The notes under the pieces are model-generated. The model was not told the origin of the DNA. It made no database searches and saw only the letters and a program-made list of their open reading frames with translations. A stretch of DNA of 64,000 nt from Hemileia vastatrix (taxonomy: Eukaryota > Basidiomycota > Pucciniomycetes > Pucciniales > Zaghouaniaceae), in NCBI GenBank assembly GCA_030280995.1, contig JASXTE010000008.1:20046633-20110632 (forward strand). Reading direction: 5' to 3'. A program made the translations under genes and the position numbers. This document shows positions 1-64,000 of this stretch, piece after piece; positions within the stretch are counted from its first letter, which is position 1, and every line of letters begins with the position of its first letter.

Positions 1-874
1 GACTCTTATTTTTGGGATGTTTAGAAGATTGGATAGGGAGTGAATTTGTTCTTGAAAAGTATTTATTGTTTTCTTTATTAATACTTGTTTTAAAATTCTT
101 TCCCTTTCCTCTAGAGACATCTGTGGAGTGTTGCTGTTGGTGGGAGAATCCTATCCCACCATTTTAGCTTCCTGTAACAGGTCTTTCAGCTCCTGGTCTT
201 AAGTTATAAGGTTTTGCCTTATTACTCACAATGTCATTTTTATGTTCACACATTTTTACATGGAATTTAAATCAAAAATTGTAATTTGAGATATTAAAAC
301 TTCAAAAAGGAGTTTTATTAGTACTAATTAATACTACTAAGGTAAATTTAATTGCTTACTTTTTGGTTTAAGTGAATTTATAAGTGCCAAAAGTCAAATA
401 TGCTTTTATGTGGTCACTTGATATAACTGGTCTACAATATGTAGCCATGTTTTTATCTTTAAAAAAGAAAATTTTTCAGTAATATTCTTTCTAAATAATC
501 ATGAGTTTTACAAACAAATAAAAGGGAATTCAATTCCTGTTTTTAAAGTAAAAAAATAATCAGTTTTTATTATCTGGTTTATCATCTGCAAATATCACAA
601 AATTAATTGGTCAATTGATAGACTCCCACTAATAAAATTTTTTATGTTAAATTAGTGATAAAATTTTTGATTCAATATCACAATTTCATTATACAAAAAG
701 GCTTCTTCTTCTTAAATCACTATATAAGTGACCCCAAACTGTTGTAATTATGCAAATATTTCTATAGGGATTCTATTTACTTGTAGCCTCTTTTTGAATT
801 TTTACTTACTGGAAGATAACCAACAGAATTCTAGAGGAAAGGTCCCCAATTTTCAGGCTGAGTTCAAGTACATA
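1..874. other. AT-rich stretch without recognised gene
   Basis: No long open frame, splice-consistent exon chain, RNA gene or repeat terminus was recognised. The only notable composition is short A and T runs. It may be intergenic DNA or very old transposon remains. Confidence 0.5.
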
Positions 875-1135
875 CACTACGCAATATAGGGGGTGGACTT
901 GCTAGCAAGTCCCCAACCTGAACTCAGGCACAACTCAGATGGAACTCAGACTGAACTCATACTGAACTCATATTGAACTCTACTTGAAGACCCACCTAAA
1001 ACTGTTCTGCTGAGTGGTGTTTATCCCTGATTGTATGGTTCCTTTGTCAATAGCTCAATGTGTGTTCAATCTGTGGTGAACTTGAGTCCAAGGTTGCGGA
1101 CTTGCTAACAAGTCCACCCCCCATATTGCGTGGTG
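875..1135. mobile_element. CACTA-ended MITE, copy 1
   Basis: This 261-bp non-coding element starts CACTACGCAATAT and ends with the near inverse (...ATTGCGTGGTG). The inverted repeats run about 38 bp and include a palindrome of the form GGACTTGCTAGCAAGTCC. It is flanked by the triplet ATA on both sides (872-874 and 1136-1138). CACTA-type ends and a 3-bp duplication fit the CACTA/CMC superfamily, with mobilisation by a transposase encoded elsewhere. A second copy lies at 4279-4528. The superfamily assignment is inference, since no transposase of that class is in the window. Confidence 0.75.
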
Positions 1136-3661
1136 ATAGAAGTGAATAGCTTGATAAGTCAGATTTATAGAGTATTTAAATGGCTCTATATGAATACTAT
1201 AGTACAAATCCAAAAAGTATTAAAATATAACTCAATATAAGGGTCTCACTAATTATATATGGGTTACAATATTATAGTTGGTAGAAAAATAGATGTAATA
1301 ATTCAGATACTATCTAAAAACTTTAAAAGTACTATTGATATGTATTTTATTTTTATTGGTTATATATTTTGATTTTAATGATGAAAATGTAGAAAACAAG
1401 ACCAAAAACCCCTTCCTTTTATACCCAATGATCCTCCAATGAACCCCTTGATTTACCAGTCCTAAACATGGCTAATAGCACCTCATTCTAGCAAATAAAC
1501 CTGTCCAAAAACATAAAAAATGATTAAGAACTTAATTAGAATGATATCACCCGTCAACATATTGGGGTAATAGGGATAATCCATCAAAATAAATGAATAA
1601 GCAAAAAAGAGAGTATATGCATGTAATATCTTAAAATAAAAGACTAAAAAAAAGAATGAATAAAACTAAATATTACACAATATTAAGGGGTATCAACAGT
1701 AGAAATGATGAGGCTAATTATTCTAATTTACTATGTGAAATCCCCATCTAAAAATGACAAATATTGGCTGAGAAACCACTGGGAAAACCAAAAAAGGACA
1801 TGAGATGTGGGGTAACTACATGTAGTCCTTGGAAGGCGCTTGCACCAGTATATCCTTGACTAATTTAAGCAAATTTAAGTGTGGTAGTAAATTAAAGGTT
1901 CCAAGCTTGAGATTATTAATGAAATTAGTGCATTTAATAAGGTCAATGCACCTATGATTAAATTAGGACACTAAATAAGCACCTGTTGCCTATTTTAGTG
2001 TGTTTCCCCACAGTGGGCGTAGAATGTGGGATAATTATAGTGTGAAAAAGCTAACTTTGCTGAAAATGAAGCTATTCACGTGGAAAAAATGCAGGCAGTA
2101 TGTGGCCAGTACACAGAAGCCATTTCTGACATAAAAAACACCAAATTTTAAAAGTGTTATTTTTATGCACTTGAGTAGCCAAATCAATAGTACTAATTAA
2201 GACAAATTGATCTTTCATGGCACATTTTTAATATTATTAAATTTATAGTGCATATATTCAACTTTTAAGTGATTTAAAGGGCACTTCTTGTTTTTCACAT
2301 ACAACAATGAAAACAACAGATTTAAGTCTACTTAAAAATTATGTAGCCTTTTTTAAGGTTCTTAAGGTTACCCTAGCATATTCCAACTTAATATTAAGTA
2401 AATAAGACTAATAAAAGGTGGATTTATGTGTGTATATAAGGTGTTATAATGGCATATCTTGTATTTTATCATAAATTTCACTTATGTATACAGCTTGTGT
2501 ACCTTTATTTATTGTTCCCATGTATACTCCATGTGTTTAACATATTTTATAAGTAATTCTTACTCAGTCCTTGGAATATCCAGGCTGAAAACTATATATA
2601 CCCTTGTTTTTGATTTCATTGAACATTGGTCACTGAAGATTTCCATTCACATTTTTCCTTGAACCGTCATTCTTTTATAAGTTTTTTAATTATCTTATTT
2701 GCCCTTATTTTTATTATAAGTTGAGTTAATTTATGGAATTAACTTAAAATTTGGTAATCTAGGCTCCCCCCCCCCTTACTTCAATAAATCACAGGAAAAG
2801 GGTATTGTCAATTTTTTTGGTGAAAATATTTTTTGACTTGGTAAAAAATGTGTGATCCCCATCTTCTTTTATGATAAATAATAGCATGGGAGGGTATTTC
2901 CAAAAAAAAATTCACATAAATTTTTTTTATTGACTTTGAAAAAAATTTGGTGGGTGGTCTGCACCCAGAAAAAAAAATCTAATGATAAAACTAGTATTTG
3001 TGAACAAATGTAAGAAAGTGATAAATCAAAGACAAAAGACAAATTCATAAATGTAATTGATAGAAAGATAGGAAGTATTATTGAATGATTAAGATCTAGA
3101 GATTATTAGATATCAGTAATTTAGTTATAAAAAAAATGTTGAACAGTTCAAACATCTAAGGAACAAGTTACATGAATTGATGAAAAAATTTCATTTTGAT
3201 ATTAAAAAATAAATGTACTAACAGTTATTGAAAAAATTTAATCAAGGAAAGAAAGAAACTCTTTAATATCATAATTAGATTTATTTGCATTAAAAAAGGC
3301 ATGTAAAAAGGCTTGATTTCTTAATTTTTCAGCATCAGGTTGGTTGCTTCATTTTTTAAAGTTCATCAATTTTGTAACTAAATTTCAGAATTTTACAAAT
3401 TGAAATTGATTATTTTTTTTAAGTTTTCATTTTCCACTCTCTGAATTCTAACCTTATCCCTCTTTGAACCTAAAAAATCTCTGTCAATTTCTAAAAAAAA
3501 AAACTAAAATCATCTTTTGAGTGTGAAGGAAGCCACTTTTTTCTCCTTAAAAAGTTGTTGATGTTCCACTGATGTTTTCTTGTGACTCCAACTTCAATAA
3601 TTATAAGTGTGAGCTTATTTTTTATTCTGAAACAAAACTAACTTTCAAGAAACATAGAAAA
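1136..3661. other. Non-coding AT-rich stretch
   Basis: No supported gene. Open frames here are short and of biased composition. The only recognisable piece is a degenerate relative of the 92-bp repeat at 2764-2960. Confidence 0.45.
2764..2960. repeat. Degenerate copy of the 92-bp repeat family
   Basis: The order of blocks (CCCC run, 'ttcaataaat', 'agggtattg', 'caattttttt', 'ggtgaaaatattttttgacttg') resembles the unit seen clearly at 60769-61030 and, inverted, at 11150-11370. Similarity is by eye only and interrupted by indels, so this is a tentative call. Confidence 0.3.
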
Positions 3662-4218
3662 AAATCAAAAAAAACCTTGTCCATGTTTATTAAAAATACC
3701 CCCATAAGCAGAAAACCCAGCTTTTGATGTAGATTGAGTTGTTGTAAAACTAGAGGAATCCCTTTTCTTGAGTCTTTTTCTAGGAGGGGTTGATTCTTTA
3801 CCTTCTAACCTTTTACCATCAGTTACTTTCTTCAAAATTCCCTTGATTTGATGAGCCTTGGTTCTTGTTAATACATGGGGAGTAAATAAGGAATACAAAA
3901 GAAAAAAGTGATAACAAAAGTGGTGAAAGCTTACTACCATGGGCTCATCCTGCTCCATGTCAGAATATGCAGTTGGTTCTTCAACTTCAGGAGAGTCAAG
4001 CAAAGGATCTAAAGAAAAATTCTTGATTTTTTTTATGAGATTCAGTAATTTTTGTAACTTGATTCTATTGATGATACCATATAAAAAAAATAAGATTTTG
4101 TGAGGATAAATATTTGAGGAGGAAAATTTGATCAAGAAAGGAATAAAATATTAATAGACTTACTGTGGTGTGAAGGGGAAGAATCTGATTTGGAAAAGAA
4201 CTGGGAGAGAATGGAAGT
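3662..4218 (-). CDS. Possible multi-exon gene of unknown function, partial
   Basis: I do not recognise this protein. Three open stretches on the minus strand join through plausible GT..AG introns. One exon ends at a GTAAGT near 4164 and resumes after TTTCTTTAG near 4012. Another ends before GTAGTAAG near 3948 and resumes in a Lys/Arg-rich stretch (PPRKRLKKR). The tail runs to a stop at about 3662. The part upstream of 4200 begins just after CTCTCCCAG, a possible acceptor, so the nested MITEs at 4219-4644 would sit in an intron or 5' region. The chain is acidic, then basic, with no known domain. It could be a nuclear protein or a chance assembly; transcript data would decide. Confidence 0.3.
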
Positions 4219-4644
4219 CACTACCAACACTATTTGTTATGCCACAAGGCATAACAAATTCTTAAAAGTTGTGTAATGCACTATGCAATATAGGGGGTAG
4301 ACTTGCCAGCAAGTCCCCACCCTGAACTCAGATGGAACTCAGACTGAACTCATACTGAACCCATACTGAACTCTACTTGAACACCCACCTAAAACTGTTC
4401 TGCTGAGTGGTGTTCATTCCTGATTGTATGGCTCCTTTATAAATAGCTCAATGTGTGTTTAATCTGTGGTGAGTTTGGGTCTAAGGTTGTGGACTCGCTA
4501 GCAAGTCTGCCCCCCATCTTGTGTGGTGATGGTTGCATAATAAATACATAACAATTTTTATGTCCTCTGGAAATAAATAATAATTGTTATGTATTTGTTA
4601 TGCAACTGTTATGCCATGTGGTGTAACAAAGAAATTTGGTAGTG
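4219..4644. mobile_element. Outer CACTA-ended MITE, interrupted
   Basis: Ends are CACTACCAA at 4219 and TTGGTAGTG at 4644, flanked by AGT on both sides (4216-4218 and 4645-4647). Each inverted repeat contains a palindrome based on TTTGTTATGCC...GGCATAACAAA. Without the younger insertion at 4279-4528 and its duplicated triplet, the element would be about 173 bp. It has no coding capacity. The layout matches the other CACTA-ended MITEs here, but the sequence is a different family. Confidence 0.75.
4279..4528. mobile_element. CACTA-ended MITE, copy 2 (nested)
   Basis: A 250-bp relative of the element at 875-1135, starting CACTATGCAATATAGG and ending in the near inverse (...TGTGTGGTG). It is flanked by ATG on both sides (4276-4278 and 4529-4531). 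It lies wholly within another CACTA-ended MITE, so it is the younger of the two. Confidence 0.8.
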
Positions 4645-6624
4645 AGTGAAGTGAAGTGTATGAGTTAGAATGAAAGGAAGGTGATGCACAGTTTATTGAG
4701 AGGATGTGAGTATTGGTGGGCTGAATTGTGGTTGAGAAAATTTTAAAAAAGTAGGACATCTTTGACTCCATGTTTGAGACCCCAAGTACCAAATCAGCCA
4801 TGTTTCATGGCATGTTTGATGGGAATTTTTCAAATAAAACACACTAGGCTTGTTTGGTAAGGTTTGAGAACTTCCAATGAGCTCATCCCCTCCCCTCCCC
4901 CCCCCCATCCCTTGATATAATAATAAGCATAAAAATAACTTTTCATACCCTGTCTACTAGCAGGGTAGGTCCCCACTGTGGGATAAATCAACAACAATAG
5001 AACACATATATGACAAGACACTGGATAGCACCAAGTTCTCTAAAGTGCTTTATTTTTATTTTATTTTTTAGGGAAAGTTGACTTTCCATATCTTTTGTAA
5101 AGGCTCCCATCATATCATATCTTATCTTATCTTATTGTATCTTATTTTTATTTATTTATTTAATTTAATTTAATTTAATTATTTATTTTTCTTTTATTAT
5201 TTTTTTTTGGGGGGGAGGGGGGGTAGATAAAATTCATATAAATGTTCATGTTTTCATACATCACTACTTTCCATAATTTTAACTAATTGGATTCAAATCA
5301 ATCTAGAGATTGAACAAAGCCAGAAAGCCCATCTTCATTTTTTTTTTTTTTTTTTTTTTCACAAGTTAACAAGTTGTCAGAAATCTTTCACTTTACTTTA
5401 TGAGCAATGTTGTGAATAAGAGTTTTTATCTTCCTGGAGTATCATCTTATTTCATTTTTCATATTTCATCCAATAATGGAGAGGGTCATGACAAGATCAA
5501 CATGGTCAATCATTGATTGCGCGCAATTTGATGCTGAGAAGGGGGATGAATGACAATTGAAAGTTTGATCTGATTAACAACCCCACCTCAGACCATCATA
5601 ACAGAAAAGTATCCATCCACTTTTGAAGGTCAGCTGAAATCCGTCTTGTTGAACTCACTCACCACTTCTTCACCAAACATGATAAAACTTGGATGTCTTA
5701 CTAACCTCAAAGGACAACTCATCCATCTAAATCACTTGCTTCTAATCTTCAATCAACCAATGAAAAAGGGTCTCAGGAAGCAAACTTAAGGTGTCTCTCT
5801 CTGGTGATGGATGTCACCAATGAATGGTTTCTTGTCAGCTTTAGGATTAAAAATGCCTCCAACTCATGAGCTTGCTTTCAAAGTGTGTAAGACAAAATTG
5901 AGATGCTCATTGCATTAGATACCTCAGAAAGCTTTATTTACTCCACTGTAAGATTTGAGAACCCAAGCAAGTTTTCTCACATGTCACAAGGAATAGTCTT
6001 GTACAAACAACCTGAACAACATCCAGTTATCAGTCCAGTATTGAGCAGACAGTTGTACAAGGGATGAGTAATCCACAGGCTATCTTGCTTTGATTAGTTC
6101 CCACCAATCACCATTCCAACAATCAAACCTTTGGTTTCAGTTTTGTGCTGGCATATTCCAGCCCTGGAAGTTGGCATGCTGAGATTGAAAAGTAGTAAGA
6201 ATAGGTTGATAGTTTTTAGATAAGAAATATAATGAAAAATAATCAGAATAATGAAAAAAATTCATCTGACCAAAATAATTCTGAGATGTGAGCTAGTATT
6301 GAGGCGCGGGGGGGCGGGTATCATTGAGGTGGTGGTGGTTTAAGGAGAAGCAACAACCAAAAAAAAAAAAAAAAAATTATGTCGTGGCAACGACTTATTT
6401 CGGGGTACTGTACTTATGTCTCTCCAAATTTTTTTTTCTCAACCACTCCCTTCATTAAACAAAAACAAAAAATAATCTATCAAATTGAAAATTGATAATA
6501 TTCATGTTTTTTTTTCTTCTCAAAAATACAATCAATAGAATCGGAACATATAATAATCATAATCATAAAAAGAATAAGAATAAAAAATATATATCTTTGC
6601 TCATTCATTCAATTTATTTTCTTT
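4645..6624. other. Intergenic stretch with low-complexity tracts
   Basis: No gene recognised on either strand. It holds a C-run near 4895-4910, TATCT- and TTTAA-type simple repeats at about 5100-5190, a G-rich tract at 5208-5225, a T-run at about 5338-5360 and a GC-rich patch near 6302. The stretch 5460-6200 has more balanced composition but gave no readable protein. Confidence 0.45.
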
Positions 6625-7864
6625 TCATTTATCAAGTTCCATGCTCTCCCCTCCCCCTTCTCCTTCCCCTCCAGCTGCTGTTCCTTCACCAGAACCACCT
6701 CCTAAATGTGTAACAGTTTCAGAAACCACTAGCTTACGAACTTCCTCTTTCTAAAATTTTATTATCAACAATAGAATCGAAACAAATATTTGAGTGAAGA
6801 AAAAAAAAGCATGACAAGATACATTTTTTTAAAAAAAAGAACGTTCATCAATAAACAATCAAGACATAAAAACTAGAAATATATTAAGCTACTAACACTC
6901 CAGGCAGTTGTTCCTCTTCTCATTTTATAAGAAAGCTCTTTGGGAACCCGTTCATTAGGTTTGGCATAATTTCTCATCATTTCGGTACTTTTCTCCTCAA
7001 TCACACACACATCACAGTTGCTTCCACTTCCTAAATCATTAAAAATTCCTGCATATATTGCTTCGACTACTAAATCAATAGCAGCTTGACGTGACAGCTT
7101 GGGTCTCCATTTTGCTTCAAAGACTGACATAGCAGCCAATGATCCAGATCCCATAGTGACATAAGGAAGTTTATCTGATGATCCGTGTGGAGCAACAGTA
7201 AACAAATGAGGACCTGTAGGATCAACACCGCCAAGGACTAATGCCGCGCCTACATGTCCTTGATACCTGTAGGTTGTAACGCGGAGTGAAATAATGAGTA
7301 CTGAATGTAAGAATTAATAAAGGTAGAATATGTACTGAAAGAGATGTTGCTTGAGCATTGTCATTGCCGTAACGACTCTGGGTTTACGGCCCGTTGAAAG
7401 GGCATGAAGCTGGATACTATCGATGGAAAAGACATTTGTGTCAAAGTGATGTGGAATGCGGAGGAGAAATGGAAACCAACTTTGAAGAAATCATATTGGT
7501 TACGAATTCAGTGTCGGCGGCCGTTCCTGCACCACAACATCGAATGTTGTCAGAGATGAAATGAATCTTCTCGCAGCTAGAGAACAAACAAAATTGAGAT
7601 TGAGATCGGACAAGACAAGGAACATACAAGATAGATAGTAATAGAAATGATGATAGAATGAAAAGCACACTTTTTATCTGCGACAATGGGACCTTCAGTA
7701 GCACGAGTATCAGCAGCAAGACAAACGCCAGCCTCCCATATTATGCCAACAATGGTTGTACCGGTGCTAGTTGCCTTGGGTAGTAAATTTGCTAAAGATG
7801 GTACAGATTTCAGATGGGCGTTACGTTGATAATTTGAGAAGTCGAAACCGATGATTTCTGTCAT
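6625..7864 (-). CDS. PUP1: 20S proteasome subunit beta-2 (Pup1/PSMB7 type)
   Basis: This is the catalytic beta-2 subunit, which gives the 20S proteasome its trypsin-like activity. Five exons on the minus strand, 7864-7671, 7576-7481, 7416-7336, 7266-6897 and 6750-6625, join through GT..AG introns into 288 residues. A ~35-residue propeptide (FSNYQRN, KATSTG) precedes Thr36, the expected catalytic Thr1 (TTIVG). Asp17 (AADTRATEG) and Lys33 (DKNCEKI, formed across intron 1) of the mature numbering are present. Later conserved blocks are [36 protein letters not shown] and [18 protein letters not shown] chose this start because the propeptide aligns with yeast and human. The last exon ends in an unusual Gly/Glu-rich tail. 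A Copia element ends about 450 bp upstream. Confidence 0.95.
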
Positions 7865-8319
7865 TTTTAAAGGAAAAGGGGAAGAGAAGAGTGGAAAATA
7901 AAGATAAAGATAAAAACAACGATGATGAAGATGAAGATGAAGAAAGGAAGGGGACACAAGATCAATGATGACGCGGACGATCAGCCATGGTGCATATCCA
8001 ATTAGGCAAAGATCGCTCAATCAACAAGTTCCAGAAGAGTATCAAATCCACTTACTGACCAAGTAATTTAATCAAAAGAAAAGAAAAGACTCATGCTCAC
8101 ATCAAGTTTGAAGAATGAGAATCTAATCCTTTTGGTTATCATAGGCGAGAATGTCCATAGTCAACTGTCGGTTTTAGATCACTTTTGAGGGGCAATAATT
8201 ACTTTGAAAACTCTTCAACTATGATCCAATCTTTTATTTTTGGAATGCAAACAAATAAACTGAATAATTCCCCACACTGTCCGGAAAGTGGTCCTCACAA
8301 TTTTTATTTCTCATGAAAC
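7865..8319. other. Upstream region of the proteasome gene
   Basis: This is the sequence between the proteasome start codon and the Copia 3' LTR. It should contain the promoter and 5' leader. I recognise no specific element (no clear proteasome-associated control element by eye). The insertion of about 17 kb of nested transposons at 8320 separates it from its original upstream DNA, which resumes at 25489. Confidence 0.5.
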
Positions 8320-8439
8320 TGAGATGGTGGTTTATTCCAATAACATTATTCATTACTTAAGTTCAAACTCACATTTATATGCATATGTTAAGTCTAGTAG
8401 TTGAGTACTTAGTTAAGTCTATGATGTTAACCATCTACA
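8320..8439 (-). repeat. Copia 3' LTR
   Basis: A 120-bp LTR nearly identical to 25364-25483. A purine tract (GGGGGGTGTAGATGG on the minus strand), a candidate polypurine tract, abuts it. The last codons of pol run a few bases into the LTR. Confidence 0.9.
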
Positions 8440-8541
8440 CCCCCCTGCTCAACTACATTCCCCCATCCTAAAAAACTACTGTAAACGTTGATTAATTGTC
8501 TAGATTTTTCTATTAAATTAGGACCTAGGTTTTTTGTCAAT
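8427..8541 (-). pseudogene. Copia pol, C-terminal end
   Basis: The minus strand from 8541 reads on from the RNase H frame that stops at 12281 (LTKNLGPNLIEKSRQLI...), ending at TAA 8429-8427 within the 3' LTR. The split codons rejoin when the AAT target duplication is counted once. This shows the DNA transposon between them is a later insertion. Confidence 0.8.
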
Positions 8542-9802
8542 AGGGGGTGTCAGTTCTGGCAAATCCGCACTTAACTTAAGTGCGGATTTCAAACCAAATC
8601 AGCACTTAAGTTTTGCAAAAAAGTCACTTATTTCAAAAAAGGGTGTCAGTTATGACCTCAAATCAGCACTTTTTTCCCGTTTTTTTTCACAACCACATTT
8701 TGGCCACAAAACATCCCTTCCTTTCTTACCCCATCCCTGTCACATGTGACACACTGACCTTCCTCGCTACCTACCCATCAATCCTCGGCACACACCCCTT
8801 CCTGACATTTTCAATATTTTGACCAGGCATGTTTACATTCTTTTTTACTTATTTCTTCTACTTCTTAATCTTTTTTCTATGGGTGTCAGTTCTGACCTCA
8901 AATCAGCACTTTTTTCATGATTTTTTTTTTTTCAAAACCACATGTTGGCCACATCATCCCTTTCTTTCCCATACCATTTTGTACTCTCCAAATGTCCTCT
9001 TTGTGTACTTCATTCACTTGGGTTGGTATTTTGGTTTGTTGCATATTCATTTTTTTTAGAATTTACGGTGAAAATTTTTTTTTTGGATGGCTCATTGGTT
9101 TTCTTTCACCAGCTCAACATGAAATCGCATATTTGCTGAAATTGCATATTTTGTCAGTGATTTTTTTTTCATTCATCCCTCATATCCTTTTCCTATTCTC
9201 CTCCAACATCCCTCAAACAATTTGGTTTCATTCATTTTGTCATCTCATCTCTCCAGGTAAGTCACTTTATTCTTTTTTTTTGATTTTTTGATTACTAATT
9301 ATAATTTTTTTTGTTTTTTTCTGTTTATTTTATTTTTTTTATCTAAATTTTTTTTGTAAGTGGTTATTTTGGATTTCAATGGTATAATTAACCTTTTTTT
9401 TCTCTCCCTCTTTACTTTCTTTTTTAGCTCCATCACCCTACTCTTCATCCCTCCTTGGAATGGTCATTATCCCCCCTTTCCCTTATTTCACTTTTTTTTG
9501 GCTCCATTTCATTGAAACACATACATTGCACATTCTTTATGCATTTCACTTACTCCATATTCAATTTACCCACAATTCCAACATCAATCTTTCTCACTCT
9601 ATTTTTCCTACTTTTCAATCAAGGTAAGTTTCATCTCCTTTTTTTCATGCCTATATGATATCTCATTCCTTTTATGAAAAGTTCATACTTAAATATATGT
9701 ATGACTCTTATCTGGATAACAGTGAACTTATAAAACTCCTTTTGATCTCATCTTCATTACCACTTTTCAAGTTTTTGTAAAATTTTGAAAATCAGACTCG
9801 GA

Positions 9803-10135
9803 ATTAGGGTTAGGTTTATTCAAATCTAATGTTCTTTTTACTGAAGATTCTCCTGAAGGCTACCTTTCATTTCCCACAAACAGATTTGAATTTGATTCAG
9901 TGGTTGCTGAGATATTGACCATTAAAGTTGAGCCTTTTTTTCCAATTTAAATTTTTATTTCATTTTTTTATGTAACAAATTAGGGTTAGGTTTATTTAAA
10001 TCACATGTCCTTTAACTGAAGATTCTACTAAAGCATATCTTTCATTTCCCACAAACAGGTTTGAATTAGGTTCAGTGGTTGCTGAGATTTTGACCTTTGA
10101 AGTTGAGCCTTTTTTCCAAATTTCACTTGTCTTAT
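9803..10135. repeat. Two-copy tandem duplication, unit about 176 bp
   Basis: Copy 1 starts at 9803 and copy 2 at 9979. Both run from ATTAGGGTTAGGTTTATT to GTTGAGCCTTTTTT with scattered substitutions. No coding function was seen. Confidence 0.8.
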
Positions 10136-10237
10136 TTCACATTTTTATATTGCATATTTAGAGGATAAGAATTCTGAAACTCTTATATGATTATTATCTA
10201 GGCATTTCAATTATATAGGCATATATTTGTTGCTCAA

Positions 10238-10847
10238 GAATATCACTAAAGCTCAAAAAGATGAAGATTTTCGCTTATGGGACACTCTACCTTAGTTTAA
10301 CTCTTTTCTTGCTCTTTGACTCAAAAAGCACTGTAATAAAGCATTTGAAAAAAATCATGAACTTGCAACCAAAGTTGGAATACCGAATTGGTGTGACTCC
10401 AAATGGGAAGATATCAGCCACGAATATCTTTTATTTTCTAATGTTATTATCACTCATTCTGGATTTCACAATAAAATTCACACCGATACCAAGGACACCA
10501 ATTTTCTTACTTTTGGTATATTCTCATATATCAAACCGATTACTGGCCAACCAATACCATCTCCAGCTAAAATCAAATGACATGGTTTATATTTTCCAGA
10601 CCACCGGTGCATCATTGATTTTGGTTTGGGAAATGGTATCATCGAAACTATTTGGAATTCTTCTAAGGATAATCATCAAATGACCAAGGCTCCTCCTGGT
10701 TTGGAATCCTGTCAAGATTTAACACATTTTGGTTGCTCATTTCAAATCAGTCATAAGTTGATTCAAAGAATCAATAAGGTAATGAAAGAAGGTAAAGTTA
10801 ATCGATTTAAAAAAACTTTATTTAGATCCAAAAAGTATGGGGATTAG
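10238..10847 (+). pseudogene. TET/JBP-like 2-oxoglutarate/Fe(II) dioxygenase, fragment
   Basis: TET/JBP enzymes oxidise 5-methylcytosine or thymine in DNA. In the frame containing codon 10439 one reads FSNVIITHSGFHN, then KIHTDTKDTNFLTFGIF, in which H-T-D is the iron-binding HxD motif. Further on are DHRCIIDFGLGNGI and NSSKDNHQMTK, where the His fits the distal iron ligand, then FGCSFQISHKLI near the end. This order matches the fungal Tet-like oxygenase family. The frame is broken by stops near 10293, 10317 and 10575 (TGA after AKIK), so it is dead here. No intact N-terminus is visible. Iyer and colleagues tied fungal TET/JBP genes to KDZ transposons; here the remnant sits within Harbinger-type ends. 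Confidence 0.7.
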
Positions 10848-10854
10848 AGTTGTC

Positions 10855-11370
10855 ATCGAAAATTTTTTATTTTTTCATAAATTTTTAATAAATATTTTTT
10901 ATGTATCAATTTCCTCAACTAAAGTAATGGGCCCATGACCTTGTGTTGTATAAATGGTAATCATGATAACATTTATTTGTTTCATGGGGTTCCTCTAGCC
11001 TATACCTGTGGAAAGTCCCAAACTTTTGTTTCTAGATTTGATCTGCATTTTGGCTTGAGGGATTGTCATTACTTTAAACTAGGGAAAGTGATATATATTA
11101 GATATTTATTTAATAATTTACGTAATTATATTAAATTTAGATGACTTCCACCACTTAATTCAATAAAATGCAGGGGGGGGGGTATTGCCAAATTTTCAAA
11201 TCTGACATGTGAAATTGATGACTTAGAAAAATTTTGGTGATATCCACCCCTTGCTTCAATAAAATGCAAGGGAGAGTATTGCCAATTTTTTAAAACAGAT
11301 ATAGAATTTTTTTGACTTGTAAATATTTTGGTGAAAATTTTTGACAAGAATGTGAAAGTAATTGTTTCCA
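10855..11370 (-). repeat. Dispersed repeat 'X', copy 1, inserted in the transposase gene
   Basis: Read on minus it starts GGTGGAAAC, passes through about two units of the 92-bp repeat, then a unique part (CACAGGTATAGGCTAGAGG...) and ends near 10855. The same sequence is found in opposite orientation at 60769-61330. It interrupts the Harbinger transposase right after QKPAQ. No protein was recognised in it. Confidence 0.65.
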
Positions 11371-11983
11371 CCTTGAGCAGGTTTCTGGCTCAAAGGAATA
11401 GCAGTACCATCAACAAAACCAATACATCCTGGGAAGCCCTCTGCTTGCATAAACTGAGATGATTCAAGTCGCTCTTCTTTTGTTGGCCAGGTGAGAAGTT
11501 GAGATTACAAGGAGTTGATGGCAGTGATACATTGTTTGGTATAAGTGTTAACTGAACCATACCCTAAATCAAAGACATTTTCTAAACATTTCAAAGCAGC
11601 TCCATTACCATTTGAACCCAAATGACATAGTGTGATGGCCAATTGAATTGAAGGATGTCATTGTTCTTTTTGAGAATTATTGTGAAATATGGGATGATCC
11701 TGAATAAGCTCAAGAAATTTAAGGAAACATTCCTGAGAAGTCCTGAACAGCTGTCTAAAACTGGGTGTAGATAGTTTAAGAAGTGTTTGGATGGTGTACT
11801 TGGGGGTATGAAGTACTTGAGGCTTTCTGGGAAGAAGGTAACTTTTCGTGGCCATTTTTGATAAAAAGACAAAATCTTCTTCTAGATCAGAATCAGAATT
11901 GAAATCAGAGTCCAGAGCAGTTCAAGAGCCATGAAAGTCATTGCTTTATGTAATTTATCACGATTTGAAAGTGAGGAAGGCAT
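11371..11983 (-). pseudogene. Harbinger transposase (DDE_Tnp_4 type), N-terminal part
   Basis: A cut-and-paste transposase remnant. From ATG at 11983 the minus strand gives an N-terminus, an apparent frame change near 11925, then SDSDLEEDFVFLSKMATKSY. A helix-turn-helix region follows (RTSQECFLKFLELIQDHPIF, QLAITLCHLGSNGNG, VFDLGYGSVNTYTKQCI). Then comes GFPGCIGFVDGTAIPLSQKP, the block holding the first catalytic Asp of Harbinger transposases. A stop lies near 11657. The rest of the DDE domain is lost to repeat X. Confidence 0.85.
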
Positions 11984-12280
11984 AACTCTTATATGATATG
12001 ATATGAAGATGTAAGTGATGTATGATGTTTTGAGTTATGAAGTGTTATGCTGCGGAGTGCTGCGTATGAATGGGATGATGCTGACAAATCAGTGAAATGG
12101 GACATTATGGTGAAATCAGACCTTTTGGTTGAGAAAGTGCAGATTTGAGTGAAATAAGTGACTTATTTCATTTTCAAATCCACCAGTATTGGGGCTAGTG
12201 TGTTTTGGAAATCCGCACTTATTTAAGTGCAGATTTGGTCAAATTTAAGTGCGGATTTGCCAGAACTGACACCCCCTAAT

Positions 12281-15200
12281 ATATCAGCCTTTTGTTCTTT
12301 TGTGCCAATCCATTTTATTAAGGCCCTCTTCTTATGTAGTTGGGAATTGACGTAGAAAAAATTCCTTTCCATGTGCTGAATTCTCTTGTTTGATGGTTGA
12401 TCAGCTGCGACTTTGATAGTAGATTCATTATCACAATGTAGTGTTGTTATAATTTCATTACCTGTCACCTCCTCTAGCATATTCTTTATCCATATTGCTG
12501 TTTTTGTTATCACTGCCAAAGCCGCTAATTCAGACTTGCAAGTAGACAGGGCCACTAATTGTTGTCGTTTAGATGACCAATTTACAGGTACTCCCATATA
12601 GCATATAATTCCTCCATTGGTGCATCTGGCTAAATCATCATTCCAGTTTGCATCGCCATGTGCGTCTAGTTCTTTGTTTTTGTCTGGAAAAATATGGAAC
12701 ATACAGTCTTTAGTTGTGATTACATATTGAATTAAATGCGTTAATGCCTCCCAATGTTGTTCATTTGGATGATTCACATATCTTGCTAGGTAGTTTACTG
12801 CAAAAGAAATGTCAGGTCTAGTTGCAACAGCTAAATAGTTCAATGAGCCTATCAAACTTAAAAATTCAGTATTCTTTAACTTTTCCCCAGTACCTTTTGT
12901 TAACTTACAATCTTTAGGTAATACTGTTGATTTTCAAATTGGTTCTCCCTCAAAACGGTCAGAAATCTTGTTAATTAGTAGTTATTGTGAAAGAATGAAA
13001 CCACTTTGTTTACGTACCACTTTAACCCCAACAATGTTATTTAATTCTTCTTCCCATTTTATTTTAACTAATTCCAACAGTTGTTTTTGAAAAGTTTTCA
13101 ATATTCCCTTGTTTGAACCTGTTATAACTCCATCATCTACATGAATCCATAAGATTCCATCATTTGCTTGATCTTGAAGTATGTATAAAGAGCTGTCATA
13201 GTAGCTTGGAATATAATTCATTGAACGTAATTTTGACTCTAAATGTTTCCACCAACACCTCGCCGCTTGCTTTGTGCTGTACATAGCTTTTTTTAATTTG
13301 AATACTTTGCCTTCCTCTCTTCCAAATCCCGGTGGTGCTTTTACCCACAAATCTTCATCTATTGGTGAATTTAGATATGCTGCAACTACATCTAAACTGT
13401 GAACCGGCCAGTTGTAAGCTGCAGCCATTGTTAGTAAAATTTGTAGAGAAGTAAAAGTAGCTGTTGGTGCAAAAGTTTCTGCATAATCTATACCCTATTT
13501 TTGGGAAAACCCCTTGGCTACATATCTGGCTTTTCTCTTTATCAGTTTCCCATCATTGTCTAATTTTTCAGCAAAAACCCATTTAGCATCGGTAACTCTT
13601 TTACCATCTGGAAGTAAACTTTCTACCCAAACATCCATTCTTGATAGATTTTTCATTTCTTCTTTGCATGCTCCTAGCCAATCCTTTTTGTTACTTGACT
13701 TCATTGCCTGTAAAAAAGTGTTTGGTAAGTTATTTTCTATAGATTTACAGCTTATTTCTATGTTATCTACTAGTTGATCTTGTTCAATTATTTCTTCTTC
13801 AGTGCTGAAATTGTTAAAAGTCAGTGTGTTAGTAATAAAATATATCCCCATTTTGTTTTCTTTATTAGTGTTATCTGAGCTGTTATTTTTTGGTTTAGGC
13901 GCAGTTTCTGAAAAGGTTGCCCAAGCTGATGAAATTATTTTGCCTGTGTCTATTTCTATAAATAACCAACCTTTTGAGTGTTCCAGATAACCGATCACTC
14001 GACATTTCTTGCTTCTATTATCCAGATTTTTTCTTGTCTCCTTTGGTACATGTATGTAAGCTATTGAACCAAAAATATGCCAGTGAACGAGTCTTGGCTT
14101 TGATTTTAGAAGTTTTTCATAAGGAGTCATGTTGCTGCTGCACGTATTTTGTAAACAATTATGTTTATACACTGCCCATTTGAAAGCTAGTCCCCAAAAA
14201 GATTTGTGTAAGCTGCTGTCTAACAGAATTGTTCTACCCATGTCAAAAATGGTTTGGTTAAAACATTCAATGTCCCCATTCTGCTCGTGATAATAAGGTA
14301 AGGAATATTCATGTTCTATACCATGGAGATATAACCATTCTTGTAAATGTTTATTAACAAACTCACCACCATTATTGCTCTTTAGAGTTTTGACAGTTAG
14401 ATTTGTTCTCTTTTGTAACCACGTAATGTAATTTTTAATTATATCATTAGCCTCATCTTTCGTTTCAATTATTTCTACGTTATCATAGCTAGAGCCAATA
14501 TCTAACATAGTTAAGAGGTACTTACCTTTATTTGTTGTCATTACTTCAAAAGGACCCATTAGGTTGACCACCAAGGTTTCACCAATAGGATGAAATCTAT
14601 TTGAGGGATTAATGGGATCAGAATGTTTTGATTTAGCTAATTTACAGTCTTTGCAATCTACTATGCCTGTTGGTAAATCTTCTGGGATACCTTCTCCAAA
14701 CTTCCCTTTGAATAGCTTTCTGATATTCCTCAAACTTCAATTTCCAAAAATTCTGTGCCAATATCTCAAACACTCTTCTTTATCTATTTCAAGTTTCACT
14801 TTTTCAGCCTTATAAGGTGGATAATATTTTAATTTCATTTTGGAAAAACAGCTATCTACAAGTTGACTTTTATCAATTACTATGTCAAGCATATGTCTTG
14901 GGAATGGTTGTGGTAGTGTCCAGCTCCTGATGTTGAATTTTGCAGTGAACATTAGAATGTTATTGTTAGAAAATATTTCCATGTCTCTTGAAGAAAAAGA
15001 TATCTTACACCCAGCCAATATCAATGAGGCTTGTGAAATAAGGGTGCCACTTGCTTTTTCACAGTAATAAACATTTTTTAATTCAACACTATTCCCATTT
15101 GGCGTGGGGAAGATCAAAGAACCTTTTCCTGTGATGAAATTTTTGTTCCCATTAGTTGCTACTTTGAGGGGTATATGTAATTTTAGAGGAACATATGAGG

Positions 15201-15300
15201 AAAAGTTAGACATATCACTTGTGACATGATGAGTAGCGCCACTATCTAAGATTGGGAGAGGTCCATCATCTTAAATTGAAAGTTTTTCAATATGAATCTC
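12281..15300 (-). pseudogene. Copia pol: protease, integrase, reverse transcriptase, RNase H (decayed)
   Basis: Order along the minus strand: a protease active site (ILDSGATHH) near 15240, a GAG-pre-integrase region near 14745 with a frameshift, and an integrase core from 14733. Then comes the RVT_2 reverse transcriptase (YLNSPIDEDLWVKAPPGF, and IHVDDG as the catalytic box) at 13428-12982, and RNase H (NYLARYVNHP, WSSKRQQLVALST) at 12855-12281. Stops fall at about 15270 (TAA) and 13495 (TAG). Both integrase Asp positions read Asn (VVNLMGP and KSNNGGEF) while the Glu remains (NGDIE). The frame is cut after KADIL by the Harbinger-like element and continues at 8541. Confidence 0.9.
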
Positions 15301-15382
15301 GGATGGTTCCTTTGAATTGTCAATTTCTAATAGACGTGTTTTTATATTTTTGCTATCTTTGTTGTAATTAGGTCTATAGTAG

Positions 15383-16193
15383 TGTCACCGGATGACCTAC
15401 GCACAAGGTTTAGGGTGTTCCTGAAAGTGAGATGGAGAGAGGAGTTTAGAAACTTTGTTGAGGCACAGAGGAAATGTTTGGGGAAGTGATTCAAAGATGA
15501 CTCTAAGGAAGAGCTACTGCTTCGAGATATGTTCGAGGAGAATTCTAATATAATTTAAAGGTAATATTAGAATCCTTAAAATCTCACAAAGGGTTGGAAA
15601 CTCAATAATCAAAGATTTTAGGATTTAGAAATGATTACTGAGAAAATAAGGAAGGATACAATAATAATGATTTAACCTAAAGCTTTACCACCATTAACTA
15701 TATATACGTTCTATAATTTAATTCTAAAGAATGTCAAACCAAAATCCCAACCCCTTTTATATCCTTTACTCCTCCTTGCATTGACCTCATACCCATCCAC
15801 TAGTCCGCACACCACAGACCATTAAAAAATACATCCATTACACCTGGACCCTCCTCACTAACATCTGTTAACCGTTTAATCCTCCACTATCCATTCCGTC
15901 CATGCTCACTACCCCTTTTAATAATTCACAGAAATTTAATAAACCTTTTAGTGCACCATTACATTGACTATTGCGCTGTGCGTCACTTATTGAAGAGAAG
16001 ACTGAGACACACTATTGAGAGATTGACTAATTTAGATTTAGAGTTTAGACTAGCGCAGTTGAATAGCGAGTACACAAAGGAAAGTTGCAGTTGCTATGGA
16101 GAATTGCTTTCTGTGCTTCGAGTATGGATTTAGACCTCTGTGTTATTGATTTAATGAGCTGCTTTTTCCTCAAGTGTCACGTGGTGCGTGACA
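15383..16193 (-). repeat. Gypsy A 3' LTR
   Basis: This 811-bp LTR ends in the inverted hexamer TGTCAC...GTGACA. It diverges visibly from the 5' copy, so the insertion is not very recent. Confidence 0.9.
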
Positions 16194-16203
16194 GATGCCC
16201 GGG

Positions 16204-16211
16204 TATAAAAA
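16204..16211 (+). promoter_or_regulatory. TATA box of the antisense gene in Gypsy A
   Basis: TATAAAAA occurs just inside the 3' LTR, 87 nt before the ATG at 16291. The same box at nearly the same distance is kept in copy B (58402-58409). This supports a dedicated promoter for the opposite-strand gene. Confidence 0.6.
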
Positions 16212-16290
16212 CGCGAGCTCCATTGAGCGTGAGACATACTTCCCACACTAGTTTCCCTCCCCTTTTATTTTATTTACTTTATAATTTACT

Positions 16291-17249
16291 ATGATGAATT
16301 GTCCTACCCCAACTCCCATGCCTCCACACCCTAAAGCGGATGGGAGAATTGTTACCCGGCAATATTCCCAGGCCTGCATGGCCTGCGGATCAATGGAGTA
16401 CTTTTGCGTTGAAAGTACGGCGACACGAGGTCTTCGCCAGAAGGGCGAGTTTTGCCGCTGGAGACAGGTGGCATGTGATGCCTTGTCAAAAAATGGGGAC
16501 ATTGAGCATCAATTCACGAAAACCAAATATTGGGTGATACCAAAAACAAAAGAGGTAGTCGAGGATATCTGGGATGTTTCAATTGGGGATGATCAATCGG
16601 TGGGAGAGAATGAGGAGGAAGTTGAAGATGATATAGAAACCTGGGTAACACAGGCCATGAGTAAGAAACTAAGGGTAGAAGAGGAGGTGGATGAGTTGGT
16701 GGAGGAAGATGAGGAAGAAGTTCTCATTTCAAGGCAAACTCCGAAAAAAGCAATGGGTGGTCATCAAGGATGACGAAGAGGAGAAAGAAGTGGCGGTGGA
16801 GGTTACTCCAAAATTATTCTTAGAGGCTGACCCCATATTCGAAGTAAGTCCATTCTTCTGTTGTTTTAGAAATTATGTTACTGATGATCTTCTTTTAGAA
16901 TCCAGATGTCATTGCAGAATTTCCAATTGTGGAAGCTGCGCCGTTGCTGCCAGTCGAGGCAAATCAACCAGTGGTTGATTCGAGGGAGGACATCAAAGAG
17001 ACTCTCAACCAGGTATGGTCGAAGAAACCTTGACAAAGTTGACGAACCAGGTTTATTGAAGATTTAAGCAGTGAAGTCAATAAGATTGTCGATGCCGCTT
17101 CCTTCAACGTGGCCAAAGAACTACTGGAAATTGGGGAAGTGGTACCAGTAGGAGAGGAGGAAGTTTTTGAGAAATGTAGGAAGGAAATAAGGGTGATTTT
17201 GGAGAAGATGAAGGGATTGGTTTAAGAGAAAATAAAGGAGAAGATTTAA
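16291..17249 (+). pseudogene. Antisense accessory gene of Gypsy A, zinc-cluster protein (broken)
   Basis: This gene lies between pol and the 3' LTR on the strand opposite to gag-pol. The N-terminus has Cys residues spaced as in Zn2Cys6 proteins (QACMACGSMEYFC ... EFCRWRQVAC), but the fourth is Gly (QKGEF; QKCEF in copy B). A strongly acidic middle follows, then an exon junction (GAA|GTAAGT at 16843, acceptor TTTTAG at 16898), and a helical C-terminus (EVNKIVDAASFNVAKELLEIGE). Relative to B there is one extra base near 16750, plus TGA near 17030 and TAA near 17222, so this copy is dead. Zn2Cys6 proteins are fungal DNA-binding regulators; the role here is inference. Confidence 0.7.
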
Positions 17250-17250
17250 A

Positions 17251-18032
17251 ATGGAAGGAAAAAAAGAAAAGTAGAAACAATTTGTATATTTAGTTTTTTT
17301 TTATTTTGTTGTTTTATTTAAAATTTTAATATTTATTTTTATAAGATTTTGAGAGAAAAAGAAAAAGAAAGAAAAAGGTTTAAATAAAATTTTGTTTTAA
17401 ATTTTGAAAGAAGAAAAAAAGAATTTTTAATTGAAGGAGTTTTAGTTTTAATTTTTGAAAGAAAAAATTTAAGTAGAAAAAAAAAATAGTTGATTGAAAT
17501 AATTTTATTGGAAATGAAAATTTAATGAAAGAAAAAAAATGTTATTTGTGAAAGTTTATTTATTGAAGTTTTGAGGAATTTTATTTATTTGAAAAAGAGA
17601 GAAAGAAAAGAAGAGAAGAAATAAATTTTTTAAAAGAATTTAAAAGAAAGAAGTAATTTTTTGAAGAAATTTTGAAAGAGATATTTAGAGGTTGAAGTGA
17701 AATTCAAGAAAGATTGTTGTGTTGCATTTGTGAAAAATTTTGATAGTTCAAGGAAAAGAATTTTTTAATGAAAGAATGTATGTAGAAAATTGAAAAGAAA
17801 AGAAAAGAAATTTTAGAAGGTTTTATTTTATTTTTTTATTTTTAATTTAATTTAATTTAATTTTAATTTTATTTAAATTTATTTATTTGAATTTAATTTA
17901 ATTTTATTTATTTTAAAGAAGGTTGAAAAACTTATGAAAAGGAAAAAAGAAGAATTTTAAAGGTAAAGATGTTTTAGATTTTAAAGAGAAGAAGGAAAAA
18001 AGAGAGAAAAGAAAGAAAGAAAAAAAAGAGTT
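17251..18032. repeat. Purine-rich low-complexity spacer of Gypsy A
   Basis: A/G-rich runs (gaaagaaaaa) and TTTAA repeats lie between the converging pol and antisense genes. The equivalent T/C-rich spacer in copy B is 43746-44557. No open frame is meaningful here. Confidence 0.7.
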
Positions 18033-21000
18033 TTAAGGTTTTGGTTTTAAAGGATATTTAAGATGAAAAGATTTTAAAAGTTCAGGGGCGTTAGAAACAT
18101 TGATGGCTGGTTCCCAGGATGTTTTGTCTGAATCATTGAGGAAGCCTTCCCATTCCACAAGGTATTGAAGTTTCCCCTTGTGCATTCTTGAATCAAGGAT
18201 ACGGCTTACTTCCCACTCTAGATGGTCCTCTACTTCGACCGGTTCCGGAGGAGGTTGGTTCTTGCCCGGGTATGTTTCTCGAGCCAGTTCCAGGAGAGAT
18301 ACGTGGAAAACAGGGTGAATAGCCTGCCATTTAGGAGGTAGCTTGAGTTGAAATGCAGTTTTAGAGATTTCAGAGTCTATTTTGAATGGTCCCAAGCGCT
18401 TTTCAGCTAGTTTCTTTGATGGTCGAGTCGTTCGAATGTTTTGTGCGTCGAGCCATATTTTGTTGCCTGGTTTAAAAGAAGGAGCAGATTGTCGATGTTT
18501 GTCGGCCTGCTCCTTGTATCTTTGAATCGCTAATTCCAAATTTGATTTAAGTTCCTCTTGGAGTTGTGATATTGTTCGAAGAGAATGTTCAGCAGGATGA
18601 CTAGTTCCAACGTGGATTGAGTTGAATTGAGGATGTCTTCCATAAACAGTTTCGAAAGGAGATTGTTGTGTCGAAGAATGAGTCGAGTTATTATAAGCAA
18701 ATTTGGCCAATAGTAACCATGTGGTCCAATCATCTTGTTGGTAACTGACATACATTTGAAGGTATTGTTCGAGGATTTGGTTGACCCTTTCCGTTTTCTC
18801 ATTGGTTTCAGGATGATAGGCCGTGGAGAGATTCCTCGTGATATTGAGTTGTCGACACAGTTGAGTCCAGAATGTGGATACAAACAATGAGCCTCTATCT
18901 GAAATAATATCATTAGGTAATCCATGTTTGGAAAATACATATTCTAGAAACAATTTTGACAAATCTTCTGCTGTAGAAGTAGTAGTGGTTTTAATAAAAA
19001 TAGACATTTTTGAAAATCTATCTACTATTACTAATATAGCATCAAAATTATTAGAAAGAGGAAGTTGAGAAATGAAATCCATCAATAAAGATTCCCAAGG
19101 TTTAGAGGGAATAGGAAGCGGTTGAAGCAACCCATGCTTCCAGTGACGGGGAGCCTTATTCCTATTACATTCGTAACAAGCTCTTATATAGGCCTTGATT
19201 TCTCTGGTCATTCCTGGCCAGAAGAAATCCCTCACTTTTAACTGGTAGGTTTTATCAACCCCAAAATGACCAGCTAATGGAGAATCATGTTGACTATTTA
19301 AAATCCATAATTTTATTTCATTGTTGTCGGGTATGACTACTCTACCTTTGAAAACTAATAGACCTGATTCAATACTAAATCTTTTGGCCCCTTGCTTTGA
19401 GAGTATTTTGTCTTTTAACCCTAAACAATAGTTGTCCTTTGACTGAGCTTCGAGGATGTTGGATAATGGATTTTGAAAAGATTGAATTGTCATCGAATTA
19501 AGTTGATGAGTTTTTAACATTGATTTGTTGAAAATTGATTTCACATTTGCTGGGTTCTTGTCAGCAAATGTGTCCCCCCAATGTAGGTAAATGTTGTCCC
19601 AACGTGACAAGATATCTGGCACAATGCAGTTCTTACCTGAGTGATAGGAAATAGAAAAAGCAAATTCAGACAGAAATTCAGCCCACCTGGCTTGGGGCCT
19701 GGTTAACACTTTGGAAGACATGAAGTATTTCAAAGCATTATGGTATGTTAAAATTTGAAAAGGACTATCTAGGCTGAGAAGAAAAGAGCGCCATTTCTTA
19801 AGACAATGGATAATAGCTAACAGCTCTTTGTCATGAATTTCATAATTTAATTCTACTGCAATGAGTTTACCTGACTCAAAAGCAAGAGGATGAAACAATT
19901 TTTTTTCAGGATTTAATTGAGAAATGACCCCTGCAATAGCATAATTGCTCGCATCTGTCTCGATGATTGTCGAAGCAGAAGGATCAAAGTGTCGAAGAAT
20001 TGGAGCTGTGGTGAACGCCGTCTTCAATTCTTTGAATTCCTTTCGTGCTGTAGAAGTAAAAAAAAAGTAATATCTTTTCTAAGAAGAGAAGTAAGATTGG
20101 AAATATTTTTAGAGTAATCTTTAATAAATCTTCTATAGAAATTTGCAAAACCCAAAAATCCTTGGAGGGATTTAACGGTTTTGGGCTCAGGCCATTCCAG
20201 GACTTTTTGGACCTTTTTTCGTCCATGACTAAACCATCAGTGGACAACGTAAAACCCAAAAAATTGAATTATTTAAGATGGAATTCACATTTATTGTGCT
20301 TGGCGTAGAGACCATGATCTCGAAGTCAATTTAGAACCTGTCGAACATGATGAATATGTTCATCCAGTGTCTTTGAGAAAATTAAAATATCATCTAAATA
20401 GACAACAAAAAATTGTTCAACAAAATCTTGAAAGATGTCATTAACAAAAGTTTGAAAATTTGATGGTGCGTTACACAATCCAAAAGGCATAACTAAATAT
20501 TCAAAACTAGCAAATCTAGTGTGCATTGCAGTCAGTGGTTCATGACCTTCTGCAATGCAAATAAGATTGTAAGCGCCTCTAAGATCAATTTTAGAAAAGA
20601 AATTAGCACCATTGAAAAGGGTAAGAAGCAATGACATAGGAGGAGCAGGATATGCATTCTTCTTAGTGACTGTGTTGAGCTTTCTATAGTCAACACACAA
20701 CCTAAGGCTACCATCCTTCTTCTTTACAAAAAGAACAGGGGAGCTGGTTGGAGATTTACTGGCTCTGATGAAACCTTTGGCTACATTGTCTGCAATGTAG
20801 TCTCAAAGAACTTGAGATTCGTCCTTTGACAAAGAATAGACAGGACCTGCTGGAGGTACTGGACCTATTAACTCTATTTGATGGTCGTAGGGTCTATGAG
20901 GTGGTAACTTATAGGCCTTGCGGATCAAGAGAACATCGAGGAAATCATGATAGATTTCCAGTAGATTTGATTTAATGGCTTCAACGTTGATTTGGTTGTC

Positions 21001-21690
21001 CTCATCATCTTTGAGAGAATCTGTCGAGGGAAGACCATAATTGAGAGAGCATAATTTGATTACTTAGAGGCAATTTAAATCCTCTTTGAGTGAAGTCATC
21101 AAGCTAGAAGGGTTACCCAATTTCTCATTTGGAGAAAGATCAGATGCTTTCAAGTCATCTGGCAAAGATTTGTCCTCTAGAAGGACGCTGTCAGGCGGGT
21201 TTTTTAACTCCCTATTGACCTGCATTGAATAATTAGAAATATACTTAGTGCGTGGGGTGATCAATCCCCGTGACCAATCAATTTCAGGATTTCAATGCGT
21301 TAAAAAGTCATGACCAAGAATGGTATTGTCCATCCTTGGGGCTTCCAAGACTGATAATTCTCACTCGAAGGGGGGGAAGTTCGGAAAGTTGAAAACCCAT
21401 AAAACTTTCTTACTTACCCAATATTTGGGCTCCTCTGATTTGACCAAGTAAATTGGAGTTCAATCAATATCTGTAAATTTTAGTTGTAACTTCTCAGCAA
21501 AAGATAAACTAACAAAAGAAATTGAAGCTCCAGAGTCTATAAGACAACTGAAGGGGGTATCCTCCTTAAAAAGAATGAATCTCAAGCAGTTTAGGGCAAC
21601 TCCAGTCCTTAAGACATGGAGGTTCTGTGCACTGGGTGAGATAAGATAGTTTGCTTTGCACATAAGTAAACTATCTACTAGTTTTTTGAC
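18033..21690 (-). pseudogene. Gypsy A pol: protease, RT, RNase H, integrase, chromodomain
   Basis: Order on minus: protease (CLIDSGASISFV) near 21540; reverse transcriptase ([32 protein letters not shown]) at 20714-20326; RNase H (IIETDASNYAIAGVISQ) from 20027. Integrase has its zinc-binding part (HDSPLAGHFG, CYECNRNK) near 19260-19150 and DDE residues in LLMDFISQL, ISDRGSLF and NEKTERVNQ. A chromodomain (LEWEVSRILDSR, LQYLVEWEGFLND) ends at 18033. Stops and frame changes break the N-terminal half; the last 664 codons are open. Confidence 0.92.
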
Positions 21691-22850
21691 TTCAAACTAG
21701 TACCTTCTCTTTCCTTCAATTTTACACAATCTTTCAGCTTTTGCTTACCCCCACAATACATACATAACCCATTATCCACTCTTCTCTTCCTCTCAGCTTC
21801 TTTAAGTTCCCCTTTAGGATCCAGTATTTTGCTGATATTGCCTGGGGTTGAGCTTTTAGGCCGAGGTTTGTCCTTTCCCTTATTGGGTTTGGATTGAGTT
21901 GTCTGTGGGTGTGAAGAAGGTCCTGATTTAAAATTTAGGCCTTGAGATTTGTTGGTGTATTGACGATGTTGAAGTTGTCCTTGGTAAACGCTGTCGAGTT
22001 TGAGGGTTCGATCCATTAAATCCGTTAAAGTAGTCATTTTCTGACCGTGAAGATTTAACTGATCCAGAATCCTCAAAGGAAGTCCTTTTTTGAAATGATA
22101 CTTAAGGGCAGCATCATTCCAACCTACTTGAGTTTGAAGTGCTCTGAATTTTGAGATATATTCAGAGGCTTTACCATTATCACTCATGCGAAGAAAATCA
22201 AGTTCAATTTCTGCGTTGTCAGTTTCATTAGGGTCACCGAACAACGTGAAGAGTTGGTCTTCAAACTTTTACCAGTTATTAATAAGTAAGTGGGTTTCGG
22301 TCGAAGAGAGCATGAGAAGATAAGGTTTGAACCATCTTGCTGCTTTTCCGGCTAGGAATTAAGAAGCGTAAACAACCTTTGATTGGTCGTTATTGAAGGT
22401 TCGAGGGTCATTATGGAACAGGAGCTTGCAGGTTTGCAAGAAGGGCCGCAATCTGTCTGGATGTTCTCCATCAAATTTATCAGGAGATTTCATAGAAGGA
22501 GTTTTGAATTTAGATCCCTCTGAAGACGTTGAATTTGAAAGGGTCTTCATGAAAAGTCTCATGAAATCTTCCAGAGAATTAGATGGTCCAGGTTCTGAAG
22601 GTTGAGCAGAAGGGTGATTAGCAGGGGCGGATGGTGCCTCGTGAATTGTATCCTCTCCTTCTTCATCATCACTAGAGTCATCAAAATCTTGTGGGATGTC
22701 TTCTAAAGATTGGACTGAATGTTGCCGTTCCATTAGGTCGAGTGGCTCCAAGGAGTGAGTGCGGTAAACAGGCCGTGTGGCTGTTGGCCTGCCTCTGGCG
22801 CGAGCTCTAGTAGTAGCGCCCATAGGAGGAGTGCCTTGAACAGGTGCCAT
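21678..22850 (-). pseudogene. Gypsy A gag
   Basis: The capsid/nucleocapsid polyprotein opens at 22850 (MAPVQGTPP). It has an Arg-rich start, an acidic stretch, and a capsid core (FKTPSMKSPDKFDGEHPDRL, LFGDPNETDNAEIELDFLRM). Near the end is a variant zinc knuckle (CMYCGG...DC) lacking the usual His. Two in-frame TAA stops (near 22357 and 22267) replace Leu and Glu codons present in copy B. The frame ends with TAG at 21680-21678, directly after a slippery heptamer. Confidence 0.85.
21681..21687 (-). other. Gypsy A -1 ribosomal frameshift heptamer
   Basis: The minus strand reads A AAA AAC in the gag frame, followed at once by the gag stop TAG. A -1 slip here enters the protease frame (KKLVDSL...). 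It is conserved in copy B at 40088-40094. A AAA AAC is a canonical eukaryotic and retroviral slippery sequence. Confidence 0.65.
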
Positions 22851-22914
22851 TTTAAGAATTTAGAGAAAAAACACCTGAAAAGGGACATAGTAGTGCAAAG
22901 AATGAGAACTATGG

Positions 22915-22928
22915 AGAATTAAATTATA
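22915..22928 (-). other. Gypsy A self-complementary primer-binding site
   Basis: One base inside the 5' LTR, the minus strand reads TATAATTTAATTCT, the exact complement of AGAATTAAATTATA inside the LTR (minus, 23272-23259). This is the arrangement used for self-priming in Tf1. No tRNA match was seen. Confidence 0.75.
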
Positions 22929-22929
22929 C

Positions 22930-23740
22930 TGTCACCGGACGACCTATGCACAAGGTCGAGGGTGTTCCTGGAAGTGAGATGGAGAGAGGAGTTTAGAAAC
23001 TTCGTCGAGGCACAGAGGAAATGTTTGAGGAAGTGATTCGAAGATGACTCGAAGGAAAAGCTACTTCTTCGAGATATGTTCAAGGAGAATTCTAATATAA
23101 TTTAAAGTTAATATTAAAATTCTTAAAATCTCACAAAGGTTTGGAAACTCAATAATCAAAGGTTTTAGGATTTAGAAATGATTACTGAGAAAATAAGGAA
23201 AGATACAATAATAATGATTTAACCTAAAGCTTTACCACTATTAACTATATATACATTCTATAATTTAATTCTAAAGAATGTCAAACCAAAATCCCAACCC
23301 CTTTTATATCCTTTACTCCTCCTCGCATTGACCTCATACCCATCCACTATTCCGCACACCACAGACCATTAGAAAATACATCCATTACACCTGGAACCTC
23401 CTCACTAACATCCGTTAACCCTTTAATCCTCCACTATCCATTCCGTCCATTCTCACTACCCCTTTTAATAATTCACAGACATTTAATAAACCTTTTAGTG
23501 CACCATTACATTGACTATTGCACTGTGAGTCACTTATTGAAGAAAAGACTGAGAAACACTATTGAGAGATTGACTAATTTAGATTTAGAGTTTAGACTAG
23601 CGCGGTTGAATAGCGAGTACACAAAGGAAAGTCACAGTTCCTATGGAGAATTGCTTTCTGCGCTTCGAGTATGGATTTAGACCTCTGTATTATTGATTTA
23701 ATGAGCTGCTTTTGCCTCAAGTGTCACGTGGCACATGAAA
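22930..23740 (-). repeat. Gypsy A 5' LTR
   Basis: The length (811 bp) is exactly that of the 3' LTR. Its outer end reads ATGAAA instead of GTGACA. It contains the self-primer sequence as TATAATTTAATTCT at 23259-23272 on the plus strand. Confidence 0.9.
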
Positions 23741-23745
23741 AGTAG

Positions 23746-24855
23746 TCTGCTTTATGGTCATTGGTTTGTTGTTGTTTCTGAGGAGGTGGTTGTTGTTGCC
23801 ACGGAAATCGAGGTGGGTAGGGAAAATTTGGAAATATGGGATAAGGACTGTTAGGGGTGAGTGTGGGGTAAAAAGGCATTGGATAATGTGCTGTATATGA
23901 AGGTGTATGTTGAGGATGAGATGGAGATGTTTGTTTTTGTGAAGATTGACAGTCCGCTGCAAAATGTCCAGGTCAGTTACATTGATAACAAATTGATTGG
24001 TGTGTTGTACGTTTTATGGAATTGACTTCAATTAATTCCGGTTCTTCACTTTTTTGTAATGTAGTTTTGTTGATAGTCATAACTTTTTCATTTTTCTGTT
24101 TTGATTTTCAATGATTCTTGTCTTTGAGAGTCATTAATTACTCTTGAAATTTCTTTTGATGACAGTACATCACTGACTCTATACAGCATACTAATTTGGT
24201 TCATAATGTCGTCTTGTAGTCTGGAATTGCCCTTTGATTGATTTTGAAGCATCAAACCTATGATGTTGTCCACAGTCGATTCCAGTCCTGAAGCCCGCAT
24301 AGTCCTAAACTTTTCATATATAGCTTGTGTAAATTCCACACCCAAGGGAAAGTCAGCCAATCGTAGAGATAAGGTGTCTTGCCATAAGTTCATGTGATGA
24401 ATTTGAGTGCTCTGATTAAAGTGTGTAACCAAAAAATCCAATAAGTCGAAAGCTGTTGGGTAATTTCCATTAGAAATTAGTTCTTGAACGGAGTCATCAA
24501 CACATTCAGTTAATATTTCTTGAACTAGATAATCCTTGTGTAGATTGATTCTCCATTTTCTGTTTTCAGCGTAGTATTTATCTCTAATTACTTTTCTGAG
24601 TAATTTTTGAATCTTCATTATCTACATTTGAAAGTTGTCTCCTTTCAAATTTAATTTTGGAGTTGCATAAATCCATGATTTAGCCTTTGTTAGTTTAGCA
24701 AAAGCATAATCCTTGTCCCATCCAGTCTCTGTGTACGTCAATATCCTATGAGGTTCCCAAGTTTCGTTTTTGTCCGCCATAGGGTCAGCTGGTGAAGTTG
24801 GCATTGCTTCTGTCAATCTTCTATTACGTCTGGATGAAAATGATGGATGAGACAT
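23746..24855 (-). pseudogene. Copia gag (nucleocapsid), decayed
   Basis: Copia Gag forms the virus-like particle. The frame opens at 24855 (MSHPSFSSRR). It is stopped by TAG at about 24621, reopens in the same frame through a helical capsid-like region to about 24088, and shifts frame near 24095. A zinc knuckle follows near 24010-23965 (CYQCN, then PGHFAADC) with TGA inside it where Arg is usual. A Gln/Pro-rich tail ends at the Gypsy A insertion point (23740/23745). The downstream protease part resumes at 15382. Confidence 0.8.
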
Positions 24856-25353
24856 AAGAAATATAAAGGTAAAAAATAATTGAAAATATAGAATAAGATT
24901 GAGAGAAAAAAAATTTTAAAGAGAAAAGAAAGAAAGAAGAAAAAAAAATTATTTTATTTTTTTTACACAATCAATGTTTTTGGCAATCGTATGCGTCCAC
25001 AGAAATTGGATTTATCACTCTTGATTTCAGGCCACTAAAATCAACCTAATCTATTGATTATGTTGGGCAAAGCCTCTTTTGTGTATTTTATTTATCTTTT
25101 TATGTGAGAAAGAAAAGGAAAGAAAAAAAATCTGGTGTAGAGAAAGAAACGGAGACAAAAACTGAAACGAGAGAAGAATAAGAATAGTTGATAGAGAAAA
25201 TGAAAAAGAATTTGAAGGCAAGAAGAGAAGAATGAAAGAGAAAAGAAAGAGAGAAAGAAAATGAAAGAAAATGAACAGATAAAAATCCTCTAAGGTAAGG
25301 ACACCCAAATTTGAAGAAAGCAATTTAAAATGTTTTTAATGTAGACGGGAAAT

Positions 25354-25363
25354 GCCCATAACC
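25354..25363 (-). other. Copia primer-binding site, probably half-tRNA(iMet)
   Basis: Immediately inside the 5' LTR the minus strand reads GGTTATGGGC. This resembles the Drosophila copia site, which pairs with the anticodon arm of initiator tRNA-Met rather than the tRNA 3' end. The match is short, so this is an inference from family knowledge. Confidence 0.55.
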
Positions 25364-25483
25364 TGAGATGGTGGTTTATTCCAATAACGTTATTCATTAC
25401 TTAAGTTCAAACTCACATTTATATAAATATGTTAAGTCTAGTAGTTGAGTACTTAGTTAAGTCTATGATGTTAACCATCTACA
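25364..25483 (-). repeat. Copia 5' LTR
   Basis: This is the second 120-bp copy. At its right edge lies GAAAC, repeated at 8315-8319 beyond the other LTR, which fixes the element boundaries. Confidence 0.9.
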
Positions 25484-25838
25484 GAAACTACCACATAACT
25501 GTTATGGTGTTACCATACTGTGTACTTAGTTAGTCTCTCATCAGTATATAGTGTAGCCTCCGAGTACATCAGAGACCTTTCCCTGGTTCTGCAAGGCACC
25601 ATTCTCTACAATAACTCCATCTTGTTCATTGCTTGTGCATTGCTTTTGTGTAAAAACATGCCATAATAGAAAAGCAGATTTCAATTATCATAGTAAAAAA
25701 ACCTAGATACAAACAATTTTTGTTTAATTGTGATTTTTAAAATTTTGTCATGTTATCAATCATAAAGGAGATATCTCTCAGCAATGAGAATATCATAGAT
25801 AGAAAGCTGGATTGATATAATGTCTAAATGAAATAGGA

Positions 25839-25871
<33 letters not shown>
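25484..25871. other. Non-coding flank with (AT)n microsatellite
   Basis: The host DNA beyond the Copia duplication shows no gene. A pure (AT)n run occupies 25842-25869, next to the 3' end of the Tc1-like pseudogene. Confidence 0.6.
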
Positions 25872-25872
<1 letters not shown>

Positions 25873-26252
25873 ACCAATAGGTGCTACCAACTGAAGCTGC
25901 AATGACAGCTTCAATGTGTTTAGGAATTGACTTAATGAGGTTGGAATAAATTGATGTAGGGAAGTTATTCCAAACTTTCTCCAAGCAAATTGACATTTTA
26001 GCCTGGCTTGTCAGTTTAAATACCTGATGAATAAAGTCCTTGATAATGTGCCATATAGTTTCAATTGGGTTGAGATTGGGTGATTGAGCAGGCCAGTCAT
26101 AAATCTTGACAATGTTACACTCTTTTCAGAATTACTGAGAGGCTAGATATATTTGTATTGGTTCATTTTCTTCAAGAAGAAACTGTTTTCATGCTGGTTC
26201 ATTTTTGTTAACTTAAGGAACTAGTTGCTCTTGATAAACCCTGAGGATACTT

Positions 26253-26446
26253 CACCACAAGAAAAACACCTGGCACCTGCTAGCAGGTGTTAAAAACTCA
26301 ATTTGTTTGTGACTCAAGAATGACTCAGATTTGATTCCACACAGCCTAGCATTCTCAGTGTTCAGTTTATGGCTGAGCTAGAAGTGAATCAAATTAAAGG
26401 TAGGGATTGTCACCTGCTACCAGGTCTCCACATTTTTTTTCTGGTG
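26253..26446. mobile_element. Small inverted-repeat element 'Y', copy 1
   Basis: The ends CACCACAAGAAAAA and ...TTTTTTCTGGTG are inverted. The left arm holds the perfect palindrome CACCTGCTAGCAGGTG (26274-26289) and the right arm a variant. The partner copy is at 32332-32544. No matching target duplication is visible. It interrupts the Tc1 pseudogene. Confidence 0.65.
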
Positions 26447-26503
26447 ATCTGGAAAAAAAACTAAGGGAATTTTTTTTTTCATGGAAGGCACCCCATATCA
26501 TTA

Positions 26504-26613
26504 CACAGGGGGAAAAATGGCAACCTGATGTTGGGTTCAGTTCACATACTGAATTGATTCAATTCAGTATGAGAACTGAACCCAAAATCTGGTTGCCATT
26601 TTTTCCCACTGTG
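26504..26613. mobile_element. Foldback MITE of 110 bp
   Basis: The sequence is almost one large palindrome: CACAGGGGGAAAAATGGCAACC on the left mirrors GGTTGCCATTTTTTCCCACTGTG on the right, with GGGTTCAG/CTGAACCC and ATACTGAAT/ATTCAGTAT further in. TTA flanks both ends (26501-26503 and 26614-26616). It sits within the transposase remnant between the first Asp block and the MGC block. Confidence 0.75.
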
Positions 26614-27066
26614 TTATTGACAATTGGCTACTCTTGAATGCAGGTTCAAGGCATCCAGGAAGATAATTTTCATCTTTTTGTCACCAGACCAAAGTGGGCC
26701 CAGAAGCAGCACCAAACTCAAAAGAAGACTCATCCAACAAAATTACATGCTTCCAGTCAGAAACTGTTCAGTGGTGTTATTTGTGAGCAAAAGCCAAATG
26801 TCTTTGGGGGTGAATTTCCTTTATTAAGGATTTACTCACAGAAACTCTTCTGTGGGAACCCAGCTCATGAAAATGGTTATGAATTTTTTTGGGGGATAAA
26901 TTAGAGGTGTGAAAATTGGGGGTTTTTTTTTATTAGCTTACAATCTCACCCAGCAAGGGGCATGAAGGAAAACAGCCACACAAGATAGACAAGTAAATAC
27001 AAAATGAGAGGGAGAATGAGGGAAGAGACAAATGGCAATTAAAAGGGGAAAAATGGATACCAAAAA

Positions 27067-30000
27067 CTAGATGGGTAAAGGCAAATTATTTGGGAATCTA
27101 TGAGTATCTACTAAGAAATTGGCCACAGCAGCCATGACTGGAGAAGACAAGAAGAGAGTAGTAGTATTAAATGACAACTCATGTTTAGCTTCTTCTCTAA
27201 TAAGAGGGCAACAAATATCAGAGTGAGCAGGAAAAAAAAGTAAAACATGTTCAGGAGTATTTGCCGCTTTAAACTGGAAGAGATAGTTATTTAGTGGGGA
27301 TTGGCCAGATTGGTTTTGGGAGAATGCAGTGGCCTGAGCTCGTGGAAGAGTTGAGAGAGATTTGAAAATTTGGGAGCATTCAAATTTCCCCCTAAGTTTT
27401 TTAAGAGAGTCTGATGACGGAAGAGAGAGAAAGAGTGAATATTGGTGCAATTTTAGGAATGATTTCAAGGCAGAAAAAGAAGGGGGGGACAAACAAAGTG
27501 AAAGACTCAGCAGTGAGGACTAGAGGATGAGTGCCATTGGACAGGGAATCAACCACCACATCTCCCAGGACCCATAGATGACCTGGGCACCACTGAAATT
27601 TTATTTTTAGTGAGGGGTTGTGTTCAAGGATGAGGTTAGCTGCATGCACTATGTCATGAATCACTGAGGCATTGGGAGAAGGGGATGATAAAGAGGATAA
27701 CTTTTTAATAAATTCTTGGTTGTCAGTGAGAATTTTAAGGGATAGAAGGATGCTGTGAAAAGGATTGGTCAGAAAAAGGCAGAGTCCTAGGAGAATACCC
27801 ACCAACACAGCTTCAAAAACTGAGTAGAGGGACGAGTCTCCTAGCCTGACTATCATTGGGAGGGAAAGGCCAGGATAAAAAGTAGCAGAGAAGACTCCAT
27901 CTTTGGATCTTGAGCCATCTGTGTAAATGAAATGAGAAGGTAAGGGATAGGAAGTGAAGGAGTGGAAGATCTTCTAAAGGGCCTTTTCCTTAGAGGGTGC
28001 AATAATCACTTCAAATAAAGGAAGATCCCAAGGGGGGAAAACAGCTAAAGTGTAAAAATCAATGTTATTGAGAGGAAGAGGGGAGGGGAGGAGAAAAGAA
28101 GAATAGGGTGAATGTGCTGCTTTGGCATAGTTGAGTTGAACTCTGTTCTGGCCAATCTTGCAATGGGGTTGGAGGGAGGGAGGGTTAGTAACCATGCCCA
28201 GGCCTTGTGTACCACAAGGTCTAAACTCTGCTTAAAGGAGAGAGAGGCTGAGTCATGAAGGAAGAGGCACACAGGAGTGGTGCAAAATCAGCCCAGAGCT
28301 TGTTGGATAGCCCTATTGTTGACAACTTTTTCAACATCTTTGTGGTGCAGGAGATGGTTCTGGGGTTATTCCAAACAATGGCAGTATATTCTGTTCTAGA
28401 ATAGATGAGTGAGTTAATGAGCAACTTTTACTAATGTAGTGGTATTCCCCAACCTGAAGAGGCAAGACAGTGAATGGTGGTGGCAGCTTGAAGCCCCTTT
28501 GAAACAAGTTTGGTGCTGTTAGGTTTGAATGAGAGTGTTGAGTTGAGTTCCATGCTCAGCCACTTGATGGAAGGGACTGTCATGAGAGCACAATTGTCAA
28601 AAAGTAAAGAAGGGGGGACCTTAAAGAGGAGAGACGTTTGGTAAGTAGAATCCATTTAGTTTTGGGTACATCAAATACAGCTGTGTGTGAGCCGCCCTAG
28701 GAGAGAGCTTCATCACCCAGGTTTGATAAAGTTTTGGTAACTATATTCAGGTCTTTTCTGGCTGAAAGGAATATAATATCATCAATATATCCTATAGCCA
28801 AGCTTGAAATCAAGAGGAAAGGATGAGTGAGTAGCTTAGAGCTATAGATTATATAGAGGAGAGGAGATAGAGGGGAACCCTGAGGTAGGCCCTTGGGAAA
28901 GAAAACATTAGGAGACTCATATGTTGAGAAGGAAATGCTATTATTACAACCCTCTAAGGAGTTAATGATATGATAAATTAGATCATGGGAGAGTGGGAGA
29001 GAGAAAAGTGTGCAAGAAAGTTGTTGTGTGTTCACCAATGGGAAGGAACCTTTGACATCTAGAGATAGGGAACCAACCACCTTGCCCAACCTCCATTGAT
29101 CTTTCATCCATACTGTGAGGTGGAGAAGAGCATCAGAAGTGCTTCTCAAGGGACAACCACCATAATGGTTTTCAGGAAGGAGGTTGCCTGATTCCATGTA
29201 AAAGGACAAGCTATTGGTGAGAATGGAATCTAAAATTTTTCCCATGGTGTTGAGGAGTTCAATTGATCAGAAAGCATTGGGGACTGAGTAGCTAGGAAAC
29301 CCTGGTTTGGGAATTATCACAGATTTGGTCTGCTTCCAAATTTTTGGGTAATGTCCCATGTTCAAACACTTTTTAAAAAGGGGAAATAAGATATCAGTAA
29401 CTGATTGAGGGTTACAGTGAAGTGCATTAGGGATCCCATCAGGGTCAGGTTCTCTTCCCTTTTTGGTTTTGAGAAGGGTAGTGACCAATTCATGCCTGGT
29501 GAAGGGTGGAGATTGTAAGGTAGGGGGGGGGAAGGGGGATGGGGATTCAGTCAGATCACACTGAATTTAAGCAACAGATGTGCCTTCAAAGAGCAAAAAA
29601 GCTTTTAAAAATTTGTCAGTGATAATAGACCCATCCACATCTGTTAAGGGTGGTTTAGACCTTGAGTCAGAAGGAAGAGAGAGATACTTAGCTAGTTTGT
29701 GAAGGGAGAGAGGGGTGAGAGAAGATAGGAACTTTTGCCAATGATATTTATGTAATTATTTAATTTTGGAGCAGAAGATTTTGTGTGCTGGAAGGAAAAC
29801 ATCTACATTGTGGGGAGTAGGGAAGGAGTGAACTTTATGTTGAGCACTGTAACATGACTTCTTGAGGGGATCCAAGATTTCTCTATTCCCACATATGCAA
29901 CACAATGAGCCAGGCTGCTGCAGCAGGACAAAATTTTCCATTAGTTTGATAAAAAAGGAAGTGACGTATTTGGAAGCCTGATCAACGGAAGAGGGGGAAG

Positions 30001-30813
30001 AATAGAAGCAAGTGATAAAACAAGAGAAGACTCATCAAACTTCCTCCTATTTCAAAAAGGATTTGAGGAAACTGGAGAGAGGAGTGAGGAAGTGAGTGAT
30101 TAATGATTGGTGATCAGAGAGGTGAGAAGTGGATCAATCATGATCTGTGACACAGCTAATCACCAAATTCAGGGACAGACTATTTTCAAACACAATGTCA
30201 ATTACCAAGGAAAAATTCCTGGTGTTTCAGAAAGTTGGTATGCCTGGTTGAGAGATTAGCATCATGTTTAGATCATTGATAGAGTCCAGAAAGGGAGTAG
30301 CTTCAGGGTGATTGTAAGAGTGTTTACCCGTGCTGGCCCACAAATTGTGATGAAGATTAGAGGCAGTAGATATAAAAGTTGGAATATTAATAAAGGAAGA
30401 TAGAGATGGAAAGATATGTGGTGTGGTTGAAAAGGATTGAGGAGGATTATATATGTTGACCAGTAGCATGGGCAAGTGGCTGAGGTCAAGAGATGGGGAG
30501 GGGAGTGAGGTAAAGAGATGAAGGGGGAGATTTTTTTAATATAAAAACAGCATATAATAGGGGTGTGGGGAGGAGATGAGGAGGTGAAAAGTGGCGTGAA
30601 AAGATGCCAGCCTTTAGCAGGGGCTGGTGAAAAATGGTCTGGGGAAAGGAATGGCTCTTGAACAGCTAAGACATCATAAGAGGGAGATGCTGTATCATTA
30701 AATAGAGAGTGAAAAACATAAAAAGAACTTTTACAATTCAATTGGAAGACATTAAAAGGAAACTTAGGCAAATGATTGGGGTTGCCTATCAGAAAGATGT
30801 ATTGAGGGGGCAA
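27067..30813 (-). pseudogene. LINE ORF2: endonuclease, reverse transcriptase, RNase H
   Basis: The apurinic-type endonuclease starts near 30760 (FNVFQLNCKSS, YDVLAVQEPF). The reverse transcriptase follows: KTKKGREPDPDGIPN near 29470, NHYGGCPLRSTSDALL near 29160, GLPQGSPLSPLLYIIY near 28890 and GYIDDIIFLSA near 28770. RNase H lies at 27856-27067 (ILTDNQ; WCPGHLWVLGDVVVD). Multiple stops and frame changes split it. The enzyme would nick target DNA and copy LINE RNA at the nick. Confidence 0.88.
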
Positions 30814-31799
30814 GCAGGTAGGTGAGGGAGGTGAAAAATAGATGGAGGTTTGGGGTCATTGAGAAGGGAGAGCAAAAAATCTTGAGTGGTTTTGACTGGA
30901 TGGTCATGAGGCAAGGCATCAATGCATCTAAAGCAAACTGGAAAGACAACTTTTGTGCTTTGAAAGACTTGGAGCTGTGGTGGCCTGCACAGTTCAAACA
31001 CCTAGGGAGAAGTGCACTGTGAATTGAAATGTGGCCTTTACCCCAGCATTGGAAACAAGTGCTGCATTCATGATTAATGGCTTCTGTGCAACAGAACTGT
31101 CCTTCAATGAATAAAGGGAAAGGGGGAGGATAGATTATCAGCCATAGATTTTTCAAGATGATGAAGTACAGCAAAGGAATGGTTTTTCCCCGCCCTTGCC
31201 TCTTCCCTTCTCAGCCAGGTGACTCAATATAAAGACTTGGGGGTTTCTGGGTCGTCATCAATTAAGGTGTCAATATCTGTTTGACTGTTGAAGTTATTGT
31301 AAGTTGGAACACCATGAACAACAACTGAGTAGGTGGGGGCTTTGTAGATGAGGCCTTGAGGAATCCAAAATTTCCAGGCACAAGTGAGAGAATTGAGATC
31401 ACCTGGAGTGGCAAAAATGATTTTGAGATCATTTGATTTGTGCCTAAAAACCCCCACAAATGCAGACTAGTGAATTAGTGGAGCTGTTAAGAATTTTCTT
31501 GGCATTAATCTTGTTGTTCAACATGTTGAGGAGTTTAGAGTTATTTATGTCCGTGAGGACAGGGGAGGATGGGTTAGATTGCTTGATAGTAAAGTGAGGG
31601 AGGCCTTTCTGAGGTTGAGTGCACAGTGCAGGGGGAGGGGAAGTGGAGGAGGCAGCTTGGAAAAAGGAAGGGCCAGAGGAGGGGTGGGTTTAGTGGAAGA
31701 AGGAAGGGGAGGGACACTGGTGAGGAGTTCAGTTATCTTATTGGTGAAAGTTGAGATATATGGGGGAGGAAGCATTTGGTGATGCTTGATGGAAGTCAT
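30770..31799 (-). pseudogene. LINE ORF1 (RNA-binding Gag-like protein)
   Basis: ATG at 31799 (MTSIKHHQML) leads a Pro-rich N-terminus. After stops and frame changes come a Gag-like core (IIFATPGDLNSLTCAWKFWIP, VVVHGVPTYNNF) at about 31420-31290 and Cys/His clusters (CFQCWGKGHIS, RCLNCAGHHSSKS) at 31060-30970. These bind LINE RNA in relatives. It is not translatable as one protein here. Confidence 0.75.
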
Positions 31800-31800
31800 T

Positions 31801-33005
31801 ATAAAGTCTTCAGACTTTTAATCTATTGATCCAATCCTCTTTTATTATTTAATAGAAGTTTAACGTTATTAAACCCCTTATGAACCAATAGCTAATGAGC
31901 AACACTATCAATCACCTAGAACAATTTATTAGTTAGTACTAATATAATAAGATTAGCTATACATATGATATACCTATCCCTAGTAATGATATAGCAAATA
32001 ATGGTTTGGGTTAGTTAAAGATTGGATTAGATAATAAAAGAAAAGAAATAGAAGAAAGAAAACAAATTATTGTGGAATGTTAGTTTTTGGATGCTTTAAA
32101 ATTATAAGATTGGATAGGGACAGAAGTACCATTGTCTAGCTATATATAATCTCATAATAAAACTATATCTATACTAACAATCACACAATAAGTCTATAGT
32201 TTGATCATATCTACTCATGAGTTAAGCACGCATTCTGAACGCCATACATTATTCAACTTCTACTCAGTATCCTCCTTCGACAATACTAATAATGTAGATC
32301 TCAAATATCATAACAAAAAATCATAATTACACACCACAAAAAACCCACCTGGCACCTGCTAACAGGTGTCAATCTCTCAACCCATCTGTGATTCAGGAAT
32401 AACTCACATTTAATACCATACAAACTGGCATGCGCAGTGTTCAGTGCATGGTTTTCTCAAAAGATTTACAGCTGAGCTAAAATTGAATCAAATCAAAGAT
32501 AGGGGTTGGCACCTGCTACCAGGTGTCCACATTTTTTTCTGGTGGATATGTCTATAAAACCTAGCGCCTTCCTCAAAGTTTTAGCACCTATCTAATGACA
32601 AAAATTTATAGCTAATCCAAATTTTACTGCATGATTTTTATCGTGACAGTATATAATATTTTTTTCTCTAAAATTATTGGTGCAGTGCTGTTTAATTATC
32701 CTACAAGGCAAAAAATATATTGAAATTAATTGCCCCCACTTGTAGATATTATACTACCATCTTGTCCTACCATCAACATATAGTCTCAAGGATTAATTTT
32801 TAGTGTATAGCTGCTTAGTTGATAAGTCAAGTTGATCACAAAGTACTCGAAAGTCCTTGGGTAGGGGTGCGTCAACAGTTATTGTATATCTCTTGGGATG
32901 TTGTTTTTGGAAATGCTAATACAAAATTGATGAGGTTAAGAATGAGTAAAATTGACACATCACAAGTGAGTCAAAGTAGATGCCTTATAATAAATTTGAA
33001 AAAAA
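31801..33005. other. Non-coding stretch containing element Y copy 2
   Basis: AT-rich with no recognised gene. It holds the small element at 32332-32544 and the presumed 3' flank of the pseudouridine synthase gene. Confidence 0.5.
32332..32544. mobile_element. Small inverted-repeat element 'Y', copy 2
   Basis: It has the same inverted ends (CACCACAAAAAACC and TTTTTTTCTGGTG) and the same internal order as 26253-26446, with a slightly longer middle. The inner palindrome is CACCTGCTAACAGGTG. There is no clear target duplication. Confidence 0.65.
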
Positions 33006-34067
33006 CTAGTGACTCGCCTCAAAATGAATAGATGCTGCGTGGAGCATAATCCGATCTTTGCTTTCTTTTCTAAGAAAATCTTCGATACATTTTTTGGACT
33101 GATCATCTAAAAACTGAAAATCATATTTAAAATCTCCAACAATAGGGCTACCCAACAATCGTGCACAATGCAAGCGAAGTTGATGCTTTCGACCAGTTTC
33201 AGGTCTGAGTGAAACAATAGCGTGAGATGACTGGTAAGTTTATATTGCAAAAGAAAAGAAAAGAACAATACAATAATATTAGTTATATATGGTAATATCC
33301 AAGGTTTTGAACTAATTGTCTTTTATTGAAAATGGAATTTAGCTAGCTTACTGTTGCAGTTACAAGTTCGAAATGTGAGACTGCCCTGAGGCATTCATTG
33401 CCTTTGCGATTGGCTATGACCGATGAATTTTCAGAAAATTATTTAAGTACATTGGATGGAATATATTGCACTTACATTCAACAAGAACCATCTTATGATT
33501 ACACTTTCTGACTCGACATGTCAAAGTTCCTCTTCCCTCACCTTGGTGCAAGGGGCCAGTGAGACGTCCGGGAATGAATTGCACAAGAGCATAATAATCT
33601 TTTTTCACAGTGTGATTTTTGAACTGGGATGAAAGAGTGCGAGCAGAAGAGGGAGATCTAGCAAGGATGAGAGCTCCAGATGCAGATTTATCAAGACGAT
33701 GAACCGGATAGAGAGCGCCATAGAGAGAATAAAGATCTGACTGATTGTGAATAAGCAAACCTTAAGGAATGAAATATTAAGGAGGAAAGGCAGAAAAGGC
33801 AGTAAGAGAAAAATAATTACCACTAAGAATTTTTTTCCAACGTATCAAGGCTTCATCATTTTTATGTTGTGCCTGTAATGCACAACCAGGGGGTTTATTT
33901 ATGACAAGAACATTTTGGTCCTCGTATAGAACTTCAGGAGTGTGATTAAAGGTATCATAAGAATGTCGACTAGAAGAAGAATGTCTTTTCAAAAGAAGAT
34001 CACGAGGTTTTGACACCGTTCGTGATTCACCCATCTTAACCATTTCATTTGAAATTGGCCTAATCAA
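33006..34067 (-). CDS. RluA-family RNA pseudouridine synthase
   Basis: This enzyme isomerises uridine to pseudouridine in rRNA, tRNA or mitochondrial RNA. Exons on minus are 34067-33821, 33760-33476, 33413-33352 and 33230-33006, joined by 60-120-nt GT..AG introns with matching phases. The sequence shows the family's N-terminal block (LYEDQNVLVINKPPGC), the catalytic-Asp motif VHRLDKSASG near 33690, KKDYYALV, and the C-terminal RPETGRKHQLRLH...GSPIVGDFKY. It ends LHAASIHFEASH. Start codon choice is uncertain: a possible upstream exon near 34290-34200 would add a basic, mitochondrial-type leader, but I found no splice pair that keeps frame. RPUSD4-like or Pus5-like are both possible. Confidence 0.88.
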
Positions 34068-34311
34068 TTATTGCAATGAAAACTCCATAAGTCAACAAAG
34101 TCAAATAATATGAGAGAAAATCATGATTGAAATTGATAAGTAATCCGGTAGAAGAAAGAGAAAATCTCAAATCGAGAGAAACTAACACATTCTTAGGTGA
34201 TGGCGAGCAGACAACTCTTGACAAAGTTAATACTGAAGTTCTACTGAAAGTTGTAATCTGAAGAAGTCTGCCTGGTATCATTTTTTGCTTCATCGTTACT
34301 AAATTCAACAC

Positions 34312-36566
34312 ATTTTTTCTTGTTTAACAGCTAGAATGAAAGAGTCCTGACCTTTGGCTGTTGTTGTTTGGTTTGAAAATGCTGAACACCTGATACAAAT
34401 TTTTTGTATACAGCATTCAAAATTCTACAAGTGTAAGGTGGCTTGTCCTGAAATATATTGGCTTGGGTCTTAGATCCAAATTGAATAATAGAATTGCATA
34501 TTCACTATAGAAATTTGCTCATATTGTGTGCAAATTTAGAGTCAGAGGTGATTTTGTGAAAAATACCAAGTCAAATAAAAAATTCAAGACAAAACATCAT
34601 ACACACCACCTGGACATTTTTTATTTCTTTTTTACTTTTTACAATCTCACTCAACTTGGGGAATAAAGGAATACCACCTAGACATATCTTACAAGCTCTC
34701 TTTTCTCTGTGTCTTCTATCTTTACTATCCTTTATGCTCCTTTGCACCAACAATGTCTTTATAATTTTTCAATTCTGTAAGGTTTTTGTTATTCTTTATT
34801 AGTTTTTCTTTCTTCTTTTAATGTTTTGTACAGCTATTCCATTTGAACGCTCAGGTAGATTCATGAGAAGTTTTTAAAGTTGTCTGACAACTCAATTTAC
34901 AAGTTTAACAGTCCTGATTTGGACTCATGTATTAGCAAACTAAAAACAAAACATGACTTAAATTTTCATGCAGTGGTTGTGTAAGCCAACCAGAGGAGAA
35001 TTAAAGCTTGCTCTTTTAAATCAAAAAGCAAATTAGATTTCCATCTACCTTTTGTCCTGCTTTAATCATTTTATGATCTTCCCATCAAATGGGGCCTTTA
35101 AAAGCTGGTGAGATGGATTGTGCTATCACACTTTGTTCTTCAAGAAGAAGAATTCCACTTGGATACACTCTCTTTTAGACTCACATTATACCCTCAAGGC
35201 GTAATGACCAAAAAAGGTGTTGAAACGCAATTGACCCTTTTCTTAAAAAATTTTGCCCATTTAGAACGACTTTTCTACAGGATCTTTTCCATTTTTCTGT
35301 CCCTTTTCATTCATAATTTTTGTTAATAACACTTATTAGCTTCATCATGAGTAACCAAAGCTGGATTTTACTTTATTCTTACTTTTTTTTTCACAGTTTT
35401 TTTTTTGGCATATATTCTGCACACAGTTTAGGTCATCTTTTAGTGATAGTCATTTTTTACAAACAAAGAAGTTGTTATCTCTGAAAATCAACTTAGGAGA
35501 AATGATAATTTTTTTATTATCACCCTTATTTTTATTTTTCATTTCTTGTATCTTATTATACAAGTGATCCTAAAATACTGCATTCATTTAATTTATAGTC
35601 TTTGCCATTAAAAACAGAATCTATCAAAACTAATGTTAGGCTATTTTACAGGTAAAATATTTTCTCATATATTTTCAGTCTTAGTGAGGTAGAATTCTTT
35701 TATGACACATCTGACTATGGTAAATATTATGAACAAATGGCTCCTGTCTTATTTATGTTTTTGTACCAAAAAAATTTCGCGTCATCCTGTGCATGATTTT
35801 GATACCATTACAATATTGTTCTAGATAGGAAATAATTACTGTAGGCGAGCAACAATCCATTGTTTTCACGACCGTAGAAAATGGTGACATTGTTCGCCGG
35901 TATACTCTATAAAGAACTAACACGTTCGCAACCAGTATCGTCAGTATTGGAAGCAACTTACAAAGTAGTGTGTCAGTCATGTCTGTAGATGGCAAGTGTT
36001 AGGGCTACTACAATTGTTTAACATTAAGTGCAAGTATATGTAAAAGAAACTCCATGATGGCTTAATTTCAAAACACCTACCGTGAGAAGTAATGTTAAAC
36101 TTTATCTCTTTTGATTCCCATCAGCTCACACAGAAGAAAGGGATGAAGTATAGTTCAAACTAATATCTTTAGCACTAATTATTCATCTTGATAAACTCCA
36201 CGATGATGCTTGTCTAAACAATTGTTGCTGAGAGTATCAATTCATGGTGATTATTTAGGCTCACCCCAACTCGGAATGTTTGTCATTTTTACATACTTGG
36301 CCGCCCAATAGCATCACCAATAATCATAATTTTAGCATTTTCTTCAGCAGAATCATTCCACTTGTGTGGAGAATGACGAAAATGTTAAAAATCAAAATTC
36401 CGGACTTTTGGGCATCTAAACACCAAAGAATGTGTTACGAGATGAATAAAATATTGAATACACCAATTTGGAAATCCACTCATCGCCTCCTTTTCGTCTA
36501 GCCAGACACTCCCTTTGCTTTTAATTACTCCAATAATCGGTTGATTTGCAGCTCAAAGTGTTGGAA
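34312..36566. other. Intergenic stretch
   Basis: No protein family or RNA gene was recognised. Several open frames of 60-80 codons occur without splice or homology support. The segment 35840-36000 is less AT-rich but unreadable. Confidence 0.45.
34610..34753 (-). repeat. Fragment of a second LINE 3' end
   Basis: The plus-strand order 'tttttactttttACAATCTCACtcaacttgggGAATAAAGG...' resembles the 3' tail of the LINE at 26930-26980 ('attagcttACAATCTCACccagcaagggg'). It is short, so tentative. Confidence 0.4.
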
Positions 36567-37432
36567 ATGTCAAATGGAGGTGTGGTGAAAAATATTCACC
36601 TTGGTGTTTTTTGTGGTACGTCAAGTGATAAGAGATATTCATTTCATCAAAATATTTACTGATTCTAACACCTTATTATTGTGGTGGTGAAAATAGCTAT
36701 TATTTTAGTGGCTATCGGAGAAATTATCACAAGTGGTGTGCTGGTGGGAGAGTACAATGTGAGCCAGTCCTTCAATTTTTCCTTTCATCGTCTTATTGAT
36801 CCTGTGATGCTTTTCTTTCATGTTATATTTTTCAGAGAAACGGAAATCCACCGACGAACGAGATCGAAACCCGTGCCAGGTTTCTACTTTTCTGTGGTTT
36901 ATGGAGTGAGTGTTTGAAATTTGAAAGACGAAAATGAATGATCATAAAAGATTAATCATCTCATTTTATATCTATCTTTCCTCTTCTTTTTTTCTCATTT
37001 CAATCACTTCTTGATTTCAGCGACCGCATTTTCACTATATTTCATTTTCGGCATTTCTCTCGCCCCGAATCGGATCTTCTTTAGCATCCTCGCCCATCTG
37101 GTTGTGCTCTTCCTAACACTCGTGCTCTATGTTTCTGGATCGGCCGCTCTGACAACTGCCGTTAGGGGACACAATTACCCACATCAACAACGGCTACAAA
37201 TATTGACAGGTAAGTATCAAGTTCATCTTTGGAATGTATTCTTGATGTTAATGGTTTTTGTTGGGATATCTCATTAATGTCATTCTTCTCTTCTTTCATT
37301 CTTTCATCAAATATAGGCTTTGCTTGGGCAGATTCAATCCTAATCTTCCTCGCACTCTTTATCGTCCTAGCTGTTGGAGCGAAAGGTAGAGTCGGCCTAA
37401 CGGGGGGCGTTACAGGAAATCCCCAATCTTGA
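36567..37432 (+). CDS. MARVEL-like four-helix membrane protein
   Basis: Five short exons (36567-36615, 36709-36758, 36836-36905, 37021-37209, 37317-37432) join in frame with GT..AG introns into 157 residues. Four hydrophobic segments are seen: around LGVFCVAIGEIITSGVLVG, LLFCGLWTTAFSLYFIFGI, FFSILAHLVVLFLTLVLYV and ADSILIFLALFIVLAVG. ARFLLFCGLW resembles MARVEL entries. The C-terminus is short, Gly-rich and cytosolic by the usual topology. Fungal relatives are small membrane proteins with roles in trafficking or membrane organisation, mostly uncharacterised. The start ATG was chosen because exon 1 follows TTTGCAG and carries the only in-frame Met before helix 1; an upstream exon remains possible. 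Confidence 0.8.
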
Positions 37433-38045
37433 TAACGCAAGAAGACTCTCATATCTTAATTGATATTAAGACTCTCTTAACACTTTCCCCTTTTTCTTCT
37501 TACTTCCGAAAAAAATCAATCCCTTGTTTCAGTTTCTTGTCCTACCTCACTCTCAGTCTCTGTTTTCTTTTCTTTTTTTCTTTTTTTGACGTGTAGCTTC
37601 AGATTATATATTTGTAGTTTCTTAAACATAAAAATCTTCAATTTAAAAGAAGTGGTATGATGATGATGATGATGAGTCTAGTGCTTTTGATATACTTTAG
37701 TCTGTATATTTGCATATCTATATTAGCGTTTTTGTGTTTTTATATGTTAAGATGAAGAAAAGGAGTTAATAATAATATTAAAATATATTTTTCAAAGTAT
37801 ATTTTATAACAACTGCTATTTAATCTATGAATGGTTCGATAGCGTAAGAGATTCAAAAAGATATGAATGATGAGAGAGCTATGGATGGTAAAACTTCTAC
37901 TCTTGTAAATAAAAACTTTAAAAAATAAACAAATCTCTATTGTTTTTTTTTTTTAAATGGGAAGTCTTAAAGATTATCAAAACATTGAATTAAAGATAAT
38001 TTTTAGAGTTTGCTAAAAAAAATGTTAACTTGAAAAAATTATTAT
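37433..38045. other. 3' flank of the MARVEL-like gene
   Basis: This AT-rich untranslated or intergenic DNA with a short (TGA)n run near 37660 leads directly into the Gypsy B LTR. No gene was recognised. Confidence 0.5.
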
Positions 38046-38478
38046 TGTCACATGTCACGTGACACTCAAGGCAAAAGCAGCTCATTAAATCAATAATACA
38101 GAGGTCTAAATCCATACTCGAAGCGCAGAAAGCAATTCTACATAGCAACTGCAACTTTCCTTTGTGTACTCACTATTCAACCGCGCTAGTCTAAACTCTA
38201 AATCTAAATTAGTCAATCTCTCAATAGTGTGTCTTAGTCTTTTTCTCAATAAGCGACACACAGCGCAACAGTTAATGTAATAGTACGCTAAAAGGTTTAT
38301 TAAGTATCTGTGAATTATTAAAAAGGGGTGGTGAGCATGGACGGAATGGTTGGTGGAGGATTAAGGGGTTAACGGATGTTAGTGAGGAGGGTCCAGGTGT
38401 AAAGGGTGTATTTTCTAATGGTCTATGGTGTCCGGAATAGTATATGGGTATGAGGTCAATGCGAGGAGGAGTAAAGGA

Positions 38479-38486
38479 TATAAAAA
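38479..38486 (+). promoter_or_regulatory. TATA box of Gypsy B LTR promoter
   Basis: TATAAAAAGGG lies 28-35 nt upstream of 38514, where the self-primer starts. That spacing places transcript initiation at the self-primer, as the Tf1 mechanism requires. Confidence 0.6.
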
Positions 38487-38513
38487 GGGTTGGGTTTTGG
38501 TTTGACTTTCTTT

Positions 38514-38527
38514 AGAATTAAATTATA
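38514..38527 (+). other. Gypsy B self-primer sequence
   Basis: AGAATTAAATTATA is an exact 14-nt complement of the primer-binding site at 38852-38865. If it is the 5' end of the mRNA it can fold onto that site and prime cDNA synthesis. Confidence 0.7.
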
Positions 38528-38851
38528 AAACATATTTACAGTTAATAGTGGTAAAACTGCAAGTTAAATCATTGTTATTGTACATTTCCTTTTCCCTCAA
38601 TAATCATTTCTAAATTTAAAATCTTTTGATTGTTGAGTGTTACAACCCTTTGTGAGATTCTAAGAATATTAGTATTACCTTAAAATATATTAAGATTCTT
38701 CTTGAATATAACTCAAAGCAGTAGCTCTTCCTTTGAGTCATCTTCAAATCACTTCCTCAAACAATTCCTCTGTGCTTCAAAGAAGTCTCTAAACCCCTCA
38801 TCTCACTTTCAGGAACATCCTCGACCTTGTGCGTAGGTTGTCCGGTGACAG

Positions 38852-38865
38852 TATAATTTAATTCT
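38852..38865 (+). other. Gypsy B primer-binding site
   Basis: TATAATTTAATTCT starts two nucleotides after the LTR's terminal A and pairs with the LTR sequence at 38514-38527. Copy A keeps both partners. Confidence 0.75.
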
Positions 38866-38925
38866 CCGTAGTTCTCATTCTTTGCACTACTACGTCCTTT
38901 TTCAGGTGTTTTCTAAATTCTTAAA

Positions 38926-40097
38926 ATGGCACCTGTTCAACGCACTCCTCCTACAGGCGCTACTACTAGAGCTCGCGCTAGAGGCAGGCCAACAGCCACA
39001 TGGCCTGTGTCCCGCACTCACTCCCTGGAACCTCTCAACCTTAGGGAACGGCAACATTCAGTCCAATCTGTAGAAGACATCCCACAGGATTTCGATGATT
39101 CTAGTGATGATGAAGAAGGAGAGGATACAATGCACGAGGCACCATCTGCCCCTGCTACACACCCTTCTGGTCAACCTTTGGAACCTGGACCATCTAATTC
39201 ACTGGAAGATTTCATGAGGCTTTTCATGAAGACCCTTTCAAATCCAATGTCTTTGAAGGGATCAAAATTCAAAACTCCTTCCATGAAATCTCCTGATAAA
39301 TTCGATGGAGAACATCCAGACAGATTGCAACCTTTCTTGCAAATATGCAAACTTCTGTTCCATAATGACCCTCGAGCCTTTAATAATGACCGATCAAAGG
39401 TTGTTTACGCGTCTTTATTCCTAGCCGGAAAGGCAGCAAGGTGGTTCGAACCTTATCTTCTCATTCTCTCTTCGACAGAGACCCACTTACTCATCAATAA
39501 TTGGGAAAAATTCAAAGACCAACTTTTTACGTTGTTTGGTGACCCTAATGAAACTGACAACGCGGAAATTGAACTGGACTTCCTTCGCATGAGTGATAAT
39601 GGAAAAGCTTCTGAATACATCTCAAATTTCAGAGCGCTTCAAACTCAAGTAGGTTGGAATGATGCTTCCCTCAAGTATCATTTCACAAAGGGACTTCCTT
39701 TGAGGATCCTGGATCAATTAAATCTTCATGGTCAGAAGATGACTACTTTAACTGATTTAATGGATTGAACCCTCGAGCTCGACGGCATTTACCAAGGACG
39801 TCTACAACATCATTGATACGCCAACAAATCTCAAGGCCTAAATTTTAAATCGGGACCTTCTTCACACCCACGGCCAACTCAATCCAAACCAAATAAGGGA
39901 AAGGACAAACCTCGACTGAAAAGCTCGACCCCAGGCGCTATCAGCAAAGTACTGGATCCTAAAGGGGAATTTAAAGAAGCTGAGAGAAGAGGCAAGCAGA
40001 TAATGGGTTATGTATGTATTGTGGGGGTAAGCACAAGCTGGAAGATTGTGTAAAGTTGAAGGAAAGAGAAGGTACTAGTTCGAAGTGAAAAAACTAG
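38926..40097 (+). pseudogene. Gypsy B gag
   Basis: It opens at 38926 (MAPVQRTPP) and is colinear with A. TGA at 39766-39768 replaces the Arg (CGA) seen in A, a second TGA lies near 39816, and a 1-base loss near 39990 shifts the frame just before the knuckle (CMYCGGKHKLEDC in the other frame). The slippery heptamer A AAA AAC (40088-40094) and the following TAG are retained. Confidence 0.85.
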
Positions 40098-43000
40098 TAG
40101 ATAGTTTATTTGTGTGCAAAGCAAACTATCTTATCTCTCCCAGTGCACAGAACCTCCATGTCTTAAGGACTGGAGTTGCCTTAAACCGCTTGAGATTCAT
40201 TCTTTTTAAGGAGGATATCCCCTTCAGTTGTCTTATAGACTCTGGAGCTTCAATTTCTTTTGTCAGTTTATCTTTTGCCGAGAAGTTACAACTGACATTT
40301 ACAGATATTGATTGAACTCCAATTTATTTGGTCGAATCAGAGGAACCCAAATATTGGGTAAGTAAGAAATTTTTATGGGTTTACAACTTTCCGAACTTTC
40401 CCTCCTTTGAGTGGGAATTATCAGTCTTGGATGCCCCAAGGATGGACGATACCATTCTTGGCCATGACTTTTTAACACATTGGAATCCTGAAATTGATTG
40501 GACACAGGGAATTGATCACCCCACGCACTAAGTATATTTCTGATTCTTCAATGCAGGTCAATAGGGAGTTAAACAACCCGCCTGACAATGTCCTGCTAGA
40601 GGAAAAATCTCTTCCAGATGACTTGCAAGCATCTGATCTTTCTCTAAATGAGCAATTGGCTAACCCTTCTATCTTGATGACTTCACTCGAAGAGGATTTA
40701 AATTGCCTCAAAGTAATCAAATTATGCTCTCTCAATTCTGGTCTTTCCTCGACAGATTCTCTCAAAGATGATGAGGAGGACCAAATCAACGTTGAAGCCA
40801 TTAAATCAACTCTACCAGAAATCTATCATAACTTCCTCGATGTTTTCTCAATCCGCAAGGCCGATAAGTTACCACCTCATCGACCCTACAGCCATCAAAT
40901 AGAGTTAATAGGTCCAGTACCTCCAGCAGGTCCTGTCTATTCTTTATCGAAGGACAAATCTCAAGTTCTTCAAGACTACATTGCAGAGAATGTAGCCAAA
41001 GGTTTCACCAGAGCCAGTAAATCTCCAACCGGCTCCCCTGTTCTTTTTGAAAAGAAAAAGGATAGTAGCCTTAGGTTGTGTGTTGAATATAGAAAGCTCA
41101 AAACAGTTACTAAGAAGAATGCATATCCTGTTCCTCCTATGTCATTACTTTTTACCCTTTTTAATGGTGCAAATTTCTTTTCTAAAATTGATCTTAGAGG
41201 CACTTACAATCTTATTTGAATTGCGGAAGGTCATGAACCACTGACTGAAATGCGCACTAGATTTGGTAGTTTTGAATATTTAGTTATGCCTTTTGGATTG
41301 TGTAATGCACCATCAACCTTTCAAACTTTTGTCAATGACATCTTTCAAGATGTTGTTGAACAATTTGTTGTCGTCTACTTAGACGATATTTTTATTTTCT
41401 CGATGACACTGGATGAACATATTCATCATGTTGGACAGGTTCTAAATAGACTTCGAGATCACGGTCTCTACGCCAAGCACAATAAATGCAAATTCCATCT
41501 TAAATCAATCAATTTTTTGGGTTTTACGTTATCCACTGATGGTTTAGTCATGGACAACAAAAAGGTCCAAAAAGTCCTGGAATGGCCTGAGCCCAAAACC
41601 ATTAAATCCCTACAAGGATTTTTGGGTTTTGCCAATTTCTATAGAAGATTTATTAAAGATTACTCTAAAACTATTTCCAATCTTACTTCTCTTCTTAGAA
41701 AAGATATTACTTTTGTTTTTACTTCTACAGCAAAAAAGGAATTCGGAGCATTGAAGACTGAGTTCACCACAGCTCCAATTCTTCTATACTTTTATCCTTC
41801 TGCTTCAACAATAGTCAAGACAGATGCGAGCAATAATGCTATCGCAGGGGTCATTTCTCAATTAAATCCCAAAACAAAATTGTTTCATCCTGTTGCTTTT
41901 GAGTCACGCAAACTCATTGCAGCAGAATTAAATTATGAAATTCATGACAAAGAGCTTTTAGCTATTATTCATTGTCTTAAAAAATGGCGCTCTTTTCTTC
42001 TCAGCGTAGATAGTCCATTTCAAATCCTGACTGACCATAATGCTTTGAAATACTTTATTTCTTCCAAAGTGTTAACCAGGCGTCAATCCAGGTGGGCTGA
42101 ATTTCTGTCTGAGTTTCCTTTTTCTATTTCCTATCTCCCAGGTAAGAACTGTATTGTCCCAGATATCTTGTCACGTTGGGACGACGTTTACCCACAGCGG
42201 GGGGACACATTTGCTGACAAGAACCCAGCAAATGTGAAATCAATTTTCAATGAATCAATGTTAACGACTCATCAACTTAATTCAATGACAATTCAATCTT
42301 TTCAAAATCCACTATCCAACATCCTTGAAGCTCAGTCGAAGGACAATTATTGTTTAGGGTTGAAAGACAAAATACTCTCGAAGCAAGGGGCCAAAAGATT
42401 TAGTATTGAATCAGGTCTATTAGTTTTCGAAGGTAGAGTAGTCATACCCGACAACAATGAAATAAAATTATGGATTTTCAATAGTCGACATGATTCTCCA
42501 TTAGCTGGTCATTTTGGGGTTGATAAAACCTACCAGTTAATAGCAAGGGATTTATTCTGGCCAGGAATGACCAGAGAAATCAAGGCCTATATAAAAGCTT
42601 GTTACGAATGTAATAGGAATAAGGCTCCCCGTCACTGGAAGCATGGGTTGCTTCAACCACTTCCTATTCCCTCTAAACCTTGGGAATCTTTATTGATGGA
42701 TTTTATTTCTCAACTTCCTCTTTCTAATAATTTTGATGCTATATTAGTAATAGTAGATAGATTTTCAAAAATGTCTATTTTTATTAAAACCACTACTACT
42801 GCTACAGCAGAAGATTTGTCAAAATTGTTTCTAGAACATGTATTTTCCAAAAATGGCTTACGTAATGATATTATTTCAGATAGAGGCTCGTTGTTTGTAT
42901 CCACATTCTGGACTCAACTGTGTCAACAACTCAATATCACGTGGAATCTCTCCACGGCCTATCATCCTGAAACCAATGGGCAAACAGAAAGGGTCAACCA

Positions 43001-43745
43001 AATCCTCGAACAATACCTTTGAATGTATGTCAGTTACCAACAAAACAATTGGACCACATGGTTACCATTGGCTGAATTTGCTTATAATAACTTGACTCAT
43101 TCTTCAACACGACAATCTCCTTTTGAAACTGTTTATGGAAGGCATCCTCAATTCAACTCAATCCATGTAGAAACTAATCATCCTGCGGAACATTATCTTC
43201 AAACAATATCACGACTCCAAGAAGAGCTTAAATCAAATTTGGAATTAGTGACTCGAAGGTACAAGGAACAGGCCGATAAACATTGACAATCTGCTCCTCT
43301 CTTTAAACCATGCGACAAAGTATGGCTCGACGCACAAAACATTCAAACAACTCAACCATCAAAGAAACTAGCCAAAAGGCTCTTGAGACCATTTGAAATC
43401 GACTCTGAAGTCTCTAAAACTGCATTTCGACTCAAGTTACCTCCTAAATGGCAGGCTATTCACCCTGTTTTTCACGTATCTTTCCTGGAACTGGCTCAAG
43501 AAACATACCTGGGCAGGAACCAACCTCCTCCAGAACCAGTCGAAATAGAAGACCATCTAGAGTGGGAAGTAAGTCTGATCCTTGATTCAAGAATGCACAA
43601 GGGGAAACTTCAATACCTCATGGAATGGGAAGGCTTCCTTGATGATTCATACAAAACATCCTGGGAACCAGCCATCAATGTTTCTAACCCCCCTGAACTT
43701 CTAAAATCTTTTCATCTTAAATATCCTTTAAAACCAAAACCTTAA
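40085..43745 (+). pseudogene. Gypsy B pol: protease, RT, RNase H, integrase, chromodomain
   Basis: Protease (CLIDSGASISFV) lies near 40220, reverse transcriptase ([35 protein letters not shown]) at 41090-41405, and RNase H (VKTDASNNAIAGVISQ) near 41820. Integrase follows with HFGVDKTYQL, CYECNRNK, LLMDFISQL, ISDRGSLF and NGQTERVNQ. The chromodomain (LEWEVSLILDSR, YLMEWEGFLDD) ends at 43745. Inactivating changes are TGA at 40315, 41219, 43022 and 43287, a frame change near 40500 and another near 43370. The 590-codon RT-to-integrase stretch 41250-43022 is open. Confidence 0.92.
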
Positions 43746-44557
43746 AACTCTCCTTTTTTCCTTCTTCTCTTTTTTTTTCTTTTCTTTCTCTTTTCCTTCT
43801 TCTCTTTAAAATCTAAAACATCTTACCTCTAAAATTTCCTTATTCTTTGTTTTGTTTTCTTCTTTCTTCTTTTCTTTCAAAAGTTTTTCAACCTTCTTTA
43901 AAATAAATTAAATTAAAAAAAAATTAAAATAAAATAAAATTAAATTAAATTAAAATTAAAATTAAAAAATAAAACAAATAGAAAATTTAATAAATCCTTT
44001 TTAAATTTTCTTTTCTTTTCTTTTCAATTTTCTATATACATTCTTTCCTTAAAAAAAAAAATCTTCTCTTCGAACTACCAAAATCTTTCTCGAACTTCAC
44101 TTCAACCTCTAAATCTCTCTTTTTTTTTTAAAAAAAAAAAAACTCTTCGAACAAATTACTTCTTTCTTTCAAATTTTTTTTAAATTATTTCTTCTCTCTC
44201 TTTCTTTTCAAGTAACCAAAAAACTTCAATAAATAAAATTTCACAAATAAAAAAATTTTTTTTTTCTCATTAAATTTTCATTTCAAAATTGTTTCAATCA
44301 ACTATATTTTTTTCTTTTCTTCTTCTTATTTATTTTATTTTTTTTTTCTTTTCAAAAACTTAAAACTAAAATTGTTTCTTGATTAAATATACTTTCCTTT
44401 CAAAATTTCAAAACAAAAAATTAAATATTCTTTCTTTTTCTTTTTTCTCAAAATCTTATAAAATAAATATTAAAACTTTAATTAAAACAACAAAATAAAT
44501 AAATATACAAATTGTTTCTACTTTTCTTTTCCTCTTTCTTTCTTTTCTCTGTCCATT
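43746..44557. repeat. Pyrimidine-rich low-complexity spacer of Gypsy B
   Basis: T/C-rich runs and (TTAAA)n blocks lie between the converging pol and antisense genes. It is the mirror of 17251-18032 in copy A. It holds no gene. Confidence 0.7.
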
Positions 44558-45315
44558 TTAAATTTTCTCCTTTATTTTCTCTCGAACAAATCTATTCTTT
44601 TTTTCCAAAACCACTCTAATTTCCTTCCGGCATTTCTCAAAAACCTCCTCCTCTCCTACCTGTACCACTTCCCCAATTTCCAGTAATTCTTTGGCCACGT
44701 CGAAGGAGGCAGCATCAACAATTTTATTGACTTCACCGCTTAACTCTTTGAGGAATCTAGTTTGTTGACCTTGTCGAGGTTTCTTTGACCATACCTGGTC
44801 GAGAGTCTCTTTGTTGTCCTCCCTTGAATCAACCACTGGTTGACTTGCCTCAACTGGCAGCAATGACGCAGATTCCACAATCGGAACTTCCGCAATGAAA
44901 TCTTGTTAGGATTTGGTTTGAGAGGTGGAGAGGAGGAGTGCTATGGGGGCTATGCATTGTAAAGAGGCGGAAGAGTGGATATTGCATAAGGGGGTTATAT
45001 GGGGGCAAGCGCTGTGAAGCGCTCCTCATCGGACAACTTATTTAGTAATCCAATTACTCTCTTGTCTCACTGCTTAGTTAGCATATCAGTCCCGTTTAAG
45101 GCTAGCATCAGTGCTAGTGGTAGTCCGCCTTTTTAGGTCTTAACACATCTGAATTCTTAAACAAGATCATCAGTAACAAAATTTCTAAAATAACAGAAAA
45201 ATGGAATTACTTCAAATATTGGGTCAGCTTCTAAGAATAATTTCGGGGTGACTTCCACCGCCACTTCTTTCTCCTCTTCGTCATCCTCGATGACCACCCG
45301 TCCCTTCTTCGGCGT
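44558..45315 (-). pseudogene. Antisense zinc-cluster gene of Gypsy B, 3' part
   Basis: On minus this begins at the Gypsy C duplication (ACGC) within TPKKG. It runs through EEEKEVAVEVTPKLF to an intron (donor GTAATT at 45210, acceptor TTTAAG near 45156). Exon 2 is then cut by a 242-bp TG...CA insertion, and ends in a helical region (EVNKIVDAASFDVAKELLEIGEVV) at 44558. The last 100 codons are open. Confidence 0.7.
44904..45145. mobile_element. Probable solo LTR of 242 bp
   Basis: Sequence absent from copy A starts TGTTAGGATTTGG and ends GTCTTAACA. Flanks are AATCT (44899-44903) and CATCT (45146-45150); copy A has CATCT at the empty site, so this is a 5-bp duplication with one later change. TG...CA ends and a 5-bp duplication fit a solo LTR. 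No related full element is in the window. Confidence 0.5.
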
Positions 45316-46455
45316 TGTGGTAGCCTAAAGTTTAGTATGGCACCTAAGTACGTAAATGGAGTTACTACGGCGTGCAAGATTGGCGTTATTATTTTTTATA
45401 AAAGGGTTTTATTTAATTTATTGGAGTTTAAAATATGAAGAAATTGGTCACGAGCAAATGCCTACACAAAAACAATTTCTTTTACGGAGAAAACTTATTT
45501 TTACGGTCTGAAAAATTTATAAGTATCAAGTCAAGTCACTCAAGAACATTGGGAAATTTTCCCAGAATTTTTACTATTTTTCTTATATTTTTAAATGAAT
45601 TTTAAAGTTTTATAGAAATATTTACATTTTCAGAAATTACTTAACTTTGATGAATTTTCACGGGGTAATTAGAGCTGCGCAGACTACGAAAATTAGTTTG
45701 GTATGTAAAGGGGAAGTAGCTCTATTATGTGTAATTTTTCTAGATTTTTTATTATAGTTTTAAGGTTCTAATTGAGTCCGGAAGTCTGGACGGACTACGT
45801 ACGGACTCCGTTTCGACTCCGTACGGACCATACTTTAACTCCGTACGGACTCCGTACGGGTTCCGGATTGACTCTGGGAGAGCTCTGGAGGGGAAAACTT
45901 AGGCACGTGACTAGGAATACTTAAGCGCCTCTCAAACTCGAAATTGAGAGGGGGGACGCAACATACAGCTTAATCTTTAACCACCACAGTCTCATTTTTT
46001 ATTACTCAACAAATTAAATAAGTTATAATACCCTTATAACATTTATTATTTTTACATAACATTTTAGAAATACAATTCAACAATTTAAATCACACTTCAT
46101 ATAGGGTATCTTTAGAAAGGTCTTCATCACTGGGACTTGATTATTGCTGTCTCATAAAAATTCAAATTATTATAAAAACATAAAAGTCAATCTTTTCAGA
46201 TCTTTCACTGGTACACCTTATTGTTGTTATCAGTATTTCTTTCTCAACAGCCACTTTCTTTAAATCTCAATAAGCGTTAATTATATTAGAGTTTCATTAT
46301 TTTTATCAATCAGATCCAAGTAGACTGGTTAGCTTAGTGATTTAGAATTCCCATTTTGTTATTTATATTGGAAGGACGGGGTTTTCAGCTAAATCCACAT
46401 ATCTCCTCCGGATTCTGCTTACAGCAAGGCAACTGTAAGAGTTTACCTTACCATA
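45316..46455 (+). repeat. Gypsy C 5' LTR
   Basis: It begins TGTGGTAGCC and ends CTTACCATA. TTATAAAAGGG about 80 nt inside is a possible TATA box. A CG-rich patch at 45776-45865 with repeated CCG and CGG triplets stands out from the AT-rich rest. Confidence 0.92.
45819..45859. promoter_or_regulatory. Cluster of CCG-N2-CGG sites in the Gypsy C LTR
   Basis: CCGTACGG occurs three times (45819-45826, 45841-45848, 45852-45859), with CGG-ACT-CCG pairs between. Two of the three sites are intact in the 3' LTR (57234-57241, 57267-57274); the other has CTG for CCG. Zn2Cys6 regulators bind paired CGG triplets, and this element encodes such a domain. Binding is inference. Confidence 0.45.
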
Positions 46456-46457
46456 GT

Positions 46458-46474
46458 TGGCGCCCAACGTGGGG
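46458..46474 (+). other. Gypsy C primer-binding site for tRNA-Lys
   Basis: TGGCGCCCAACGTGGGG begins two bases after the LTR. It equals the first 17 bases of the well-known site complementary to the 3' end of tRNA-Lys(1,2). Confidence 0.8.
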
Positions 46475-46630
46475 TCGATTTCTCTAGCTTTCTTTAAAGA
46501 CTTACTTGGATCAAGAACGTTATTAGCCTGAAAGAGGCTTATTTTCTGGAACTCTAATTGGATTTTTGTTATTGGCCTTCAAGAGGCTTGTTATTTTATT
46601 GATTGTTAACACTTTTCATTACTTATTGGG

Positions 46631-49219
46631 ATGTCTTCTTCTGCTGTTGCTTCTGGATCTCCTCAAACTCTTACTCCCTCTGTTAGGATTGTTTCTTGGG
46701 ATGACCCAAAGTTTGATGGGGAGGAGGTTAAATGGTTCATTAGCAGGTATGAAGCTGCTGCTGCTGTTGATGGTGCTTCTCATGTGGATATGGTGAAGCA
46801 AGTTAGATTTTTTATTGCCGATAGGGAGGTGGAAAAAGAGGTTATTGCTATGCAGGCATTTAAGGACAAGGATTGGGTTAAGCTTTCTAAAGCTATGGTT
46901 GATAGATGGGTTGTTAGGTTTACTATGATGGACCTCAATAAAATTGTTGGAGACTGGCAAGCAAAAGGTGGAGTTTCTTCTATGGCAGACTTCAAAAAGC
47001 TGTGTGTTCAGTTTGATGAAGTGGTGGAATATCTCATATTGGTAGACGAGTTAGTGCATGAGAACCAGGCAAAAGATTTGTTTTGGACAGCATGCAGCAG
47101 GGATATTCGTATGGACGTCTTGAAGGATCTTTCAAGAAAAGATTTGATGAAGGAACTGCCTAATGGTGAGCAGAAACTGCCGGCTCTGGAGGTTATCAAG
47201 GACAACATTCAAGCCCATCTAAAGTTATTGGCGTTGGACAAATATCAAGAGTCATGCACTCAATATGTTAGCAAGGTTAGCGAAGTTTTGGCCAAAAACA
47301 ACGATATTATGGTCAAAGCCCAGGAGGCCAAGAAGGCTCAAATGGGATTACCTGCTGCTAAAGTTGAGGGCAATGTAGATAATAAGATGGTCGATCACTT
47401 GGCCGATTTAACTAAACAGTTAAAAATATTTGTTCAAGAAACCCAGAAGGCCAATAAGGCCCCAATCACTTCTTCGTCGATGTCGACTTCTTATCAGTCC
47501 AGAGGTTATGAACGTCGAAATTATAATGGCAATAACAACGGTAACCGCTTCCCAGGCAATGGGAGAAATGGTGGGAATGGTGGTAATGGATATAGAGGTG
47601 GCTATGATGAGCCAAAGGTGTGCTCCTATTGTAATAGGAGGGGGCACAGAGCAACAGTTTGTTTTGCTCTAGATAAGGATATGGATGCTGGGCGAGTTTT
47701 ATTTGATGGTAAAGTTTTTAAATTTCCTGATGGTTCGTTCATCAAGCCCAGTGATGGACAGTCTCCTTCTGATTTGGTCAGAAGAAGTTTAACGGCTGAA
47801 AGGAGAGCCAGATTTGAAGAGGTGACGGATGAAGATGTTAATGCCAAGAGTGGCAAAAATGGTAATGGTAATGGTGGTAAAGCTGACAAGGGCAAGGAGA
47901 AAGAGGTCAGTAAAGCCACATTTTCTACTTCTTTTGGTGGTTTAGAGCTGGCGACTGTTGCCCAGGTGGAGGGTAGCTGTATGGCTGGCGAATATGATGT
48001 TAATGCTGCTAGAAGAGCAGCTGCTACTAAGGCAAAAAGTAGCATTCAAAGCCAATTAAGGGCTAATCCTGGCAAGGCCAATAACAAAGTGAACCCTTAC
48101 TCTAAGGACAAGAATTCTAGTGCTCAAACTGCCGCCAACAAATTGAACCCTTACTCTAAGGACGAATTATATAAGATGCAGAAGGGGATTGATGATATGG
48201 GGCCCCCTAGTTATGGCAAGTTTGATTTAAATGGTGAGCCTATGCCAGAGGATGATTCGGATTCTGAGGAGGACGTACCGTTGGCGTCTCTACCCAGACC
48301 AAGTTTTAGAGGTCCCATCCCAATGGAGGGAGTAAGAAGGACTAGCGATGGATCAGGATTAGTGCAAGAAGCTGGTGACGGAGTTAGGGTTATAGAAAGT
48401 GAAGATGGCTCGGTTGGACCTCAAGAGGTACCCAGGGCCAAGGTTGTTAAATCAAAGGTCCAGTATGAGCGGCCAGTAGTTTCTGGTCAAGCTAATGCGA
48501 TGGACGCAGTTTTGAATAGGGTGAATCAACTGCAGATTCCCTTATCTTTTGGGGAGTTATTTACGATTAGTCCGGCGCTTGCTGAAAAGAAAAAGAAGCA
48601 TTTGACGAGGCGTCGGGTTTCCACTGGAGAGGTGGAATATATTTGTGAAAATGCTGAAAAGTTTGGGGAAGATGTAGATACGCATTTTTCCGCTCCCCTG
48701 GGTTACCTGGTGGTAACTCTTAACGGTAAAGAAGTAAAGGCCTTGGTCGATTCAGGGTCTCAAATTAATTTAATTTCATTGGAGCAAGCGACGAGTATAG
48801 GCTTGCAAATTAAAAGTGGAACTGGGGGAAACCTCAGAGGTATTGGAGGGCATGCAACAGAGCTGATGGGTACAGCTGAGCATGTCAGGTTAGGCATTGG
48901 TGGATCTGTTGGTAAGGTTCACTTTTATGTGGCCAGAGGAGCAGTCAAAACTGTTCTTGGTGGTCCTTTTTTGATGGATTTTGATGCCAGGATAGGGTAT
49001 CAAGCTGGAATGGGGATTAGTTTGGAGATCACTGGTGAAGATATGCAGAGGTTACATATGCGGTTAGCGCCTCCTGGAGATGAAGGTTGGGAAACATGGC
49101 CAGGGATTACTACTCTGTGCCAGTGTTGTGTATGCACCAAGAAGCGGCATATAAAACGGACGGCTTCTGGTGAATTATGTTTGTTGGAAAGGGATGGATG
49201 CCCTTATTTTTTGGGGTAG
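46631..49219 (+). CDS. Gypsy C Gag-protease polyprotein
   Basis: An intact 862-codon frame. The N-terminal capsid-like part opens with MSSSAVASG, then WDDPKFDGEEVKWF and a helical region. A Gly/Asn/Arg-rich stretch leads to a CCHC knuckle (CSYCNRRGHRATVC) around residues 330-345. An acidic linker follows, then a retropepsin-like protease with VKALVDSGSQINLISLEQA near residue 705. Gag packages the element's RNA and the protease matures the proteins. It ends at TAG 49217-49219, four bases after a slippery heptamer, and overlaps pol by 43 nt. The protease lying with Gag and not with Pol is a lineage trait. Confidence 0.9.
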   Translation: MSSSAVASGSPQTLTPSVRIVSWDDPKFDGEEVKWFISRYEAAAAVDGASHVDMVKQVRFFIADREVEKEVIAMQAFKDKDWVKLSKAMVDRWVVRFTMMDLNKIVGDWQAKGGVSSMADFKKLCVQFDEVVEYLILVDELVHENQAKDLFWTACSRDIRMDVLKDLSRKDLMKELPNGEQKLPALEVIKDNIQAHLKLLALDKYQESCTQYVSKVSEVLAKNNDIMVKAQEAKKAQMGLPAAKVEGNVDNKMVDHLADLTKQLKIFVQETQKANKAPITSSSMSTSYQSRGYERRNYNGNNNGNRFPGNGRNGGNGGNGYRGGYDEPKVCSYCNRRGHRATVCFALDKDMDAGRVLFDGKVFKFPDGSFIKPSDGQSPSDLVRRSLTAERRARFEEVTDEDVNAKSGKNGNGNGGKADKGKEKEVSKATFSTSFGGLELATVAQVEGSCMAGEYDVNAARRAAATKAKSSIQSQLRANPGKANNKVNPYSKDKNSSAQTAANKLNPYSKDELYKMQKGIDDMGPPSYGKFDLNGEPMPEDDSDSEEDVPLASLPRPSFRGPIPMEGVRRTSDGSGLVQEAGDGVRVIESEDGSVGPQEVPRAKVVKSKVQYERPVVSGQANAMDAVLNRVNQLQIPLSFGELFTISPALAEKKKKHLTRRRVSTGEVEYICENAEKFGEDVDTHFSAPLGYLVVTLNGKEVKALVDSGSQINLISLEQATSIGLQIKSGTGGNLRGIGGHATELMGTAEHVRLGIGGSVGKVHFYVARGAVKTVLGGPFLMDFDARIGYQAGMGISLEITGEDMQRLHMRLAPPGDEGWETWPGITTLCQCCVCTKKRHIKRTASGELCLLERDGCPYFLG
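49207..49213 (+). other. Gypsy C -1 frameshift heptamer
   Basis: T TTT TTG in the gag frame precedes GGG TAG. Slipping back by one base yields FFGVAGDD, the start of the pol frame that stays open for over 500 codons. No clear downstream pseudoknot was worked out. Confidence 0.6.
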
Positions 49220-49475
49220 CGGGGGATGATCACTCTAATGTTGTAATCTCTCCTCAGGATGAGATCCCGGATTGCAATAGGTCAGCTCACTTGGAGATAA
49301 TTCAAGTGGATTCTCAATTATTTTCTGTTAATATTACTTTGGAGTGCAAATACGTTATGGACTTTTCTATATGTTTATTGGATTTACCCTGTTTTTCTAT
49401 TAAATTTAAAAATGGTGAAAAAGGCAAAATGGGCCAAATTAGGTTGGATAAAAATTGGAAGGGTATGTTTTTGGA

Positions 49476-49645
49476 CCTCCAGCAAGAGGTTAAACTGCAA
49501 TTATCTCCTTCTATTTTGGACCTCCAGCAAGAGGGTAAACTGCAATTATCTCATCAAAACCCAATAAAAAATCTCGGTATAATTAAAAAACAAAAAAATA
49601 ATTTTTGTGAAAATTCAATTCCGGTCCTCCAGCAAGAGGTTAAAC
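49476..49645 (+). repeat. Stem-loop/TTAAACTG repeats inside pol
   Basis: Three copies of CCTC-cagcaa-GAGG followed by (T/G)TAAACTG at 49476, 49521 and 49626 encode the peptide LQQEVKL or LQQEGKL. Two more are at 51627 (CCTC-ccccat-GAGG) and 51684 (CCTA-caccaa-GAGG). They belong to the same family as the non-coding array 53340-55340. Confidence 0.8.
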
Positions 49646-52600
49646 TGCCAACTTTCTTTACGGGTGATTTACTGTTGGATAAGGGAAGCAAAGGTGTTGG
49701 AAAATCTGTTTATAAATTAGACGAGGGAAAGGAGAAAAGGGTAAAATTTAAAAATGAAATAAAATATTTTTCTAATTTTTCTTATTCCGATTCTGGCGAT
49801 GAAGAAGATTCATTTGATGAAATTTTTAATGGCGATACAAAAGTAAAAGTTTTACCTCAAGTTTTTTTAGATGTGGACGCAGCCAAATATAAGAAAGTAG
49901 CAAATAAAGTTCGACCTATTAATGAACCGCTACCTGCTGAATTAAATCCACCTTTGAGAAGACCAAGGTTATCAAGAGATCCTTATGAAAGTCCCTTGGT
50001 AAAGAATACGCCTGAATTTTCTGAGACGTCAAGAATCACTTTTGAGAGACTGGGTGTTGTTAATTTTGGACCTGATGGTTGGTTGTCTGGAGAAGAGATG
50101 AAGTTGTTGTTGGATGTGATGGTCAAGCGAGAGAAGGCCATTGCTTTTGTAGAAGAGGAGAGGGGTGTGTTGAAGCATTCCTATGGGGAGCCTTACAAGA
50201 TTCCTGTGGTATGTCATGAACTGTGGCAGCAGAAACCAATTCCTATTCCGGCTGCATTGAAAGAAGCTTATATCGAAGTTGTCAGAGAACGGATACACAC
50301 TGGACTGTATGAGCAATCAACGTCAAGCTATTCTAGTCCGGTATTTTGTATCAAGAAGCCAAATGGCAATCTTAGAGTTGTTCATGATCTTAGGGAATTA
50401 AATAGGGTTACAATAAAGGATGCTGGGATACCACCTAGTGCTGAGGAGTTTGTTGAAGCGTTTGCAGGGAGAGTGTGTTACGGTTTGGGAGATATTATGG
50501 GTGGATATGATGAGAGAGAGTTACATCCGGACTCAAGACCTCTCACTACATTCGATACGCCACTTGGACGTTTACAGTTAACAAGATTACCTCAAGGAGC
50601 AACAAATTCGGTTGCAGTTTATCAAGCTCAGATGGCTTGGATCCTTCAAGACAAAATTCCACAATATGCTGGAATCTTTATAGATGATGGAGGAATTAAG
50701 GGACCAACAACCGACTATGATAACCAGGTGTTGGAAGAGAATCCCGGGATATGCAAATTCATTTGGGAGTTTGCAGTTACATTAGAAAGAATCTTGTTTT
50801 GAATTGAAGAGGCTGGGTTAACTATTTCAGGCTCAAAATTTTCCTGTTGTGTGCCAGCCTTAGAAATATTAGGCCATGTGGTATGTAGAGAGGGTAGGAT
50901 TATGTCCAAGAAGAAAGTTAACAAAATTCAGTCCTGGCCAAGACCCAAGAATACGACCGAAGTTAGAGGGTTTTTAGGCGTTTGCGTATATGTTAGAATG
51001 TTTATTAAGGACTTTTCTTCATTTGCAGCTCCATTGAGAAAGTTAATGAGAAAGGATGCAGACTGGGAGTGGGATGAAGAGTGTGAGAAGGCGTTTGTGA
51101 AGTTGAAGGAGGTTGTGGGGAAGGATTTAGTCCTGCACAAGTTGGATTATGGAAAAGATGCTGGCAGAATTTATTTAGCAGTTGATTCAAGTCAGGTTGC
51201 AGCTGGGGCGGTTTTGTCTCAGATGGATAAAGCTGGTTACATCAGGCCAGTTAGGTATGAATCTGTAGTATTTACTGAGGTCGAATCAAGATATTCTCAA
51301 CCGAAATTGGAATTATGTGGTGTGGCGAAAATACTGAAGAAACTTCAGCATATTTTGTGGGGGCAACATTTTGAGTTGCAAGTGGATGCGAAATTGTTAA
51401 TCCAGATGATTAATTCCCCAAGTTTACCGAACGCACCCATGACGAGATGGGTAGCTTTTATTCAACATTTTTCATTTGATTTAGTTCATAAGCCTGGCAA
51501 AACTTTTACTATGCCAGATGGTTTATCAAGAAGAACACCCACTGAAGAAGATTCAGACTCAGAAGAGTTCGATGAAGATATACCTATTATCAAAGCCAGC
51601 ACTAAAGGAGCTGAAGACTTTCCATACCTCCCCCATGAGGTTAAACTGGCAGGACTATTGTGTTTAGATTATGGTAATGATGACCTACACCAAGAGGTTA
51701 AACTGGAAAATAGTTTTTATGTTAATAAAGGTGTTGGAAAAGGTGTAGATAAATTCGGCAGAGAGGAGGTAGAAGAAGATGTGGTGTATGTAGAGGAAGA
51801 TGGATTGGTAGTGTGGGATAGTAGTAAATTAAGGAATGGTGTATATGTTGGAGAATTAGAGAATTTAAATAAAAGGGTGGATAAAGAGAAAGAGGTATTT
51901 TCAAATACGGTTTACGAAGGATCCAAAGGTTCAGAAGAAAAACAACAACATAGCTCGATTAAAGATTTATTTAGGGGTCAAAAATTATTGGCTCATTCAT
52001 GTGCAGGTGATATTGGTGATAGAGAAGTCCCTATTGATGTTATATTAATCGATTTTCAAGATGAAGTCTGGGGTCAGACTGGTTTTTATTTTTTGTTAGT
52101 CAAATATTTGTTGACTTTAGAAAGGCCAGAAGATTGTGAAGACGATGAATGGGTGGCTATCAAGAGGAAGTAATCTACGTTTTATTTATCTGGTAGACGT
52201 TTAATGAGGAGAAGGTATCCAAATCCTCAAGTAGTTATAACTCAAGAGAAGGGGCAAGAATTAGTTTTGAAATCACTGCATGAAGATCTAGGGCATAGAG
52301 GCGTTGGAGAAACGTTTAGAAGAATTTCTGATAGATTTTGGTGGCCTGGCATGAAGATGGCTGTTAAACAGTGGGTTCAGTCATGCGAAGAATGTCAAAG
52401 ACGAAGTTATTTAAGGCCAAAAGAACCTGGACGCGTGACCGGTGAATATACACTCTTTGGAAGAGTTAGTTTAGATGCCGTTCATATAAAAGAGGGACGG
52501 TATAAATATTTAATTGTTGCCAGAGATGATTTATCTGGTTGGGTAGAGGCAGCGCCTCTTATTAATTTAACTGCCAAAAAAGTGGCAGAATTTTTTTTGA

Positions 52601-53339
52601 ATAATTGGGTGTATCGATATGGAGTGATGAAATTGGTGACAGTAGATGGAGGTCCTGAATTTGGGACAGAGTTTAAAGAGGCCGTATTGAAAGTTGGATC
52701 AAAGGTTAGGGTAGCAACCCCATATTATCCTGAAGCTGAAGGCATGGTTGAAAGAGGGCATCAAGTTATTAAGGATGCTTTAGTTAAAATGTGTGGGACA
52801 AGTGCCAAAAAGTGGAGGCACTATTTACCTTTAGTTTTATTTGCTGATCGAATCACTGCCAAAAGGACGACCGGATTTTCACCTTATGAACTTGTTTTTG
52901 GACAGAAAGCAGTTTTACCGGTTGATTTAGAAGCTGAATCATATCTTGGAGTTGACTGGGACACGGTCAAAACTACTGAAGAATTATTGTGTGCAAGAAT
53001 GATGCAGCTAGAAAAGAAAGAAGAATATTTAGAAAAGGCATATTTGCGGATGATGAAGATCCGAAATCAATAAGTCAGATATTGGGATGAGCGGTTGGCA
53101 CATCGATTAAGGAAACCTTTGAACCCAGGTGATATGGTCCTGGTGTATAATAGGAGTTTGGAAAGTCAGTGGGGCAAGATGTTTGCAGATAGGTGGAATG
53201 GACCGTATAAAGTTAAGGAGCAAGTTTCCGGCGGTTCATATGTGTTAGAAGAGTTGGATGGAGTAGTATTGAAGAAGAGGGTAGCGGCCGATCAAGTGAA
53301 ACGGTTCTATCCTAGAGGCACCAGGAGTGCCAAAGTCTT

Positions 53340-55340
53340 CCTCCGCAACGAGGATAAACTATGATATTGACAAAATTTTATTGATTCCTCCGCAATGAGG
53401 ATAAACTATGATGTTTATAAAAATCTTATCGACCTCCGCAACGAGGATAAACTATCTTCTTTTTATCAAAATACTTTACTATTGTTACACTGCATATGGG
53501 CAACGAAACTGTGATGAAAATTAACGAAATTCAAGAAGACCTTCTTTGAAATTTTCAAAAACTTAAAATTCTTAAAATATGGGTGAAGATAGTGTTGGAA
53601 AATTTTAAAATTTATTGGAAGAAGTGTTCACAGGGGAACCTTCTTAATTTAATATTGGCAAGTGTGGGGGTAATTGATGTGCTGGCTGCTCTATACACAA
53701 TTACCCCATAATGTTCGTTTCCAAAATTTTCCCTGTTTCTAGTTGAATCCTGGCTTTGTCTTTTAATTATAGGAAGTCCACTAAGACTATAAACTGGAAC
53801 GAATCAAGATACACCGCCCTCAACGCCGGATTCAAGATTCTTTTATTTTATTTTGTTTTTGATTTTTTTTATGTTAGCCTGTGATTTCTTTTCTTTAATA
53901 TATATTATGAATTATTGTAAAGGTGATGCTCACTGGTGGTCTCTAATCATTTTTATAAATTGGAGGGAGCCCACCCAGTGATCATCATTATAAATTTATC
54001 TTCTAAAAACTTTCATTTATTTTCTTTTCTTTTCAATTTCTCAAAATTGTGTAACCACATCAAGTTGCACTTGGATGTGGGTATGATGTCGAGGGTACGG
54101 CTCATCAAATGGCCGGGGGGCATCTTTTAAAAAATTTATTTTGAAATTTTTTTATTATTATTACTTTTTTTATCTTTCTTTAAAAATTAAAATTTAACTT
54201 TTATTTCAAAACTATCTTTTCTAAAATCATTTATTTTAAAATAAAAAAAAAAAATTAAAATTAAAATTAAAAATAAATAAAATAAAATAAATAAAATAAA
54301 AATAAAAATAAAAATAAATAAATAAATAAAAAATAAAAATAAAATAAAATAAAATAAAATAATAAAATAAAAAAATTAATTAATTAAATCAAAATTATTA
54401 TTATATTTCTTAGTATTATTTTTCAGTCTTCATTCTTTTTAGTTTAATTTATTTAGTTTAGACAGGAAACAGAGTCTAGGGAAACTCAATACCTATGGGA
54501 TTTTACTTCAAGATATCTGTTAGTCCTCCAAGACTTTAAACTGGCTACTGTTCAAGACGTTCTTTAAGGTTTTTTTATACGTATTTTGGATCTGTTAGTC
54601 CTCCAAGACTTTAAACTGGCTACTGTTCAAGATGTTCTTTAAGGTTTTTTTATACATATGTTGGAGCTGTTAGTCCTCCAAGACTTTAAACTGGCTAATT
54701 TTCAAGACTGTCATTAAAAATTTTATATTGGAGCTGTTAGTCCTTCAAGAATTTAAACTGAATTTCAAGGGTGTTTAAGACTTTATGGATATTTTCAGAG
54801 ACGGATTTTTTTTATATAAATCAAATGTTAGGTCCACCAAGACCTTAAACTGGAGTGTTATCATATGTTAGGTCCACCAAGACCTTAAACTGGACTATTA
54901 TCAAGCTGTTGGGTCCACCATGACTTTAAACTGGATTTCTTATCGATCAAATGTTTGGTCCACCATGACTTTAAACTTGTAGTTCATTCATTGTTTAGTC
55001 CACTATGACTTTAAACTGGAAAATTAATATCTGCAGGATAATTCAACATTCATTGGTCCACTATGGCCTTATACTGGATTACTTGTCGATCAAATATTTG
55101 GTCCACTATGACATTGAACTGGATTATCAAATTTATTCAATCTTTGGTCAAGCCTAGGCCTTACTTAGGAATTTATCAAGTTATTTATGCACCTAAATGA
55201 TCTTTGGTCCACCAAGACCATAAACTGGCAATCAATTATATGTTTGGTCTACCAAGACTTTAAATTGGAATTTCAATCTTGTTTGGATAACTCAATTCAA
55301 TCTTTTAATTTATCACTGTCCACTAAGACTCTAAACTGGT
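53340..55340 (+). repeat. Non-coding array of small stem-loops followed by TTAAACTGG
   Basis: About 19 units, irregularly spaced, each with a 4-bp stem, a 6-nt loop and a conserved A/TTAAACT tail. Stems differ but usually still pair: CCTC/GAGG (53340, 53387, 53433), AGTC/GACT (53775, 54522, 54595, 54668, about 54993) and GGTC/GACC (about 54830, 54870, 55206), with G-U variants elsewhere. An A/T-only tract (54230-54400) divides the array. The function is unknown. Confidence 0.85.
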
Positions 55341-55925
55341 TATTCAATTATTTCTGGAATTGGGTGCTGATAAGCTTTAGGAGGTTAAACTTTTAGGTGG
55401 TGATGATGCTAATGAAAGCATAATGGTTAATTAGGTGAAATTTGTGGCGCTTTAACATGGTCTAAAGTTAAAATTATTATTGGAAGCCTGGCAAAAGTAT
55501 TTTATGGGTTTGCTGTATAGCAAAGTTTGAACATTGTGATGAAGGAATCAGAAGTTAGGATGGTAGTTGGATTTTAGGGAATGATTTTTTTTAGTGCCTC
55601 AGTGTTAGGTCATTTTTGGTGTGAAGCTTGGAGGACCTTATGGCGAGATTGGAATCATAGAATTCGGCTCAGTGGGGGGCCCTATGAGGTTGGAATCAAG
55701 AGTATTCGGCTCATAGGAAGATCCACTCTCTCAATGCTGTGACAAGAAGGAAGACTGGTATATGGGAGTCTGAAGGGATTCAAACCTTGCTCTCAGTAGT
55801 GGAATCATCACAAGATTTATATTATTTTATTTTATTTTATATCAAGCCAGAGAAGAAAGAAAACATCATTTATGTTGAAAGTTTAAGAAGACCAAGCAAA
55901 AACAAAATTTTATCAAGTTATACTG

Positions 55926-56618
55926 TTAGAAAAGATAATTTCTTTGAAATTGTTCAACATCATTATCAAAGCTTTGCATTAAAATTCTTCTTTTCATGAG
56001 GTCTTCATGGTTATTAGCTGGAGTTTCTTGAAAATAGGCCAGCATTTTTCGTTTCAACTCATTAGTAAAGTCAAGAAAAAGATAGCGATGAAAATTTGGA
56101 TAATGATTGATATAGTCCGTCTTCACTCTACCAACATCATCAGTGTTGGTTATTTCGACAGCTAGAAGCTCAAATATGTTATTAAGTCATAGGTTTAGTC
56201 AAATTTTGATTAAAAGTTTTTTTTAGTAAGATAATAGGGTCTTACATTTAGAGCCAGGAAACATAGTCTCAGCAAAGTTGGTTGGGGGCACTGGCGTTAT
56301 AGGATTAGGATCTTGTGAAGGCAAAATAAGGCCGGGATCCGCTGATGAAGATTGAACTTTTGAAGCTGCTTTTGATCTTATTCGTTTTAAGAAGACAGGA
56401 GTTTTTGATCGCTTTTTAGAAGTTGAGGGATCAGGGAGAGCTGCTGGTCCTAAATATACGTTTGTTTTAGAAGGAACTAATGGCCGGTTACATTTGACTT
56501 TTTTCACACAGCATAAGTCGCAAGCTGTCCTACCAGGAAGATTAGGGTTGGACATTAAACAAGGTACCTGGTATCGAGCGCAGAGTTCACATGGAGCGAC
56601 AAGTTCTTTGGAAGACAT
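55926..56618 (-). CDS. Antisense Zn2Cys6 zinc-cluster gene of Gypsy C, intact
   Basis: Two exons on minus, 56618-56246 and 56161-55926, join through a GTAAGA...TTCTAG intron into 202 residues without a stop. Residues 10-43 form C-X2-C-X6-C-X12-C-X2-C-X6-C (CELCARYQVPC ... CDLCCVKKVKC), with basic residues near the last Cys as in Gal4-type DNA-binding domains. A Lys/Arg-rich linker (STSKKRSKTPVFLKRIRSK) could be a nuclear signal. A Pro-rich stretch and a C-terminal helical segment (YLFLDFTNELKRKMLAYF) follow. It lies between pol and the 3' LTR and faces pol. I infer a DNA-binding regulator of the element or host; it could also be a captured host gene. Confidence 0.75.
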
Positions 56619-56741
56619 ATTGATGAAGATGAATTTTATAGTTGATTAAAGAAGATGGTGGTTGAAGGTTAAAGATGAATATTGTGTTTGACCACTTATG
56701 CAAAGTTTTGAGAATGGGGACATTCTCGATTGGAGGGAGGA

Positions 56742-57870
56742 TGTGGTAGCCTAAAGTTTAGTATGGCACCTAAGTACGTAAATGGAGTTACTACGGCGTG
56801 CAAGATTGGCGTTATTATTTTTTATAAAAGGGTTTTATTTAATTTATTGGAGTTTAAAATATGAAGAAATCGGTCACGAGCGAATGCCTACACAAAAACA
56901 ATTTATTTTACGGAGAAAACTTATTTTTACGGTCTGAAAAATTTATAAGTATCAAGTCAAGTCACTCAAGAACCTTGGGAAATTTTCCCAGAATTTTTAC
57001 TATTTTTCTTATATTTTTAAATGAATTTTAAAGTTTTATAGAAATATTTACATTTTCAGAAATTACTTAACTTTGATGAATTTTCACGGGGTAATTAGAG
57101 CTGCGCAGACTACGAAAATTAGTTTGGTATGTAAAGGGGAAGTAGCTCTATTATGTGTAATTTTTCTAGATTTTTTATTATAGTTTTAAGGTTCTAATTG
57201 AGTCCGGAAGTCTGGACGGACTCCATTTCGACTCCGTACGGACCATACTTTAACTCTGTACGGACTCCGTACGGGTTCCGGATTGACTCTGGGAGAGCTC
57301 TGGAGGGGAAAACTTAGGCACGTGACTAGGAATACTTAAGCGCCTCTCAAACTCGAAATTGAGAGGGGGGACGCAACATACAGCTTAATCTTTAACCACC
57401 ACAGTCTCATTTTTTATTACTCAACAAATTAAATAAGTTATAATACCCTTATAACATTTATTATTTTTACATAACATTTTAGAAATAAAATTCAACAATT
57501 TAAATCACACTTCATATAGGGTATCTTTAGAAAGGTCTTCATCACTGGGACTTGATTATTGCTGTCTCATAAAAATTCAAATTATTATAAAAACATAAAA
57601 GTCAATCTTTTCAGATCTTTCACTGGTACACCTTATTGTTGTTATCAGTATTTCTTTCTCAACAGCCACTTTCTTTAAATCTCAATAAGCGTTAATTATA
57701 TTAGAGTTTCATTATTTTTATCAATCAGATCCAAGTAGACTGGTTAGCTTAGTGATTTAGAATTCCCATTTTGTTATTTATATTGGAAGGACGGGGTTTT
57801 CAGCTAAATCCACATATCTCCTCCGGATTCTGCTTACAGCAAGGCGACTGTAAGAGTTTACCTTACCATA
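56742..57870 (+). repeat. Gypsy C 3' LTR
   Basis: Nearly identical to the 5' LTR. The 11-nt loss falls in the CG-rich patch, removing part of a CGTACGG repeat. Confidence 0.92.
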
Positions 57871-57874
57871 GCGT

Positions 57875-58321
57875 CCGTCTTGAGATGGGGACTTCATCCT
57901 CATCCTCTTCAACTAATTCATCTACCTCTTCTTTGACCCCTCATTTCTTACTTGTGGCCTGGGTTACCCAGGTTGCTATGTTATCTTCAATTTCCTCCTC
58001 ATTCTCTCCCACCGACTGATCATCCCCAATTGATACGTCCCAAATATCCTCGACTACCTCTTTGGTTTTTGGTATTACCCAATATTTGGTTTTCGTAAAT
58101 CGATGCTCAATTTCCGCATTTTTATACAAGGCATCACACACCACTTGTCTCCAGCAGCAAAACTCGCATTTCTGGCAAGGACCTCGTGTCGCCGTGCTTT
58201 CAACGCAGAAGTATTCCATTGTTTCGCAGGCCGTGCAGGCTTGGGAATACTGCCGGGTAATGATTCCACTGTCCGCTTTAGGGTGTGGAGGCGTGGGAGT
58301 TGGGGTAGGACAATTCAACAT
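57875..58321 (-). pseudogene. Antisense zinc-cluster gene of Gypsy B, 5' part
   Basis: From ATG at 58321 the minus strand encodes a Pro-rich start and then the complete cluster QACTACETMEYFC, VESTATRGPCQK, CEFCCWRQVVC. This gives C-X2-C-X6-C-X12-C-X2-C-X6-C, the same spacing as in Gypsy C. A segment ending VIPKTKEVVEDIWD follows, then an acidic run. TGA after ATSKK (about 57940) breaks the frame (Leu in A). Gypsy C is inserted at 57870/57875; the gene continues at 45315. A TATA box lies 80 nt upstream. Confidence 0.75.
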
Positions 58322-58401
58322 AATAAATTATAAAGTAATTAAAGTAAGAAGGGAGGGAAAGATAGTGTGGGAAGTATGTCTCACGCTCAACAGAGCTCGC
58401 A

Positions 58402-58409
58402 TTTTTATA
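58402..58409 (-). promoter_or_regulatory. TATA box of the antisense gene in Gypsy B
   Basis: TATAAAAA on minus lies just inside the 3' LTR and about 80 nt before ATG 58321. Position and surrounding bases (GGGTATAAAAA-CGAGCTC) match copy A. Confidence 0.6.
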
Positions 58410-58419
58410 CCCAGGCATC

Positions 58420-58920
58420 TGTCACGCATCACGTGACACTCGAGGCAAAAGCAGCTCATTAAATCAATAATACAGAGGTCTAAATCCATACTCAAAGCAC
58501 AGAAAGAAATTCTACATAGCAACTGCAACTTTCCTTTGTGTACTCACTATTCAACCGTGCTAGTCTAAACTCTAAATCTAAATTAGTCAATCTCTCAATA
58601 GTGTGTCTTAGTCTTTTTCTCAATAAGTGACGCACAGCGCAACAGTTAATGTAATAGTATGCTAAAAGGTTTATTAAGTATTGGTGAATTATTAAGAAGG
58701 GGTCGTGAGCATGGACGGAATGGTTAGTGGAGGATTAAGGGGTTAATGGATGTTAGTGAGGAGGGTCCAGGTGTAACGGGTGTATTTTCTAATGGTCTGT
58801 GGTGTGCAGAATAGTATATGGGTATGAGGTCAATGCGAGGAGGAGTAAAGGATATAAAAAGGGTTGGGTTTTGGTTTGACTTTCTTTAGAATTAAATTAT
58901 AAAACATATTTACAGTTAAT
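58420..58920 (+). repeat. Gypsy B 3' LTR, left part
   Basis: It matches 38046-38545 of the 5' LTR and breaks after CAGTTAAT, where the Harbinger-like element begins. The rest of the LTR is not in the window. Confidence 0.88.
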
Positions 58921-59290
58921 AGGGGGTGTCAGTTCTGGCAAATCCGCACTTAAATTAAGTGCGGATTTCAAACCAAATCAGCACTTAAATTTTGCAAAAA
59001 AGTCACTTATTTCAAAAAAGGGTGTCAGTTATGACCTCAAATCAGCACTTTTTTCCTGTTTTTTTTCACAACCACATTTTGGCCACAAAACATCCCTTCC
59101 TTTCTTACCCCATCCCTGTCACATGTGACACACTGACCTTCCTCGCTACCTACTCATCAATCCTCGGCACACACCCCTTCCTAACATTTTCATCATTTTA
59201 TTACAACATTTTGACCAGGCATGTTTACATTCTTTTTTACATATTTCTTCTACCTCTTAATCTTTTTTCTTGTTATGTGCCAGTTTCATA

Positions 59291-60605
59291 ATGCCTCCCA
59301 GACATTCCAAATCTCAAAAGGTAACTCAAAAATCTGCTTCGTCACAAAAGTCTCCTCGTAAAGCAAGCCCTACACCTGAAAAATCAAAGGCAGGTTCAGG
59401 TCAGCTTAAAAAGGATGATTATCTCATCATAATCAACTTCCTTAAAATAAAATCAAATTTTGAAGCATGTTTTGGATGTGAAAAGTCCACTCGTATTGGA
59501 CGTCCACCTTCTTCAAAGGTTAATGGCTACTTGTTGATGGCCAATGAAGTAAGGAAGAAAACAAGGGGGAGAATCGATATCAATCCTAAACAAATGAAGG
59601 AGAGATTTAAGAGTTACCATTCAAAATATAAAAAGACTCATCATGCTGTAAATGAAACTGGCTTTGGTATTGACGATGATGATTTGGAGATTGGAATTAC
59701 TACTGTTTCCGAAAAGCTCAATGTCATGTGTCCTTTCTATGAGGAAATGGATAATCTTTTTGGCACCCGAGTTGATGTAAACCCTTGGTTTCTACACGAT
59801 ACTACTAAGCATATACCCTCTGGATCCAAACCTTCCTATAATCCTCCCAACACACCTTTACTTGAAGAAGATCAATCCCCTCCACCTTCTAACCATAGTT
59901 CAGCTGAAGATGATCCCAACTATCAAGCAGAACAATTATATCGCAGAAGATCTGAATCCTCAGAGGCCCAAAATTTAAATGTATGTTTACTTTTTGTTTT
60001 TTCTTCAATTCTTCTCTGAATTTCTCTTTCTTTCTAGTCTCCTCCTACTCAAACTCAATCTCCATTAAATAATCTCAATTCTGGAAATGTGAATACCTCT
60101 TTAGAAGCTGCTTTAGAAGAACTTCCTGAAGCCTCTTGTTCAAACTCCAAACTAAAGCGTCGAGCCTCAACTTCAATGAACTTGAAGCATCTATTAAAAC
60201 GTGGTAATACTTCAACAAGCTCATTTGGCTCCCTTGAGGATTATTTTGAAAAAAAAGATATAAGTAAGTTTTGTTTACTATATATCTTAATCATTAACTC
60301 ATTTATTTATTTATTTCAATTTAATTTTCTCAGCGAAATCAACTATTGCAAATAATGCCCTTGACTTTGAGAAGATGAAGTTTGATCATATGCTAAGGAA
60401 AGATCAGCAAGCCTTAGATCTGGAAGAAAAAAAATTTGAGGTAGAGCAGATGGAAAGAGTAAATGACCATCAATTTCAAAGAGAAATGGCTACTTGTGAA
60501 TTGGAAAAACAAGAGAGTTTTAAAAAAAAAGATTTCATTATGGAATGTGTTAAAAATGGCCAATCTTATGAGGACATTAAAAAATTACTTGACCTTTTCA
60601 ATTGA
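59291..60605 (+). CDS. Myb/SANT-like DNA-binding protein of Harbinger element 2
   Basis: Harbinger elements typically encode a transposase plus a Myb/SANT-type protein that helps it bind DNA. Exons 59291-59980, 60038-60263 and 60334-60605 join through short GT..AG introns into 395 residues with no defect. After a Lys/Ser/Pro-rich start there is a helical domain at about residues 45-150 (LKKDDYLIIINFL, YLLMANEVRKK, QMKERFKSYHSKYKK, PFYEEMDNLFG). A Ser/Pro linker follows, then a charged coiled-coil C-terminus (LDLEEKKFEVEQMERVNDHQFQ). A start at 59270 is also open; I prefer MPPRHSK for its charged beginning. The exact domain family needs a profile search. Confidence 0.75.
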
Positions 60606-60768
60606 TAAATTGTTTTTCTAGTTAATTTAATTTTGGTAATATTTTCTTATATGCTGACTTATAAAAGGAAAAGAATATAGTACGTTATTTTTGACAAAAA
60701 TTTGAATGTATAATAAAAATTTTCTATCTTTACTTTCTAGTCAATAAGTTTGCTTATCTAAATTTTTC

Positions 60769-61030
60769 TAAGTCATCAATTTCACATGTCAGATTTAAAA
60801 AATTGGCAATTCCCTCCCCTGCATTTTATTGAAACAAGGGGTGGGTACCACCAAATTTTTTAAGTCATCAATTTCACATGTCAGATTTAAAAAATTGGCA
60901 ATACCCTCCCCTGCATTTTATTGAAACAAGGGGTGGGTACCACCAAATTTTTCTAAGTCATCAATTTCACATGTCAGATTTAAAAAATTGGCAATACCCT
61001 CCCCTGCATTTTATTGAAGTAAAGGGTGAA
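60769..61030. repeat. Tandem repeat, unit about 92 bp, three copies
   Basis: Units start at 60769, 60861 and 60954 (TAAGTCATCAATTTCACATG...). They run through AAAAAATTGGCAAT, CCCTCCCCTGCATTTTATTG and GGTGGGTACCACCAAA, and differ by only a few bases. The last unit is cut short. Inverted relatives lie at 11150-11370. Confidence 0.9.
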
Positions 61031-61330
61031 AGTCATCAAAATTTAATATAATTACATAAATTAATTAATATATAAATAAGATATGTCAAGTATACTACTT
61101 TTAAAGTAATGACAATTCCTTAAGCCAAAATGCAGATCAAGTCTAGAAACTAGGTTTGGGACTTTCCACAGGTATAGGCTAGAGGAACCCCATGAAACAA
61201 ATTAATGTTATCATGATTACCATTTATACAACACAAGGTCGTGGGCCCATTACTTTAATTTCATAAATTGAAATATCATATTTATTTATTAAAAATTTAT
61301 GGAAGAATATTAAATATTTGGTGATTTTTT
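61031..61330 (+). repeat. Dispersed repeat 'X', copy 2, unique part
   Basis: It matches 10855-11150 in inverted orientation, including TTTCCACAGGTATAGGCTAG, GAACCCCATGAAACAAA and TGGGCCCATTACTTTA. No protein was recognised. Confidence 0.7.
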
Positions 61331-62159
61331 TGTATATATTACTTGATTGAGTTACTAAGAGGGGCAATAATGCTCTAACAACATGCTCGCTGCATTAGAA
61401 CTTAATCATGTAATAATACAAAAAATTTTAAAGAATTTTCTTTGATGGAAAAACAATAATTTTACATACCTTTATTTACGCAATGATATAATTTTGAATC
61501 AATAAATATTATTAAATAGATATGAGTGAAACAGAACCTGAAGAAAAAAATCCAAGTCAATATCAGAACCACTCATACTACGTTTAACAATGTAAAATCA
61601 ATTCATTCATTCACTAAAATTATTTGTAATATTTACGTACTTCATCATGCCATATATCAAAAAATATATTTGCCTGAATAACATGCTCAAACCTTTCAAT
61701 AGTAGTTTGTTTTTATTCACCAAATATCTTCAAGCAATCCAGGTAGATATTTTCTGGATGGCTGGCGGAAAAAAGAAGATGGGGTGCTATAAAATTGCAC
61801 TCAGCTTGCAATTTCGCAAGAAAAAATAGTAACTGAAGTTGCAAAGGCAAAAATTCCCCACAAGTATCTCCAAAAATCATACTTGTTTCATGAATGAGCT
61901 AGGATAGACATATTTATCACACAAAAAGGTACAAATTTAATGTTAAGCTGTGTGGAAGGTCAAATTCAAATTCTTGTAGACCACTTGCTGCTAATTGATA
62001 CAATCCATGAACACATCTAGTCTTATATTTACTAGATTGAATGTCGAAAAATGTGATGGATATATATCAATTGCTTCCTAGCAATTAACTCACTCTTTGT
62101 TGGATGGAAACCAATCATCACATTATTATTTGCAGGGGGATACATCCTGCTATCAAATT
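61331..62159. other. Stretch without recognised gene
   Basis: AT-rich. The minus strand near 61590-61560 could encode the start of a transposase (MSGSDIDLDF), but I could not follow it further. Isolated GGCTGG motifs appear from about 61758. Confidence 0.4.
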
Positions 62160-63185
62160 CCTGCCAGCAATCTTGAATGATATTCTTGCTGGAAGGTTAC
62201 AATGTTAATCAATTATTTTGACCACTTTCCAGCCATCGATTCAATATTTAGATGGCTGGCAAGCCAAAAATAGGTGCAAGTACCTGCCAGCCAGCAAATC
62301 GCTTGTAAGCTGACTGGCAGGTTGGGTGAATCAATGATTTGTTTAGCCCCTAATTTCATGCCAGCTAGAAACAAACCAATTCGGTTTCTGGCTGGCAGGG
62401 TAGCAGATTGAGTGGTTGGGGAAATGCATCAATTTCTACTTCCTTTCGGCAGGAAATATGATGCTTAGCTTGCTGGAAGGAATGAAGCGAATCTATGCTT
62501 TTGTGGAAACCTGAAAATGCCTGCCAGCCAGCTGAAAAGCATATCGCTTGCTAGCTGGCAAGTTGTGATTTCAATTGATCATATTTGATCAATTTGCTTG
62601 AGCAACTTGCTTGCTTCATGTCAGCAAGTTTAAAAAATATTGAGGGGAAGGAGATAAAAATTCATATTTGAGAAGATGATTTGCCTGCCAGCCAGCAGAA
62701 AATGATTAACTTGCTGGCTGGAAGGTTGATGTAGCATGCAGTGGTAATCAATTGATCGATCAATTGATTGATCGATCAATCGATCAATCGATTGATCAAT
62801 CGACTTGACAGCTGCCTGTCAGCCATCCATACAGATTTTTTTTGGCTGTCAGGCAGCCGTCAAGTTGATCGATCGATCGACTTGAACGCTACATCACCCT
62901 ACCAGCCAGCTGCGATGTGACTTTGTCGCTGGCTGGCAGGGATGTACAATTGATTTGCTGTCTACATGCCAGACAGCTAGGCAGCAACTTGCTGTCTGGC
63001 ATACAGCAAGCGATTGATTTTTGGGGGTGATGCTTGCCAGAAAAGGGTGGCAAGTGCCTTGCAAACTTGCACATGCCTGCCAGCCAGCTTAAAAGTAAGT
63101 GGTATGCTGGCTGGCAGGGTCAGGATAAGAATTTTTTTAAGATGCCAGCCAGACAGCGATTAAAATGACAGCTGTCTGGCAGGCA
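62160..63185. repeat. Array of about eleven hairpins built on TGCCAGCCAGC
   Basis: Each unit is an inverted pair of a ~13-bp motif around a 13-20 nt loop: 62160-62196, 62229-62259, 62283-62321, 62359-62397, 62520-62562, 62684-62725, 62899-62940, 62966-63002, 63076-63118 (13 bp, perfect) and 63143-63185. The eleventh is a larger nested palindrome at 62727-62896 that contains a (GATC/CGAT) tract and a 22-bp stem (62803-62824 with 62844-62865). No coding function was seen. Subterminal transposase-binding repeats are one possible identity. Confidence 0.8.
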
Positions 63186-63569
63186 CTAAGTGAGACAGGA
63201 GTTAAACAAACTAAATATAAGAATAGAAACGAAATAAAAAACAAAAAGAGGCAGGAAATGAAAATGAAAGAGAAATACAGGCCAAAAAATGAGAATGAGA
63301 GAGTGAAACGATATAAAGGAGGGGGGAATGAGGCAGCCAAAGGGGGGAAAAGGGGGATGTATCCATTCCAAGGAGAGGGTAAAGGTGGGAAAAAGACCAG
63401 GCCAAGGGGGGATAAAGAGAGAAAAGAGGGAGAGAAAGAGAGAGAAAAAAAAAGGTTAATTTTACCTATAAATTTAAAAACAACCACTTACAAAAAAAAA
63501 AAAACAAAAAAAAAAAACCAAAAAACCAAAAAAAAAAAAAAAAATTAGCAAAAAATTAAGTAAAAAGAA
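63186..63569. other. Purine-rich low-complexity tract
   Basis: G/A-rich, ending in A-runs with scattered C (63489-63546). Open frames here are composition artefacts. Confidence 0.6.
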
Positions 63570-63760
63570 TAAAATGACTTACCTGGAGAGATGAGTTGAG
63601 AAAAAAGAAATATAAGTGAAATTGATTGAGTGATGTAGGAAGAGAGGAGAAAACGGATATGAGTGAAGAAAAAAAAGAGAGTGACTGAAAAAATATGCAT
63701 TTGCTGAAAATATGCGATTTCATGTTGAGTTGATGAAAGAAAACACAGAGAGAAAAAAAA
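63570..63760 (-). repeat. Inverted copy of inner Harbinger-element sequence
   Basis: On minus this reads TTTCATCAACTCAACATGAAATCGCATATTT... down to CATCTCTCCAGGTAAGTCA, matching 9100-9280 of element 1. It could mark the right arm of element 2 or another copy that ends beyond the window. Confidence 0.65.
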
Positions 63761-64000
63761 ATAAGACTTTAACAGCAAATTCAAAAACCAAAAAAATATG
63801 CAAAACAATTTACCATTCTCAGTGAATAATACATGCAAATTGATAATTTGAAGAGAAAGAGAAAAAAATTAAAATTGCATTGAAAAATGTTGGAGTGTTA
63901 TTGGAAGGATTTTCGCCCTTATACTAGTTGATTGAGAAATAGAAGTGTTGGATATAGTCGGAGGTGAATCAACTTGTTCATCTTCATACAGGTCTAACCA
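63761..64000. other. Window edge, no recognised gene
   Basis: AT-rich continuation with no readable protein or repeat terminus. Confidence 0.4.

Follow-up and report, generated by a model that had tools for sequence, protein, structure and literature searches.

Why would a Gypsy retrotransposon carry, antisense to gag-pol and between pol and its 3′ LTR, a two-exon gene for a small protein with a fungal-type zinc cluster, and on what would such a protein act? We took up this question in a 64-kb window of the Hemileia vastatrix genome (64,000 nucleotides of contig JASXTE010000008.1, to which all positions refer unless a locus is named), which is part of the 747.6 Mb in 791 contigs that we searched for further copies. 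A preliminary description of the window had placed an antisense frame at the same position in three Gypsy elements (A, B and C) of two lineages, and we find the same arrangement, with the frame intact in C and broken in A and B. A and B together form one lineage and C the other; a chromodomain is encoded by A and B, and none was matched in the scanned pieces of C.

Antisense genes downstream of pol

Element C occupies positions 45316–57871 and has GCGT on both sides. Its 5′ LTR (45316–46456, plus strand, with the GCGT flank on its left) and 3′ LTR (56742–57871, plus strand, directly preceded by a purine-rich tract) match at 98.3% and differ at 8 of 1130 aligned bases. The gag-pol region spans 46619–53070 on the plus strand, and the pieces scanned (up to 53361) matched Pfam protease, RT, RNase H and integrase, with no match to a chromodomain. 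Downstream of pol lies a stretch of repeats (54374–55345), of which 54515–54739 belongs to repeat family D10 and the rest was delimited by eye. The antisense gene follows on the minus strand, in two exons with conserved splice sites: exon 1 (56246–56618, ATG at 56618) encodes the zinc cluster (residues 10–43) and a lysine-rich linker, an intron of 84 nt (56162–56245) runs from GTAAGA to TTCTAG, and exon 2 (55926–56161) encodes the C-terminal part. The gene does not overlap gag-pol, and the interval singled out in the preliminary description ends at 56741, the last base 5′ of the 3′ LTR. The reading frame encodes 202 amino acids plus a stop and is intact, despite three stops in the pol frame (50800, 52171 and 53071, the open frame ending at 53073); gene model and stops both agree with what had been described. 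In place and strand, antisense to gag-pol within the pol–3′ LTR interval, the C gene corresponds to an aORF-3R.

The cysteines of the C protein are spaced C-X2-C-X6-C-X12-C-X2-C-X6-C. The preliminary description had noted this exact spacing in B as well, and a six-frame scan of the window for the double-Cys motif returned precisely these two places. In first-order simulations of the region, 0.04% of 20,000 runs preserved an open stretch of 124 codons in a given frame, and the double-Cys motif arose on one strand of the simulated DNA in none of 20,000.

The antisense gene of A lies on the plus strand, with exon 1 at 16291–16770, closed by a TGA at 16771, and a distal part at 16845–17225 that comprises the intron and a later exon piece in a different frame from exon 1. 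The cysteine that A had been said to lack is the fourth of the motif. In B, on the minus strand, the exon 1 part (57944–58321) keeps all six cysteines at the C spacing and runs into a stop after residue 126; the insertion point of C lies inside this gene, between the GCGT repeats, and has severed the distal part (44543–45315) from exon 1. In both A and B a TATAAAA-like motif precedes the antisense ATG and lies immediately outside the LTR; that of A is a TATAAAA at 16204, 87 bp upstream of the ATG. The LTR pair of A differs at 41 of 805 aligned bases and that of B at 22 of 506, the latter over part of the LTR. The distal part of the B gene also contains an insertion of about 247 bp (44899–45145) that is missing in A and is perhaps a small mobile element. 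Outside the Gypsy elements, a further repeat is present at 8512–8878 and 58891–59270 (94–95% identical), the second copy adjoining an open frame (59261–60019) with MPPRHSKSQK near its start.

The zinc cluster and a second antisense gene

Proteins of the Zn2Cys6 type are fungal transcription factors, with a canonical spacing of C-X2-C-X6-C-X5-12-C-X2-C-X6-8-C, in which the first of the two CxxCx6C halves carries the basic residues used for recognition. The C and B proteins, with X12, have the canonical spacing, and A is short of one cysteine. The order of the halves is the other way round: in C the first half reads CELCARYQVPC and the second CDLCRVKKVKC, so that the basic half comes second. The start of the profile PF00172, the basic half, aligns with residues 31–45 of the C protein, and the best PDB match by sequence, PPR1 (E = 0.0076), also aligns to the second half.

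The preliminary description had identified the spacing as that of the fungal Zn2Cys6 cluster and proposed a search with PF00172, and the outcome was divided. Three of the five C copies scanned scored above the gathering cut-off of 21 bits (L021, 25.8; L027, 25.1; L028, 25.8), a fourth (L019, 17.5) and the copy in the window (15.9) fell below it, and A and B gave no match. The residue after the fifth cysteine is another Cys in the window's copy and Arg in 17 of 19 sampled neighbours. A structure model of C exon 1 has helices at residues 10–16 and 29–38, one at each CxxC, at low confidence (pLDDT 50.8). A search of a protein collection in which fungi may be few found no homologue at E up to 10 for C (21 candidates) or A (50 candidates), and viral contigs gave none at E up to 1e-3. 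Seven of the eight canonical Zn2Cys6 loci fetched from the assembly (L001–L005, L007, L008) are on small contigs of 22–60 kb, which are possibly contaminants from another fungus.

Some copies of C carry a second, related antisense zinc-cluster gene, which we call D. It was found in 9 of 29 other C copies (L011–L040), a count that may be low since the sequence of some other loci perhaps stops short of its position. The window's C copy is without it. Gene D (L011, 3264–3609; L081, 1–760; L083–L091) lies pol-ward of the tandem repeats and in some copies replaces the part equivalent to 54374–54866. Its exon 1 encodes C-X2-C-X6-C-X14-C-X2-C-X6-C, where X14 lies outside the canonical range, and its second half, CLSCYEKKRKC, is again the basic one; PF00172 aligns there (residues 37–51) at 9.4 bits, below the cut-off. 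Exon 1 is open in eight of the nine fetched copies, and the last motif cysteine is gone in one of the nine; exon 2 was located in seven, open in six and broken in one.

All four proteins can be aligned over their cysteines. When C was aligned with B, only 5 of 2000 shuffles did as well, with no similarity between their C-terminal parts outside the cluster. Comparing D with C, 17 of 2000 shuffles were as good for the clusters, 73 when exon 1 was taken as a whole, and 3 for exon 2, in which the two genes also resemble each other; the D cluster did no better against B than 242 of 2000 shuffles. Taken together, these alignments suggest that A, B, C and D are likely one family of reversed-half zinc clusters with a common origin.

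Selection on the antisense frame

The comparison of A with B is the cleanest test of selection, because both sequences come directly from the window. In exon 1 of the antisense gene, substitutions at codon positions 1, 2 and 3 numbered 13, 13 and 35 (third-position p = 1e-4), and dN/dS over 148 codons was 0.18, versus 1.61 and 1.11 in the other frames. The later piece (16904–17225) gave 0.19, versus 1.9 and 0.6, its coding frame containing three stops in A and none in B. The preliminary description had proposed measuring dN/dS on the antisense frame apart from gag-pol, and on this measure the frame is distinct from its alternatives (0.6–1.9). Elsewhere in the same pair of elements, dN/dS was 0.16 in gag and 0.35 and 0.51 in two pol pieces; the antisense frame is thus under roughly the same constraint as gag. 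Synonymous divergence between A (18036–22859) and B (38917–43742) is uneven, with dS of 0.31 in gag versus 0.12–0.16 in the pol pieces and a high value in antisense exon 1 (30.5 of 89.5 sites), a hint of recombination between element lineages.

Copies of C were collected in two ways. A genome search with the C protein yielded 13,814 first-look candidate places, of which 150 were scored, and a second search, with non-coding sequence adjoining the gene, yielded 1,827, of which 40 were scored. From the 39 non-window places listed through the non-coding neighbour we fetched 20, a route by which copies without both stretches would escape. The gene region was present in all 20 fetched of the 39 listed, which corresponds to the presence in most family copies expected of an aORF-3R; 19 were complete, and the partial one (L064) was dropped from the frame counts. 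Other Gypsy copies, which the preliminary description had proposed to collect, thus do retain the frame: it is open in 12 of the 19 full neighbours and broken in 7. Four of the seven (L062, L074, L075, L077) share a CGA to TGA change at codon 15, a recurrence in line with CpG decay (CpG observed/expected in the window is 0.41). All six cysteines are kept in 18 of the 19; the donor GT is missing from one open copy, and a second open copy lacks one cysteine.

The window's copy and these 19 form 20 rows reached independently of protein similarity. Over all their variants pN/pS is 1.08, and the C gene evidently decays freely after insertion, the variation of the recent burst being mostly neutral. 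Private and shared variants behave differently. Private nonsynonymous and synonymous changes numbered 69 and 18 (1.11 per site), versus 8 and 11 for shared non-CpG changes (0.21; Fisher p = 0.003); with CpG changes kept, the shared counts were 20 and 14 (p = 0.037 versus private). A pooled set of 42 C rows, partly ranked by protein, gave 82/32 versus 11/13 (p = 0.017). A 1.57-kb pol piece from 21 rows showed a similar contrast, with private changes of 116/59 (0.53 per site) versus shared changes of 19/21 (0.24; p = 0.031), and at least one stop in 8 of its 20 non-window rows; the pol rows and the D copies come from the protein-ranked set, ranked by C and not by pol or D. The neighbour-picked copies give an overall value of 1.08; we place weight on the shared/private contrast and on A versus B.

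The private/shared contrast indicates that selection acted on the source copies of C, and together with A versus B the variation points to purifying selection on the antisense gene in both lineages. Conservation is also gag-pol-like in the sense used for an aORF-3R (A/B, 0.18–0.19; shared C changes, 0.21 versus 0.24 in pol). Whether substitutions in the frame are neutral across copies, which the preliminary description had named as evidence against the gene, has two answers: over all variants they look neutral (1.08), and among shared C changes they are constrained (0.21 per site). For gene D, pN/pS over all variants in nine copies, ranked by the C protein, was 0.32 and 0.25 in the two exons, with no contrast between shared and private variants (p = 1.0 and 0.49; 9 copies).

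Two other lines of evidence were set aside. Diversity of 0.020/0.005/0.032 at the three codon positions of exon 1 had looked like strong constraint, and we rejected it as the copies were chosen by protein similarity. Seven loci (L011–L017), the best matches of the protein search, in which the exons are contiguous, six matching protein residues 1–202 and one 4–202, were considered as splice products and likewise rejected: they have in common an 82–84-bp deletion, in frame, that spares the donor but takes away the acceptor together with the first part of exon 2, joining the start of the intron to exon 2 so that both exons read as one frame, with a stop elsewhere in two of the seven. The deletion is one event in a subfamily, and no proof of splicing.

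A candidate target in the LTR and possible functions

The 5′ LTR of C contains an array of 11-bp repeats with ACTCCGTACGG-type units (the CCGTACGG array, 45774–45890), in which everted CCG-N2-CGG sites (CCGNNCGG) lie at 45819, 45841 and 45852. Two more are in the 3′ LTR, at 57234 and 57267, where they precede the antisense ATG by 616 and 649 bp, and all five such octamers in the 64-kb window fall inside the two C LTRs. None of 2000 simulated LTR-like random sequences reached three. In each of the 30 loci L011–L040 (L018 being the window's own), 1–8 octamers occur within 1.5 kb of the antisense ATG in the direction of the LTR, and none of the 30 has one on the non-LTR side. The array measures 64–175 bp where both flanks were found (25 of the 30 loci and the window's 5′ LTR), and its CpG observed/expected ratio of 1.41 compares with 0.72 in the rest of the LTR. 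According to a passage of PMC5559640, the typical target of a Zn2Cys6 protein is two CGG triplets in inverted, direct or everted order, to which it binds as a homodimer. We regard the array as a candidate target of the antisense zinc-cluster protein. The A and B LTR stretches tested contain no CGG pairs, and the A and B proteins, if they act on the LTR, would therefore read something else.

The explanation that we consider best, at a probability of about 0.5, is that the C lineage encodes its own regulator of LTR transcription. We infer that the gene is expressed from an antisense transcript that begins within or close to the 3′ LTR, and that removal of the intron would give a small protein made up of a zinc cluster at the N terminus, predicted to bind zinc, followed by a linker rich in lysine and a short domain at the C terminus. 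This protein would bind as a dimer to the everted sites arrayed in the LTR and tune LTR transcription, either up, favouring spread of the element, or down, restraining copy number. The preliminary description had proposed a conserved accessory regulator; an accessory gene under selection with a zinc-cluster signature is what we find, and the regulatory part stays at the level of this proposal. Several results speak against self-regulation. The array is perhaps a plain 11-bp minisatellite that is CpG-rich only through its youth, and A and B carry the gene, yet their LTRs are without CGG pairs. The window's C copy and L019 score under the Pfam cut-off, the model of C exon 1 is poor (pLDDT 50.8), and over all variants pN/pS is 1.08 with 7 of 19 full neighbours broken. 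Gene D shows no shared/private contrast (p = 1.0, 0.49), has lost a motif cysteine in one of nine copies and exon 2 integrity in one of seven, and its cluster is matched against B by 242 of 2000 shuffles. A more elaborate version, which we hold tentatively and below even odds, is that C is a self-contained circuit in which one or two antisense zinc-cluster proteins act on the element's own LTR array, with array length (1–8 sites) and gain or loss of the second gene setting copy-specific dose and feedback; it would be a retroviral-style, HBZ-like arrangement built on a reversed-half fungal cluster that is common to two Gypsy lineages.

The protein could instead be a chaperone or a helper of integration or nuclear import that attaches to the element's DNA or RNA or to chromatin once reverse transcription has taken place and guides or shields the pre-integration complex, with no role in transcription. 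Its small size, the lysine-rich linker and the scanned C integrase pieces without a chromodomain match would suit such a helper, and passages of PMC7264820 raise the possibility that antisense additional ORFs act in the nucleus or in pre-integration transport. The CGG array fits promoter binding better, and A and B have a chromodomain as well as the gene, which is therefore no stand-in for a chromodomain; we regard the helper as unlikely. Less likely still is a regulator aimed mainly at host genes or silencing, whether it counters silencing or is a transcription factor captured from the host that changes host expression. Zn2Cys6-type proteins do regulate transcription in fungi, and with the gene in many places (13,814 first-look candidates, 150 scored) the dose could be high; against this, neither the 64-kb window outside the C LTRs nor the non-LTR side of the 30 loci contains a CCG-N2-CGG octamer.

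Codon-level constraint conflicts with both remaining readings. If the antisense RNA mattered, acting against genomic RNA or as a source of small RNAs, the frame would be incidental, as its neutral look across the full set of variants in the 20 C rows (pN/pS 1.08) would allow and as a passage of PMC7264820 mentions; the A/B dN/dS of 0.18–0.19 and the constrained shared C changes need a translated product, and we consider an RNA effect improbable. That the frame is a chance or fossil one with no function is very improbable: it is indeed broken in A, B and 7 of 19 full C neighbours, but the selection tests speak against this for the history of A and B and for the source copies of C, as do two related genes in one element and the same layout in two Gypsy lineages.

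For the favoured reading, self-regulation through the LTR, the question is directly testable, as one element holds a protein class with known DNA reading together with a candidate target array. If true, it would be a case of a retrotransposon using a transcription-factor domain typical of fungi, and would bear on what may keep a large burst of copies under control.

Comparison with known antisense genes

Antisense genes at this place are already known. Boty/BcGypsy1 reportedly has an additional antisense gene, by the title attributed to Zhao et al. 2011. Passages of PMC8365987 and PMC7264820 describe it as a fungal Gypsy element of Botrytis cinerea with the additional antisense gene brtn. Element C resembles it as a fungal Gypsy element with an additional antisense gene; those passages mention no zinc cluster. 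In plant Retand/Tat elements, antisense ORFs in the pol–3′ LTR interval encode a TRP28 domain, with further cases in Grande (gene23), RIRE2 and PvRetro13 (passages of PMC11963269 and PMC7264820). Nearly all young Retand elements surveyed carry the antisense ORF, whose product is predicted to bind DNA, and tandem repeats often lie in the same region (PMC11963269); the function of antisense accessory genes of LTR retrotransposons is called unknown in passages of both PMC7264820 and PMC11963269. As described there, the likeness to C extends to place, strand and repeats in the region. Unlike those of Retand/Tat, the genes reported here encode a fungal-type zinc cluster instead of TRP28 and contain an intron; some copies of the element hold a second related gene, the C LTR contains a candidate target array, and the genes occur in a chromodomain lineage too.

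Among fungal Zn2Cys6 factors (PF00172; the Gal4 and Ppr1 kind), the C protein is alike in its six-Cys spacing and in the three of five copies over the cut-off, and unlike in its basic half being second, its place antisense in a retrotransposon and its length of only 202 amino acids. The antisense gene of HTLV-1, HBZ, is read from the 3′ LTR and encodes a bZIP protein that acts on the LTR. Antisense genes of HTLV are also mentioned in passages of PMC7264820 and PMC11963269. HBZ would work alike, as an antisense protein on its own LTR, and we claim no relation in sequence. Among the matches listed in our literature search, no title or abstract start dealt with a zinc-cluster gene in a Gypsy element. 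Set beside Retand/Grande and Boty, what is new here is the zinc-cluster kind of antisense gene, with gene D and the CGG array.
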